Virus record (IMG/VR): IMGVR_UViG_3300036791_000563
Coordinates: 1-43,237 of that record
Reading direction: 5' to 3' (one strand)
DNA: 43,237 bases
DNA from: a virus
Part shown: piece after piece, positions 1-43,237 of the stretch
Numbering within the stretch: the stretch's first letter is position 1
Layout of the letters: each line of letters starts with the position of its first letter
Program-made: the position numbers and the translations under genes
The notes under the pieces: model-generated
What the model saw: the letters and a program-made list of their open reading frames with translations, nothing else
Told to the model about the DNA's origin: nothing
Database searches by the model: none

Positions 1-236
1 ATACCTTCCTTAGCATATTTGGCTTTAGTCTCATCATCCATTCCATACCAAAATCTCTGCAATAATTGCCTACCATATGGATGATTCTTCATGAAATCTT
101 TAGTAGCATCACTAGTTACATCCATGAAGCTTTTATCTGATTTAGGCTGATCTGATGGCTGATCTGGTAATGTACTTAATATACTTTTAGGAGGTTGATC
201 TGGTAATTGATCCAATATAGATTGAGGCATTACCAT
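1..236 (-). CDS. 5' fragment of the large internal-virion-type protein (duplicate of the gene at the right end)
   Basis: This is the second copy of the N-terminal ~78 codons of the gene annotated at 40663-43230, cut by the start of the window. On the circular molecule there is only one gene. The start ATG at 234-236 overlaps the end of the upstream gene, whose TAA lies at 230-232. A second in-frame ATG two codons later (228-230) shares one base with that TAA and is an equally plausible start. It carries the Ala-to-Thr difference described for the terminal repeat. It should not be counted as an independent gene. Confidence 0.85.
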   Translation of the reverse strand, partial: MVMPQSILDQLPDQPPKSILSTLPDQPSDQPKSDKSFMDVTSDATKDFMKNHPYGRQLLQRFWYGMDDETKAKYAKEG

Positions 237-243
237 TTACCTA
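1..243. repeat. Direct terminal repeat, left copy (243 bp)
   Basis: Bases 1-243 match 42995-43237 with one difference (T at 116, C at 43110). The repeat shows that the contig is circular or terminally redundant. It lies in the 5' part of the 855-residue virion gene, and the mismatch changes Ala to Thr in that protein. An exact k-mer assembly overlap would not normally contain a mismatch, so it may reflect population variation, a read error or a true repeat with drift. Confidence 0.95.
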
Positions 244-1381
244 CATTGTCAATTAAATGCTGTATATTAGCTTCAGTAACTGGCATTTTATTAGTAGTTA
301 AATAATCTGTAGCTCTTTGCCTAACAGCAGCAGCACTATCAGTAGATGGAGGTTTTGCAAGTTTAGGTTTAGTAGGAGCTACATTAGGAGTAGTAGTAAC
401 AGTTTTCTTAGCAGGAACTACTGGACCACCAAATATACCACCACCAGTTTGGGGAGTAACTTCTGTTGTAGTAATACTACCGGGTTTAGGTGCTGTAGGA
501 GTTTCTTTAGTCTCTCTAGCTTCTTTACCACGAGCGGCAATATTAGCACCAGTTCTAGTAGCTATTGCTCCTTGAACATTCATTTGATTCTTACCCTGCG
601 CGCCAATTTCTTGCATTCTTCCAGATATTCCTAAATTAATCTTATCTCGATCTGTTAGCATTCCAGATGAATAACCTGTATCATAAACTTGAGAAGGATC
701 TTTCGGATTAACGAATATTAGATTTCCGCCCTTCTGTTCTTCTGCTTTCCAATCAGGGTTATTTTTAGAGAATATATATGCTTCAGCGCGATTATTAGAT
801 ATTTCAATCTTTTGCTGAGCATCCTTATCCTTAACTAAATTCTCTCTCTCTACTTCATCTTGCTTTCTTTGATATTGCTCTCTTAACAATATATTCTCAG
901 CTATTTGCCTCTGACCTAAATTCTGACTTTGCTCCATTTGGGCAGGTATAGCCATTTCCTTAGTCTTAGCCTGCCAATCTCCCATTGCTTGATTATATGG
1001 AGCATTCAATATACCTGAAGAAGTCTGATATGCAGCTTGAGGATTACCTTCAAATCCTATTGGCTGACCTCCAACTACTCCGGCAGGTCTACCAGTTCCC
1101 ATACCAGCTAATATTGCTGCAATTCTTTGAAATTTAGAAGGCTGAAAATCACTTCTTTGTGGCATTTGACCTAAAGCACTACTATATGCCGTTTGAGCAG
1201 TATTAGATGGTTGGTATAGTTGCTGCCATTGCTGGTTTATTACATCTGATGGAGATGGGGTATTAGCACTAGGTAATGGCGCGGAATTAGATATAGCTGA
1301 ACTATCCACACTACCACTATTAGGATTATATGGAGTAGGGTTCTGTTGCTGCTGTAATAATGCTAATAATGTTGGATCCAT
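230..1381 (-). CDS. Low-complexity putative internal virion protein (383 aa)
   Basis: No catalytic motif is visible. The first ~60 residues are rich in Pro, Asn, Ser and Gln; the middle (about 150-200) is charged and looks helical or coiled-coil (many Glu, Lys, Arg and Gln); the last ~100 residues are rich in Thr, Pro and Lys. The gene lies between the Q/N-rich 491-residue gene and the 855-residue gene at the distal end of the late block, where podoviruses usually encode ejection proteins, so I infer a virion role. The start ATG (1379-1381) directly follows a TAA that ends an open glycine-rich frame, with GGGGGA just upstream. The end overlaps the start of the next gene (TAATG arrangement), suggesting translational coupling. 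The function is inferred from context only. Confidence 0.6.
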   Translation of the reverse strand: MDPTLLALLQQQQNPTPYNPNSGSVDSSAISNSAPLPSANTPSPSDVINQQWQQLYQPSNTAQTAYSSALGQMPQRSDFQPSKFQRIAAILAGMGTGRPAGVVGGQPIGFEGNPQAAYQTSSGILNAPYNQAMGDWQAKTKEMAIPAQMEQSQNLGQRQIAENILLREQYQRKQDEVERENLVKDKDAQQKIEISNNRAEAYIFSKNNPDWKAEEQKGGNLIFVNPKDPSQVYDTGYSSGMLTDRDKINLGISGRMQEIGAQGKNQMNVQGAIATRTGANIAARGKEARETKETPTAPKPGSITTTEVTPQTGGGIFGGPVVPAKKTVTTTPNVAPTKPKLAKPPSTDSAAAVRQRATDYLTTNKMPVTEANIQHLIDNVGKW

Positions 1382-1483
1382 TTATCCCCCAAAACCTGGA
1401 CCAGGACCATATAAATCGGACATACCTGGGCCATATCCACCACCACCGTAATCTATTGGTGCATAACTAATATTTCCATATCC
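1382..1483 (-). other. In-frame glycine-rich extension behind the TAG stop of the 491-aa gene
   Basis: After the TAG at 1484-1486 the same frame stays open for 33 codons and ends in TAA at 1382-1384, which abuts the next ATG exactly. The encoded peptide is dominated by Gly, Pro, Tyr and Asp and has no upstream start codon except an internal ATG that would give only 13 residues. The composition matches the Gly/Gln/Asn-rich parent protein. It may be a read-through extension, or the old C-terminus cut off by a nonsense change. Confidence 0.45.
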
Positions 1484-2959
1484 CTAATTACTTGTATCTA
1501 GTGGTCCAGTTAATCCACCTTGAATGTCCGCCGCACTAGTTCCTGGTACTAAACCTTGTGGATAAGTAGTTCCAGGTTGATAAGTAGAAGTATCACCGCC
1601 ACCGCCACCTAAATTACCTAACATATTACCTAATCCCCCACCACTACCAGCCCCAACCAAATTACTTAACAATCCTAACCCACTACCAATATTTCCCATT
1701 GCAGATTGGAAATTACCAGGTATATTAGATGCACTAATCTGATTCCTAATATTCTCAAGATTACCCTGATTCCAAGCATTCAATAGATTACTCTGTAATT
1801 GCTGCTGAGTATTAATATTCTGATTACCCATCTGGGTTAATCCATATGATGCTTGCAATTGAGCTAATCTATCTTGATTCGCTAAATTAGCAGATGTTAA
1901 TTGGGCTTGCAATTGCATTTGATCATCAGCAGTCAATCCGCCTAATCCTGCTTCTCTCATTTGAGCATCTAATTGTGCAATAGCTGTTTGAGCTTGCGCG
2001 CCAGCTAATGATGCTTGAGCTTCTCCAGTAGTACCAAATTCTTTACCCTGTTGAACTAATTGTGCTAAATTAGATTGCGCTTGTACATTTTGCGCTCCAA
2101 TTTGTCCAGCACCCTGAGAAGCTAAATTAGCAGACGCGACGCCAATATTACCTAAATTTCCACCACTTATAGCTTGTTGCCGCGTTAATTCATCTTGCAT
2201 ATTAGAATATACTTGTCTAGTAGGAGCTATAGCCGCAGCTATCATATTCTGTTTATCAGCATCACTAAATCCACCAGTATTAATAAAATTCTGATATGAA
2301 CCTATAGCTTGATTTAAATCAGTAAAATATGGATCTACTTTAGCATAAAAATCTGGCCCTAACCCTTGAGCTAATTGTGAGTATCCTGCTCTAGTATCCG
2401 CGCCAGGATCTGTACTAATTCCAAATACATTTGGAGCACTTCCCCCACCACCTCTAGATATTAAATCTAATTGACCATTAGAAGCATTAGGAGCAGCATA
2501 TGCACCATCTGGTAAGCCATACGTACCATTTGAAGAATAATATGCTATACCTGGCGCGCCATTTTGAGTTGCCCAATCTACTGCATCTTGACCAGTTAAT
2601 CCTTTAGCAAATGCTTGAGATAATACGGATGCCGATGGTGTAGATACTGATGAATCTTGCCAACCACCACCCATATTAGCGAATGATGTTGATTGGGTAG
2701 TTGGTAGATTTCCTTGACCAGTAGTATTAACAGCACCTAATGCAGTACCTTGATTAGATGCATAAGGATTAATATAATTACCACCAGTATATTTATTTAA
2801 TCCAGTTATACCACCCCATGTCTGACCTAGATTATTATTTTGCTGGTTTTGCCATTGGTTCATTTGATTCTGAAATTGATTTTGTAATCCTCCATATTGT
2901 TGCTGGGCGAATGTATTTTGATTCTGAATCGCTCCCATTGCAGCATCGTGATCTCCCAT
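1484..2959 (-). CDS. Gln/Asn/Gly-rich putative DNA ejection (internal virion) protein (491 aa)
   Basis: The first ~60 residues are extremely rich in Gln and Asn. A central region (about 210-390) is Ala/Gln-rich and predicted helical, with repeated Gln-Ala-Gln patterns like the long helices of podovirus ejection proteins. The tail (about 420-491) is glycine-rich. The start ATG at 2957-2959 follows a GGAGG seven bases upstream. The gene ends in TAG and is followed by the 33-codon open extension described separately. It is directly downstream of an HNH endonuclease gene. Ejection function is inferred from position, size and composition; no signature motif is visible. Confidence 0.6.
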   Translation of the reverse strand: MGDHDAAMGAIQNQNTFAQQQYGGLQNQFQNQMNQWQNQQNNNLGQTWGGITGLNKYTGGNYINPYASNQGTALGAVNTTGQGNLPTTQSTSFANMGGGWQDSSVSTPSASVLSQAFAKGLTGQDAVDWATQNGAPGIAYYSSNGTYGLPDGAYAAPNASNGQLDLISRGGGGSAPNVFGISTDPGADTRAGYSQLAQGLGPDFYAKVDPYFTDLNQAIGSYQNFINTGGFSDADKQNMIAAAIAPTRQVYSNMQDELTRQQAISGGNLGNIGVASANLASQGAGQIGAQNVQAQSNLAQLVQQGKEFGTTGEAQASLAGAQAQTAIAQLDAQMREAGLGGLTADDQMQLQAQLTSANLANQDRLAQLQASYGLTQMGNQNINTQQQLQSNLLNAWNQGNLENIRNQISASNIPGNFQSAMGNIGSGLGLLSNLVGAGSGGGLGNMLGNLGGGGGDTSTYQPGTTYPQGLVPGTSAADIQGGLTGPLDTSN

Positions 2960-3043
2960 AACTTAGCCTCCAGTTTGCCATCGGGACTCATGGCAAGGAG
3001 TTTTAGAATATAAAATGGTGGACGGGGTGCCATATGGTACATA

Positions 3044-3478
3044 TTAATTCTCCTCTGTAGATTTAGAGTTAGGCCATTTACCCCAATCAGGTTTTTTTAA
3101 ATCATTATATCCTTTTCCATGCCATCGACCACTCTCTACAGCATGATATAAGTTATCAGATTGATCCCCTACATGCAAATGGAATGGATTTATACAATTT
3201 CTCCTATTACAGTTATGAGAAACCACAAATTCAGATTCCATTCTAATTCCATAAAAGCAATGAGCTACAAATCTATGAACTTTATACGTTTTCCCTAAAA
3301 TTCTAACTTGTCCATAACCCCTAACTGGATCTGTAGTTCCAGTAAAAATCCAGCAACCATCCTCATTAACATACATTTTTCTAAGAATATTTTGAAGTGG
3401 AGTTTTATAATAACTTGTAAACTGTAAATCTATAAAACTACGTTTAACACCTTTTTCCTGACCTATCACTCCAGCCAT
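3044..3478 (-). CDS. HNH homing endonuclease (144 aa)
   Basis: The protein has an HNH-type core: an N-terminal Cys-Trp segment (around 42-43), then a His-Arg-Phe-Val-Ala-His segment, a Ser-His-Asn-Cys-Asn-Arg-Arg-Asn-Cys motif, and Asn-Pro-Phe-His-Leu ahead of a Gly-Asp-Gln-Ser-Asp-Asn stretch. This is the layout of phage HNH endonucleases of the HNH_3 type. It resembles the HNH protein at 32478-32987. It is a free-standing gene lodged between a small membrane protein and the 491-residue virion gene, and its sequence contains no CGCG, unlike the backbone. It is expected to nick or cut a site in or near the neighbouring conserved gene and spread by homing; the target is not known. Confidence 0.85.
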   Translation of the reverse strand: MAGVIGQEKGVKRSFIDLQFTSYYKTPLQNILRKMYVNEDGCWIFTGTTDPVRGYGQVRILGKTYKVHRFVAHCFYGIRMESEFVVSHNCNRRNCINPFHLHVGDQSDNLYHAVESGRWHGKGYNDLKKPDWGKWPNSKSTEEN

Positions 3479-3507
3479 ATGTATATGAACCTTTCAATTA
3501 CGATATT

Positions 3508-3684
3508 TTATAACCTTCTCGGAAGAGGTATATCGAATCCAAATAACTGAATTAGGTACAAGATAATCAATACAACTACAATAACTATAATCGCTCTCTT
3601 AAAGGGTTCTGGCATAGGGATATAAGTTACTATTAAATATACCAGAAATCCTAATATAGCTATTGATAGAATTAGGGTAATCAT
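3508..3684 (-). CDS. Small two-helix membrane protein, holin candidate (58 aa)
   Basis: The translation shows two hydrophobic helices (about residues 2-22 and 30-48) separated by a short polar, proline-containing turn, with a basic C-terminus ending Pro-Arg-Arg-Leu. This pattern resembles the small Thivi_2564-type membrane proteins found in many phage and bacterial genomes. The start ATG overlaps the region just after the stop of the GNAT gene, so the two are probably co-translated. In this position a pinholin or holin role is reasonable, but no recognisable endolysin lies next to it, so the assignment rests on topology and context. Confidence 0.65.
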   Translation of the reverse strand: MITLILSIAILGFLVYLIVTYIPMPEPFKRAIIVIVVVLIILYLIQLFGFDIPLPRRL

Positions 3685-3686
3685 AC

Positions 3687-4067
3687 CTAACCTTTATATA
3701 TCAATATTTTATCTACAGGATCTTTAAACCCAACTTTTTTAAGATGCCTTTCCCAATCTTCATTATTTGCAGAGGCTTGTATAGTTAAATTATTCTTTCC
3801 TGCAGTAAATAATATAGCCTGAAACATTTTATGATAGGCTTCTAGTCTTTCCTTAATACTTCTACTTAAATCACTTATAGCGATTAATTCTGCCTGAATT
3901 TGAAGAGTACCGAATATAATTATCTCACCATTATCATCTACAACTACATACTTATCTAGTAATATTCTATTGTCAATAGGAAATGAGAATGATTCTTTAT
4001 AATACTTTTCATGAATTTCTCTTAATTTATCTACATCATCCTCATTCATTAAACGAATAATACTCAT
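3687..4067 (-). CDS. GNAT-like N-acetyltransferase (126 aa)
   Basis: The sequence looks like the compact GNAT-like proteins often seen downstream of podovirus tail genes. It has an N-terminal Met-Asn-Glu-Asp-Asp segment with a helix containing Ile-His-Glu-Lys-Tyr-Tyr, a central beta pair (Tyr-Val-Val-Val-Asp-Asp...Gly), and a C-terminal Trp-Glu-Arg-His-Leu-Lys-Lys-Val-Gly-Phe motif typical of the last GNAT helix and strand. The start overlaps the stop of the fibre-like gene by four bases (ATGA). The stop is TAG; reading past it would end two codons later in a TGA that overlaps the next ATG. Substrate unknown; a virion- or host-modification role is speculative. Confidence 0.7.
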   Translation of the reverse strand: MSIIRLMNEDDVDKLREIHEKYYKESFSFPIDNRILLDKYVVVDDNGEIIIFGTLQIQAELIAISDLSRSIKERLEAYHKMFQAILFTAGKNNLTIQASANNEDWERHLKKVGFKDPVDKILIYKG

Positions 4068-4600
4068 TTATACCTATATGTTCCACTAATATTCAATATA
4101 AATCCTGATAATTGAGCATTTGTTACACTCGAGCCCGAACCCACAGTAAAAGGTATCATACTATTAGTACCCTGAGATACTACCATCGTTAATGCTAAAG
4201 TCGTATTATTAAAACCTATTGAACATGCAAAATTCGTACCAACTATACATGGGAAGGGTAATCCACCAATTTGGGCAAATGCAGCATTAGTGGTAGTAGG
4301 ATATTTAATTGATGCAGAGAAAATAACAATATCATCCATTTTTAACCAAATAGGACTTCCATTGGTTACTGTAGTTATTGCTAAACCTGCTCCACTAGAA
4401 TCATTTGGTACCCATATGCCTCTTGTTGATAATAAAATAGGATTTGAAGAAACTAAATTTCCACTACTATCAATAGATAATCCATAACTATTAATTAATT
4501 TTTGTAATGTATCAACTTTATTAATCAAATCAAGTATAGTTTGATATAAAGCTGGATTACTTACTTGGGTTGAAGATTGATTAAGAGAGCTTGTACTCAT
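4064..4600 (-). CDS. Putative tail fibre / receptor-binding tip protein (178 aa)
   Basis: An N-terminal ~55 residues contains a short heptad-like helix (Leu-Ile-Asn-Lys-Val-Asp-Thr-Leu-Gln-Lys-Leu-Ile), as in trimeric fibre shafts. The remaining ~120 residues are Thr/Ser/Asn/Gly-rich and beta-predicted, with the phage fibre-like pattern Gly-Ile-Trp-Val-Pro-Asn-Asp-Ser-Ser-Gly-Ala-Gly and a Gly-Gly-Leu-Pro-Phe-Pro turn. The gene follows the nozzle-like gene with a four-base ATGA overlap and precedes GNAT with another, placing it in a translationally coupled tail cluster. It is most likely a small receptor-binding or fibre-tip protein; the receptor is not predictable. Confidence 0.65.
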   Translation of the reverse strand: MSTSSLNQSSTQVSNPALYQTILDLINKVDTLQKLINSYGLSIDSSGNLVSSNPILLSTRGIWVPNDSSGAGLAITTVTNGSPIWLKMDDIVIFSASIKYPTTTNAAFAQIGGLPFPCIVGTNFACSIGFNNTTLALTMVVSQGTNSMIPFTVGSGSSVTNAQLSGFILNISGTYRYK

Positions 4601-6672
4601 ACTGGTGGGGTAGAATAAACCTTTTTAATGTAAGCTACCATTTTGCTAAGATCGAAATAACCATTATTTGGAACTTGAGATACTATGTAGAACTTTTGAG
4701 ACATAAAATTAGTCCAAATCAATGGCTCATTACCCATTTTAAGAATAATTGGAACCGGAGCATTAACAAAACTTCTTCCATCACCTTGATTTACAATCGT
4801 AGTAGTAAAATTGACTGGAGTTGAGGAATTGCCAGAAACCTTACATCTAATGGAATTAATATGAATAATATTATCTTCCCCATTATTAAATAAATATGAT
4901 TGGATATATGGAGATAATATAGTTTCCTTAGTTGCACTAGAACCATTATAAACGTAGGTACTACCATGCATATTATCATTAACTAATAGCTTGAAAGTAC
5001 CACCAGTTTCCCATCCTACAAATGTCACTGGATCAATTGATGCAAGTTGAAATCCCCATACAGACCATTTAACAGCATCACTAAAATTCTTCCCAGCAGT
5101 ATATGCAGTCGCGCCAATAAAACTATTACTATAATCACATAATAATAAAGTAAAACCAGTTTCCCCTCCCGCTGTCCCTACAGGAAACTGAGCCCCAAAA
5201 TAAATCTTCTTATTTATGGTATCAAGTACAGGATAAAATTTACCAAAATAAAATTTAGTATTATCTCCCGGAGCCATAATCATTATTTTCCATAAATCAG
5301 CAATCTTCCATGTTATCTCCGGTCTAACGAATAATCCATTAAATGTGTACATACCAGTTTCATTACATATAATACAATATTCATAATTAACTCCCCCAGT
5401 ATCTAATACCGTCATTACCCCATTAACAAATGCTCCACTTCCCTCATCTATAACTTGTGGAGTCCAAGTGGCAGGTACGTTACCATTATCTGTTAATGCT
5501 ATAGTCCTAGTCCATTTGAAAGCATAACAAATATCGCGATATTCTTGACAAGCAGTAATTCCAAGTTCTAACGCGATACCTGTATAACTCATTATAGCTT
5601 GTGGTTCATTAGTATCAATAACGACATAACCATTTAAAGTATCAAATGTTTCTGGATCACCAACGTTACTAAATAATATAGTATTAGGAGTTAGTTTAAC
5701 CGTTAAGGCACTGAAATTCGAACCACCAGTTCTTAAAGTAATTGTTTCAGTCGGAAACCCCCATATTACCATTCTATTATGATATTTGCCTATCCCAACT
5801 CCGCATGGTATTTGATCAAATATACGAAAAAGATAAGTTCCATCAGCCAACAAGGTAGAATCTGGAGGATTAATATCTACCGTAGTCGTAACATTATCTG
5901 CTACCCTAATCGCAAGAAAAACTGGTGGTATAATCTGAGTACCAGTAGGACTAACGGAAGAAATAGAATTAGATAAACTAACATAAATTCTTCTAGCAAC
6001 GGTACCTGCTGGTCCTATTGGGAGAGAAACATTATGAATAATTTGATTTCCTGCTGTAATATCTATTCCAGGGGGATAAAAAGTAAGCGAAGATATAAAT
6101 CCCGTATCACTTTCAAATGCTACTGCAACAGAATGATGCCCAATATCAGTAGCTCCACCAGCTATAGCTGTAATTGCCCATGCTCCGGTACTTGGTCTAG
6201 TACCTCCAGCAGGTCTAAAATTAGTCCCATCAAACATATAAATACTTGCCGCGCCGGGATTTATTCCAACAGTAGCATAAGAAAATGTAATATATGCCCT
6301 TCCATTTATATTAACATAGTCAAAATCTATAGGGGGAGAATAGAGTGGAGTACCTATATTTAATAATAAAGCTGAAGGATTCGTGGCTAATACTGGAGAT
6401 ATTTCCTGCTGAAAAAAACTACCATTATGATCGAGTCCAAGTAGAAATACAGTTGTTGTGCCGGAAATATTGGAAATATAAACTCTCTGACGAACCATGC
6501 CATCATTTCCAGGATAATCCATCGTCAGTGCTTGACGACAAATTACGGATGACTGATTATAATCAACATTCAAACAATCTGTAAAATGATCTTTTGGGCA
6601 TGCACTAAAATCGCCACGTACCCATAATCCATTAAATGAATCTATCGTTATAGGTTGATGAGAATTTGGCAT
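4597..6672 (-). CDS. Tail nozzle / DNA stabilisation-like tail protein (691 aa)
   Basis: This is the largest protein of the tail cluster. It is beta-rich throughout and begins with a short Asn-Gly-Leu-Trp-Val-Arg-Gly-Asp segment and then an Asp-Cys-Leu-Asn-Val-Asp-Tyr motif, an opening that I associate with nozzle or stabilisation proteins (T7 gp12 / P22 gp10-like) of podoviruses. It follows the 244-residue head-tail adaptor with no other gene between, the usual order adaptor-nozzle-fibre. The 3' end overlaps the fibre-like gene by four bases. A beta-propeller fold is plausible. The family is assigned from position, size and N-terminal pattern; no active-site motif is expected. Confidence 0.7.
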   Translation of the reverse strand: MPNSHQPITIDSFNGLWVRGDFSACPKDHFTDCLNVDYNQSSVICRQALTMDYPGNDGMVRQRVYISNISGTTTVFLLGLDHNGSFFQQEISPVLATNPSALLLNIGTPLYSPPIDFDYVNINGRAYITFSYATVGINPGAASIYMFDGTNFRPAGGTRPSTGAWAITAIAGGATDIGHHSVAVAFESDTGFISSLTFYPPGIDITAGNQIIHNVSLPIGPAGTVARRIYVSLSNSISSVSPTGTQIIPPVFLAIRVADNVTTTVDINPPDSTLLADGTYLFRIFDQIPCGVGIGKYHNRMVIWGFPTETITLRTGGSNFSALTVKLTPNTILFSNVGDPETFDTLNGYVVIDTNEPQAIMSYTGIALELGITACQEYRDICYAFKWTRTIALTDNGNVPATWTPQVIDEGSGAFVNGVMTVLDTGGVNYEYCIICNETGMYTFNGLFVRPEITWKIADLWKIMIMAPGDNTKFYFGKFYPVLDTINKKIYFGAQFPVGTAGGETGFTLLLCDYSNSFIGATAYTAGKNFSDAVKWSVWGFQLASIDPVTFVGWETGGTFKLLVNDNMHGSTYVYNGSSATKETILSPYIQSYLFNNGEDNIIHINSIRCKVSGNSSTPVNFTTTIVNQGDGRSFVNAPVPIILKMGNEPLIWTNFMSQKFYIVSQVPNNGYFDLSKMVAYIKKVYSTPPV

Positions 6673-6691
6673 TCTTTTACCCTAAATTAAA

Positions 6692-7426
6692 CTAATATCC
6701 TCTTATTTTAAATCTGGCCATAAATGGTCTTCTTCTAGTAGTTTGGGTTTGCCGATTCTTGGTATTTATTCCAAGCATTCTATCAAGCGCATTAGAAGCA
6801 TCCCCGTTTAATACCCCAGCTCTATCTTCATTCTCTCCAATATACTGAGCAACCAATCCCGCAGTTCTGAAAGCGAGAGTAGTTCTTGAGTTAAACATTG
6901 GAATTACCGAATTTTGATCTAATATTAATAGCGCGGTATTCCCAATATAATTCATCATAACTTCTCTATTTTGGGTCGCGCCCAAAAATTGAATTTGCTG
7001 ATTATTAAATGACCAAAATATTAGTGCCTCTACTAACTGAACATAAGGTGGAAGAAATTCAACTCTTGTCATCTCTTGAAAATCTTCCGCACTTCCTGCT
7101 AATCTCTCCAACAATTTTTGTGGTACTATTAAATCTTGAGGTAATGGCGGTCCAGATTCGAAAATTAATGTGCCACTAACATTAACAGGTTGACCCGGTT
7201 CAGTACCACCCCAACTCTTAATTCCAGCTTGAATAATTACAGATTTAGATTGTTCGTTAGCTATTGGAATATTATTATTCTGACATTCCTCAATCATTTC
7301 ATTATATGCAATTTTTAGATATGGGAGCATTACTGCATAACTAAAATATGTTTTATTAACATCATTTAGTAATGCAGCAGAATCATCCATTATACTCCCT
7401 GCAGTTATTCCGCCAGTAGTTTGCAT
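6692..7426 (-). CDS. Head-tail connector / adaptor protein (244 aa)
   Basis: The protein is largely helical, with a Tyr-Leu-Lys-Ile-Ala-Tyr-Asn-Glu-Met helix near residue 35, a Pro-Leu-Pro-Gln-Asp-Leu-Ile-Val-Pro segment around 95, and a Tyr-Val-Gln-Leu-Val-Glu-Ala helix near 128. These features recall gp11/gp4-like connector proteins that dock on the portal. Its place directly before the nozzle-like gene supports this. It ends in a basic Arg-rich tail and a TAG stop. It begins eight bases after the stop of the preceding gene, with an AGG in that gap. Confidence 0.7.
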   Translation of the reverse strand: MQTTGGITAGSIMDDSAALLNDVNKTYFSYAVMLPYLKIAYNEMIEECQNNNIPIANEQSKSVIIQAGIKSWGGTEPGQPVNVSGTLIFESGPPLPQDLIVPQKLLERLAGSAEDFQEMTRVEFLPPYVQLVEALIFWSFNNQQIQFLGATQNREVMMNYIGNTALLILDQNSVIPMFNSRTTLAFRTAGLVAQYIGENEDRAGVLNGDASNALDRMLGINTKNRQTQTTRRRPFMARFKIRGY

Positions 7427-7434
7427 ATCTTTAC

Positions 7435-8115
7435 CTATGCTACAAAAGTTAATCCTAATTCCTTAGCCTTAACAGGATCATTAACAGCTTTACAAGTTCT
7501 GCATACAGGAAATGCTGGATTCATTAACTCACCACAAGCCTTACAATGAACCATCTCGAATGCTTTAGTATTCTCCATCCATGCTTTTTTTAAGCTCAAT
7601 GTTTCTGCTGCCATTCTAGCATCATCACTAACTACTACTGGGCTACCATTAGTGCGCGCCCACATAATATCAGTCATATTTATTAAATCTTGGTACCATA
7701 GCTTTTGCATTGCTATAGCTTCAGCGATTTTATCTTTATGCTTTTCTTTAACTTCTTCCTTAGTTAACTTACCAGGAACCCAGAATATCGCAGGCTGCTT
7801 TATTCCTAATTCTCCCATTAGCAGTCCTATGGCATAATCGTTTATTATACTCTTAGCCATATCCATTGATGATACTGGAATTTCAAGCCACGGCTGGCCT
7901 TCTTCTAATTCCTTAAACCAGCTACCTGGGGTAATATGAACTACCTGAATATCATTAGGTTTCGCGGCAGGAATATGATATGTACCTGGAAATACCGTAT
8001 AGTTTACTGATTTTATCTCCTTCTGATATCCACTTACTATAGTACTATTATCATAAGGATTTGGATTCATCCTAATTATTTTAGCCGCATTCCCACTTAA
8101 GTATCCATATCCCAT
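7435..8115 (-). CDS. Zinc-ribbon-tailed protein of the connector region (226 aa)
   Basis: No enzymatic motif is recognised in the first ~190 residues, which mix beta and helical segments. The last ~35 residues hold Cys-Lys-Ala-Cys and Cys-Arg-Thr-Cys pairs 12 residues apart, a clear zinc ribbon. The ATG directly follows the TAG stop of the 181-residue gene in the same frame (TAGATG), so read-through would fuse the two. Its place between the capsid-associated genes and the adaptor suggests a head or connector component. The zinc ribbon could serve protein-protein contact during assembly; that is inference. Confidence 0.6.
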   Translation of the reverse strand: MGYGYLSGNAAKIIRMNPNPYDNSTIVSGYQKEIKSVNYTVFPGTYHIPAAKPNDIQVVHITPGSWFKELEEGQPWLEIPVSSMDMAKSIINDYAIGLLMGELGIKQPAIFWVPGKLTKEEVKEKHKDKIAEAIAMQKLWYQDLINMTDIMWARTNGSPVVVSDDARMAAETLSLKKAWMENTKAFEMVHCKACGELMNPAFPVCRTCKAVNDPVKAKELGLTFVA

Positions 8116-8661
8116 CTAATTATCTCCATAATTTCGCGGTACTATTATAGCTTGATCATGTGCTAAACTATCACCCACATCAGTTTCATTTCCAAATAAT
8201 TCTTTTTCTAATTCTTTTATTCTTAACTCCGCACTTTCCTTAGTATTTAAATCTTTTTCATCCGGTTTATATTTCGCGAGATTAGATTTACCTTGCGCGC
8301 TATAAACCGTATCTATTACAAATTCCGTAACTTCCCATTTTGGTGCTAATGGATTATGATCCTTATCCTCATAAACCCATAGAGGTTCATAAGTTAATTT
8401 TGCGCCTGGTAGTTCTTTAGCATTAATCTTTGGAACCACCACTAATCTCTCTAATACATACTTATGCTGAATCCATTGTTTATATTTTGGTACCTCTCTT
8501 ACCTCTGGTATTAACAATGGGAATCCTTCATCTATTACATCTATCAATCTTTTCTCATACTGATCATCACTAAATACAATGCGCCAAATTGGGTCGCCAG
8601 TTATAGTATCGACCCCAAAATACTCTATTAATCTTCGATTGAGAGAATCTATAGACTCCAT
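8116..8661 (-). CDS. Uncharacterised structural-region protein (181 aa)
   Basis: I do not recognise the family. The protein has an N-terminal helix followed by a Trp-Arg-Ile-Val-Phe segment and several beta-like Val/Ile stretches; a lysine/glutamate-rich helix occupies about 130-160. The combination of an aromatic-rich central half with a charged helical tail is common in small head-completion proteins. The gene starts directly after the TAA of the 93-residue gene (TAAATG) and its TAG stop abuts the next ATG in frame. The neighbours (capsid upstream, adaptor downstream) suggest a head or connector accessory role. Confidence 0.55.
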   Translation of the reverse strand: MESIDSLNRRLIEYFGVDTITGDPIWRIVFSDDQYEKRLIDVIDEGFPLLIPEVREVPKYKQWIQHKYVLERLVVVPKINAKELPGAKLTYEPLWVYEDKDHNPLAPKWEVTEFVIDTVYSAQGKSNLAKYKPDEKDLNTKESAELRIKELEKELFGNETDVGDSLAHDQAIIVPRNYGDN

Positions 8662-8943
8662 TTATTTTTGATGTTCAGTATGTTTAGGATGCTTCTCTTT
8701 ATCTTTATCTTTATCCTTATCTTTATCCTGAACTGACTCTAATTTAACTTCTCCACTCTTTAATGATTCATTCAATGTATACAATTTATTCTGAACTTGC
8801 CAAAAATCTGAGAAATTAGGGGGGACATTCCCAAACCCCCCATACTCCTTCAAAACCTTATCAATTTCCTCACCATATTGATTAAAAAGGGCTCTCACAT
8901 CCCCATGTACTTTAGCCAAATCATCTGATACATCTTTATTCAT
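8662..8943 (-). CDS. Small helical protein with Lys-Asp repeat tail (93 aa)
   Basis: A short helical protein with no recognised family. Residues 1-65 look alpha-helical; residues ~70-93 contain a run of alternating Lys-Asp pairs followed by Lys/His-rich sequence ending His-Gln-Lys. The Lys-Asp run is encoded by a hexamer repeat (see the repeat entry), so its length may vary. It lies two codons after the TAG stop of the 99-residue gene in the same frame. A role in the virion head or in assembly is likely only from context. Confidence 0.55.
   Translation of the reverse strand: MNKDVSDDLAKVHGDVRALFNQYGEEIDKVLKEYGGFGNVPPNFSDFWQVQNKLYTLNESLKSGEVKLESVQDKDKDKDKDKEKHPKHTEHQK
8698..8728. repeat. Hexamer (TTTATC / GATAAA) short tandem repeat
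   Basis: About five imperfect copies of a six-base unit lie inside the 93-residue gene and encode the Lys-Asp run. The unit is a multiple of three, so slippage would change the repeat number without a frameshift. A shorter run of the same hexamer occurs near 24597-24608. Confidence 0.8.
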
Positions 8944-8946
8944 ATA

Positions 8947-9246
8947 CTAAACTCCATTCTCAATATACCATTTTGAGGTACTAGCCAGCCAAATTAGCTG
9001 CACAGTTCTATTCTGAGCCGCCGCAATACCTACTAAAATATTACCAGTAGTCCCCAAAGTTACTCCAGCAGGATCAGTTGGAATTATCCAAATTACCTGA
9101 TTCTGACCAGTTCCGAATGGGGGAATAATAGTATTTATCGGGGTAGTTCCGCTAATTCTAATTACTTCGCCGGCCGTGATAAGTATAGTAGATGCTGCAA
9201 CTACTGGTGAACCTTCTATTACTTTACTTACAGACCCAGGAATCAT
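8947..9246 (-). CDS. Small beta-rich capsid-associated (decoration-like) protein, paralogue 1 (99 aa)
   Basis: A compact beta-rich protein with Thr-Pro-Ile-Asn-Thr-Ile-Ile-Pro-Pro and Thr-Thr-Gly-Asn-Ile-Leu segments. These match positions in the 101-residue protein just upstream (9297-9602), so the two appear to be diverged paralogues. GGAGG lies seven bases before the ATG. Similar small proteins next to major capsid genes are usually decoration proteins or head-fibre domains. The TAG stop leads in frame into the next gene two codons later. No enzymatic function is expected. Confidence 0.6.
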   Translation of the reverse strand: MIPGSVSKVIEGSPVVAASTILITAGEVIRISGTTPINTIIPPFGTGQNQVIWIIPTDPAGVTLGTTGNILVGIAAAQNRTVQLIWLASTSKWYIENGV

Positions 9247-9270
9247 CTTCCACCTCCACCTGATGATTCT

Positions 9271-9284
9271 ATTCGGCTTATTCG
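9271..9284. promoter_or_regulatory. Small GGCT-N6-AGCC hairpin, copy 1
   Basis: A four-base stem with a six-base loop lies in the short gap between the two decoration-like genes. The same sequence with one change, including flanking bases and the following TCAT(T)AAATTA, occurs at 24847-24860 in the early block. This may be a processing or translation-control element. Confidence 0.4.
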
Positions 9285-9296
9285 AGCCTCATTAAA

Positions 9297-9602
9297 TTAC
9301 TTCCCGAAATATTTTCCCGTAAGCGGATTAAAAAAGAATTCGGATGGTACATTAGTAACTGGAGCAACTGCTGTTAATACATTCCCAGTAGTAAGGAATG
9401 CAGCAGGTGCCGCGTTAGTAAATACCATTGCTAGTTCATGATACCCACTTACAGGTGGAACAATAGTAGCAATTGCTGTAGTACCTGTTACTATTGTCAA
9501 TCTAGTACTAGGTGATACAGTAGCAGCAGATGCTAATGTTGTAGGTGTAGGTTGTAAATTACTCTGTACGGTGCTCAAATTCTGAAATAGAAGGTCAGGC
9601 AT
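9297..9602 (-). CDS. Small beta-rich capsid-associated (decoration-like) protein, paralogue 2 (101 aa)
   Basis: This protein shares an organisation with the 99-residue gene downstream: a Val-Thr-Gly-Thr-Thr-Ala-Ile-Ala-Thr-Ile-Val-Pro-Pro segment near the middle and a Leu-Thr-Thr-Gly-Asn-Val turn, ending in Lys-Tyr-Phe-Gly-Lys. It is Ala/Thr/Val-rich and predicted to be all-beta. It follows the major capsid gene after 29 bases that contain an AAAAGGA ribosome-binding site. Placement and composition favour a capsid decoration protein. Confidence 0.6.
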   Translation of the reverse strand: MPDLLFQNLSTVQSNLQPTPTTLASAATVSPSTRLTIVTGTTAIATIVPPVSGYHELAMVFTNAAPAAFLTTGNVLTAVAPVTNVPSEFFFNPLTGKYFGK

Positions 9603-9631
9603 CTTTATTTCCTTTTCTCTACATTACGAAG

Positions 9632-10948
9632 TTAATAACCAGATGGAACCGTTAGTGCAAAAATATATGCACAAGCCGCTGGGTTCGAAACAAATGTTTG
9701 CATGCCAACAACCATGTAGAAGATATCTGCCGCAGCTACTCCTCCAGAACTACCTCTAATTTCAAATATCTTTCTACCATCTGTAGTGTAGAATCCAATT
9801 GGCAATATCTCACCACGACCCCATACATCATCTACGACAAAATCTATCCTAGTTTTATCCCAATTAAATGATGTTCTAACAGGCGCGCCAGCCATCTGCA
9901 TAGATTCAAAATACATATTCAGTGATTCTTCTTTCGGCTGCTTATGAATAATACTCACAAGCTGACCAATCTCCTCATATGCCTGTTTCTGTGCAGGATG
10001 CATCCATGCGACTGGATTGAAGTTATTATCCAATCCTACTCTATTTCCAATCTTATTAATCGCTAATCTAGGCAATGGCAATGTCAGTAGAGTTGCATTA
10101 CCATTAATTCCATTAGCTCTAATTTCTGGAGTTACGGCTCTGTTAAATCCTAGCCATGTTCCAGTAGATGCATTACTATGGTGATAGGGAACTCCAAACA
10201 ATGCAGGCAATGATGTGGGAGAGCTTAATCCCATTGCTACAATCACATCCGTAGCTACTGCACCAGCAATTGAAGGAGTTACTTGAATAACTTTACCTTC
10301 AACATCCCAATAACTAATTTGCGCGCTACCTCTTAGAATTGTTAATGTAGCATCATATATTTGAACTGTTTGACCGAATCTCATTAACCGCGCGCCAAAC
10401 CCATCTGTGGTTAATGTATATGTATCACTTCCTACGGGAGTATTTGCTGTAACTGTGGTAATAGTACCTAATTGACCATTACCGGGCTGCATCATTTGCG
10501 CGTCTAGTTGGCGCCTTAATTCATCTAATGCTGTAGCAGTTAATCTTCTAACAGAATTAACAATAGATTTTCTTTCATCATCTGTAGCCCACTGCGCGAG
10601 TTTAGTATACTCAATATTCTCGCTCATGAATACAGAAGTCAATACGGCCTTATCAAATGTCGGGCCGCCGCCACGACCCAAATCTCCTCCATCTGCACTA
10701 AAATATTGGAAAGATCCACCAGGTCTAATTTCTAATGGCACTCTCATTTGCCTATTTGAAATCTTTTCAACTTGTCTCTTTTTGATATTCGCGTAAAATT
10801 TATCATCCCTTTCAAACAAAACCCGAACCTTTGGGATGACCCTCTCCAACTCGAGAGCAGTTACCTGACTTTCTACCAGGGCTTCGTGTAAACCCCCCGG
10901 GCTTTCCTCTAATCTATTTTGAAAATCGCCGATTCTTTTAAGATACAT
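9632..10948 (-). CDS. Major capsid protein (438 aa)
   Basis: The length, the position downstream of portal and scaffold, and the sequence pattern support an HK97-fold major capsid protein. Residues ~35-75 form a helix/N-arm-like charged region; a Gly-Gly-Gly-rich E-loop-like stretch follows (about 85-95); a long helix with Asp-Glu-Leu-Arg-Arg-Gln-Leu-Asp lies near 142-150; beta-rich A- and P-domain sequence follows. The ATG and its GGGGAG ribosome-binding site lie inside the 3' end of the upstream LAGLIDADG endonuclease gene (11-base overlap). High expression would be expected late in infection. Confidence 0.85.
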   Translation of the reverse strand: MYLKRIGDFQNRLEESPGGLHEALVESQVTALELERVIPKVRVLFERDDKFYANIKKRQVEKISNRQMRVPLEIRPGGSFQYFSADGGDLGRGGGPTFDKAVLTSVFMSENIEYTKLAQWATDDERKSIVNSVRRLTATALDELRRQLDAQMMQPGNGQLGTITTVTANTPVGSDTYTLTTDGFGARLMRFGQTVQIYDATLTILRGSAQISYWDVEGKVIQVTPSIAGAVATDVIVAMGLSSPTSLPALFGVPYHHSNASTGTWLGFNRAVTPEIRANGINGNATLLTLPLPRLAINKIGNRVGLDNNFNPVAWMHPAQKQAYEEIGQLVSIIHKQPKEESLNMYFESMQMAGAPVRTSFNWDKTRIDFVVDDVWGRGEILPIGFYTTDGRKIFEIRGSSGGVAAADIFYMVVGMQTFVSNPAACAYIFALTVPSGY

Positions 10949-11357
10949 TTTCTATCTCCCCTAACTTTTTATAGGCTTCATCATATGTGTATCCTAACTT
11001 TACATATGATTCAATGAGTCGTCTTCTTGGACCCATTATCCTAATTTGTGAATTATCCAATTTAACACTTTTCCAAGCTTCTAAGCATTCCCGGATTTTT
11101 GATTTTCTTCGGATAGACATTAGTGGATAAATTGTCATCATCCAACCGATAGCTCTATCACCATTTAAGAAAATTCTAAAGGAATCCTTATAACCTTCTT
11201 TTCTTTTATCATGAGAAATTTTGATAGACATACTTCTATCAACAATTGCTCTTACACGCTCTATTACATCTGAATCTGACATACCTAACCACATAGCTGG
11301 GCTTCTACCATTATTTGTGAGCCCAAAACTACCTTCCCCTTCCAAAATACCAGCCAC
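10938..11357 (-). CDS. LAGLIDADG homing endonuclease, 5' end interrupted by an amber codon (139 aa from GTG)
   Basis: The sequence has one LAGLIDADG-type motif (Gly-Ile-Leu-Glu-Gly-Glu-Gly-Ser-Phe, residues 3-11) followed by the domain pattern shared with the 150-residue endonuclease at 15330-15782, including Tyr-Pro-Leu-Met-Ser-Ile-Arg-Arg. The open frame starts at GTG (11355-11357), but the natural ATG seems to be at 11382-11384 (AAAGGG six bases upstream), separated by eight codons and a TAG at 11358-11360. In the paralogue the equivalent codon is Trp. Reinitiation at the GTG just after TAG could still give a nearly complete protein. The 3' end overlaps the major capsid gene, whose ribosome-binding site it contains. 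Confidence 0.8.
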   Translation of the reverse strand: MAGILEGEGSFGLTNNGRSPAMWLGMSDSDVIERVRAIVDRSMSIKISHDKRKEGYKDSFRIFLNGDRAIGWMMTIYPLMSIRRKSKIRECLEAWKSVKLDNSQIRIMGPRRRLIESYVKLGYTYDEAYKKLGEIENVS

Positions 11358-11384
11358 CTAAGCAATTTCCTTAACAGTTATCAT
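11358..11384 (-). other. Ancestral start and premature amber codon of the capsid-adjacent homing endonuclease
   Basis: ATG at 11382-11384 with AAAGGG upstream opens a frame of eight codons (ending Lys-Glu-Ile-Ala) that runs into TAG at 11358-11360, immediately before the GTG of the open endonuclease frame. The paralogue reads Glu-Glu-Ile-Ala-Trp-Ile-Ala at the same place, so a TGG-to-TAG change fits best. Confidence 0.75.
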
Positions 11385-11464
11385 ATCGAATCCCTTTGGT
11401 ATGTAAATGGCTCATACCTTAGCCAATCAAATTGAACATGGTATATTATGGCCTATACCTTGGC

Positions 11465-11806
11465 CTATGTTGTTACGAATCTAATAAAAATTGGAGTTAC
11501 TACATTAAGTACAATCGCGGTTGTTGAAGGATCTAATGCTAACGATGTATGATCCGTTTTATGCATCGCTACCCCAGTGTCAGAATTAGAACCTTTTAGA
11601 ATTACCGCAGTAGTATTAGTTGGTTGTGGGTAAAATGTTATACCAGTTAATCCCGGTAGAATTTGAATAGTATTATTACCCGCAGCTAAATATATTAAGT
11701 AATTTCCTGCTGGAGTAGATGAATTACTTGCCGCAGCTATAGTGAAATTACTATTAACATCGCCCTGAAAGGTTATTAAAGTTTGGCGCGTGCTTATAAT
11801 GGACAT
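11465..11806 (-). CDS. Small beta-rich structural-region protein (113 aa)
   Basis: The protein is Thr/Ala/Ile-rich and beta-predicted, with Gly-Asn-Tyr-Leu-Ile-Tyr-Leu and Ala-Val-Ile-Leu-Lys-Gly stretches; no family is recognised. The start at 11804-11806 is preferred over an ATG nine codons earlier because AGGA lies eight bases upstream and the earlier start would overlap the scaffold gene. It sits between scaffold and the capsid-adjacent endonuclease, so it probably is a minor head protein. The TAG stop (11465-11467) is followed in frame by a second TAG and then 23 open codons to a TGA that overlaps the endonuclease ATG. Confidence 0.55.
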   Translation of the reverse strand: MSIISTRQTLITFQGDVNSNFTIAAASNSSTPAGNYLIYLAAGNNTIQILPGLTGITFYPQPTNTTAVILKGSNSDTGVAMHKTDHTSLALDPSTTAIVLNVVTPIFIRFVTT

Positions 11807-11810
11807 TGTA

Positions 11811-13034
11811 TTAATCCTGCATAAGATAATCAATCGTCTTCATTCCCCTAGGAATCTCTCCAGCCTTCTTATTACCTTCACTTCTTTCCCTACTTACTGG
11901 AGCACCCTTTGGTAATGGAGACCTATCATCATCTTTATTCTTACCATTTCTAGCCGCCTGACCTTTTAATGCATCAGTCTTAACATTATTAATAATCCCA
12001 GGTAGTACCGTTCTAGCCTTACTTAATAGAGCATTTCTTAATTTGTTCTTACTATCTTGACTAAAATTATTATTAAACGCATTAGTCCATAATTTGTCTA
12101 GTAATGATTTAAATCCAGTATCAGTCTCTACAGCTTCTCGAATCTTACCCATTACATCATTAATTGCATTTCTCTTAACATAATCTGTCATCATTCCCTT
12201 ACGGTCAATATGATCTTCTACAGCAGCCTTAATAGTATTCATTGCTCTATTTGATACATCTTCCAATGCAACATCATATTGCTGTCTTACAAATCCTTCT
12301 CTTTCCCTTCTTAAACTATTCTCAGCTTCATTATTCTGTACTGGCTGTTGAACCGGAGCTTGACCATTTGGAAATGCCCATTGATTTAATATTTGAGCCG
12401 CGGCCTTAACATTTTCATTATTATTTTGTCTACCACTATTATACATCAGTTGAGCTAGATTACCTACTAGAACTGATACTACTCTACCATGAGCTTGGGG
12501 ATCTACTCTATATAATGAGCCGAGATAATCATTAGTAATTTTATTAAATGCGCGCTCATCAGTATTCTTTACTGATTTTAGAATATCTCCAACATTTCCA
12601 TTCAGTAAAGTACTTTCAAACTTCTCATAATCCTGAACTCTTTCTTGAGCTTCCTTAGCATCTTGTATGGTCGGGAATATTTCCCTAAATTGCTGATTGC
12701 CATAAATCGCGCGCTCAATTGTGGGAAATTTCTTAAATAATTCAGGGAACTGCTTTAGTATCTCTTGCCTTTTAGGAATATTAAAGTATTGTAATTCACT
12801 CTCTTCATCTAATTTTATTTCCGGTTCTTTGTCTTCAGTTTCTTCATCCTCAGTTTCTTCAGCATCTTCTTTATCTTTTTTGTCTTCTTTAGCTTTTGGT
12901 TCATTTCCTGCTTCCGTATCAGTAATTACTTTTTCAGAACTATCATCAACATCTTCATCAGATGATAACAGATCTATAATTTCTTCTTTACCTAGATCGC
13001 TACTGGACTGTGGGCTGAGAATTTCCTGTGCCAT
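11811..13034 (-). CDS. Capsid scaffolding protein (407 aa)
   Basis: The N-terminal ~80 residues are strongly acidic (runs of Glu/Asp with Lys), the middle is helical with coiled-coil potential, and the C-terminal ~50 residues are basic (Lys/Arg-rich), the usual design of scaffolding proteins that bind the capsid through a basic C-terminal helix. The gene lies between portal and major capsid, the classical scaffold position. AGGAG precedes the ATG by nine bases, and the start overlaps the 3' end of portal by 35 bases. No protease domain is seen. Confidence 0.75.
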   Translation of the reverse strand: MAQEILSPQSSSDLGKEEIIDLLSSDEDVDDSSEKVITDTEAGNEPKAKEDKKDKEDAEETEDEETEDKEPEIKLDEESELQYFNIPKRQEILKQFPELFKKFPTIERAIYGNQQFREIFPTIQDAKEAQERVQDYEKFESTLLNGNVGDILKSVKNTDERAFNKITNDYLGSLYRVDPQAHGRVVSVLVGNLAQLMYNSGRQNNNENVKAAAQILNQWAFPNGQAPVQQPVQNNEAENSLRREREGFVRQQYDVALEDVSNRAMNTIKAAVEDHIDRKGMMTDYVKRNAINDVMGKIREAVETDTGFKSLLDKLWTNAFNNNFSQDSKNKLRNALLSKARTVLPGIINNVKTDALKGQAARNGKNKDDDRSPLPKGAPVSRERSEGNKKAGEIPRGMKTIDYLMQD

Positions 13035-15330
13035 TAGGCTTAGCTCCTGTATTCATTACTGGTGGTTTAGGGGGATTTCCACCTTGTCCCTGTTGCTGTG
13101 GTGGTTGCTGTGGTATATTACTCTTTAATTGCTGCAACATACTCATATGAACTTGTAAGTGAAGTAATACATTCTTATATCCATTAGGATTTTCTATCTT
13201 AGCTTGTCTACCATCTTCACTCACAAGCCATCTTCTAGTAACATCACCTTCAATACCATGATTATCTACTAGAAATTCTGGCATCACAGATGGTTGATCC
13301 TGACCTTGTTGCGCGCCGGGTATGGGCGCAGATTTTAGCAATAAAGTAATTTCTTCATATTGCTTTTCTCTATCATCCTCACCTGGTATATTAAAACTTC
13401 CCATTCCTATAGCTTGAGCTAATAATGGTAAATTCTCTGCAGATCCCATAGCCTCTAATATCGCGGGATTCTGCATATTTAATAAATTCATTATAACATC
13501 GCGCTGCTGAGCCCATGTAAATGGTAATTGTTCATCAGCTTCTAATTCTACTGAACCAATCTTACCATCCATTTGAGCTTTATGAATTATAACGTTTATA
13601 AATCCGTCTCCCTTCTGCTTCACTAATCTTTCATCCTCTAACATAGTTTTAATATATGCTGGAATTACTTTCGCGAATATATTTTTCCACCAAAATGTTA
13701 ACATCTTCCAGGGAGTTTGTAATCTTTGTAAGCTTTGAGCCCTTGACATTGCATATTGTGCAGCAGTTCTTGAAGATGATGATTGATTGCCGCCATACAG
13801 ACTTGGCAAAGCTCCACTTACGAACTGACCTAATTCCTGAATCTTTTCTCCAAATGGTTGAACTTCTTGGCTTAATGTAGCAGTTTTAACTTCATAGAAC
13901 CCATCTGCTATTCCTTTACCCGATTTTGGCCTAGCTGGATATATCGCACCAGGTATAGCCTCAGTTTGTCTATATTGTTCAAAATCTAATACTGAAGGAT
14001 CTGCAAATGTTTGAGGGATACCATGCTCAATAGTTTGTAGAATTAATGCAATTAAATCGTTAGTTATTTCTTGGACCGATGTAAGTAGTAATCCTAGAGG
14101 ATCAAAATGAATATATTCACTTAATGGATTGTATGTTAATGTCCAGCAATCATCTAAAGCTTCATTCTCGGCTTCTGCAAATATCTCGTTTATGAATACA
14201 GTTCTACATCCATCAGGGAATTTCTTCTTTAACTTACTTCGCATATCTTCATCTGCACATACCTCAAATGCTGCGGGTCTTAACCAATTCATCCTCACTG
14301 TAGGAGTATTAATGGGATATTCTCCAAAGTATTGCGTACTTAAACGACCCCATCTCTCATATGGATCATATCCGCCGCCGCTACCTGATCCTATACGAGC
14401 TATAATCTCGGGATATTTATCTCTCAAATCTGGATATTTCTTTAATACATTCGCGAAATGAGTCTCATAATTTAAGGATAATACAGGAACATCTTCCTGC
14501 TTCATGCAATAATTCGGAACCTTAACATATAGCCCACCATAAATATCAATGCATTGTCTAGTTTTCGGCTTCTGGGTAATTCCAGTCATTCTGGTAACTA
14601 CAACCTTATCTATCTTAAGTTCTGGATCTACATCCATCATACATTGCGCGCATGGTAATTTTCCATCATTCTCAATCATATCATGCAATGCTACATCATC
14701 ATCTCCTGGCATATACTCATCTATCTCATCATCCTTTAATTCTATATCTTGATCTGTTAAATCATTCCCGCATCTCGGACATAATTTCTTCTGAACTTCT
14801 TCCTCTACATCTTCATAATCAGGAGTTTCTACCAAACCATATTTAACATCTTCTTTAGGATAATTATATGCCGCGATCATCCCTTGTGTGCAATAAATAT
14901 ATAATGCCCTACACCATAATAGTGGCGCGTCGTTATGTTTATATATCAATTCTGCTATCTTAGTTCCGCCCTTAGCAGTTTGAACATCCGATATATTATC
15001 TGCATCATCAGGTATACAATGAACTGGTGGAACTGTAGCACTCATTGCAGCTATAATTGTTTCTAGAAATGCGCGAAATACATTTATTGGCTTATCATAA
15101 TATGCTGCATCGCCAGTTACGGAATTGTCAGACTGGTTGTTAACGTCAAATACTCTCCAATCGTGCGCAACTTCTGACCAATACAAACGTTGATATCCGG
15201 CCCAATAATATTCCATCTTTTTCCACAGCCGAATTTGTCTCTCCCTAACCATACGATCTTCTCTATCAAAATATTCTACTACATCCTTTAAAGCTGTTTG
15301 CATCTCATCCGAAATCTGATTCTTAGCCAT
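13000..15330 (-). CDS. Portal protein with a four-cysteine zinc-ribbon-like insertion (776 aa)
   Basis: This is the large portal type of podoviruses (P22-like length). The N-terminal helices with many Trp/Tyr residues (Trp-Lys-Lys-Met-Glu-Tyr-Tyr-Trp-Ala-Gly-Tyr) and the mid-section Tyr-Asn-Pro-Leu-Ser-Glu-Tyr-Ile-His-Phe-Asp-Pro fit the portal family. A Cys-Pro-Arg-Cys pair near residue 183 and a Cys-Ala-Gln-Cys pair near 226 bracket an acidic loop and suggest a zinc-ribbon insertion. The C-terminus is Gln/Pro-rich and disordered-looking. ATG overlaps the stop of the upstream LAGLIDADG gene (TAATG), so translation is probably coupled. It forms the DNA-entry vertex of the head. Confidence 0.8.
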   Translation of the reverse strand: MAKNQISDEMQTALKDVVEYFDREDRMVRERQIRLWKKMEYYWAGYQRLYWSEVAHDWRVFDVNNQSDNSVTGDAAYYDKPINVFRAFLETIIAAMSATVPPVHCIPDDADNISDVQTAKGGTKIAELIYKHNDAPLLWCRALYIYCTQGMIAAYNYPKEDVKYGLVETPDYEDVEEEVQKKLCPRCGNDLTDQDIELKDDEIDEYMPGDDDVALHDMIENDGKLPCAQCMMDVDPELKIDKVVVTRMTGITQKPKTRQCIDIYGGLYVKVPNYCMKQEDVPVLSLNYETHFANVLKKYPDLRDKYPEIIARIGSGSGGGYDPYERWGRLSTQYFGEYPINTPTVRMNWLRPAAFEVCADEDMRSKLKKKFPDGCRTVFINEIFAEAENEALDDCWTLTYNPLSEYIHFDPLGLLLTSVQEITNDLIALILQTIEHGIPQTFADPSVLDFEQYRQTEAIPGAIYPARPKSGKGIADGFYEVKTATLSQEVQPFGEKIQELGQFVSGALPSLYGGNQSSSSRTAAQYAMSRAQSLQRLQTPWKMLTFWWKNIFAKVIPAYIKTMLEDERLVKQKGDGFINVIIHKAQMDGKIGSVELEADEQLPFTWAQQRDVIMNLLNMQNPAILEAMGSAENLPLLAQAIGMGSFNIPGEDDREKQYEEITLLLKSAPIPGAQQGQDQPSVMPEFLVDNHGIEGDVTRRWLVSEDGRQAKIENPNGYKNVLLHLQVHMSMLQQLKSNIPQQPPQQQGQGGNPPKPPVMNTGAKPNGTGNSQPTVQ

Positions 15331-15782
15331 TAGCTTATAATCTTTTTCTCTTGAGCAAACTTCTTAGCTTCTTCGATAGAAATCTTCTTTATTTTAGCAA
15401 ATCCCTTTATTACATTATTCTCTATATTGACTCTATGCATTCTATGACTTTTATCTTCTCTATTATTCCAGAATTCCAGTATCTCTCTAATTCTTTGCTG
15501 CCTTCTAATTCCCATTAATGGGTATAAAATATTCATCCATTCAACAGATAAATCAGAACCATAAACCCTAAAAGTATAAGTAGTTTTGAATTTTCCCTTT
15601 TCCTGCGCATAGATATTACCCGTCCCACCTAGAATATTCGCAGCATTTTCTATAACATCTAAATCGGTCATGCAGACTGCAATTATTACAGCGTGACCAT
15701 TCCCATGATTTAAATAAAACGAACCTTCTCCTTCTAACAAACCTGCTATCCAAGCTATTTCTTCTCTAGACTTATTTATCAT
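15330..15782 (-). CDS. LAGLIDADG homing endonuclease (150 aa)
   Basis: A single LAGLIDADG-type motif (Gly-Leu-Leu-Glu-Gly-Glu-Gly-Ser-Phe near residue 14) is followed by Asp-Leu-Asp-Val-Ile-Glu-Asn, a Tyr-Thr-Phe-Arg-Val-Tyr segment and Tyr-Pro-Leu-Met-Gly-Ile-Arg-Arg, the compact domain found in many phages. One motif per chain implies action as a homodimer. It is wedged between the small basic 60-residue gene and portal with start/stop overlaps on both sides (ATGA at its start, TAATG at its end), so expression is not interrupted. It lies immediately 5' of portal, which may contain or adjoin the cleavage site. No CGCG tetramers occur in it. Confidence 0.85.
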   Translation of the reverse strand: MINKSREEIAWIAGLLEGEGSFYLNHGNGHAVIIAVCMTDLDVIENAANILGGTGNIYAQEKGKFKTTYTFRVYGSDLSVEWMNILYPLMGIRRQQRIREILEFWNNREDKSHRMHRVNIENNVIKGFAKIKKISIEEAKKFAQEKKIIS

Positions 15783-15961
15783 ATCTTTAACTTAGATATT
15801 CTAGGTTCACTTACACCTAATCTTGGCTTTCTATTCTTTAATCCAAATTGTCTAATACGCGGAATATGAGCTATTTTATTCTGAATTAATCCACCTAAAT
15901 TACTAGGCGCGATATTCAATCTTGGTCCCATAGGTTTCATTGAACCGAATCCATTAGCCAT
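15779..15961 (-). CDS. Small basic hypothetical protein (60 aa)
   Basis: A short, Lys/Arg- and Pro-rich protein with no recognised domain. The start shares bases with the stop of the upstream 292-residue gene (TAATG) and its TGA overlaps the endonuclease ATG. The highly basic composition would suit DNA or acidic scaffold binding, but nothing in the sequence proves it. It belongs to the packaging/head cluster by position. Confidence 0.5.
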   Translation of the reverse strand: MANGFGSMKPMGPRLNIAPSNLGGLIQNKIAHIPRIRQFGLKNRKPRLGVSEPRISKLKI

Positions 15962-16839
15962 TATACTGCCATCCTTGAACCATTACCATTATTACCATTT
16001 CCAAGATTACTACCATTATTCTGCTGTTGCATTAATTGTTGAAGTGCTTGCTGAGCTTGCTGCTGAACTTGTAATGGGATTTGTTGCTGCAATAATTGAG
16101 GACTAGCTCCCCCCATCATTCTAGTACTCACATTATTTAATGCCTGTAATTGAGAACCAGTATCTGTTGGAGTATTTCCATTACCTCCCATTATTGGTCC
16201 TAATTGTGGCGTAGAACCGACAATTTGTTGCGCGGGGGTTCCTGTAAATCCATTATTAGGGGCATTTCCATTACCTCCTAATGTATTCACAATTGGATTA
16301 TTATTTGATGGAAGAATGCCTTCATTAGGACTACTAGAACTCATCATTAATGGGATATTTTGTAGGGGTGGCGGGGGATTATTGGGATAATATACAGTTT
16401 TAGGATCACCAACAAAATTACTTAATACTCCTGTATTAGGATTTGCAGGTAATGGCGTACCAGTCTGACCAATTCCACCTTGCAATAAATTCTGCAATAA
16501 CTGATTACTTGGCGCGGCTGGCATATTAGCAGTATTAGGATTAAGATTAAATGCACCAGATTGTAATGCTCCTAGCGCGCTTCCCTGATTACCTAATGCA
16601 CTCTGATTACTACCAGAAAGATTACTTCCAGCTTGAGCTAAATTTTGCTGATTTTGTTGATTCTGCTGATTTTGCTGGCCTAAATTACTCTGATTACTTG
16701 TATCAAAAGATGTAGCTGGTAATTGTTTTTGTAATATATTCTGAGATGGCGCGCCAAAATTAGAGGTACCAGCAAAATTACTACCAGTACTTCCACTAAA
16801 ATTACCACCTATACCGCCAGCATTTGCATAATTAGGCAT
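15961..16839 (-). CDS. Low-complexity Gln/Asn/Gly/Pro-rich protein (292 aa)
   Basis: The whole protein is built of Asn, Gln, Gly, Ser, Leu and Pro with Gln-Gln-Asn runs near residues 55-70 and Gln-rich tracts near 250-275. No domain is recognisable. Together with the 114-residue gene upstream it forms a pair of disordered proteins between terminase and portal. The codon pattern and tight spacing (TAA sharing bases with the next ATG) show it is a real gene. A structural or tether role in the head is possible; this is not shown by the sequence. Confidence 0.5.
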   Translation of the reverse strand: MPNYANAGGIGGNFSGSTGSNFAGTSNFGAPSQNILQKQLPATSFDTSNQSNLGQQNQQNQQNQQNLAQAGSNLSGSNQSALGNQGSALGALQSGAFNLNPNTANMPAAPSNQLLQNLLQGGIGQTGTPLPANPNTGVLSNFVGDPKTVYYPNNPPPPLQNIPLMMSSSSPNEGILPSNNNPIVNTLGGNGNAPNNGFTGTPAQQIVGSTPQLGPIMGGNGNTPTDTGSQLQALNNVSTRMMGGASPQLLQQQIPLQVQQQAQQALQQLMQQQNNGSNLGNGNNGNGSRMAV

Positions 16840-16840
16840 A

Positions 16841-17185
16841 TTATTGTCCTAAAAGACTAGGATTAGAATTAGATTGAGTCGGATTACCAGGTTGTGGAAT
16901 CATAGATTGATTACCCATTCCTTGGGCTCTCATTTGAAGTAATCTTTGCAATAATGGATTACTTGGTGACATCATATTAGGCTGCATTCCAGTATTATTC
17001 ATGGGCATAGTTGGAGGCATATTAGATGGTGGCCCTGAAGAATTACCCATAGGAGATTGTGGTAATTGTTGCGGTTGCATCATTGGTCCCTGCATAGCAG
17101 GTGTAGGAGGTGGAACTAATCTCTGCATAGCAGGAGGATTAAAATTACCACCTGGAGATTGCAATCTATTAAAGAAATTTGGCAT
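16841..17185 (-). CDS. Low-complexity Pro/Met/Asn-rich protein (114 aa)
   Basis: A short disordered protein dominated by Pro, Met, Asn, Gln and Ser, beginning Met-Pro-Asn like its larger neighbour, which starts Met-Pro-Asn-Tyr. The similar opening and composition suggest that the two are related. Its TAA lies one base from the ATG of the next gene. No catalytic or binding motif is seen. Confidence 0.5.
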   Translation of the reverse strand: MPNFFNRLQSPGGNFNPPAMQRLVPPPTPAMQGPMMQPQQLPQSPMGNSSGPPSNMPPTMPMNNTGMQPNMMSPSNPLLQRLLQMRAQGMGNQSMIPQPGNPTQSNSNPSLLGQ

Positions 17186-17198
17186 AATCGGCTTCGCC

Positions 17199-17339
17199 TC
17201 ATTTATTATTAACGGGCTTCAACTTATTCTTATTAGCAGTAGCATAAAATATCTTCTTCCAATCTCGCGCGCCATAAGTCTTCTTCATACTTGCAGCTAC
17301 TTTATCTCCATGCCCTTTATAATATTTATTTATCGGCAT
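17199..17339 (-). CDS. Small phage protein, Lys-Tyr-Tyr-Lys-Gly-His-Gly type (46 aa)
   Basis: This short gene starts at ATG 17337-17339 and ends in TGA. It has the pattern Met-Pro-x-Asn-Lys-Tyr-Tyr-Lys-Gly-His-Gly-Asp-Lys-Val, then Met-Lys-Lys-Thr-Tyr-Gly and Phe-Tyr-Ala-Thr-Ala-Asn-Lys, which I recognise as a widespread small protein near phage packaging genes. Its start overlaps the end of the upstream gene by 14 bases. The function is unknown; the conserved layout and position argue for a real gene with a packaging or head role. Confidence 0.65.
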   Translation of the reverse strand: MPINKYYKGHGDKVAASMKKTYGARDWKKIFYATANKNKLKPVNNK

Positions 17340-17697
17340 TCTTTATACCTAGCTCAACTTCTAAACCCTCTACATCTTTATCATTACCTTCACCATGCAT
17401 TCTACTAAATCTTTCTCTATCCTCTTTCTCTAACATAGCTTTCTGAACTCTCCAGGGAGTAAAATTAGGCATTATAGGTTTATGCTCTTTAATTTCTTCA
17501 TGAGTTACTTCAGGAATTGCAATTAACTTATCTACCAGATCCATCTTTTCCAATTTCTCTTTCTCAATTATTAATTTAAGATATTCACAATTCGGGCATA
17601 GTTTAGATTCTAGTAATCTATCATAACTTTGATTATAATCCAGTTTAAAGAGGATATAATCTACTAATGCGTTCCAGATCTTAATGAGTCCTTGCAT
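17326..17697 (-). CDS. Hypothetical protein between large terminase and portal (123 aa)
   Basis: A charged, largely helical protein with a Cys-Pro-Asn-Cys pair near residue 33 and a Trp-Arg-Val-Gln-Lys-Ala-Met-Leu-Glu-Lys-Glu-Asp motif near 90. A protein of this kind, with one CxxC and an aromatic-Val-Arg/Gln helix, often follows the large terminase in related podovirus genomes. The start at 17695-17697 is preferred to one three codons upstream because AGGA is nine bases away rather than touching. The start lies inside the last codons of terminase, so the two overlap by 17 bases. Function unknown. Confidence 0.55.
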   Translation of the reverse strand: MQGLIKIWNALVDYILFKLDYNQSYDRLLESKLCPNCEYLKLIIEKEKLEKMDLVDKLIAIPEVTHEEIKEHKPIMPNFTPWRVQKAMLEKEDRERFSRMHGEGNDKDVEGLEVELGIKNADK

Positions 17698-19279
17698 AAT
17701 AACCATTCCTAGTCCCGTGATATCTAGTTATAGGTAAAATTCTATCTTTAGATTCTAATCTTCTCATATTTCTATAAAATGCTGTCATATCTTGTGATAC
17801 TTCATATTGATTAATAACTGATTGATGCTCTTCTAATTTCTTCTGTTCATTTGTCGCGGATTGAAAGAAATTATCTGCCGCGTGTAATAGCATCCTTAAC
17901 ATGTCATAATGATCATCTCCGTCAAACTCTGCTACATCCTCAGGATTATGCTTATCATATGAGCATGCTTTAATTGCTTCTATCGTGTATTGACATTGCC
18001 GAAATATTTTTAGCCTAGGTATATTATCTTCTGGTTGTTGTATTATAAAGGAATTTAGGTACGATTGATATATCTGAATGCCTTTATTACGCAGCAACCA
18101 TTCGGCTTTTTCAGCATTATAGGGTTCTATTTCTCTCTGAGGTATTGACTTTAATCTCCATCTTAAATATTCATGTACAAGCATTTTTCCAGCTATGCGA
18201 TCCTTTTCACCAAGCCTTAAAGTTTTTCCTAATGCATCACTTACTTGCTCTAATATAGTATGGGGCTGACCCCTATGCTGTGCTGCGGAATGGCATATTA
18301 TTATATCGTTAGGATTTTCTATATCAAGATAATGTTTTACCTTTGGTGCCCACTCCTCTATTTTCTCCTTATGAAAAGTCTGTTCTCGATATAAGTATAA
18401 ATTATGATTAGGCGAAATTGCTCCGTATCCTATCGCAGTATAAGCTACGTAACCCCAATCTATTGCTACTATTCTAGGCCACCACTTAGGAACTTCACAT
18501 TCCTCAATAACATGAAGAGCATTCTCAGGTTCAGTAGGATATCTACGATCTCTAAATTCATCGAACACTTGGCCTTGATAACTATCCCACGATCCAAATT
18601 TCTTAGCTTGTCTCTCAGCTTCAGGCAATGCCTCTAGAGAGTTAGTATATTCGGGATCTATGTGTGGATTATCTGCTAATGTTGCATGTATAAATATTCT
18701 CTTAATCCCACCACGACCAACTATAATTCTACCACCATTCCTATCAGGCTTAATAAACCGCTTATGAACCCATACATGGCCTATATTACCAGGCATTCCT
18801 GCTGCGCGAATAATGGCGGGTAGTTTAGTAGTAGAAGTTCTAACACGAGTCATTGCTATGTAAAGATATTGCCATTCAGTAAATGATGTAATCTCATCGG
18901 GAGTAAATAAGTTCACTTCCATTGAATCGTAGTTATGAACGTCATTTTCATTCTCACAATGTCCCAATATTATAGCCGCGCCAGATGGAAACGTCCATGT
19001 CATATCCGTTTTATTAAAGGTCGCGCCGAACTTAGGATATATCAATCTAGTTCTAGGAACAATTTCATTTCTTAATTCTGGAAATGTACGACGCATGAAT
19101 ACTTGTTTAAATCTTGGATCTTCATGCCAACCATTCGTAATTCCATACATTAATAGAACTTCACTTTTACCAGAACCAGCACCACCCCCATATAATGCTT
19201 CCTTAATACTAAGAGGAATAGCTAAAAACTTTTCTTGCTTGATATTTGGGAGCCATTGATTCTTATCATTGAAGGGCAT
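17681..19279 (-). CDS. terL: Large terminase subunit (532 aa)
   Basis: An ATPase/nuclease that drives DNA into the procapsid. The Walker A motif is Gly-Gly-Gly-Ala-Gly-Ser-Gly-Lys-Ser at residues 31-39; Asn-Leu-Phe-Thr-Pro-Asp-Glu (~125) is the Walker B-like site with the catalytic acid; the motif Ala-Ile-Asp-Trp-Gly-Tyr near 272 begins the RNase H-like nuclease domain with its first metal-binding Asp. The length is normal for the family. The gene starts a few bases after the endonuclease VII-like gene stop and its end overlaps the next gene. The small subunit is encoded about 2.5 kb upstream at the head of the operon. Confidence 0.95.
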   Translation of the reverse strand: MPFNDKNQWLPNIKQEKFLAIPLSIKEALYGGGAGSGKSEVLLMYGITNGWHEDPRFKQVFMRRTFPELRNEIVPRTRLIYPKFGATFNKTDMTWTFPSGAAIILGHCENENDVHNYDSMEVNLFTPDEITSFTEWQYLYIAMTRVRTSTTKLPAIIRAAGMPGNIGHVWVHKRFIKPDRNGGRIIVGRGGIKRIFIHATLADNPHIDPEYTNSLEALPEAERQAKKFGSWDSYQGQVFDEFRDRRYPTEPENALHVIEECEVPKWWPRIVAIDWGYVAYTAIGYGAISPNHNLYLYREQTFHKEKIEEWAPKVKHYLDIENPNDIIICHSAAQHRGQPHTILEQVSDALGKTLRLGEKDRIAGKMLVHEYLRWRLKSIPQREIEPYNAEKAEWLLRNKGIQIYQSYLNSFIIQQPEDNIPRLKIFRQCQYTIEAIKACSYDKHNPEDVAEFDGDDHYDMLRMLLHAADNFFQSATNEQKKLEEHQSVINQYEVSQDMTAFYRNMRRLESKDRILPITRYHGTRNGYYARTH

Positions 19280-19282
19280 TAA

Positions 19283-19729
19283 TTACTCATGCTGAAATTC
19301 AAATTCTTCCTTATTATGTTTCAGTAAATAATCAATCATATTCATCAAAATATTTTTGTCTTCCCTAAGTAATCCCAAAGCAGTATTACAATTAAAACAT
19401 AGTAAGCCACGGATTTCATTGGTCTCATGATTATGATCTATTTCTAGGGCTCTACTATTAGTTCCCCCACAAATAGCGCATAAATTATTTTGACTTTCTA
19501 CTAATTTGTTATAATCTTCTAAGGAAATTTTGTAAACGCATTTAAACCAAGTATTCCTAACACTATCAGGATTACTTTCCCTATACTTCTTCCTATGACC
19601 AACCTTTCTAAGTCTATAACAAGCTTTGCAATAACCAGATCTTGTCCCATAATTATCCCAAACTATATTATCTTCATTAATAATACAGTTACAGGATTTG
19701 CAGGGCTTAGTAGAAGGAAATCCGCGCAT
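19283..19729 (-). CDS. Endonuclease VII-like / HNH endonuclease (148 aa)
   Basis: Cys-Lys-Ser-Cys and Cys-Lys-Ala-Cys pairs in the first third form one zinc site; a second half has Cys-Ala-Ile-Cys-Gly-Gly, Leu-Glu-Ile-Asp-His-Asn-His and Gly-Leu-Leu-Cys-Phe-Asn-Cys-Asn, the fold of recombination endonuclease VII (T4 gp49-type), a common free-standing endonuclease in phage genomes. The start at 19727-19729 is chosen because GGAG lies nine bases upstream and it begins just after the preceding TAA; an ATG 11 codons earlier lies in that gene. It sits directly 5' of large terminase, so a homing role is as likely as a resolvase role. Confidence 0.85.
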   Translation of the reverse strand: MRGFPSTKPCKSCNCIINEDNIVWDNYGTRSGYCKACYRLRKVGHRKKYRESNPDSVRNTWFKCVYKISLEDYNKLVESQNNLCAICGGTNSRALEIDHNHETNEIRGLLCFNCNTALGLLREDKNILMNMIDYLLKHNKEEFEFQHE

Positions 19730-19730
19730 A

Positions 19731-20351
19731 TTAAGATGCTCCCGGAGTAACTTTCTTTTCATCTAATATCTTAAATTTAGGGCTAGCATTATTATCCGCC
19801 ACAGCTATCCCGCCATGTTCAGTGGATTTCCCTTTGTTACTTTCTAGAAGAATATTATTATCAAACTTAAGGTTTTCGCCTTCTTTGATATCAGCCTCGG
19901 ATAATAATATATTTCTCCCATGCGTTACAAATATCACAGTATCTGGAGATTTATTAAAGAAATACTTATTGAAAAACGGAACGTACTTTTGAGCCCAATG
20001 ATTTATGGATTCACCACTTGGTATTTTAATATTGGGATGCGCGATATAATACTTTAATTCCTCTACATTCTTCCTATTAGTTGGCTTCCTAATAAATGCA
20101 CCAAGATCTAACGGCAATAAAGCCTTATTCCTTATTACAGGAATATTTAACGCTTTACCTATAACATTCGCTGTATCTGTAGTTCGAGATAATGGAGATG
20201 AATATATTGTAGATGGGTTGAACACCTTAACTCTCTTCACAATTTCTTGAGCTTCTTTAATCCCTGAGGGAGTTAATTTATCGTCTATCATCCCATGGAA
20301 TTTTCCCTCACCATTTACAGCATCCCCATGTCTGACCAATATCACACGCAT
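19731..20351 (-). CDS. Histidine phosphatase (phosphoglycerate mutase-like) protein (206 aa)
   Basis: The N-terminal Leu-Val-Arg-His-Gly motif (residues 5-9) carries the phosphorylated catalytic His of the histidine phosphatase superfamily. The family's second Arg lies in Ser-Ser-Pro-Leu-Ser-Arg (~52-57), and Val-Thr-His-Gly (~143-146) supplies the second catalytic His. All key residues are present. Such genes are often found in phage structural operons; the substrate is unknown and the protein may be a virion component or a metabolic effector. The last ~45 residues are an unrelated hydrophilic tail. It overlaps nothing and precedes the endonuclease VII-like gene. Confidence 0.8.
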   Translation of the reverse strand: MRVILVRHGDAVNGEGKFHGMIDDKLTPSGIKEAQEIVKRVKVFNPSTIYSSPLSRTTDTANVIGKALNIPVIRNKALLPLDLGAFIRKPTNRKNVEELKYYIAHPNIKIPSGESINHWAQKYVPFFNKYFFNKSPDTVIFVTHGRNILLSEADIKEGENLKFDNNILLESNKGKSTEHGGIAVADNNASPKFKILDEKKVTPGAS

Positions 20352-20359
20352 ATATTAAT

Positions 20360-20638
20360 TTATGAAACTGCAAAAGTAACCGCCCCACCAACTATAGTAA
20401 CTGTTATAGCAGTAGCTGCAGATATATCATATCCTTTAGTAGTATTCTCTATACCAGATGTCAATCCAGTATTTAATCCTGCTCCTACTGATGAAGCTTG
20501 ATTTGACGATACTACTTGTAATTTATTAAGATCTAAATCTAAATAAAATTTTTGAACATTATTTAGAGTACTAACCCCAACTCCTAAGCCTGGTCCTACC
20601 TTAACATTCGTTCCAGTAAAATTAACTGTACCAATCAT
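20360..20638 (-). CDS. Small Gly/Thr/Val-rich beta-predicted protein (92 aa)
   Basis: The protein is Gly-, Val-, Asn- and Thr-rich, with no Cys and few aromatic residues, and should be mostly beta. No family is recognised. It sits in the run of small genes between the small terminase and the phosphatase. A minor structural protein is plausible. The upstream spacer is a run of TTAGA/TTAAA-like units with a GGAG site about seven bases before the ATG. Confidence 0.45.
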   Translation of the reverse strand: MIGTVNFTGTNVKVGPGLGVGVSTLNNVQKFYLDLDLNKLQVVSSNQASSVGAGLNTGLTSGIENTTKGYDISAATAITVTIVGGAVTFAVS

Positions 20639-20682
20639 TTTTCAATCTCCTTTGAAATTAAATTAGATTAGATTAAATTAGA
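20639..20682. repeat. AT-rich short repeat spacer (ATTAGATTAAA units)
   Basis: The 44-base gap between two small genes is built of near-repeats of ATTAGATT and ATTAAATT. Similar AT-rich units recur at 21226-21251 and 21720-21770. They may have grown by slippage; no coding signal is visible. Confidence 0.6.
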
Positions 20683-21021
20683 TTAAGTCATACTTTCTGC
20701 CTGCACGTTTAATTTACCTTGAACTCTAGTTCCACCAGCCTTTAATGTAATAGTAACTGTGCTATCTAAAGTACACACCCATGCAGGATATATCGAGTTT
20801 AATCCAGATTGAGTAATATCTAAATCAAAATTACCATCATCAATCTGTAATCTCCCTATTGGAGCATCTGAATAAGAGAATTGAATACCATGTATTGCCC
20901 ATCTATGATGTTCAACTTTCTCTAAAATAATTACCGCATCAGTATTCACATTAGGGATATTAGAGAATCTAAATATTTCTGAACTAGGTAGCGCGCCTTT
21001 TCCATGAGTTCTAGTTAACAT
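20683..21021 (-). CDS. Hypothetical structural-region protein (112 aa)
   Basis: A beta-rich protein with His-His-Arg-Trp-Ala-Ile-His-Gly-Ile near residue 37 and Trp-Val-Cys-Thr-Leu-Asp near 82. No catalytic site or domain is recognised. It resembles small beta-sandwich proteins that coat heads or tails, but the similarity is only by composition. A good Met start follows AT-rich sequence; the ribosome-binding site is weak. Confidence 0.45.
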   Translation of the reverse strand: MLTRTHGKGALPSSEIFRFSNIPNVNTDAVIILEKVEHHRWAIHGIQFSYSDAPIGRLQIDDGNFDLDITQSGLNSIYPAWVCTLDSTVTITLKAGGTRVQGKLNVQAESMT

Positions 21022-21030
21022 ATATTATTC

Positions 21031-21225
21031 TTAATTAACATGATTATAATTAATATAAGGATATATATAATCAGTTCTATTTATAATTATATCTTTAAAA
21101 TCCTTAAATAGAATTAATGAACTAAAACATTGAATACAATTACCATAACTATTATTTAGAATTCTTCTATTAGTAATGAAATGGCATCTTGGGCAAATTA
21201 CTTTAATTTCACTATATGGGGGCAT
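21031..21225 (-). CDS. Small zinc-ribbon protein (64 aa)
   Basis: Cys-Pro-Arg-Cys near residue 11 and Cys-Ile-Gln-Cys near 30 make a two-CxxC zinc ribbon; the rest is Ile/Asn/Tyr-rich. It starts after an AT-rich spacer and ends nine bases before the next gene. The role is unknown; it is one of about ten small zinc-ribbon proteins in this genome. Confidence 0.55.
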   Translation of the reverse strand: MPPYSEIKVICPRCHFITNRRILNNSYGNCIQCFSSLILFKDFKDIIINRTDYIYPYINYNHVN

Positions 21226-21251
21226 CTTAATTTAAATTAATCTAAATTAAC

Positions 21252-21407
21252 TTAACCTTTAACTCTATTCAGTCTTGGATTTTTCTTCCTAGCAGATTTA
21301 GATGCATTACGAGTACTAGATGCTAATATAGCTCCAGCATTCTTAGCTGGTATACCTTCTGTCATTGCTATCTTCTTCTGGATATTTTGAAACCCCGGAT
21401 GCTTCAT
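21252..21407 (-). CDS. Small basic phage protein (51 aa)
   Basis: A short gene starting Met-Lys-His-Pro-Gly-Phe with a Lys-Lys helix, then a Gly-Ala-Ile-Leu-Ala-Ser-Ser-Thr-Arg segment, ending in Arg/Lys-rich sequence (Lys-Asn-Pro-Arg-Leu-Asn-Arg-Val). I recognise the layout from many phage genomes, where it lies near the packaging genes. Its ATG overlaps the TGA of the upstream gene by four bases. No function is established; the strongly basic character suggests nucleic-acid contact. Confidence 0.6.
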   Translation of the reverse strand: MKHPGFQNIQKKIAMTEGIPAKNAGAILASSTRNASKSARKKNPRLNRVKG

Positions 21408-21586
21408 TGCCATTTCTTATTTCCTTTAGATAATGATAATTTGTGGCGCGCGCTTTTAATGCTATTAGTATTATTAGATAATGAATTAGCCTTATTCTGA
21501 ACTAATGAGTTTAAAATAGAAGGCTTCATCATACTTGATACTTCATTTGGCGAACCTTCTGCCTTAACTTTCATCTTAAATTTCAT
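21404..21586 (-). CDS. Small basic hypothetical protein (60 aa)
   Basis: A Lys/Ser/Asn-rich 60-residue protein with no domain. It is coupled to the downstream 51-residue gene by an ATGA overlap. The 5' side is an AT-rich 185-base leader. Coding potential is supported by the coupling and by Shine-Dalgarno-free but well-spaced start; function unknown. Confidence 0.45.
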   Translation of the reverse strand: MKFKMKVKAEGSPNEVSSMMKPSILNSLVQNKANSLSNNTNSIKSARHKLSLSKGNKKWQ

Positions 21587-21771
21587 GGTATTTATATAAC
21601 TTCATATCTAACTTATATTCTCGCGAAAGTGCCGCGCGATATAATTAATAAACTATCTATCCTAATATCTAATTTCAATAATTAACTTCAATTAAATCCC
21701 CGCTCGAAGACGAGCGCGCTCTTAAAATAATCTTAACCTAAAATAAATTAATATAAGATAACTAACCTAAA
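21587..21771 (-). promoter_or_regulatory. AT-rich intergenic leader with GC-rich hairpin
   Basis: No gene is visible in these 185 bases. A six-base-pair stem with a four-base loop (CGCTCG-N4-CGAGCG, 21701-21716) stands out in AT-rich sequence. It is followed on the minus strand by GGGG and A/T-rich sequence but no T-run, so a terminator is not evident. It may mark RNA processing or control of the genes downstream of the small terminase. Confidence 0.4.
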
Positions 21772-22299
21772 TTATTCATTAACCTGAATAATCTCATAAT
21801 CATCCTCCTCGCGCATCCTAGGCTTATATACCATTACATTATTCTGAGTATTATTAGTTATACTAACTTGAGGCTCCATATCAGAGATTATCCCTGACAT
21901 ACTTTTAGCTACTAATGCTAATTCTGTAGCTCTACTAGAAGCTAATTTATCATCCGATATATGATCCATAGCTCTCATCATAATCTTTCTGGATTTAGAT
22001 GTAATTCCTAACTTAACACGATTATTATGTTCTACTAGCTCTTTATTTCTTTGATGGTAAGTCTTGGTAGAAGTAGAACCATTAATATATGCAGATATAG
22101 ATGATTTGCTTATATCGAATACTTTACTTACCTCATTAACATTACCACCATTGATAACCTCTGCTGATATAATTTCCCTAATGACTTGAGGCGTTTCAAT
22201 GGCATTATTTCTACCTAACTTATTTTTAACTTTATTTGAATTAGATAATCTATCTAACTCAATCTGAAATTCATTATCCTGAACAATTCCAATACTCAT
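21772..22299 (-). CDS. terS: Small terminase subunit-like DNA-binding protein (175 aa)
   Basis: An N-terminal helix-turn-helix (about residues 36-73, ending Ile-Ser-Lys-Ser-Ser-Ile-Ser-Ala-Tyr) is followed by a helical oligomerisation section (Ile-Met-Met-Arg-Ala-Met-Asp) and a C-terminal tail with Gln-Asn-Asn-Val-Met-Val-Tyr-Lys-Pro-Arg and an acidic end, a layout I know from podovirus small terminases. It is the first gene of the late block and lies behind a sigma70-like promoter at 22373-22401. AGGAAG precedes the ATG by four bases. It should recognise the packaging site and hand DNA to the large subunit. Family-level call from motifs and position, not from a search. Confidence 0.75.
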   Translation of the reverse strand: MSIGIVQDNEFQIELDRLSNSNKVKNKLGRNNAIETPQVIREIISAEVINGGNVNEVSKVFDISKSSISAYINGSTSTKTYHQRNKELVEHNNRVKLGITSKSRKIMMRAMDHISDDKLASSRATELALVAKSMSGIISDMEPQVSITNNTQNNVMVYKPRMREEDDYEIIQVNE

Positions 22300-22372
22300 A
22301 TATCTTCCTACATATTAGCTGATTTCATAAGCTAGCTGGAGCTTAAGTGCCTGGACCCTTCCCGCCGAGCAC

Positions 22373-22401
22373 ATCTTAGCACAGGTTAGCTCCCGAGTCA
22401 A
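22373..22401 (-). promoter_or_regulatory. Sigma70-like promoter for the late block
   Basis: On the minus strand TTGACT, a 17-base spacer and TAAGAT lie about 75-100 bases upstream of the small terminase ATG. This is the only good promoter before the first late gene, so it may start the ~25 kb leftward unit. Confidence 0.65.
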
Positions 22402-22446
22402 GAGAAATGAACTTCTCATTAGCTAAAATTATGAAATTAAACTGAA

Positions 22447-22476
22447 CATATTTTTCTATCATATTTTTCTATCATA
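22447..22476. repeat. 13-bp tandem repeat (CATATTTTTCTAT x 2.3)
   Basis: Two perfect 13-base copies plus CATA lie between the divergent promoters. The AT-rich iteration could bind a regulator or help melting; no origin proof. Confidence 0.8.
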
Positions 22477-22519
22477 CATGTTTGGTTAATATTCCGCGTC
22501 CCCATTGATGGATGAGACT

Positions 22520-22537
22520 CTATACGGGGCGGTATAG
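22520..22537. promoter_or_regulatory. Inverted repeat CTATAC-N6-GTATAG, operator candidate
   Basis: A six-base perfect inverted repeat with a six-base spacer lies 50 bases before the first rightward promoter. Its size suits a dimeric regulator, but no partner is identified. Confidence 0.4.
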
Positions 22538-22587
22538 GGGTATGTAATGTGTAGTAACTCTATCGGCAATAGGATTGCATGTTAGAA

Positions 22588-22616
22588 TTGAAGAGCGCAC
22601 GAGTTTTCATTATAAT
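22588..22616 (+). promoter_or_regulatory. Sigma70-like early promoter 1
   Basis: TTGAAG, 17 bases, TATAAT. The -10 is a perfect match and the spacing is ideal. Confidence 0.65.
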
Positions 22617-22645
22617 CTTTTGATAATCTATTTACTATTATTTGA

Positions 22646-22674
22646 TTGACATGATTATCTGCCGCGATTATGAT
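22646..22674 (+). promoter_or_regulatory. Sigma70-like early promoter 2
   Basis: TTGACA, 17 bases, TATGAT: a perfect -35 and a near-perfect -10, 21 bases before the ATG of the small membrane peptide. It is the strongest promoter match in the window. Confidence 0.8.
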
Positions 22675-22694
22675 GTAGTGAATGGAGGTTAGAT

Positions 22695-22754
22695 ATGTTG
22701 CTATTAGGTTTGATGATTGCGGTCGCGCTAATTCTCATTCTGAAGGGTTGGTAG
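22695..22754 (+). CDS. Small single-helix membrane peptide (19 aa)
   Basis: ATG at 22695 with GGAGG seven bases upstream encodes a 19-residue peptide that is almost entirely hydrophobic (Leu/Ile/Val/Ala) and ends Lys-Gly-Trp, so it should span or insert in the membrane. It is the first gene after the strongest early promoter, and the next gene starts four bases after its stop with AGGA in between. The ribosome-binding site is the main evidence. It could act early in infection on the cell envelope or merely couple translation. No known family. Confidence 0.6.
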   Translation: MLLLGLMIAVALILILKGW

Positions 22755-22758
22755 GATT

Positions 22759-22977
22759 ATGAAAACGAAGCTTGTGAAGTGCCTTATCTGCAAGAACTGG
22801 AGATTGAAGCTCGATGGTGACCATTGTGGAGTTTGCGGTGCCGCGAAATTACATGTTGGTAACAGAACCATGCATATCAATCTCGTAACCAACCGAGAGA
22901 TTGTAGGTCCGCTACCAGATTATCGGAGATTGAGTGAAAGGCAATATCTACAAATCGCGCGAGTCTTAGCAGATTAG
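22759..22977 (+). CDS. Early zinc-ribbon protein (72 aa)
   Basis: The protein has Cys-Leu-Ile-Cys near residue 8 and Cys-Gly-Val-Cys near 23, a zinc ribbon, followed by a basic region and a helix rich in Arg/Leu (Arg-Leu-Ser-Glu-Arg-Gln-Tyr-Leu). It is the second gene after the strong early promoter and is followed by a rho-independent terminator, so it is expressed in a short separate unit. A role as an early regulator or host inhibitor is suggested by position; nothing in the sequence names the target. TAG stop. Confidence 0.6.
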   Translation: MKTKLVKCLICKNWRLKLDGDHCGVCGAAKLHVGNRTMHINLVTNREIVGPLPDYRRLSERQYLQIARVLAD

Positions 22978-22995
22978 TTTTGAAATATCAAAATG

Positions 22996-23026
22996 GGGTT
23001 AGGTGTAAAAGCCTAACCCTTTTTTT
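22996..23026 (+). terminator. Rho-independent terminator after the first early unit
   Basis: An eight-base-pair stem (GGGTTAGG/CCTAACCC) with an eight-base loop is followed by seven T. It ends the 22.7-23.0 kb early transcript. Confidence 0.9.
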
Positions 23027-23078
23027 ATATTCATTATCTGATTTTGACATTTCAAAACCTTAATCTAGATAAAAAAAT

Positions 23079-23112
23079 AGGTCCGACTCTCATATACTGA
23101 GATATCGGACCT
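23079..23112 (-). terminator. Terminator for the leftward small-gene pair (bidirectional form)
   Basis: An eight-base-pair stem (AGGTCCGA/TCGGACCT) with an 18-base loop is followed on the minus strand by a run of T-rich sequence (ATTTTTTT) and on the plus strand by four T. It lies just after the stop of the leftward 40-residue gene, so it should end that transcript and also back up the terminator at 22996. Confidence 0.75.
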
Positions 23113-23118
23113 TTTGAA

Positions 23119-23241
23119 TTACTTTTTTAGAAGCGGTAGAATTTTCTCTATGATGGTTGCCAATTCTACTTCTGGCCCCCATAGCTTATGCAAATCCTTT
23201 ATCATCTGCATAAGTATTTCTAATTGTTCTTCAAACTCCAT
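23119..23241 (-). CDS. Small helical hypothetical protein (40 aa)
   Basis: A 40-codon frame starts at ATG 23239-23241, sharing bases with the TAA of the upstream 104-residue gene (TAATG), and ends in TAA seven bases before the terminator stem. The peptide is an amphipathic helix (Glu-Glu-Gln-Leu-Glu-Ile-Leu-Met...) with a basic Leu-Lys-Lys end. Coupling with the upstream gene and a terminator right after are the evidence. Function unknown. Confidence 0.55.
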   Translation of the reverse strand: MEFEEQLEILMQMIKDLHKLWGPEVELATIIEKILPLLKK

Positions 23242-23555
23242 TAAACGCTCGCTACCAATGCCTCAGCTTCTGCCTGAGTCTTTCCGAGCTTAACCAAATC
23301 CTTAATCATTCGCGCCTTAACTGTCTCACGAGCATTAGGATCCGGCTTAGCCCATGCAATAGCTTCCTGATACGCAGCAGATCGCTTATTAGCCTTCTCT
23401 TTCTCGTTAGCAAGCTCAAGGAAGTTAAATTCAGCGTTAGTAGCCTCTTCTACAGATTCAAAAACGCGATATTCAAAAGTATATTCCTGTTTATCTTTCG
23501 GTTGCGGTTTCCCGTAGGCGGTCACTACCTTAGCATTGGCTGTTTCGTTCTTCAT
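23241..23555 (-). CDS. Leftward small protein of the early region (104 aa)
   Basis: A charged, Ala/Glu/Lys-rich protein, with a beta-like N-terminal third (Tyr-Thr-Phe-Glu-Tyr-Arg-Val-Phe) and helical remainder ending Gln-Ala-Glu-Ala-Glu-Ala-Leu. No family is recognised. AAAAGGGGTGAG precedes the ATG. It has its own leftward promoter (23601-23629) and a terminator after the following gene, making a two-gene unit opposed to the early block. Such isolated opposite-strand units are often regulators or host-takeover genes; this is inference. Confidence 0.6.
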   Translation of the reverse strand: MKNETANAKVVTAYGKPQPKDKQEYTFEYRVFESVEEATNAEFNFLELANEKEKANKRSAAYQEAIAWAKPDPNARETVKARMIKDLVKLGKTQAEAEALVASV

Positions 23556-23600
23556 TTTCTCACCCCTTTTAGAATCGGCTTGATTGCCTATCTACAAACC

Positions 23601-23629
23601 AGTCTACAGGAAGCCCTAGGACTTGTCAA
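23601..23629 (-). promoter_or_regulatory. Sigma70-like promoter for the leftward small-gene pair
   Basis: On the minus strand TTGACA, 17 bases, TAGACT. It lies about 45 bases upstream of the 104-residue gene ATG. Confidence 0.7.
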
Positions 23630-23654
23630 GCATTAATTTGGGTAGGCTGAAGTT

Positions 23655-23664
23655 CAGACCCTAG
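23655..23664. repeat. CAGACCCTAG direct repeat, copy 1
   Basis: This 10-mer is repeated at 23978-23987, one copy close to each divergent promoter. Near both copies lies the motif CTCAGAGAGAC or its inverted form with two extra bases. It may be a paired regulator site. Confidence 0.5.
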
Positions 23665-23740
23665 TGTGTCTCTCTCTGAGGTAAGCTAACCCCCCAATAT
23701 CCGACCCTCGACTGCCAACAACTTCCTTACGAACTTTCGC

Positions 23741-23876
23741 AAGCATAAGACGTGCCATTTCGGTATTGTTCTTTTTTCTCCAGATTTTTTTATATTTTTT
23801 TTTTTTTTGAAGGTAAAATCGACCCTATACCATAATAATAATAACTAATACAACCATAATGGCATGTTTTATGCTT
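23741..23876. repeat. 19-bp inverted repeat pair flanking a T-run
   Basis: AAGCATAAgACgTGCCATT at 23741-23759 matches the complement of 23858-23876 with two mismatches. The 98 bases between are AT-rich and include 14 consecutive T (23795-23808). The pair could form a cruciform or bind a dimeric initiator. Confidence 0.75.
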
Positions 23877-23924
23877 CGATTCCTGATGGCATAAGTATTT
23901 CATAAGTGTCCACTTCCGAGGGCA

Positions 23925-23953
23925 TTGACACCTGCCAAAGTGTCGTGTAGACT
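23925..23953 (+). promoter_or_regulatory. Sigma70-like early promoter 3
   Basis: TTGACA, 17 bases, TAGACT, about 70 bases before the ATG of the 77-residue gene. Its -10 matches that of the divergent promoter at 23601-23629. Confidence 0.7.
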
Positions 23954-23977
23954 TAACTCAGAGAGACGGACTAGACT

Positions 23978-23987
23978 CAGACCCTAG
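23978..23987. repeat. CAGACCCTAG direct repeat, copy 2
   Basis: Second copy of the 10-mer, 25 bases after the -10 of the rightward promoter and therefore inside the transcribed leader. Confidence 0.5.
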
Positions 23988-24022
23988 ACCCGACTTGGCA
24001 CCGAACTTGCCTGGAGCACATT

Positions 24023-24256
24023 ATGAAACCAATTATGAAACAGCCAAAATTTAGACTTCCGAAAGGTAATCAATCTATATCATTTACAAATCAAGTCACG
24101 CTAGATATGATACGACATCGCGCGGGCGAAATGGAAATTTCAATATCGAAATTAGTTCAATGGGGGATGGAATTCTTTTTAAAACATGAAGAATCGAGAG
24201 AACATATTAGGCGCATGAAATTAAACAAGGAAATATTTACAGAACTAAAAGGATAA
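24023..24256 (+). CDS. Ribbon-helix-helix-like small DNA-binding protein (77 aa)
   Basis: After a basic N-terminus, the segment Gln-Ser-Ile-Ser-Phe-Thr-Asn (about 17-23) followed by two helices (Met-Ile-Arg-His-Arg-Ala; Ser-Ile-Ser-Lys-Leu-Val-Gln-Trp) resembles a ribbon-helix-helix repressor. It is the first gene behind early promoter 3, next to the repeats at 23655-23987, which could be its binding sites. The C-terminal half is charged and helical. The fold assignment is by pattern only. Confidence 0.55.
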   Translation: MKPIMKQPKFRLPKGNQSISFTNQVTLDMIRHRAGEMEISISKLVQWGMEFFLKHEESREHIRRMKLNKEIFTELKG

Positions 24257-24261
24257 GGATA

Positions 24262-24549
24262 ATGGCAAATAAATCTAAATGTGTTTCGCATCAATATCAC
24301 AAGTATTATAAAGTAGAAGTTAATGGGATTAAGGTTTGGGCATGTTCATGGTCCGATTGTAATCATCATATGCCTAAGCATTATGAGAGTATGGTAGTAG
24401 GAAAAGGATCATATTGCATGCAATGTAATGAGAAGATTATTCTTGATACTGAGAATATGAAGAATGATATGCCAATTTGTTACAATTGTAAACATGGTAA
24501 ATTAGATACAACATCTAATCCTGAATTGGCTAAGATTCTTGGTATCTAA
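24262..24549 (+). CDS. Small zinc-binding protein (95 aa)
   Basis: Cysteines and histidines are arranged as Cys-Val-Ser-His near the start, Cys-Ser-Trp-Ser-Asp-Cys-Asn-His-His near 29, then Cys-Met-Gln-Cys (52-55) and Cys-Tyr-Asn-Cys (73-76), giving at least one and probably two zinc sites. Small multi-zinc proteins of this kind are common in phage early regions. It begins five bases after the stop of the RHH-like gene and is followed at once by the next gene. Function unknown. Confidence 0.55.
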   Translation: MANKSKCVSHQYHKYYKVEVNGIKVWACSWSDCNHHMPKHYESMVVGKGSYCMQCNEKIILDTENMKNDMPICYNCKHGKLDTTSNPELAKILGI

Positions 24550-24550
24550 T

Positions 24551-24784
24551 ATGTGGTCTTCATATTGGTCCAAAGTATTTAATGGTCTTCAGAATAAAGA
24601 TAAAGATAAGACTAATTTTGTATCATTTATTGCTGCGATTCGCGGTTTAGATTCTGTATCCGAGTTTATCGTTAGTAAAACTCATGAATGTTATGAGAAT
24701 AATTTATCTCCGGATGATTCGATTGAATATCTTTATAAAGAGTTAAAGGATAAGGCGGTCAATTTAGGTTATAAGTTTCATTGA
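24551..24784 (+). CDS. Early hypothetical protein (77 aa)
   Basis: An ATG at 24551, directly after the stop of the zinc protein, is preferred to an upstream TTG in the same frame. The protein starts with Trp-Ser-Ser-Tyr-Trp-Ser and is then charged and helical with an Asp-Lys-Asp-Lys-Thr run. No ribosome-binding site is strong, so translation may depend on coupling. Function unknown. A large hairpin follows its stop. Confidence 0.45.
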   Translation: MWSSYWSKVFNGLQNKDKDKTNFVSFIAAIRGLDSVSEFIVSKTHECYENNLSPDDSIEYLYKELKDKAVNLGYKFH

Positions 24785-24786
24785 AG

Positions 24787-24844
24787 TTTGAAATTTGAAA
24801 ATCCTAATTTTGGCTGTTCAAGATTAGGGTTTTGAACTTTCAAA
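24787..24844. terminator. Large imperfect inverted repeat (22-base arms)
   Basis: Arms 24787-24808 and 24823-24844 are complementary over 22 bases with three mismatches, with a 14-base loop. The stem is AT-rich and no T-run follows, so a classic terminator is uncertain; an attenuator or RNA-processing element is as likely. A promoter begins 45 bases downstream. Confidence 0.55.
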
Positions 24845-24846
24845 TC

Positions 24847-24860
24847 GGCTCATTCGAGCC
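24847..24860. promoter_or_regulatory. Small GGCT-N6-AGCC hairpin, copy 2
   Basis: This is the second copy of the element at 9271-9284, with the same flanking bases and a following TCATAAATTA. It sits between the large hairpin and the next promoter. Confidence 0.4.
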
Positions 24861-24888
24861 TCATAAATTAGACTTACGAATTCCTTAC

Positions 24889-24917
24889 TTGACATTAAAC
24901 TGCGCGCCAGATAGAAT
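24889..24917 (+). promoter_or_regulatory. Sigma70-like early promoter 4
   Basis: TTGACA, 17 bases, TAGAAT, 18 bases before the TTG start of the 229-residue gene. Confidence 0.7.
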
Positions 24918-24934
24918 CATTAGTAGAGGCTAAA

Positions 24935-25624
24935 TTGAACCATCCATTTGTATTAAGCTGGCATGATGTTAACCATTGCGCGAAATGTAAGTTAGATAAA
25001 ATCGCGCATACCGAGCATGCAATATGTGAGATATGTTCTAATGAGACATCATGTGATTTATTTCCCGCGCCGGATCATCCTAAAGCTATACTAATGTGCC
25101 CCATATGCATTCAGAAAGAATTAGATGCTGCGCGTAAAGCTTCTGAAGAAGATATTAAAACTGTAGGAGAGATTCGTGTTCAGGCAATGAATTCAGTTAT
25201 TGAATGTAGGGCTCAATTCTTTAATGCTCATACTTCTGCTATAATGCAGCAGAAGGAAGAATTCTATAACTCTAATCCTGAATTATCCGATGAAGTTAAA
25301 CGATATAAATTTAGTGAATTATTGAACGAACAAATTCAGAATTATAAGCGCGCTTTCTTTGAAGTTAATGAAACTGCACTTAAAATCTCGAATGAAATGC
25401 GCGCTACCATAACCTATCTAGCAGATTTCGCGGACCAATTAACTAATGAGCAACGTGAAAGACTTCAGATAGCTAATATTAACTTTAATCCAGTTCCGAT
25501 TAAGGTTAAAGATGTTAAGTTACCATTAGTTAAGTTATCTAAGGAGGAACAAACGATTAGGAATTATGCTACATTAATGAAGATTTCTGTTGAAGATGCT
25601 CGTAAAAGGATATTAGGTAAATAA
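24935..25624 (+). CDS. Early zinc-cysteine protein with long helical body (229 aa)
   Basis: The first ~60 residues contain Cys-Ala-Lys-Cys, Cys-Glu-Ile-Cys and Cys-Pro-Ile-Cys pairs (a multi-zinc N-terminus); residues ~60-180 are a long Gln/Glu/Ala-rich helix, and the C-terminus is a helix-turn-helix-like segment (Ile-Ser-Val-Glu-Asp-Ala-Arg-Lys). The start is TTG at 24935 with AGAGG five to six bases upstream; no ATG is nearby. It follows promoter 4. I do not recognise the family; a nucleic-acid-binding early protein is plausible. Confidence 0.55.
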   Translation: MNHPFVLSWHDVNHCAKCKLDKIAHTEHAICEICSNETSCDLFPAPDHPKAILMCPICIQKELDAARKASEEDIKTVGEIRVQAMNSVIECRAQFFNAHTSAIMQQKEEFYNSNPELSDEVKRYKFSELLNEQIQNYKRAFFEVNETALKISNEMRATITYLADFADQLTNEQRERLQIANINFNPVPIKVKDVKLPLVKLSKEEQTIRNYATLMKISVEDARKRILGK

Positions 25625-25642
25625 TTAAGGAGATTAATTAAG

Positions 25643-25828
25643 ATGGAAAAGATTTATGCCTGCAATTCTACTGAAGAAGTTTATGAATGTAATAGAGCTA
25701 AGATAATCGCGGATGTTCAATCTTATTTTAAGTGTACTCAATTGCAGGCATTAAATAAGATTCTAGATAGTGATATTAATAATCCGATTCAGATTAAGGA
25801 TATTCAGATTTGGATAGCTTATGAATAA
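25643..25828 (+). CDS. Small early hypothetical protein (61 aa)
   Basis: AAGGAG precedes the ATG by ten bases, a strong start signal. The protein has three Cys residues (Tyr-Ala-Cys, Tyr-Glu-Cys, Phe-Lys-Cys) not arranged as a zinc ribbon, and is mostly helical. No family is recognised. Confidence 0.5.
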   Translation: MEKIYACNSTEEVYECNRAKIIADVQSYFKCTQLQALNKILDSDINNPIQIKDIQIWIAYE

Positions 25829-25856
25829 TTTTCGATTAATTAAAAAGGAGAATAGA

Positions 25857-26048
25857 ATGCGCGTTAAAGTAGAGCTAGAATTGGAAGTAACTACAGATTA
25901 TACCGAAGTTAGTGGAGCTACAAAGGAGAATTTTCAGGAGCATGTAGAGATAATGCTTAGACATTTATTCATCTCAGAAAGCGTGGGAGATTTAGATTAT
26001 ATTTGCGTGATTAATAAGATTGAGTTTCCAGATTTAATCAACAAATAA
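25857..26048 (+). CDS. Small early protein, beta-alpha type (63 aa)
   Basis: The ATG at 25857 is chosen over one 12 codons earlier because AAAAGGAG lies just upstream and the earlier ATG is inside the previous gene. The sequence is beta-strand rich at the N-terminus (Val-Lys-Val-Glu-Leu-Glu-Leu-Glu-Val) with a helix Phe-Gln-Glu-His-Val-Glu-Ile-Met-Leu. No family is recognised. Confidence 0.5.
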   Translation: MRVKVELELEVTTDYTEVSGATKENFQEHVEIMLRHLFISESVGDLDYICVINKIEFPDLINK

Positions 26049-26061
26049 TTAATGATTTATA

Positions 26062-26110
26062 CTTCCCATTATCATTCATTTCTTTATATATAAATAGAGA
26101 TAATGGGAAG
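26062..26110. promoter_or_regulatory. Perfect 12-bp hairpin ahead of the SprT-SNF2 gene
   Basis: CTTCCCATTATC (26062-26073) pairs with GATAATGGGAAG (26099-26110) across a 25-base AT-rich loop. It lies 18 bases before the ATG of the helicase gene, which has no clear ribosome-binding site, so it may control read-through or translation. Confidence 0.65.
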
Positions 26111-26128
26111 AATTAAGTTATTAATTCT

Positions 26129-29100
26129 ATGATCCTAAACCAAGACAAAACAAATATGACAAATAAAATGACAAGAAAAGAAGCAACTGAATTTGCGCGC
26201 CAGATTTTACATGATAATAATTTAGATGATTGGGGCATTAGGTTAAGTACGAATGATCGTTTTCTTGGCCTATGTTCATATAAAGATAAGATTATCTATC
26301 TTAATGCTCATGCCCTAGATATTCATCCATCATCTGAAATAATGAATACTATCCGTCATGAAATAGCTCATGCTCTATGTCCAGGTCATATGCATGATGA
26401 AGTATGGTCTGCTAAGGCTCGTGAACTTGGCTGTGATAATACTTCTAAATGTGGTCTAGCTCTTAATCCTATAGCCATAGATGCCATTCGTTCAGGTCAT
26501 ATGATTGAAGTAATTGAAGAATCTGAAGTAATTCGTAAGGTATCATATAAAGTTACCCGTATATTAGAAAAGTGTCCAGTTTGTGCTAAATTAGGTAATG
26601 ATGTTGTAGCTATTGTAAAGAGCGAATCTGAAAAGAATAATGTTAAGGTTATTACATATCAATGCGGGCATGTAGTTCTTAAGAATATTCCGAAGGGTAC
26701 TCCATATGATTCAATAGTATTTGATGGCAATAAAAACTGCAAGCATCAATTCACTTTACCTGTAAACGCGCAACACAAAACTATATGCAGATTATGTAAT
26801 GCTAAGAGACCATATCCATTTCAGATTAAAGGTATGGAAGCCATAGAACGCGGTTTAGCATTACATAAAGGTTTCGCGGTATTAGATAGCATGGGATTAG
26901 GCAAAGGTCAAATATTATCGGATACAATTCTAACTCCAAATGGATGGAAAAAATTTGGCGATCTGGCAATCAATGATAGTATCATTGGAACCGATGGAAA
27001 TACTTATAAAGTGACTGCAATCTATGATCGTGGAAGATTACAAGTATTTAAAGTAATGTTTACAGACGGAAATTCTGTAACAGTAGATGAGGATCATTTA
27101 TGGCAAGTAAATACTCCATCTAGAAATTATAATAATAGCCCAACAATCACCAAAAGTACGCTTGAACTAGAATTTGATTTACAATATCCAAATGGTAACA
27201 ATAAATGGCAAGTTGAAGTACCATCACCTGCTAAATTCTCAGAGAAAGATTTACCAATAGAACCATATCAACTAGGTATATTATTGGGTGATGGCAGTTT
27301 CGCTCAACATCAAATTTCATTCACTTCTATTGATGATGAAATAATTAATTCCTTCCGTTATAATAGAAAAGAAGGAATTAATTATTTTCTAGATAATTCA
27401 TACCTTCAGATACTTAGAACACTAGATTTAGCAGGTAGAAAATCAGACGACAAATCAATTCCAGAAATCTACAGACTAGGTTCTATTAGCCAAAGATTAG
27501 CATTATTGCAAGGTTTAATGGACAGTGACGGTTCCATATGGAATAATGGAGTTATTGAATATACATCGGTATCCCCATACCTAACAAAAGGTGTTAAATA
27601 TTTAGTAGAATCATTAGGTGGAACAGTCAAGATATCTTCTAAGATTGGGAATTATACTAAGAATAATCAGAAAGTTATTTGCAAGGTAGCTTATAGGGTT
27701 ATCATAAATATTCCTACCAATCCATTTAGATTGAAAAGAAAAGCCGATTTATATCAGAATAGAGTTAAATATAAGCCAGTCAGAATAATCAAATCAATAC
27801 ACTTAATAGGTATAGAAGAAGTAAGATGTATTAGTGTTAATACTCCCAACAATCTCTATATAACTAACGATTTCATAGTAACTCACAATACTATTCAAGG
27901 TCTAGGCTATGTTAAATTCCTTCCTAAAGAAAAGTTGCCAGTTCTATTCGTGGTCAAGTCAGGTCTTAAATATCAGTTCGCGTCCGAAATCATTCGAATA
28001 TTGGGCGATTCTTACTTTCCAATGATTATCAGTTCTGGCAAGGATGGAGTATTTCCGGGCCTAAAATGTTATATCATTGGATATGACATGTTGCGTAATT
28101 TCCCACCAGAAAAGTTAAAGAGTTTGAATATTAAGCTAGTTATATTGGACGAAGTTCAACAGATTAAGAATCCTGATAGTGAAAGATGCAAGCAGGTTAG
28201 AGAGTTAGTTCGGGATATAGATAATGTTCTCCCATTAAGTGGAACCCCATGGAAAAATAGGGGAAGTGAATTATATCCAATGTTTAATATATTGGATGCT
28301 TCTAAATTCCCTTCATATCAAATGTTCTTGAATAACTGGGTAGACTATAGACAGAATATGAATGGGAAATATAAGGAAGCAGGTATTAGGAATCCTAAGA
28401 AGTTTAAGGAATTTGTAAAAGATCTAGTTATTCGCCGAGAACCTGAAGAAGTAATGAAGGAATTTCCTACAATCTCCAGGAATAAACTGGTATGCGAAAT
28501 TCCTAATGTAGAGCAGGAAGCATATGACCATGAAATGGATGATTTCGTTAAATGGTTTAATGATCTTACATTAGAAGGTAAAGATGTAAATTCTCAAATG
28601 CTAATTGCTAAGTTAGCTAGGTTAAGGCATATATTAGGGCTGGCAAAGATACCATTTACAATGGAGCATATTGAGGAATATCTTGAGGAATCTGATGGTA
28701 AGCTCCTATTAGGTATACATCATAAGGATGTTGGAGAAATATTTCATATTAAGCTTAAAGCACTATTAAATGAAGATTATCCAGATATTCCATTGCTTAG
28801 GATAACTTCTGATATGGATTCTTCTGTTCGTTATGAAGCTCAGATGAAGTTTAATAGTTCTAAGCGCGCGATAATGATAGCATCTACATTAGCAGCAGGA
28901 GAAGGTCTTAACCTACAGACATGTGATTATGGTATCCTGCATGAGAGGCAATGGAATCCTGCTAATGAAGAGCAGTTTGAGGGTAGATTAAGAAGAATTG
29001 GTCAACTACATAAGGTAAAATTCCAATATGTTCATGCGCGCGGAACTATTGATGTTCATTTTGATAGCATCATAGAAGGTAAGCGCATTAACTTTAATGC

Positions 29101-29293
29101 GGTTATGAATCATGATTTTCTTCCATTAGATGATGATGCTAAATTTAAGATATGCAAAATCTGTAATAAGAACGAACCTGAGCATGAGATTGCATGGGAT
29201 GGTGATTCTTTAATGAGAGAGTTAGCAGTCACATTAGTAGAAGATGCTAATAAGAATAAGAAGCTTAGATTAGTTCGAGGGGGTAAAAAGTAA
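26129..29293 (+). CDS. SprT-like protease / SNF2 helicase fusion with an intein (1054 aa precursor)
   Basis: Residues ~13-100 form a SprT-like zinc metalloprotease domain with His-Glu-Ile-Ala-His at 77-81 and a further conserved His-rich/Trp segment (His87-Trp93). A Cys-rich zinc section follows (Cys pairs near 150-235). The SNF2-type helicase has Walker A Met-Gly-Leu-Gly-Lys at 255-259 interrupted by a 328-residue intein (260-587), DEVQ at 674-677 (DEAD-type box), and a motif VI Gln-x-x-Gly-Arg-Leu-Arg-Arg-Ile-Gly-Gln at 949-959. A C-terminal Cys pair (Cys-Lys-Ile-Cys) follows. After splicing the protein would be 726 residues. It may act on protein-blocked DNA in replication or repair. The ATG at 26129 lacks a clear ribosome-binding site; ATGs at 26156 and 26168 are alternatives. 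Confidence 0.85.
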   Translation: MILNQDKTNMTNKMTRKEATEFARQILHDNNLDDWGIRLSTNDRFLGLCSYKDKIIYLNAHALDIHPSSEIMNTIRHEIAHALCPGHMHDEVWSAKARELGCDNTSKCGLALNPIAIDAIRSGHMIEVIEESEVIRKVSYKVTRILEKCPVCAKLGNDVVAIVKSESEKNNVKVITYQCGHVVLKNIPKGTPYDSIVFDGNKNCKHQFTLPVNAQHKTICRLCNAKRPYPFQIKGMEAIERGLALHKGFAVLDSMGLGKGQILSDTILTPNGWKKFGDLAINDSIIGTDGNTYKVTAIYDRGRLQVFKVMFTDGNSVTVDEDHLWQVNTPSRNYNNSPTITKSTLELEFDLQYPNGNNKWQVEVPSPAKFSEKDLPIEPYQLGILLGDGSFAQHQISFTSIDDEIINSFRYNRKEGINYFLDNSYLQILRTLDLAGRKSDDKSIPEIYRLGSISQRLALLQGLMDSDGSIWNNGVIEYTSVSPYLTKGVKYLVESLGGTVKISSKIGNYTKNNQKVICKVAYRVIINIPTNPFRLKRKADLYQNRVKYKPVRIIKSIHLIGIEEVRCISVNTPNNLYITNDFIVTHNTIQGLGYVKFLPKEKLPVLFVVKSGLKYQFASEIIRILGDSYFPMIISSGKDGVFPGLKCYIIGYDMLRNFPPEKLKSLNIKLVILDEVQQIKNPDSERCKQVRELVRDIDNVLPLSGTPWKNRGSELYPMFNILDASKFPSYQMFLNNWVDYRQNMNGKYKEAGIRNPKKFKEFVKDLVIRREPEEVMKEFPTISRNKLVCEIPNVEQEAYDHEMDDFVKWFNDLTLEGKDVNSQMLIAKLARLRHILGLAKIPFTMEHIEEYLEESDGKLLLGIHHKDVGEIFHIKLKALLNEDYPDIPLLRITSDMDSSVRYEAQMKFNSSKRAIMIASTLAAGEGLNLQTCDYGILHERQWNPANEEQFEGRLRRIGQLHKVKFQYVHARGTIDVHFDSIIEGKRINFNAVMNHDFLPLDDDAKFKICKICNKNEPEHEIAWDGDSLMRELAVTLVEDANKNKKLRLVRGGKK
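26906..27889 (+). mobile_element. Intein with LAGLIDADG endonuclease, class 3-like (328 aa)
   Basis: The intein splits Walker A: N-extein ends Gly-Leu-Gly-Lys259, and C-extein resumes at Thr588-Ile-Gln. Position 1 is Gly260, not Cys or Ser. It ends Val-Thr-His-Asn (584-587). Trp325 follows the block B Asp-His-Leu, Cys567 is in block F (Val-Arg-Cys-Ile-Ser-Val) and Thr585 precedes His-Asn: the W-C-T triplet of class 3 inteins, which use the block F Cys as first nucleophile. Two endonuclease motifs, Leu-Gly-Asp-Gly-Ser (~386-390) and Leu-Met-Asp-Ser-Asp-Gly (~463-468), mark a full-length homing domain. No CGCG tetramer occurs in it. Confidence 0.85.
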
Positions 29294-29526
29294 TGGCTAC
29301 AATTGATAATAAGAAAGTTATTGATGATCTTATCACATCCAATGGTTATTATGAAGATGATCCGCGCGCAGCCATGATAGTACAATATATCAATGCATTT
29401 GGTAGAATTACATGGGGAGTCACATGGGAAAATGAAGACTTTACCCGACAAGTTAGATATATGGAAGAAACTCCATATGTTAAAAGTCCGAGAGTAATTT
29501 GGAGTTCTAATGAATCTCCTAAATGA
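29293..29526 (+). CDS. Early hypothetical protein (77 aa)
   Basis: The ATG shares its first base with the TAA of the helicase gene (TAATG), so translation is coupled. The protein is mostly helical with an aromatic-rich centre (Ile-Thr-Trp-Gly-Val-Thr-Trp-Glu-Asn-Glu-Asp-Phe-Thr). I have seen small proteins of this pattern next to phage helicases, but cannot name a family. Role unknown. Confidence 0.55.
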   Translation: MATIDNKKVIDDLITSNGYYEDDPRAAMIVQYINAFGRITWGVTWENEDFTRQVRYMEETPYVKSPRVIWSSNESPK

Positions 29527-29536
29527 TGGAGATATT

Positions 29537-29719
29537 ATGAGTATCAATGAAGAATTAAAACCAACCGGATATTGCCCGAAATGTGGATATCCAATATACA
29601 AATCAGATTTCATACGTTTCATTTCATTAACCACTAATAATCAAAAGGAGCATTCTGCGATTTATAAATGCATTCGATGTCAGGAAGAAGTTAATGAGGA
29701 TGAGTTAATTCCGTTTTAG
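29537..29719 (+). CDS. Small zinc-ribbon protein (60 aa)
   Basis: Tyr-Cys-Pro-Lys-Cys-Gly-Tyr-Pro near residue 11 and Cys-Ile-Arg-Cys near 45 form a zinc ribbon. The start at 29537 is chosen because GGAG lies six bases upstream; an earlier in-frame ATG lies inside the previous gene. TAG stop, with the next gene's AGGAG following immediately. Confidence 0.6.
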   Translation: MSINEELKPTGYCPKCGYPIYKSDFIRFISLTTNNQKEHSAIYKCIRCQEEVNEDELIPF

Positions 29720-29728
29720 GAGATTATC

Positions 29729-30025
29729 ATGGCTTCAACAATGTACGCGCTATCACTTGATCCAATTGCAGAGAATAGTGTTATTGAAGGTTCTGGATTT
29801 CCTATATCTGGGCTGCAAGATTTAGGTAATGGTGCTGTAGCATTCCAAGATTTTAATGGTCAATATATTAGTCAGATTTATAACGCGAAAGGTAAGTTTG
29901 AGACGCGGCCAGATATTAGCCTGTACTCAACATTTGGTAGAAATGGTAATCTTATTACATCATGGGCTCCAATTGGTAATGGACCAGTATTCACATATTT
30001 CCTCGTGACATTAGTTAATGGGTGA
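29729..30025 (+). CDS. Hypothetical protein paired with the barrel protein (98 aa)
   Basis: AGGAG lies about five bases upstream of the ATG. The protein is Gly/Asn-rich with beta-like segments and an N-terminal half that contains Ser-Gly-Phe-Pro-Ile-Ser-Gly-Leu-Gln-Asp-Leu-Gly-Asn-Gly. No Cys and no catalytic pattern is seen. It directly precedes the 338-residue barrel protein and is separated by four bases, so the two likely work together, for instance as a virion-attached pair or linker. Family unknown. Confidence 0.5.
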   Translation: MASTMYALSLDPIAENSVIEGSGFPISGLQDLGNGAVAFQDFNGQYISQIYNAKGKFETRPDISLYSTFGRNGNLITSWAPIGNGPVFTYFLVTLVNG

Positions 30026-30029
30026 TTAA

Positions 30030-31046
30030 ATGAGCCGAGCAGCATTATACGCATCATCATCTAAAGGTTTTATTCCAACTCCAATAGTTCAAAGGCCACC
30101 ATTAACTGGATGGCCTCCAGGTTCATATCAATCTATTCTTCCTTGGGATCCACCTAATACTAGAGATTATCTACGCGCTAATGCATGGGCAGTAGAAATA
30201 GAAGGATTACCTTGGGTACCTGGGGCTGCAATGGAGCAACCTCAAAGAATGCTAACATGGTTCCAAGATAGATACCCAATGGAATATCAGATTAAAGGAT
30301 TAAAGAAGCATGCATCTTATGGATATACCCATTTTATCAGAAGCGCGCCAGATTCTATGCAGGGTAATGGTTTAAGTCTTAACCAACTTGTAGATTCATG
30401 CGGTTTAACTAAGCAGTACATTAAATATGTTCACATGTTTATAGGAGCTAAACCTCAAGCATGGGGCGGTCAACCTCAAGATATGTCTACGCAGCAATGG
30501 TTAGATTATGCATTCCCTATTATGGAAGCTCTTATGAATGCTAAGGTAGTAGATGAATTTACTCCAGGATGGGAATGGAATTTATGGAATATTGCGGGTG
30601 GAACTGAATCTCCATCTATACAAGTTCCGCAATCTATTGCTCAATATGCATTAACTAAGGGAATATCTACATGGATGCATTTCTCTCCACATGTTACATA
30701 TTGGGGAGCAGATGGTACAGATTGTCCAGATAGGTATAGTTATTGGCAGAATTTACCAGATGTGCGCGGTATTATGTATCAAGGTGATTCTTCTTGGGAT
30801 ATTGGAGAATTACAAGCGCGCATGGTAGATACTTTAAAACAATTTGGTCAGCAGGGTAATGTTCATCTATTTAGAATGTATGAAGATATAGCTTGGATTC
30901 AATACATGAATAATCCTCCATCTGAAGCTGATGGCAACCTAAGAGGATATTGTGCATGTTGTGCTACTGATGTAGTAGGTGGAACTGACGCTAAAGATTG
31001 GGGATATGGTAATGGGGGTCAGCTTCCTAATGGAGATGTTCTTTAA
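30030..31046 (+). CDS. Glycoside-hydrolase-like TIM-barrel protein (338 aa)
   Basis: The sequence alternates short strands and helices with many Trp/Tyr residues, ending in Cys-Ala-Cys-Cys and a Gly-Tyr-Gly-Asn-Gly-Gly tail. The pattern (His-Ala-Ser-Tyr-Gly-Tyr-Thr-His; Glu-Phe-Thr-Pro-Gly-Trp-Glu-Trp-Asn-Leu-Trp; His-Phe-Ser-Pro-His) matches a group of phage barrel-like proteins with glycoside-hydrolase-like fold that I recall from environmental phages; the glutamates in the second segment are candidate active-site residues. It could be a cell-envelope-degrading or receptor-binding enzyme. Unlike other virion genes it is in the early block. No signal peptide is seen. Confidence 0.55.
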   Translation: MSRAALYASSSKGFIPTPIVQRPPLTGWPPGSYQSILPWDPPNTRDYLRANAWAVEIEGLPWVPGAAMEQPQRMLTWFQDRYPMEYQIKGLKKHASYGYTHFIRSAPDSMQGNGLSLNQLVDSCGLTKQYIKYVHMFIGAKPQAWGGQPQDMSTQQWLDYAFPIMEALMNAKVVDEFTPGWEWNLWNIAGGTESPSIQVPQSIAQYALTKGISTWMHFSPHVTYWGADGTDCPDRYSYWQNLPDVRGIMYQGDSSWDIGELQARMVDTLKQFGQQGNVHLFRMYEDIAWIQYMNNPPSEADGNLRGYCACCATDVVGGTDAKDWGYGNGGQLPNGDVL

Positions 31047-31071
31047 TTCTTAAAGGTCAATTTAAGTAAAT

Positions 31072-31212
31072 ATGATATATAAACCAGTTACTAATAAAAG
31101 AGTCTTAAAGATGGCGGAGAGAAGAGATTATTGGAAGAGATTTAAGTATAAAGGTCGAGTATTTGTTAAAACATTTCAAAATGTAAGGGAGGTAACTAAA
31201 GGATGGAAGTAA
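31072..31212 (+). CDS. Small basic hypothetical protein (46 aa)
   Basis: A 46-codon frame rich in Lys/Arg/Phe/Val starts at ATG 31072 and overlaps the next gene by ten bases. AAAGG lies about 15 bases upstream, a weak signal. The even, basic composition and overlap with the zinc-ribbon gene are the only support. Function unknown. Confidence 0.45.
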   Translation: MIYKPVTNKRVLKMAERRDYWKRFKYKGRVFVKTFQNVREVTKGWK

Positions 31213-31385
31213 TATGTCCACATTGCACATCGCCAGATTTAGAGGTAATTGAATTAGAAGTAGATATAGATTACCATAAAGTTACTCCATGTAAATGGTA
31301 CTGTATTTGCTGTTCAAAAATCTTCTCTTTAAAGGATCTTAATATAAATGGAAATTCTAATACAAAAGAAAAATATCATTCTTGA
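31203..31385 (+). CDS. Small zinc-ribbon protein (60 aa)
   Basis: Cys-Pro-His-Cys at 5-8 and Cys-Ile-Cys-Cys near 34 form a zinc ribbon with a Lys-Ile-Phe-Ser-Leu tail. GGGAGG and AAAGG lie upstream of the ATG. Its 3' end overlaps the nuclease gene start by 38 bases. Zinc-ribbon proteins of this size often act as accessory factors next to replication or recombination genes; no target is known. Confidence 0.6.
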   Translation: MEVICPHCTSPDLEVIELEVDIDYHKVTPCKWYCICCSKIFSLKDLNINGNSNTKEKYHS

Positions 31386-32283
31386 TGCTACTACATTTAC
31401 ATCTGGCATTACATGCGCGCGTATGATGGATTTTAGGTTTAATAATGACCTAATTCCCATCGAAGGTAAATCAAATTCTCTCGAATGCGGATCATTAGTT
31501 CATCATATTCTTGAGGGATATTATAAGGGTAAGAGGGATGGATTATCGAATAATGAAGCCGCTTCTAAAGGATTTGATATTGGTAGTATTTATATCCGCG
31601 GTTGCCCTAGCTGTATTAATGGGAATTGCACTTCTCACGAAAACGTATTAGAATGGCAGGGATTAAAGAATACTCCGGAAGAATCTACTACGAAACCTAA
31701 GAAAACTGGATGGTCTCATGTATTAAAAGTGATGGAAGAGTATTTCGATTATTACAAGAATGATAGTTGGGTTCCCATAGAAATCGAACATGTGAAAGGT
31801 AAGGTGATATATGAGGATGATGAGATTCGAGTTCTATGGAAAGCTAAATATGATTTAATCATTGATACCAATGCAGGATTCTTCCCTGTTGATCATAAAA
31901 GTATGAGTTATAATTATGAGCTCTCACTTTTGAACAATCAATTTATGGGACAGGCAGTATTACTTAACACGCGCGCCATGATGATTAATACCATTGGATT
32001 TCAAACCACTTTAAAACCTGCAGATAAATTTAAGCGCGAAATTAAGAATTATACTCTTGATCAATTAACCGAGTGGTCTCAGGAAATTGTACCATATTGG
32101 GCTAAGATTATCGCGATATATCATGAATCTAATATATATCCGCCTAATTTTAGTTCATGTGAAAAGAAGTTTGGTAGATGCGATTTTTATGATGTATGTT
32201 CAGTTGATCGTTCAATTAGACAGCAAGAATTGAGAATGAAATTCGTTAAGGGAAGAAAGTGGGATATCTCTAATGTTGATTAA
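31348..32283 (+). CDS. PD-(D/E)XK nuclease with iron-sulphur-type cysteines, Cas4/RecB-like (311 aa)
   Basis: The signature runs: Gly-Ser-Leu-Val-His-His-Ile-Leu-Glu (about 47-55), Trp-Lys-Ala-Lys-Tyr-Asp-Leu-Ile-Ile-Asp ... Pro-Val-Asp-His-Lys-Ser (about 170-190; motif II Asp and motif III DxK), and Gln-Phe-Met-Gly-Gln-Ala (motif QhxxY-like). Four or more Cys lie near the N-terminus and C-terminus (Cys-Glu-Lys-Lys-Phe-Gly-Arg-Cys ... Tyr-Asp-Val-Cys), fitting a Cas4/RecB-type 4Fe-4S cluster. It is a likely 5'-3' exonuclease for recombination with the Sak4-like ATPase and SSB-like protein downstream. AAAGGA precedes the ATG. Confidence 0.8.
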   Translation: MEILIQKKNIILDATTFTSGITCARMMDFRFNNDLIPIEGKSNSLECGSLVHHILEGYYKGKRDGLSNNEAASKGFDIGSIYIRGCPSCINGNCTSHENVLEWQGLKNTPEESTTKPKKTGWSHVLKVMEEYFDYYKNDSWVPIEIEHVKGKVIYEDDEIRVLWKAKYDLIIDTNAGFFPVDHKSMSYNYELSLLNNQFMGQAVLLNTRAMMINTIGFQTTLKPADKFKREIKNYTLDQLTEWSQEIVPYWAKIIAIYHESNIYPPNFSSCEKKFGRCDFYDVCSVDRSIRQQELRMKFVKGRKWDISNVD

Positions 32284-32333
32284 ATTATTCATTGAAAATC
32301 TCCTAAGATTATATAAAGAGTGGAGATATCACG

Positions 32334-32474
32334 ATGAGGCTGATTACGTTGGGGAAAATCTTCTTAGGCGCATTCGTTATGTATCTTATAATGTTAAGGA
32401 ATATTAGTTGGGCCTTAGTATGTTCATCATTTGTAACTCTTGTATGGATATTGTTTCATATTAATGAGGTCTAA
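32334..32474 (+). CDS. Small membrane protein (46 aa)
   Basis: ATG 32334 has GGAG about nine bases upstream. The translation has hydrophobic stretches around residues 7-20 and 26-42, with Arg/Asn between, so one or two membrane helices. It lies between the nuclease and HNH genes. It could be a membrane effector or holin-like protein; there is no family match in memory. Confidence 0.55.
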   Translation: MRLITLGKIFLGAFVMYLIMLRNISWALVCSSFVTLVWILFHINEV

Positions 32475-32477
32475 TTT

Positions 32478-32987
32478 ATGATGACTAAAGAAGAAATCAT
32501 GGAGAAAATAAGATCAAAATCTATTGTGGGAGAATCTGATGATGATTGTTATCTATTCACAGGAGCATTGAATAATGGTCATGGAATTATAAATATTGAT
32601 GGAAAAAATTATAGAGTTCACAAGCTAGTCCAATGCTTAGAGAATAATTTCCATATTATGGATGATACTATCCAAGTAAATCATAAATGCAAAAATCGAA
32701 ATTGTTGGAATCCAAAACATACCTATATTGGAACTCAATTAGAAAACGTTCTCGATAGACAACAGAGTCCCCATGCAGTATCAGGTGCGTGGGGCAATAG
32801 TCTAAATAATAAATTTAAAACACATTGTCCACATGGTCATGAATATACGATAGCCAATACTCAATTACAGAAATCTCGCACAGGCTTTTACAGAAAATGT
32901 AGAGAATGTGCGAGATTGAGTAAGAATTTTAATGGCGGTGAAAGAAAATTACCAGAGGGACAGTATTACTCGTCTAAAAAAAGGTAA
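32478..32987 (+). CDS. HNH homing endonuclease (169 aa)
   Basis: The core Val-His-Lys-Leu, then Val-Asn-His-Lys-Cys-Lys-Asn-Arg-Asn-Cys-Trp-Asn-Pro-Lys-His segment, followed by Gly-Thr-Gln-Leu-Glu-Asn, is the same HNH type as the protein at 3044-3478 (His-Asn-Cys-Asn-Arg-Arg-Asn-Cys-x-Asn-Pro-x-His). The last ~60 residues add His-Cys-Pro-His-Gly-His and Cys-Arg-Glu-Cys, a zinc/DNA-binding tail. It is directly upstream of the Sak4-like ATPase. It has no CGCG, unlike the backbone. Confidence 0.85.
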   Translation: MMTKEEIMEKIRSKSIVGESDDDCYLFTGALNNGHGIINIDGKNYRVHKLVQCLENNFHIMDDTIQVNHKCKNRNCWNPKHTYIGTQLENVLDRQQSPHAVSGAWGNSLNNKFKTHCPHGHEYTIANTQLQKSRTGFYRKCRECARLSKNFNGGERKLPEGQYYSSKKR

Positions 32988-32988
32988 T

Positions 32989-33798
32989 ATGCCAATATTA
33001 ACAGACCTTGACCCCGGACTTATTTTTGCACTTTTTAAGGGGGAACCGGGTACTCGTAAATCTACTGCAGCATTAAGTTTCCCATTACCTCAATTTTGGT
33101 TCTCATTCGATAAGAAGATGCAATCTATTATTATTCCCGCGCGGAACTGGAATATTAATAAGGATTTAATCGAATTTGAAGATTATAATGATTGGACTAA
33201 TGCTCGCGCTAAATTAGAAAGATTTCAAATAAATCCCCAACTATCTAATGGTAGACCAATTAAGACTATTATCATTGATAGCATGACCTCAATGGGAGAT
33301 ACAGTTAATCAGCAAACATTACTTACTAAGCGAGGTACTAAAACCAAAGATAATCAAAATGCTGGCAAAGTAATTGGTGGAATCGCGATCAATACAATTG
33401 AAGATTATAATGCAGAAATGGCAGCCTTCCAGGAATTAGTAGCACTTCTAACAGATATTCATAAGAAATATAGTATTCATATTGTACTAATCGCGCATGT
33501 ACTTCAAACCGAATATAAATCTATCGATGGCGAAACCCATATGTCAAGAACTTTAGTTACTGGTGGTAAAAAGGCTGCGGCTAAAGTTCCTGCATATTTT
33601 AGTGAGGTATATCATTTTCAGGTAAAAAAGGATTTATCTGGAGGAGGTACATATGAAGCATTAACAGTTCATACAGGAGATGATTTCGCTAGAACCGCGC
33701 TACCATTACCTAAAACTCTTGAGATCGGTAATGATCCCTTGTACTCAAAGTACATTGAACCTGCCATTAAGAAGTTAAAAGAAGGTGGTATATTTTAA
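32989..33798 (+). CDS. Sak4-like recombination ATPase (269 aa)
   Basis: A RecA-like P-loop ATPase with Walker A Gly-Glu-Pro-Gly-Thr-Arg-Lys-Ser near residue 18 (numbered from the start at 32989) and Walker B Thr-Ile-Ile-Ile-Asp-Ser near 90. A later Ile-Val-Leu-Ile-Ala-His segment (about 166) matches motif 3. The length and the partner genes (nuclease, SSB-like protein) match Sak4-type single-strand annealing ATPases of phages. The start at 32989 is preferred to an earlier in-frame ATG inside the HNH gene because AAAAGG lies six bases upstream. The HNH gene is directly 5' of it. Confidence 0.75.
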   Translation: MPILTDLDPGLIFALFKGEPGTRKSTAALSFPLPQFWFSFDKKMQSIIIPARNWNINKDLIEFEDYNDWTNARAKLERFQINPQLSNGRPIKTIIIDSMTSMGDTVNQQTLLTKRGTKTKDNQNAGKVIGGIAINTIEDYNAEMAAFQELVALLTDIHKKYSIHIVLIAHVLQTEYKSIDGETHMSRTLVTGGKKAAAKVPAYFSEVYHFQVKKDLSGGGTYEALTVHTGDDFARTALPLPKTLEIGNDPLYSKYIEPAIKKLKEGGIF

Positions 33799-33844
33799 TC
33801 TCAATAAACCACAAAACTAACCAAATTAAACTAAGGAAAATAAA

Positions 33845-34258
33845 ATGTTTATCGAATTCACAGAAAAAGATATTCTCCGTTCTAAGATTGTGGAACCTGC
33901 CTTTTATCGTGTTAGGATTGAGGATATTGAATCCAAGATTTCTAATAAAGGTGATTCTACCAATTTTAGATTGGAAGGAGTAATTCTCAAGAATGCAGAT
34001 AATGGTAATGAGAAATATGCTGGAGTTCCTACACCATATCTGTGGTTCTTCAATTCTAAGCAACTTCAACATCTGATTCCTGTTATTCAGGCTGTAGATC
34101 CTGCATGGGAAGTTAAACCCGGAGTTAGAGTAGATCCAGAACTTCTGAAAGGTCAGGAATTGGAAGTCTATATCGGTAATGGAACGTATAACAATCAGAT
34201 TCAGAATCAGATTACTAATCAGTATAGGCCCGTTGTGGAAAAGAGGGTTGTTCGTTAA
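33845..34258 (+). CDS. Single-stranded-DNA-binding-like protein (137 aa)
   Basis: A beta-rich protein with Tyr-Arg-Val-Arg-Ile-Glu-Asp-Ile-Glu near 20, then a Leu-Glu-Gly-Val-Ile-Leu strand and a C-terminal Val-Tyr-Ile-Gly-Asn-Gly. Proteins of this size and pattern next to Sak4 genes are often ssDNA-binding (OB-fold) partners. The C-terminus is basic (Val-Glu-Lys-Arg-Val-Val-Arg), not the acidic tail of bacterial SSB; the very acidic protein encoded next could supply acidic character. AAGGA precedes the ATG. The role is inferred from context. Confidence 0.55.
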   Translation: MFIEFTEKDILRSKIVEPAFYRVRIEDIESKISNKGDSTNFRLEGVILKNADNGNEKYAGVPTPYLWFFNSKQLQHLIPVIQAVDPAWEVKPGVRVDPELLKGQELEVYIGNGTYNNQIQNQITNQYRPVVEKRVVR

Positions 34259-34272
34259 TCTTAGGAGATATA

Positions 34273-34494
34273 ATGCCCACACCTATTAAGGAAGAATTGG
34301 AAAATAGATATGCCTATCATCCAGTTCATGGTACTCAATCTGAAAGGTATGGAGAAATTCGCGCTAAGTGTTTAGAATTGGCAGAAGTAATCTGTAACAA
34401 TACCCCATATTCTAGGGAACAGAGTTTCGCGCTAACTCTATTAGATATGGTAATGATGACTGCTAATGCAGCTATTGCGAGGAATGAACAATAA
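34273..34494 (+). CDS. acb2: Acb2/Tad1-type cyclic nucleotide sponge (anti-CBASS) (73 aa)
   Basis: The helical hairpin pattern Arg-Tyr-x-Tyr-His-Pro-Val-His-Gly ... Gln-x-Glu-Arg-Tyr-x-x-Ile-Arg-Ala ... Leu-Ala-Glu-Val-Ile ... Ser-Arg-Glu-Gln-Ser-x-Ala-Leu-Thr ... Met-Thr-Ala-Asn-Ala-Ala-Ile-Ala-Arg-Asn-Glu matches the Acb2/Tad1 hairpin family as I know it. Members bind cyclic di- and trinucleotide signals of CBASS and block effector activation. The length fits the family. AGGAG precedes the ATG, and the next gene starts at TAATG overlap. Recognition is from memory of the family; a profile search would confirm. Confidence 0.8.
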   Translation: MPTPIKEELENRYAYHPVHGTQSERYGEIRAKCLELAEVICNNTPYSREQSFALTLLDMVMMTANAAIARNEQ

Positions 34495-34652
34495 TGAATT
34501 TACAAGATACTCTCCCAGATGAAGATAAAGAGGAAGATGAAGAAGCTGAAAATGACGAATCTGAAGAGAGTGAAGAGGATAATACTGAAGAATCTGAACC
34601 GGACGATGATAATAATCCAGATGATAAATCTCTTGAAGTTAATTTAAGATAA
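34494..34652 (+). CDS. Highly acidic protein, DNA-mimic-like (52 aa)
   Basis: The ATG shares its A with the TAA of the Acb2-like gene (TAATG), so translation is coupled. Of 52 residues 26 are Asp or Glu and only three are basic, giving about -23 net charge. Acidic proteins of this size can mimic DNA (as Ocr or other anti-restriction proteins do), or act as an acidic tail binding SSB-partner proteins; the sequence does not decide. Its position in a counter-defence cluster favours the first. It lies just before the structured non-coding segment. Confidence 0.6.
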   Translation: MNLQDTLPDEDKEEDEEAENDESEESEEDNTEESEPDDDNNPDDKSLEVNLR

Positions 34653-34689
34653 CAAGATTCATCCATGATAATTCGCACAAATTAGTTCG

Positions 34690-34917
34690 GTATTCTGTAT
34701 TAACTCTACTTTCCCCAGCAGATTAATACATTGGGGGTTTCCCTTAAGAATGCTTATTAATGGTTGGTTATAATCAACCCATGATATAACCGCTGGGGCC
34801 ATTAATAAACCTCGCATATAGGCCGACGGCGTTAAGAATTTCGTGGATGATAGGGCTGGTACTCTAATATATGTCATTCCCTTAAGGGATCATGGCCTCT
34901 ATATTAGTTACCAGCCC
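34690..34917 (+). ncRNA. Putative structured RNA or complex regulatory element
   Basis: The segment has nested inverted repeats: CCCCA/TGGGG (34713-34717 and 34732-34736); TTATTAATGG/CCATTAATAA (34754-34763 and 34799-34808); and a long arm pair from GGGCTGGTA (34853) to TACCAGCCC (34917) with a 9 bp stem, small internal loop and 8 bp stem, enclosing the 12-base palindrome TCCCTTAAGGGA (34878-34889). CCCCAGC also could pair with GCTGGGG at 34791-34797 as an alternative. It lies between two rightward genes and does not encode a protein on the plus strand. Function unknown; a non-coding RNA, RNA-level regulator or DNA cruciform site are possible. Confidence 0.5.
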
Positions 34918-34931
34918 GCATTTTCATAATT

Positions 34932-34973
34932 AAAATATGCCAAAATATGAATAAAATATGCCAAAATATGAAG
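34932..34973. repeat. 21-bp tandem duplication of a gene start
   Basis: Two adjacent 21-base copies (differing at the last base) carry ATGCCAAAATATGAA. The first copy reads Met-Pro-Lys-Tyr-Glu and then TAA; the second begins the next gene with the same five residues. It may be a short leader peptide or just a duplication. Confidence 0.75.
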
Positions 34974-35143
34974 TAAGAAGAACTCTGATAACTCATGAAG
35001 TAATTCAGTTCGAGGCTGATAATTTAGAAGTAGCTCGTATAATCTCAGTAAAAAATAGTTTTAAGCGCGCTAATAAGATGATAATCTTGAATCATAAAGG
35101 TTACGATTATGAGGTAAACTCTATAATAGAAATAGAATCGTGA
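34958..35143 (+). CDS. Small early hypothetical protein (61 aa)
   Basis: The protein mixes strands and one helix (Arg-Arg-Thr-Leu-Ile-Thr-His-Glu-Val; Leu-Glu-Val-Ala-Arg-Ile). No family is recognised. Its first five codons are duplicated just upstream as a mini-frame. No Shine-Dalgarno is visible; the duplication or the structured segment may control it. The TGA overlaps the GTG start of the next gene. Confidence 0.5.
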   Translation: MPKYEVRRTLITHEVIQFEADNLEVARIISVKNSFKRANKMIILNHKGYDYEVNSIIEIES

Positions 35144-35391
35144 CATTTAAAGATAAATATAAATCTGAAGAAGTTTGGGATAAGAAGATAATGATAATAT
35201 CTTTATACCATAATACCATGTTATTAACTCATAAAAGATGGAGAATGATAGATACTGCTAAATATTTTTGTAAGTCCTTAGCTTCTATTTCTGAAGATTT
35301 AAAGATTGCTAAGGCTTTACATGAAGGTTTAGAATTTAATTCAAGGAAGCATGCATTAAAAATTATAAGGAATGGTAATGACGGTATATGA
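35140..35391 (+). CDS. Helix-turn-helix-like protein with GTG start (83 aa)
   Basis: A helical, basic protein with a GTG start that shares bases with the previous TGA. The segment Asp-Thr-Ala-Lys-Tyr-Phe-Cys-Lys-Ser-Leu-Ala-Ser-Ile-Ser-Glu-Asp-Leu resembles a helix-turn-helix. This could bind DNA near the replication genes. The family is unknown and the fold call is weak. Confidence 0.5.
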   Translation: MTFKDKYKSEEVWDKKIMIISLYHNTMLLTHKRWRMIDTAKYFCKSLASISEDLKIAKALHEGLEFNSRKHALKIIRNGNDGI

Positions 35392-35623
35392 ATTGAGAAG
35401 TTATTTTAATGAAAAGTTTGGATTAGATGATTGGCCTAAACAGTATGCAGTAACGCCCGAGACGTATGCAAACGTTTGTCAATTTATATTTGAGAGAACA
35501 GTTCTTAAGCAATCTCAAAATCCATTTGCTGATAATCCTGAATTAAGTTGGATAACTATATCAGTTGGTCCTAATTGCGGTATTATGTTAAAAGATGTCG
35601 AATTAATAATGCTACCAAAATGA
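35378..35623 (+). CDS. Hypothetical protein before the polymerase (81 aa)
   Basis: The start at 35378 is preferred to one two codons upstream because AAGG lies seven bases away from it. The sequence is mixed helix/strand, with Trp-Pro-Lys-Gln-Tyr near 18. It overlaps the preceding gene by 14 bases and the polymerase by four (ATGA). This tight coupling and constant frame usage argue for a real gene; function unknown. Confidence 0.5.
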   Translation: MTVYELRSYFNEKFGLDDWPKQYAVTPETYANVCQFIFERTVLKQSQNPFADNPELSWITISVGPNCGIMLKDVELIMLPK

Positions 35624-38193
35624 GCGAAGATAAAACTAGAGTCGAGGGAAATGGAAATCCATACGCGAAAATTGCTATCATTGGTGAGTCTCCTTCTTAT
35701 GATGAATTAAGAACTAAGCGCGCATTTACAGGGCCAGCAGGTAAATTACTTGACAGTATATTAAAAGATGCTGGTATTAACAGAGCAGATTGCTGGGTAA
35801 CTAATGCATGTAAGTATTTTGTTACCCCAGAACCTAAATTTGGAAGAAAGATTCCATTTAAAGTTCGCGCTAAGAATGATGGTATAGACTTACAGGAATG
35901 TTATAATGAGTTACAGGTGGAAATTAATAATATTAAGCCTAATATCATTATTGCTCTCGGGGGTACTAGTCTTTATGCCGTATCCGGTAAGTCTCCTATC
36001 ACTGATTACCGTGGGAGTATTCTTAGTGGTATTGTGGGTACTAAAGTAATAGGAACATTTCATCCGGCAATGCTTCTTCATACTCAGAAGGATTATTGGC
36101 AGAAGTATATTATTCAATTCGATTTTGTACGCGCCCTTAAACAAAGTTATTTCCCAGAAATTATTCGGCCATCTCGAATATTAAGGGTTGCTAAATCGAG
36201 CGCGGATTTATATGATTTTATATCTCGAAAGAAACCGCGCAAAGGTACAAAATTTAAACTCGCGATAGATATTGAAGCTAAGGAATGCATTCCAATTTGT
36301 ATTGGTATTGCATTTGATCAATATGAAGGTCTTACTATCCCTCTTTGGAATGTTGATGGACATAGTACTATTCCTGATTCTGATTTATCTCATCTTTGGC
36401 TCTTATTAGCAGAGCTATTATATGACTGTGATATCTTACCAATTGGGCAAAACTTCAAGTATGATCAGGATAAGATTGAGCGTCTTGGGTTTGGAATCAG
36501 GAAGTTATATAGTGATACTCTTCTTAAGGGTTTTGCCATTAATCCTGAGTTACCCAAAAATCTCGCATTCTACACATCTATATATACAGAAGAACCTTTC
36601 TACAAAAATGAGGGCATGTACGAGGGTTCGCTTGAAGAATTATTCTTGGGTTGCGCGCGAGACGCATGTTGTACATTTGAAGTAGAATCTAATATGGATC
36701 GCGATTTAGATGAACTTCACATGCGCGATTTCTATAATAATTTCTTGATGAGACTTCATGACTCTTATCTTAAGACTGAAAATATTGGATTTCGCGTTAA
36801 TCATAGTGTACGTGATGAGCTATTACGTAAGTATATTACTTGGACGGAAAGATTGAATTATAAACTCTTTGAAGTTGCGGGTGCTATTATTAACGTTAAT
36901 TCTCCAAAGCAAGTATCATCCCTTCTTTATGAGAATTTTAAGATTCCGAGTCGCGAGGGTACTGGTGAAGAAGTTCTTACACAGTTGCTTTCAAACACTG
37001 TCAAAAGAACAGATCATAGAAGAGCTATTGAAATTATACTTGAAAAGAGAAGAGTTGATAAAACTATAAATACTTATCTAATGGCCCTTCCCGATTATGA
37101 TGGCCGTATGAAGACTACCTATTTCTTATGCCTAGAGACTGGTAGAACTAGTACAGGTCAGCAAGATCCACCTATTAGACCTTGGATTAGAATCCCGAAA
37201 AGGAAATATACTGTAAATGAGGATGGAGAGATAATAACTAAGAAGGGGAAGAAATCTAAAGCTAAAAAGAAAGAGAATTCAAAACATCCTGAAGATAGAG
37301 CAATGGGAATAGCATTCCAAACCATGACTAAACATGGTGATATTGGTAATGATATTCGTTCCATGTTTATTCCAGATCCTGGTGAAGTATTCATTAATAT
37401 TGATTCATCTCAAGCTGAGGCTAGAGTAGTATTCTTACTCGCTAATGATGAACAAGCATTATATGATATTGATCATCACGATTATCATGCTCTTACGGCA
37501 TCATGGTTCTTTGGTGGTTCTGAAGATGATTGGTCTAAATCTAAATGGGGATATGAGCATCCTGTTAGATTCTGTGGTAAAACTCTTAGGCATGCATGTC
37601 ATTTAGGTGCATCTAAGAATCGCGCAGCTTTAACCGTTAATACTGATGCCAGGAAATATAAGATTAAAGATTCTAATGGTGATCTCTTTAACATTAGTGA
37701 GAAATTTGCCGGCGAAGCTATTAGAATATTTCATGCAAAACAGCCATCTATTCAAAAGAATTTTCATGCTGGAATTCAATCAGCTTTATCCGTTAACAAA
37801 AGAAGATTAATAGCGGGGTTACCATATGGAATCGAATCTGAAACCGGAGGAACAAGAATCTTCTATGATAAATGGGGCGATGAACTATTTAGACAGGCAT
37901 ATTCTTACATACCCCAACGAACCGTATCAGATAATACTAAATCTGCCAAATTACGAATTGAGGATAAATTACGAGGGATCAAAATTATCCTTGAAAGTCA
38001 CGATGCATTATTACTCTCTTGCAGAATTAACGAGGTTACTGAAGTTGCTAGAGTTGGAAAAGAGGAAATGGAAAAAGATATCAATTTTACAAATTGTAGC
38101 CTTCCACGACGGAAATTAAGCATCCCTGCTGAAGTAGAAATAGGCGATAATTATATGGAGTTTCAGAAATTTAAGGAAGTGATTAATGCATAA
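35620..38193 (+). CDS. Uracil-DNA glycosylase / exonuclease / family A DNA polymerase fusion (857 aa)
   Basis: Residues 1-180 are a UDG superfamily domain (family 4/5-like): Gly22-Glu-Ser-Pro, the Ala-Phe-Thr-Gly-Pro-Ala-Gly loop, and His148-Pro. Residues ~215-380 are a DnaQ-type 3'-5' exonuclease (Asp217, Glu219; Gly-Gln-Asn-Phe-Lys-Tyr-Asp; Ala-Arg-Asp-Ala). The polymerase has motif A Asp595-Ser-Ser-Gln-Ala-Glu, motif B Lys654 with His-Ala-Cys-His-Leu-Gly and motif C His794-Asp795. It is the replicative polymerase; the glycosylase may recognise template uracil. A start 15 codons earlier lies inside the preceding gene; ATG 35620 overlaps its stop and is preferred. Confidence 0.9.
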   Translation: MSEDKTRVEGNGNPYAKIAIIGESPSYDELRTKRAFTGPAGKLLDSILKDAGINRADCWVTNACKYFVTPEPKFGRKIPFKVRAKNDGIDLQECYNELQVEINNIKPNIIIALGGTSLYAVSGKSPITDYRGSILSGIVGTKVIGTFHPAMLLHTQKDYWQKYIIQFDFVRALKQSYFPEIIRPSRILRVAKSSADLYDFISRKKPRKGTKFKLAIDIEAKECIPICIGIAFDQYEGLTIPLWNVDGHSTIPDSDLSHLWLLLAELLYDCDILPIGQNFKYDQDKIERLGFGIRKLYSDTLLKGFAINPELPKNLAFYTSIYTEEPFYKNEGMYEGSLEELFLGCARDACCTFEVESNMDRDLDELHMRDFYNNFLMRLHDSYLKTENIGFRVNHSVRDELLRKYITWTERLNYKLFEVAGAIINVNSPKQVSSLLYENFKIPSREGTGEEVLTQLLSNTVKRTDHRRAIEIILEKRRVDKTINTYLMALPDYDGRMKTTYFLCLETGRTSTGQQDPPIRPWIRIPKRKYTVNEDGEIITKKGKKSKAKKKENSKHPEDRAMGIAFQTMTKHGDIGNDIRSMFIPDPGEVFINIDSSQAEARVVFLLANDEQALYDIDHHDYHALTASWFFGGSEDDWSKSKWGYEHPVRFCGKTLRHACHLGASKNRAALTVNTDARKYKIKDSNGDLFNISEKFAGEAIRIFHAKQPSIQKNFHAGIQSALSVNKRRLIAGLPYGIESETGGTRIFYDKWGDELFRQAYSYIPQRTVSDNTKSAKLRIEDKLRGIKIILESHDALLLSCRINEVTEVARVGKEEMEKDINFTNCSLPRRKLSIPAEVEIGDNYMEFQKFKEVINA

Positions 38194-38356
38194 AAGACAG
38201 GACCTATATGACTTAAAGCCAAGGTATATCTTTTCAGAAGAAGAGTTAAAAGTATTATGGAATTGGCTCCAATTTCAAACTTTACCACATAACAATGATG
38301 CATTAAAAGAACTTGTAAAACAAATTGGCGACTTTGCATATACCGTCAAGAAATGA
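38186..38356 (+). CDS. Small helical hypothetical protein (56 aa)
   Basis: A 56-codon frame starts within the last codons of the polymerase and its TGA overlaps the next ATG, so it is translationally coupled to both. It is helical and charged with Trp-Asn-Trp-Leu-Gln-Phe in the middle. No family is recognised. Coupling makes it likely to be a real gene. Confidence 0.55.
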   Translation: MHKRQDLYDLKPRYIFSEEELKVLWNWLQFQTLPHNNDALKELVKQIGDFAYTVKK

Positions 38357-39555
38357 CCTTAATAGACGAGGTTCTAATCTCCCATATGGAGATGGAACCT
38401 CCGCAATCATTTTACTATTGGTCTACTTTAGCGGTTATATCTGCTGTAGTAAAGGATAATGTATATTTAGATAGGTCTGCATTCAAAACTTATCCTAATA
38501 TATACGTCATGCTCCATGCAGATTCAGGACTTAAAAAGGGTCCACCAGTATCTTTAGCCAAGAGATTAGTGAGAGCCGTTAATAATACAAGGATAATAAA
38601 TGGAAGAAGCTCAATTCAAGGAATTCTCAAAGAGCTTGGAACTGCGGTTTCAAGCCCTGGAGGTCTCATTAATAAAAAGTCTACCGGATTTATCGTCGCT
38701 TCAGAGTTCACAAGTGCAATTGTTAATGACCCAGCGGCTCTTACGATTCTTACAGATTTATATGATAGAATGTATAATGAAGGAGAGTATGCCTCGCTCC
38801 TAAAGATGGAGCAATTTAAACTTCACGATCCTACTATTACTATCTTAGTCGCCACGAATGAAGCTCATTTTGATGATTTTGTAGGTAATAAAGATTTTAA
38901 AGGCGGCTTTATAGGTAGAATGTTCGTTATAGCAGAGAGTGAAGTTAATAGGCTTAATGCATTAATTCGACCCCTTAAAATAACTCCCAATGAAACTGAA
39001 TGGATTAAATATCTAAAGGAAATAGGAAAATTAAATGGTCCATTCGATCCAATATATGATAAACCAGCAGGTAATTTATATGAAGAATGGTATCATAAAT
39101 TCTATGGAGATGTTAAAGAGCAGGGTGTAGCAGATGAGACGGGTACTATTAATAGGATTGGAGATTCAGTTCTAAAAGTAGCAATGCTTCTTGCACTAGC
39201 TAGAGAACCTAGGTTAGTTATAGAATTAGGAGATATTGAAGAAGCAATCATGAGATGTGAGACATTTATTGGAAGTGTTAGGAAGACTACTCTCGGTAAA
39301 AGTGGTAAATCAGCATCCGCGCTACAAAAGAGAATGATATTAGAAGAATTAGTATCTCGGCCTAATCATTCCGTATCTAGAGAAATATTACTGAAGAAAT
39401 ATTGGATGCATTTTAGCTCATCAGAATTAGATGAAATTATTCAATCTTTTGAAGGAGGAGGTTATATCACATCATCAGCAGTAGGAAATCAAATTATTTA
39501 TACAATGCCTCAATCTAGGGCTGAGGAAATTAAGAATTATTTTAAGGGCAAGTAA
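38353..39555 (+). CDS. DUF3987-like P-loop ATPase (replication helicase/primase-associated) (400 aa)
   Basis: The N-terminal half has a P-loop-like Ala-Asp-Ser-Gly-Leu-Lys-Lys-Gly-Pro-Pro near residue 55-64 and a Phe-Ile-Val-Ala-Ser-Glu segment near 110, as in the DUF3987 family (helicase-like proteins next to primases). The later part is helical, and a wHTH-like segment is plausible near the end (Ser-Ser-Ser-Glu-Leu-Asp-Glu-Ile-Ile). It follows the polymerase and ends where a zinc protein begins. It may be the loader or helicase for replication. The exact assignment is by pattern only. Confidence 0.65.
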   Translation: MTLIDEVLISHMEMEPPQSFYYWSTLAVISAVVKDNVYLDRSAFKTYPNIYVMLHADSGLKKGPPVSLAKRLVRAVNNTRIINGRSSIQGILKELGTAVSSPGGLINKKSTGFIVASEFTSAIVNDPAALTILTDLYDRMYNEGEYASLLKMEQFKLHDPTITILVATNEAHFDDFVGNKDFKGGFIGRMFVIAESEVNRLNALIRPLKITPNETEWIKYLKEIGKLNGPFDPIYDKPAGNLYEEWYHKFYGDVKEQGVADETGTINRIGDSVLKVAMLLALAREPRLVIELGDIEEAIMRCETFIGSVRKTTLGKSGKSASALQKRMILEELVSRPNHSVSREILLKKYWMHFSSSELDEIIQSFEGGGYITSSAVGNQIIYTMPQSRAEEIKNYFKGK

Positions 39556-39821
39556 TGTTCCAGCTTCCTCCCTATAATTGTTATAAATGTGGTAGGTTAT
39601 TAGATGCTTCATCTCATATAAATGATGCTAATATCAAACCAAATCCTGGAGATTTTACAATTTGCATATATTGCGCGTCAGTATTAGTATTTAATGATGA
39701 TCTAACCGCGCGCGCAATTACTGATGAAGAATTATTAGCTCTTTCAGAGGAAAGTAGGCAAATAATTATTGAAGCAGTAGAACAAATTCTGAACTTTATA
39801 TCTTCTAAAAGGAATAAATGA
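39555..39821 (+). CDS. Zinc-ribbon protein (88 aa)
   Basis: Cys-Tyr-Lys-Cys near residue 8 and Cys-Ile-Tyr-Cys near 36 form a zinc ribbon; the remainder is an acidic helix. The ATG shares its A with the TAA of the DUF3987-like gene. Its stop overlaps the next ATG. A role as replication accessory is inferred from position. Confidence 0.6.
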   Translation: MFQLPPYNCYKCGRLLDASSHINDANIKPNPGDFTICIYCASVLVFNDDLTARAITDEELLALSEESRQIIIEAVEQILNFISSKRNK

Positions 39822-40213
39822 TGCTCGTAAACTATGTCGGAATGCTAATGCAATTTCATCAAAAGTTTGAACATTATATCTCATTAACTCCCGAAAGGCA
39901 TGATACTGTACCTAAAAAGGTATTTAAATTGAGGGAAAAGCTAATTGAAGAAGAATTTAAGGAATTTCAAAATGCTCAAACGAGAGTAGAAATTGCGGAT
40001 GCTCTAGCAGACCTTCTATATGTAGTATTTGGTACCTGTGTAAGCTATGGAATACCTATTGATGAAGTTTTCGCGGAAGTTCATAGAAGTAATATGACTA
40101 AATCTAAATTTAAGAGTGAATATGGTAAAACTAAGAAGGGTAAGAATTATGAGGAGCCAAATCTTAAGCCAATTATCGAAAGGGCTCTAAATAATAGCGT
40201 AGTTGATATTTAA
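39818..40213 (+). CDS. MazG-like / all-alpha NTP pyrophosphohydrolase (131 aa)
   Basis: Helices with Glu-Glu-Glu-Phe-Lys-Glu-Phe near 45-51 (ExxE metal-binding) and Glu-Ile-Ala-Asp-Ala-Leu-Ala-Asp near 58-65 (DxxxD pair) are the signature of the all-alpha NTP pyrophosphohydrolase superfamily (MazG / phosphoribosyl-ATP pyrophosphatase-like). It would hydrolyse nucleotide triphosphates; phage members shape the nucleotide pool or remove alarmone-type signals. The start is at ATGATG overlapping the previous TGA, so the second ATG is also possible. Confidence 0.75.
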   Translation: MMLVNYVGMLMQFHQKFEHYISLTPERHDTVPKKVFKLREKLIEEEFKEFQNAQTRVEIADALADLLYVVFGTCVSYGIPIDEVFAEVHRSNMTKSKFKSEYGKTKKGKNYEEPNLKPIIERALNNSVVDI

Positions 40214-40242
40214 GGGTTGATATTTAATATGAAGGAGGCTAA

Positions 40243-40461
40243 ATGGCAAAGAAATTAAAAATGAGCGAGCATCAAGTTTATATGAATGAAAAGAAAGGAC
40301 CATTTAGATGCGATAATTGTGAATATTATGGTTCTACAAATCACTGCAATAATGATGTAATTGTTCAATTAGCTTATGATGGTAAGTTCGGTCTCTATAT
40401 TGATAATGGCCATGCATGGGTAGATCCTGCAGGCTGCAGTGATGAATTTAAGAGAAAGTAA
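40243..40461 (+). CDS. Small cysteine-rich protein (72 aa)
   Basis: AAGGAGG lies six bases upstream of the ATG, the strongest ribosome-binding site in this part. Cys-Asp-Asn-Cys-Glu-Tyr-Tyr near 23 and later Cys residues (Asn-His-Cys, Gly-Cys-Ser-Asp-Glu-Phe) suggest a metal site. I recall small phage proteins of this kind with an iron- or zinc-binding look but no known function. Confidence 0.6.
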   Translation: MAKKLKMSEHQVYMNEKKGPFRCDNCEYYGSTNHCNNDVIVQLAYDGKFGLYIDNGHAWVDPAGCSDEFKRK

Positions 40462-40465
40462 TATC

Positions 40466-40666
40466 ATGACAGATTCATTAAATGTACATGTAAGAGATAA
40501 CTATAAGAGAACTTGCGAATTTTGCTTAAAGGAAATAGAAGGTAAGCCATTCTACTTACCATCTATTAATTCGTCAGGTAAAAAGTTGCAGACTAGATGC
40601 TGTAAATCTTGTTTCTGGGCGCGTCATACTATTCAGATGGATATTAATCCTGAAGGTGATATTTAA
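40466..40666 (+). CDS. Small zinc-ribbon protein at the end of the early block (66 aa)
   Basis: Cys-Glu-Phe-Cys near 16 and Cys-Cys-Lys-Ser-Cys near 47-51 make a zinc ribbon. The start at 40466 is after the stop of the previous gene; an in-frame ATG nine codons earlier lies inside that gene. The TAA (40664-40666) overlaps the stop of the opposing late gene by two bases. Confidence 0.6.
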   Translation: MTDSLNVHVRDNYKRTCEFCLKEIEGKPFYLPSINSSGKKLQTRCCKSCFWARHTIQMDINPEGDI

Positions 40667-43230
40667 GGTCTAAGATTTGGATTAATTCTAAATGATTGTT
40701 GATTTCCCGGTGGGATAACTTGGTGACCTAATTCTGCGCTACCTACTAATGGAATATCTCCAATAGCTTCTCTACCAATTCCTTTGAAATTCTGTTGACC
40801 TAAATTACCTAACAATTTCGATACATCTTCAGTAGCCGTGCCACCAATTAGATTTAATAATCCTGTCGGAGATGCTAAAGATTGGAATAAATCTGTACCA
40901 ATACCAGGAACCCATGATGCCGCGGTATTATCCATTAGATGATTAATTATTGGATGATTCCCAGTAATTCTTTTGTAATAATCTCCGCGCTTTCCATATT
41001 CTTCATTAAATACCTGCATAAAAGGCTTACCTTCATATGCACTTAATCCCATAGCCTTTAATGCGGTCTTACTATCTCCAACTGTTTCCCCAAATACTTG
41101 ACTTAGCGCGACCGCTAATGGAATATTCCTTACCGGATTTTCCATGATCGCGTCTTTAACAATCTTACCATGCTGAAATGCGAATTTCTTGAAAATTAAT
41201 GGTAGCTGTAATAATGGCTCACTCATTCCGTATGGAACTTTTCTAGCTTCCGCTAAACCCTGAGTCATTTCAGCAAATCTACCGCCAGCCATATTCAATT
41301 GCTCAGGAGTTAATTCTTTTTGAGTTATAACTTTCGTTGGATCCTCTAACACTAAATTTCTTAATCTTTCTAATTGCCCAATATCGTTAGGTGTGGATTT
41401 AACTTTATCAAACAAATCCTGTGCTAATCCCTTACCCATACCAGCAGATACAGTTCTAAAATAATTATCAATTCCGCGCATTCCATATAAACCTACTGGA
41501 TTAGCATTATTATTTATTTCATCCATTACCGCGGAACCAATATTATGTGTTACTCCAGTAGAATTCTGTAAATCGCGCGCGTAGCCACTATTTACCAATA
41601 CCTTAGTAGCCTCATTAACAAAATCTGATGCATTTCCTCTCATCATCATAGGAATAGAACTATTTAACTTACTTAATGCAAATCTAGATAAGTGTAAATA
41701 ACTCTCCATTCTTGAGCCTAATGCTCCAACTTTCGCGCCAATTTGATCCGCATATGAAGATGGATCATCTCTATATGGTAAGCTTCTCTTAAGCCATCTT
41801 AAGGTATCTGATGGGTTAGGAGTAGACTCGATCATATCCTTTAATGGAGAACCATTAATATCACGCGGTCCTAATTCTTCCGCAGTAGCTAATCTTCGCG
41901 CTGCATTATTAATATATTTAACTAATACATCCGGAGTTTTATCATAGCCTTCTAAATCTGGAATTCTTTGATGCTGAAATGGAGCTAATTGCTCTCCAAA
42001 TTTCCTTCTCATTTGAAGATATTGTAACGCTTCATTTCGCGACATTCCACTATCTACCAATTTATCAACTATATCAGGTTGATCCCAAAATCCTTCTGGA
42101 TATGAATGTGGAAAGTAATCATCGGCCATCTTAAATGGAACTTCTTTACCAGCTAAAGATTTAGTGCTAATTCCTGAATTTTCTAATCTTTGGCCAATTC
42201 CCTGCAATGTCTGACTAATGTTATCTGCTCTAGCTTGAATATCAGCATTTGGAGCATTTGCACCTTCAATAGTATCTACAACCTTATCAAAATCTTCAGG
42301 ATCTAATGAATTTCTAACTGAAGATAACCATTGAGAACCATAAGATCGCGACTTTAATGCTGCTCTATCTACAGACATTCCAATAGCTTGACCTACTGGA
42401 CCTTGTTGATCAAATCTAGCTTCAATAGAAGTAAATGGATTAGCTTCTTTAACTTTATCGATAAATGATTTATTTTTAACTAAATTTCCTGCCGCGGAAA
42501 TCATTTCAGGCTGACCAGTTTTTAATGCTTCTTTAGCAACTTCTCTAGTAGGATTTGATAATGGCTGATTAGGAATTTCGCTTATAGGCTGCCCACTATT
42601 AGATTTAAGTAATTCCGCGGGTTGACCTGTACCTAATGATGGAGTTTCGGATATAGAAGGAGTCTCTAAAGTTTGCGGTAGATTAGCTGTTACTGGAGAT
42701 GGAGGCAATGCTAGTTGAGGCTTAGAAGGCTCAATAAATGGTACTTTATTTGGAGAATCACCAGCAAATGTTTGACCCATTTGTGGATTAGTTCTTAAAT
42801 TTTGTTCTGATCCAAGTTGAGATTCAGGAGCGCCTTTACCTGGAATTGGCATTGGATTAGCTAAAATTGAACCTAAACCACGAATAATACTTCCACCATA
42901 ATATGCGTTAGATGGATCTAATTTATTGGCTAACCAACCAGCACCAGTCTCAATACCAGGAATATGAGTCTCCATTCCAATCGGCGCGGGAGTTATACCT
43001 TCCTTAGCATATTTGGCTTTAGTCTCATCATCCATTCCATACCAAAATCTCTGCAATAATTGCCTACCATATGGATGATTCTTCATGAAATCTTTAGTAG
43101 CATCACTAGCTACATCCATGAAGCTTTTATCTGATTTAGGCTGATCTGATGGCTGATCTGGTAATGTACTTAATATACTTTTAGGAGGTTGATCTGGTAA
43201 TTGATCCAATATAGATTGAGGCATTACCAT
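40663..43230 (-). CDS. Large internal-virion-type protein (855 aa)
   Basis: This is the largest late gene. Residues 1-280 are Pro/Ser/Gln-rich with little order; residues ~280-780 are helical and include Arg-Phe-Asp-Gln-Gln-Gly-Pro-Val, Leu-Gln-Tyr-Leu-Gln-Met-Arg-Arg-Lys and hydrophobic helices near 575-600, a composition I recall from large internal-virion (ejection) proteins and polyvalent-type proteins of podoviruses. It is the last gene of the leftward block on the circular map, following the 383-residue gene by a start/stop overlap. No lytic motif is visible. The stop TAA (40663-40665) overlaps the stop of the convergent early gene by two bases. Confidence 0.65.
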   Translation of the reverse strand: MVMPQSILDQLPDQPPKSILSTLPDQPSDQPKSDKSFMDVASDATKDFMKNHPYGRQLLQRFWYGMDDETKAKYAKEGITPAPIGMETHIPGIETGAGWLANKLDPSNAYYGGSIIRGLGSILANPMPIPGKGAPESQLGSEQNLRTNPQMGQTFAGDSPNKVPFIEPSKPQLALPPSPVTANLPQTLETPSISETPSLGTGQPAELLKSNSGQPISEIPNQPLSNPTREVAKEALKTGQPEMISAAGNLVKNKSFIDKVKEANPFTSIEARFDQQGPVGQAIGMSVDRAALKSRSYGSQWLSSVRNSLDPEDFDKVVDTIEGANAPNADIQARADNISQTLQGIGQRLENSGISTKSLAGKEVPFKMADDYFPHSYPEGFWDQPDIVDKLVDSGMSRNEALQYLQMRRKFGEQLAPFQHQRIPDLEGYDKTPDVLVKYINNAARRLATAEELGPRDINGSPLKDMIESTPNPSDTLRWLKRSLPYRDDPSSYADQIGAKVGALGSRMESYLHLSRFALSKLNSSIPMMMRGNASDFVNEATKVLVNSGYARDLQNSTGVTHNIGSAVMDEINNNANPVGLYGMRGIDNYFRTVSAGMGKGLAQDLFDKVKSTPNDIGQLERLRNLVLEDPTKVITQKELTPEQLNMAGGRFAEMTQGLAEARKVPYGMSEPLLQLPLIFKKFAFQHGKIVKDAIMENPVRNIPLAVALSQVFGETVGDSKTALKAMGLSAYEGKPFMQVFNEEYGKRGDYYKRITGNHPIINHLMDNTAASWVPGIGTDLFQSLASPTGLLNLIGGTATEDVSKLLGNLGQQNFKGIGREAIGDIPLVGSAELGHQVIPPGNQQSFRINPNLRP

Positions 43231-43237
43231 TTACCTA
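42995..43237. repeat. Direct terminal repeat, right copy (243 bp)
   Basis: Matches bases 1-243 with one mismatch (C at 43110, T at 116). The complete copy of the virion gene lies here. Confidence 0.95.

Follow-up and report, generated by a model that had tools for sequence, protein, structure and literature searches.

What interrupts the Walker A motif of a phage SNF2-family helicase, and does the interruption give the protein a means of control or only lodge a mobile element in it? The question is raised by a gene in a complete IMG/VR virus record of 43,237 bases, here called the window. Its residues, its relatives and its predicted fold indicate that the insert, at the Lys/Thr point of the P-loop, is almost certainly a class 3 intein, full-length and carrying a LAGLIDADG homing endonuclease.

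A phage helicase gene with a split Walker A motif

The gene encodes a precursor of 1054 aa, which predicted splicing would reduce to 726 aa. It matches PHROG 62, DNA helicase (4e-69), and its Pfam domains follow each other in the order SprT-like metalloprotease, LAGLIDADG_3 (PF14528, aa 455–514, inside the insert), SNF2-related domain (PF00176, 5.7e-19, aa 646–821) and helicase C-terminal domain (PF00271, 5.2e-12, aa 847–958). The SprT-like domain occupies the N-terminus of the N-extein (26129–26905) and is followed there by Cys-rich segments that may bind zinc. Stand-alone SprT-like proteins are common in phages; the fusion of such a domain to a helicase is the less usual feature of this gene. 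The HExxH motif was absent from the N-exteins of all the intein-bearing relatives that we fetched, and none of the 970 phage records with a match to the spliced protein spanned 80% or more of its length. Searches of IMG/VR with exact peptide patterns retrieved neither close relatives of the whole protein nor a closely related intein-free allele. As for the genomic setting, the left arm of the record carries minus-strand genes, including a terminase and a weak head-protein match. The right arm (window 30030–43230) consists of replication genes, which encode an exonuclease, an HNH endonuclease, a Sak4-like protein, a primase, a nucleotide pyrophosphohydrolase and, at 35575–38193, a DNA polymerase; most of the other right-arm ORFs tested, including one of 855 aa at 40663–43230, had no PHROG match.

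The insert separates the Lys from the Thr of the SNF2 Walker A motif (GLGK/GQILSD...VTHN/TIQG, slashes marking the junctions). It begins with the codon GGT (Gly260) at 26906 and ends with the codon AAT (Asn587) at 27889, and its 984-nt frame contains no stop codon, against 18–43 in the other five frames. The junctions read DSMGLGK/GQILSDTILTPNGW and ISVNTPNNLYITNDFIVTHN/TIQGLG or, in a longer form showing the intein ends, MGLGK/GQILSDTILTPNGWKK...EEVRCISVNTPNNLYITNDFIVTHN/TIQGLG. Joined without the insert, the flanks give GLGKTIQ, which aligns gap-free at the junction with helicases that lack an intein from three phages: the corresponding residues are GTGKTIQ in Rhodothermus phage RM378, GLGKTVQ in Thermus phage phiLo and GTGKTLE in Bacillus phage BSTP12. 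The helicase motifs downstream of the junction align with them too. Because the GLGK-TIQG join is gap-free, the intein begins at Gly, and position +1 is occupied by the Walker A threonine itself. We rejected an N-terminal boundary at Ser5 of the intein, since the mature Walker A motif needs GLGK-T; it is also contradicted by the relatives at the P-loop site, whose inteins start directly after the Lys. An earlier note on this DNA, made from the sequence, had described an intein that starts with Gly after Gly-Leu-Gly-Lys instead of Cys or Ser and leaves the Walker A motif unfinished until it splices. The alignment with intein-free helicases bears out this start, the position of the insert between Lys and Thr agrees with the unfinished motif, and the coordinates given there, 26906–27889, are exact to the base (Table 1).

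Table 1 Features of the intein-bearing helicase gene in the window
Feature	Position	Strand	Basis
SNF2-family helicase gene with intein	26129–29293	+	Single open frame, Pfam, PHROG
SprT-like zinc metalloprotease domain, HEIAH motif, aa 31–102	26219–26434	+	Pfam PF10263, 5.6e-07, above gathering score
MGLGK, 5' half of Walker A, end of N-extein	26891–26905	+	Alignment with intein-free RM378, phiLo and BSTP12 helicases
Assigned class 3 intein, 328 aa, Gly1–Asn328 (precursor residues 260–587)	26906–27889	+	Residues, relatives, predicted fold
Block B His-Leu-Trp, intein 64–66 (His B:10, Trp B:12)	27095–27103	+	His 93/93, Trp 89/93 in viral set
LAGLIDADG homing endonuclease region	27263–27553	+	Pfam PF14528, 8.1e-10; D129 89/93, D208 92/93
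Block F Cys, intein 308 (protein Cys567), predicted first nucleophile	27827–27829	+	Invariant, 93/93 viral and 77/77 bacterial
Block G Thr-His-Asn, intein 326–328	27881–27889	+	Sequence, viral and bacterial census
Thr+1, protein Thr588, Walker A threonine of mature helicase	27890–27892	+	Alignment with intein-free helicases

Class 3 signature, endonuclease and predicted fold

Class 3 inteins are recognized by a residue 1 that need not be a nucleophile, together with Trp B:12, Cys F:4, Thr G:5 and, usually, Ser or Thr at +1 (PMC3196547; PMC5222942). The window intein has Gly1, with the boundary set by the GLGK/T join; Trp66 at B:12, two residues past His B:10, in H64-L65-W66 (protein His323-Leu324-Trp325); Cys308 at F:4, which aligns with that of class 3 structures; and T326-H327-N328 (protein Thr585-His586-Asn587) followed by Thr+1. 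A phmmer search returned the class 3 DnaB1 inteins of M. chimaera and M. smegmatis (6rix and 6bs8) as the top PDB sequence matches, with Trp66, Cys308 and Thr326-His327-Asn328 aligned to the same residues of both. The DxxH motif of block B, reported for M. smegmatis DnaBi1 (PMC6195587), is present as well (VDEDHLW). Every testable sequence feature thus backs the class 3 call of the earlier note, which had placed Trp325, Cys567, Thr585, Asn587 and Thr588 correctly; the alignment with known class 3 inteins that it proposed as a check matched the catalytic residues to those of 6rix and 6bs8, with the N-terminal boundary at Gly.

Between the two halves of the splicing signature lies the endonuclease, with two LAGLIDADG helices (PF14528) and both motif aspartates, D129 in LLGDG and D208 in MDSDG, conserved. 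An AlphaFold2 model of the intein, built from 38 sequences, reached a mean pLDDT of 96.2 and a pTM of 0.93. Its best Foldseek matches were the TliVMA and PI-SceI inteins, which both have splicing and endonuclease domains, and comparison with the class 3 structures 6rix, 6riy and 6bs8 gave target-normalised TM-scores of 0.77–0.86 (0.86 for 6bs8_A). As modelled, the window intein has a HINT splicing fold plus an endonuclease.

A widespread family of P-loop inteins

Relatives of this intein are encoded by 746 phage records (tblastn), in 737 of which they span 80% or more of the query; identity is below 60% throughout. His64, Trp66, Cys308, Thr326, His327 and Asn328 are invariant in an alignment of 16 relatives, and a wider census gave the same picture, with a uniformity that is partly built in, because the window intein's own family served as query, and that applies inside this family, not among all inteins: the 93 distinct viral inteins (window included) all have His B:10, Cys F:4, Thr G:5 and His-Asn, with Trp (89) or Phe (4) at B:12 and Thr (83), Ser (9) or Cys (1) at +1, and the 77 bacterial ones have His, Trp, Cys and Asn throughout and Thr in all but one (76). 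Position 1, assigned by a motif rule that is less certain for a few terminase-like hosts, is Ala in 125 of 170 distinct inteins, Gly in 12 and another residue in 33. In 90 of the 93 viral cases a Lys, usually that of the P-loop, precedes the intein, and across the viral and bacterial census the insertion site is common to many unrelated ATPases; the Lys/Thr point of the P-loop has been described as a 'classic' insertion site (PMC5050341). The window intein is therefore not novel, since hundreds of phages carry relatives with a nearly invariant triad, mostly at the same P-loop site.

In a tree of these inteins, the window clusters with L011 (the SNF2 intein of Erythrobacter phage vB_EliS-L02) and with L020 and L078 from IMG/VR (support 0.95, deeper nodes being weakly supported). 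These three, 39–43% identical to the window intein, share with it the GLGK site in SNF2-domain proteins, Gly1, the W-C-T triad and the THN end; unlike the window, their N-exteins have no SprT-like HExxH motif, and L078 has Ser+1 instead of Thr+1. Gly1 is the norm in this small lineage, because all four members have it directly after GLGK.

Some members of the family depart from the signature. Four viral SNF2 P-loop inteins (L064, L073, L074 and L087, three of which form one clade) read HLF, with Phe for Trp B:12, and retain Cys F:4 and Thr-His-Asn. They may represent naturally occurring variation in the class 3 signature, since replacing Trp B:12 by Ala blocks splicing in the class 3 inteins tested (PMC5222942). 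Two related viral SNF2 inteins, L043 and L062, combine Cys1 with a full W-C-T triad (N-junctions GLGK/CLSISEL and GLGK/CISTSES), so that either a class 1 or a class 3 first step looks possible; their close sister L054 has Ala1. Finally, in gp2 of Mycobacterium phage Phrappuccino (L016, 2569–3627), a class 3-type intein is followed by Cys+1.

Proposed splicing and the question of a switch

The analysis established the signature, the boundaries, the predicted fold, the relatives and the shared site at the level of sequence and model; from these we infer splicing, its chemistry and homing, with the individual steps taken from established class 3 chemistry. Cys308, aided by His64 and Thr326, would attack the Lys259-Gly260 bond to form the block F branched intermediate, and the N-extein would then be transferred to Thr+1. 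Cyclisation of Asn328 and an O-to-N shift would seal the helicase and finish GLGKT. By homing, the endonuclease presumably introduces the element into alleles that lack it. Such a mobile element would be tolerated because it removes itself, and the intein can be explained without a regulatory role.

Splicing might nevertheless act as a conditional switch, as the earlier note proposed for helicase activity: the helicase, together with the SprT-like protease fused to it, would have no ATPase activity until stress or a signal from the infection allowed splicing. The split Walker A motif would suit such a role, and so would two precedents: the ATPase function of RadA is disrupted by an intein in its P-loop (work cited in PMC6195587), and oxidants reversibly inhibit the P-loop class 3 intein of M. 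smegmatis DnaB (PMC6195587). The block F Cys of the window intein could likewise be oxidised. However, the redox switch of DnaBi1 works through a disulfide that links the Cys of block F to another at intein position 48 (PMC6195587), and when we looked for a second Cys in the window intein we found none near that position. Its only cysteines are Cys308 and Cys259, the latter located past the second LAGLIDADG motif and ahead of block F, and a switch of the DnaBi1 type through a second Cys was rejected accordingly. The window itself contains no sequence evidence of control, and an insertion site common to many unrelated ATPases would be accounted for no less well by homing that favours conserved DNA. 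We therefore regard a conditional switch as very unlikely. Judging from the studies of RadA and DnaB to which PMC6195587 refers, the precursor probably lacks ATPase activity because its Walker A motif is split, a state that would be expected for every P-loop intein and not for the window alone. That splicing gates the fusion of the SprT-like protease to the SNF2 motor, with a precursor that could keep protease but lack ATPase activity until splicing, is an idea to which we give very little credence; if true, the splicing-gated SprT-SNF2 protein would be a two-state enzyme.

The intein could also have decayed to a non-splicing remnant within a dispensable gene. The signature is not in itself proof of activity: Arsp-FB24, which resembles class 3 inteins but whose signature is damaged, proved dead (PMC3196547). 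The window copy also has no close relative from which selection could be gauged. Against this, all the catalytic residues are in place, the endonuclease retains its two motif aspartates, the frame is open and neither extein has lost its motifs, and on these residues we rejected decay as very improbable. Direct attack of Thr+1 on the N-terminal junction, as in class 2 splicing, is extremely unlikely, because the window intein shares with class 2 inteins the missing nucleophile at position 1 but has Trp B:12, Cys F:4, His G:6 and Thr+1, all class 3 features, whereas the class 2 inteins described so far, which are orthologs of KlbA, carry Ala1, Asp F:4, Ser G:6 and Cys+1 (PMC4031507).

Comparison with known class 3 inteins

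The self-removing class 3 intein that we favour is one more clear, intact example, complete with its homing endonuclease, in a family that phages and bacteria were already known to carry. As a member of that family the copy in the window is ordinary; the wider value of the census lies in showing that class 3 P-loop inteins are uniform and widespread in phage helicases, and in the departures that it revealed (Phe B:12 and Cys1), which bear on the origin of class 3 splicing. Among characterized systems, M. smegmatis DnaBi1 and M. chimaera DnaB1 (6bs8, 6rix) share with the window the P-loop site, the W-C-T triad, the block B DxxH motif and the HINT fold. They differ in being mini-inteins without an endonuclease, in a replicative DnaB and with Ser+1, whereas the window intein has an endonuclease, an SNF2 host and Thr+1; DnaBi1 further has Ala at position 1 and its redox partner Cys48, in place of Gly1 and no Cys48 in the window. 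The TerL1-a inteins of mycobacteriophages are likewise inserted between the Lys and Thr of the P-loop, but in terminases and not in an SNF2 helicase (PMC5050341). The D. radiodurans Snf2 intein, as described in PMC3196547 (citing Brace et al. 2010), is a class 3 intein that splices efficiently via a block F branched intermediate; by that description it resembles the window intein in residing in an SNF2-family helicase, although its host is a bacterium and not a phage.
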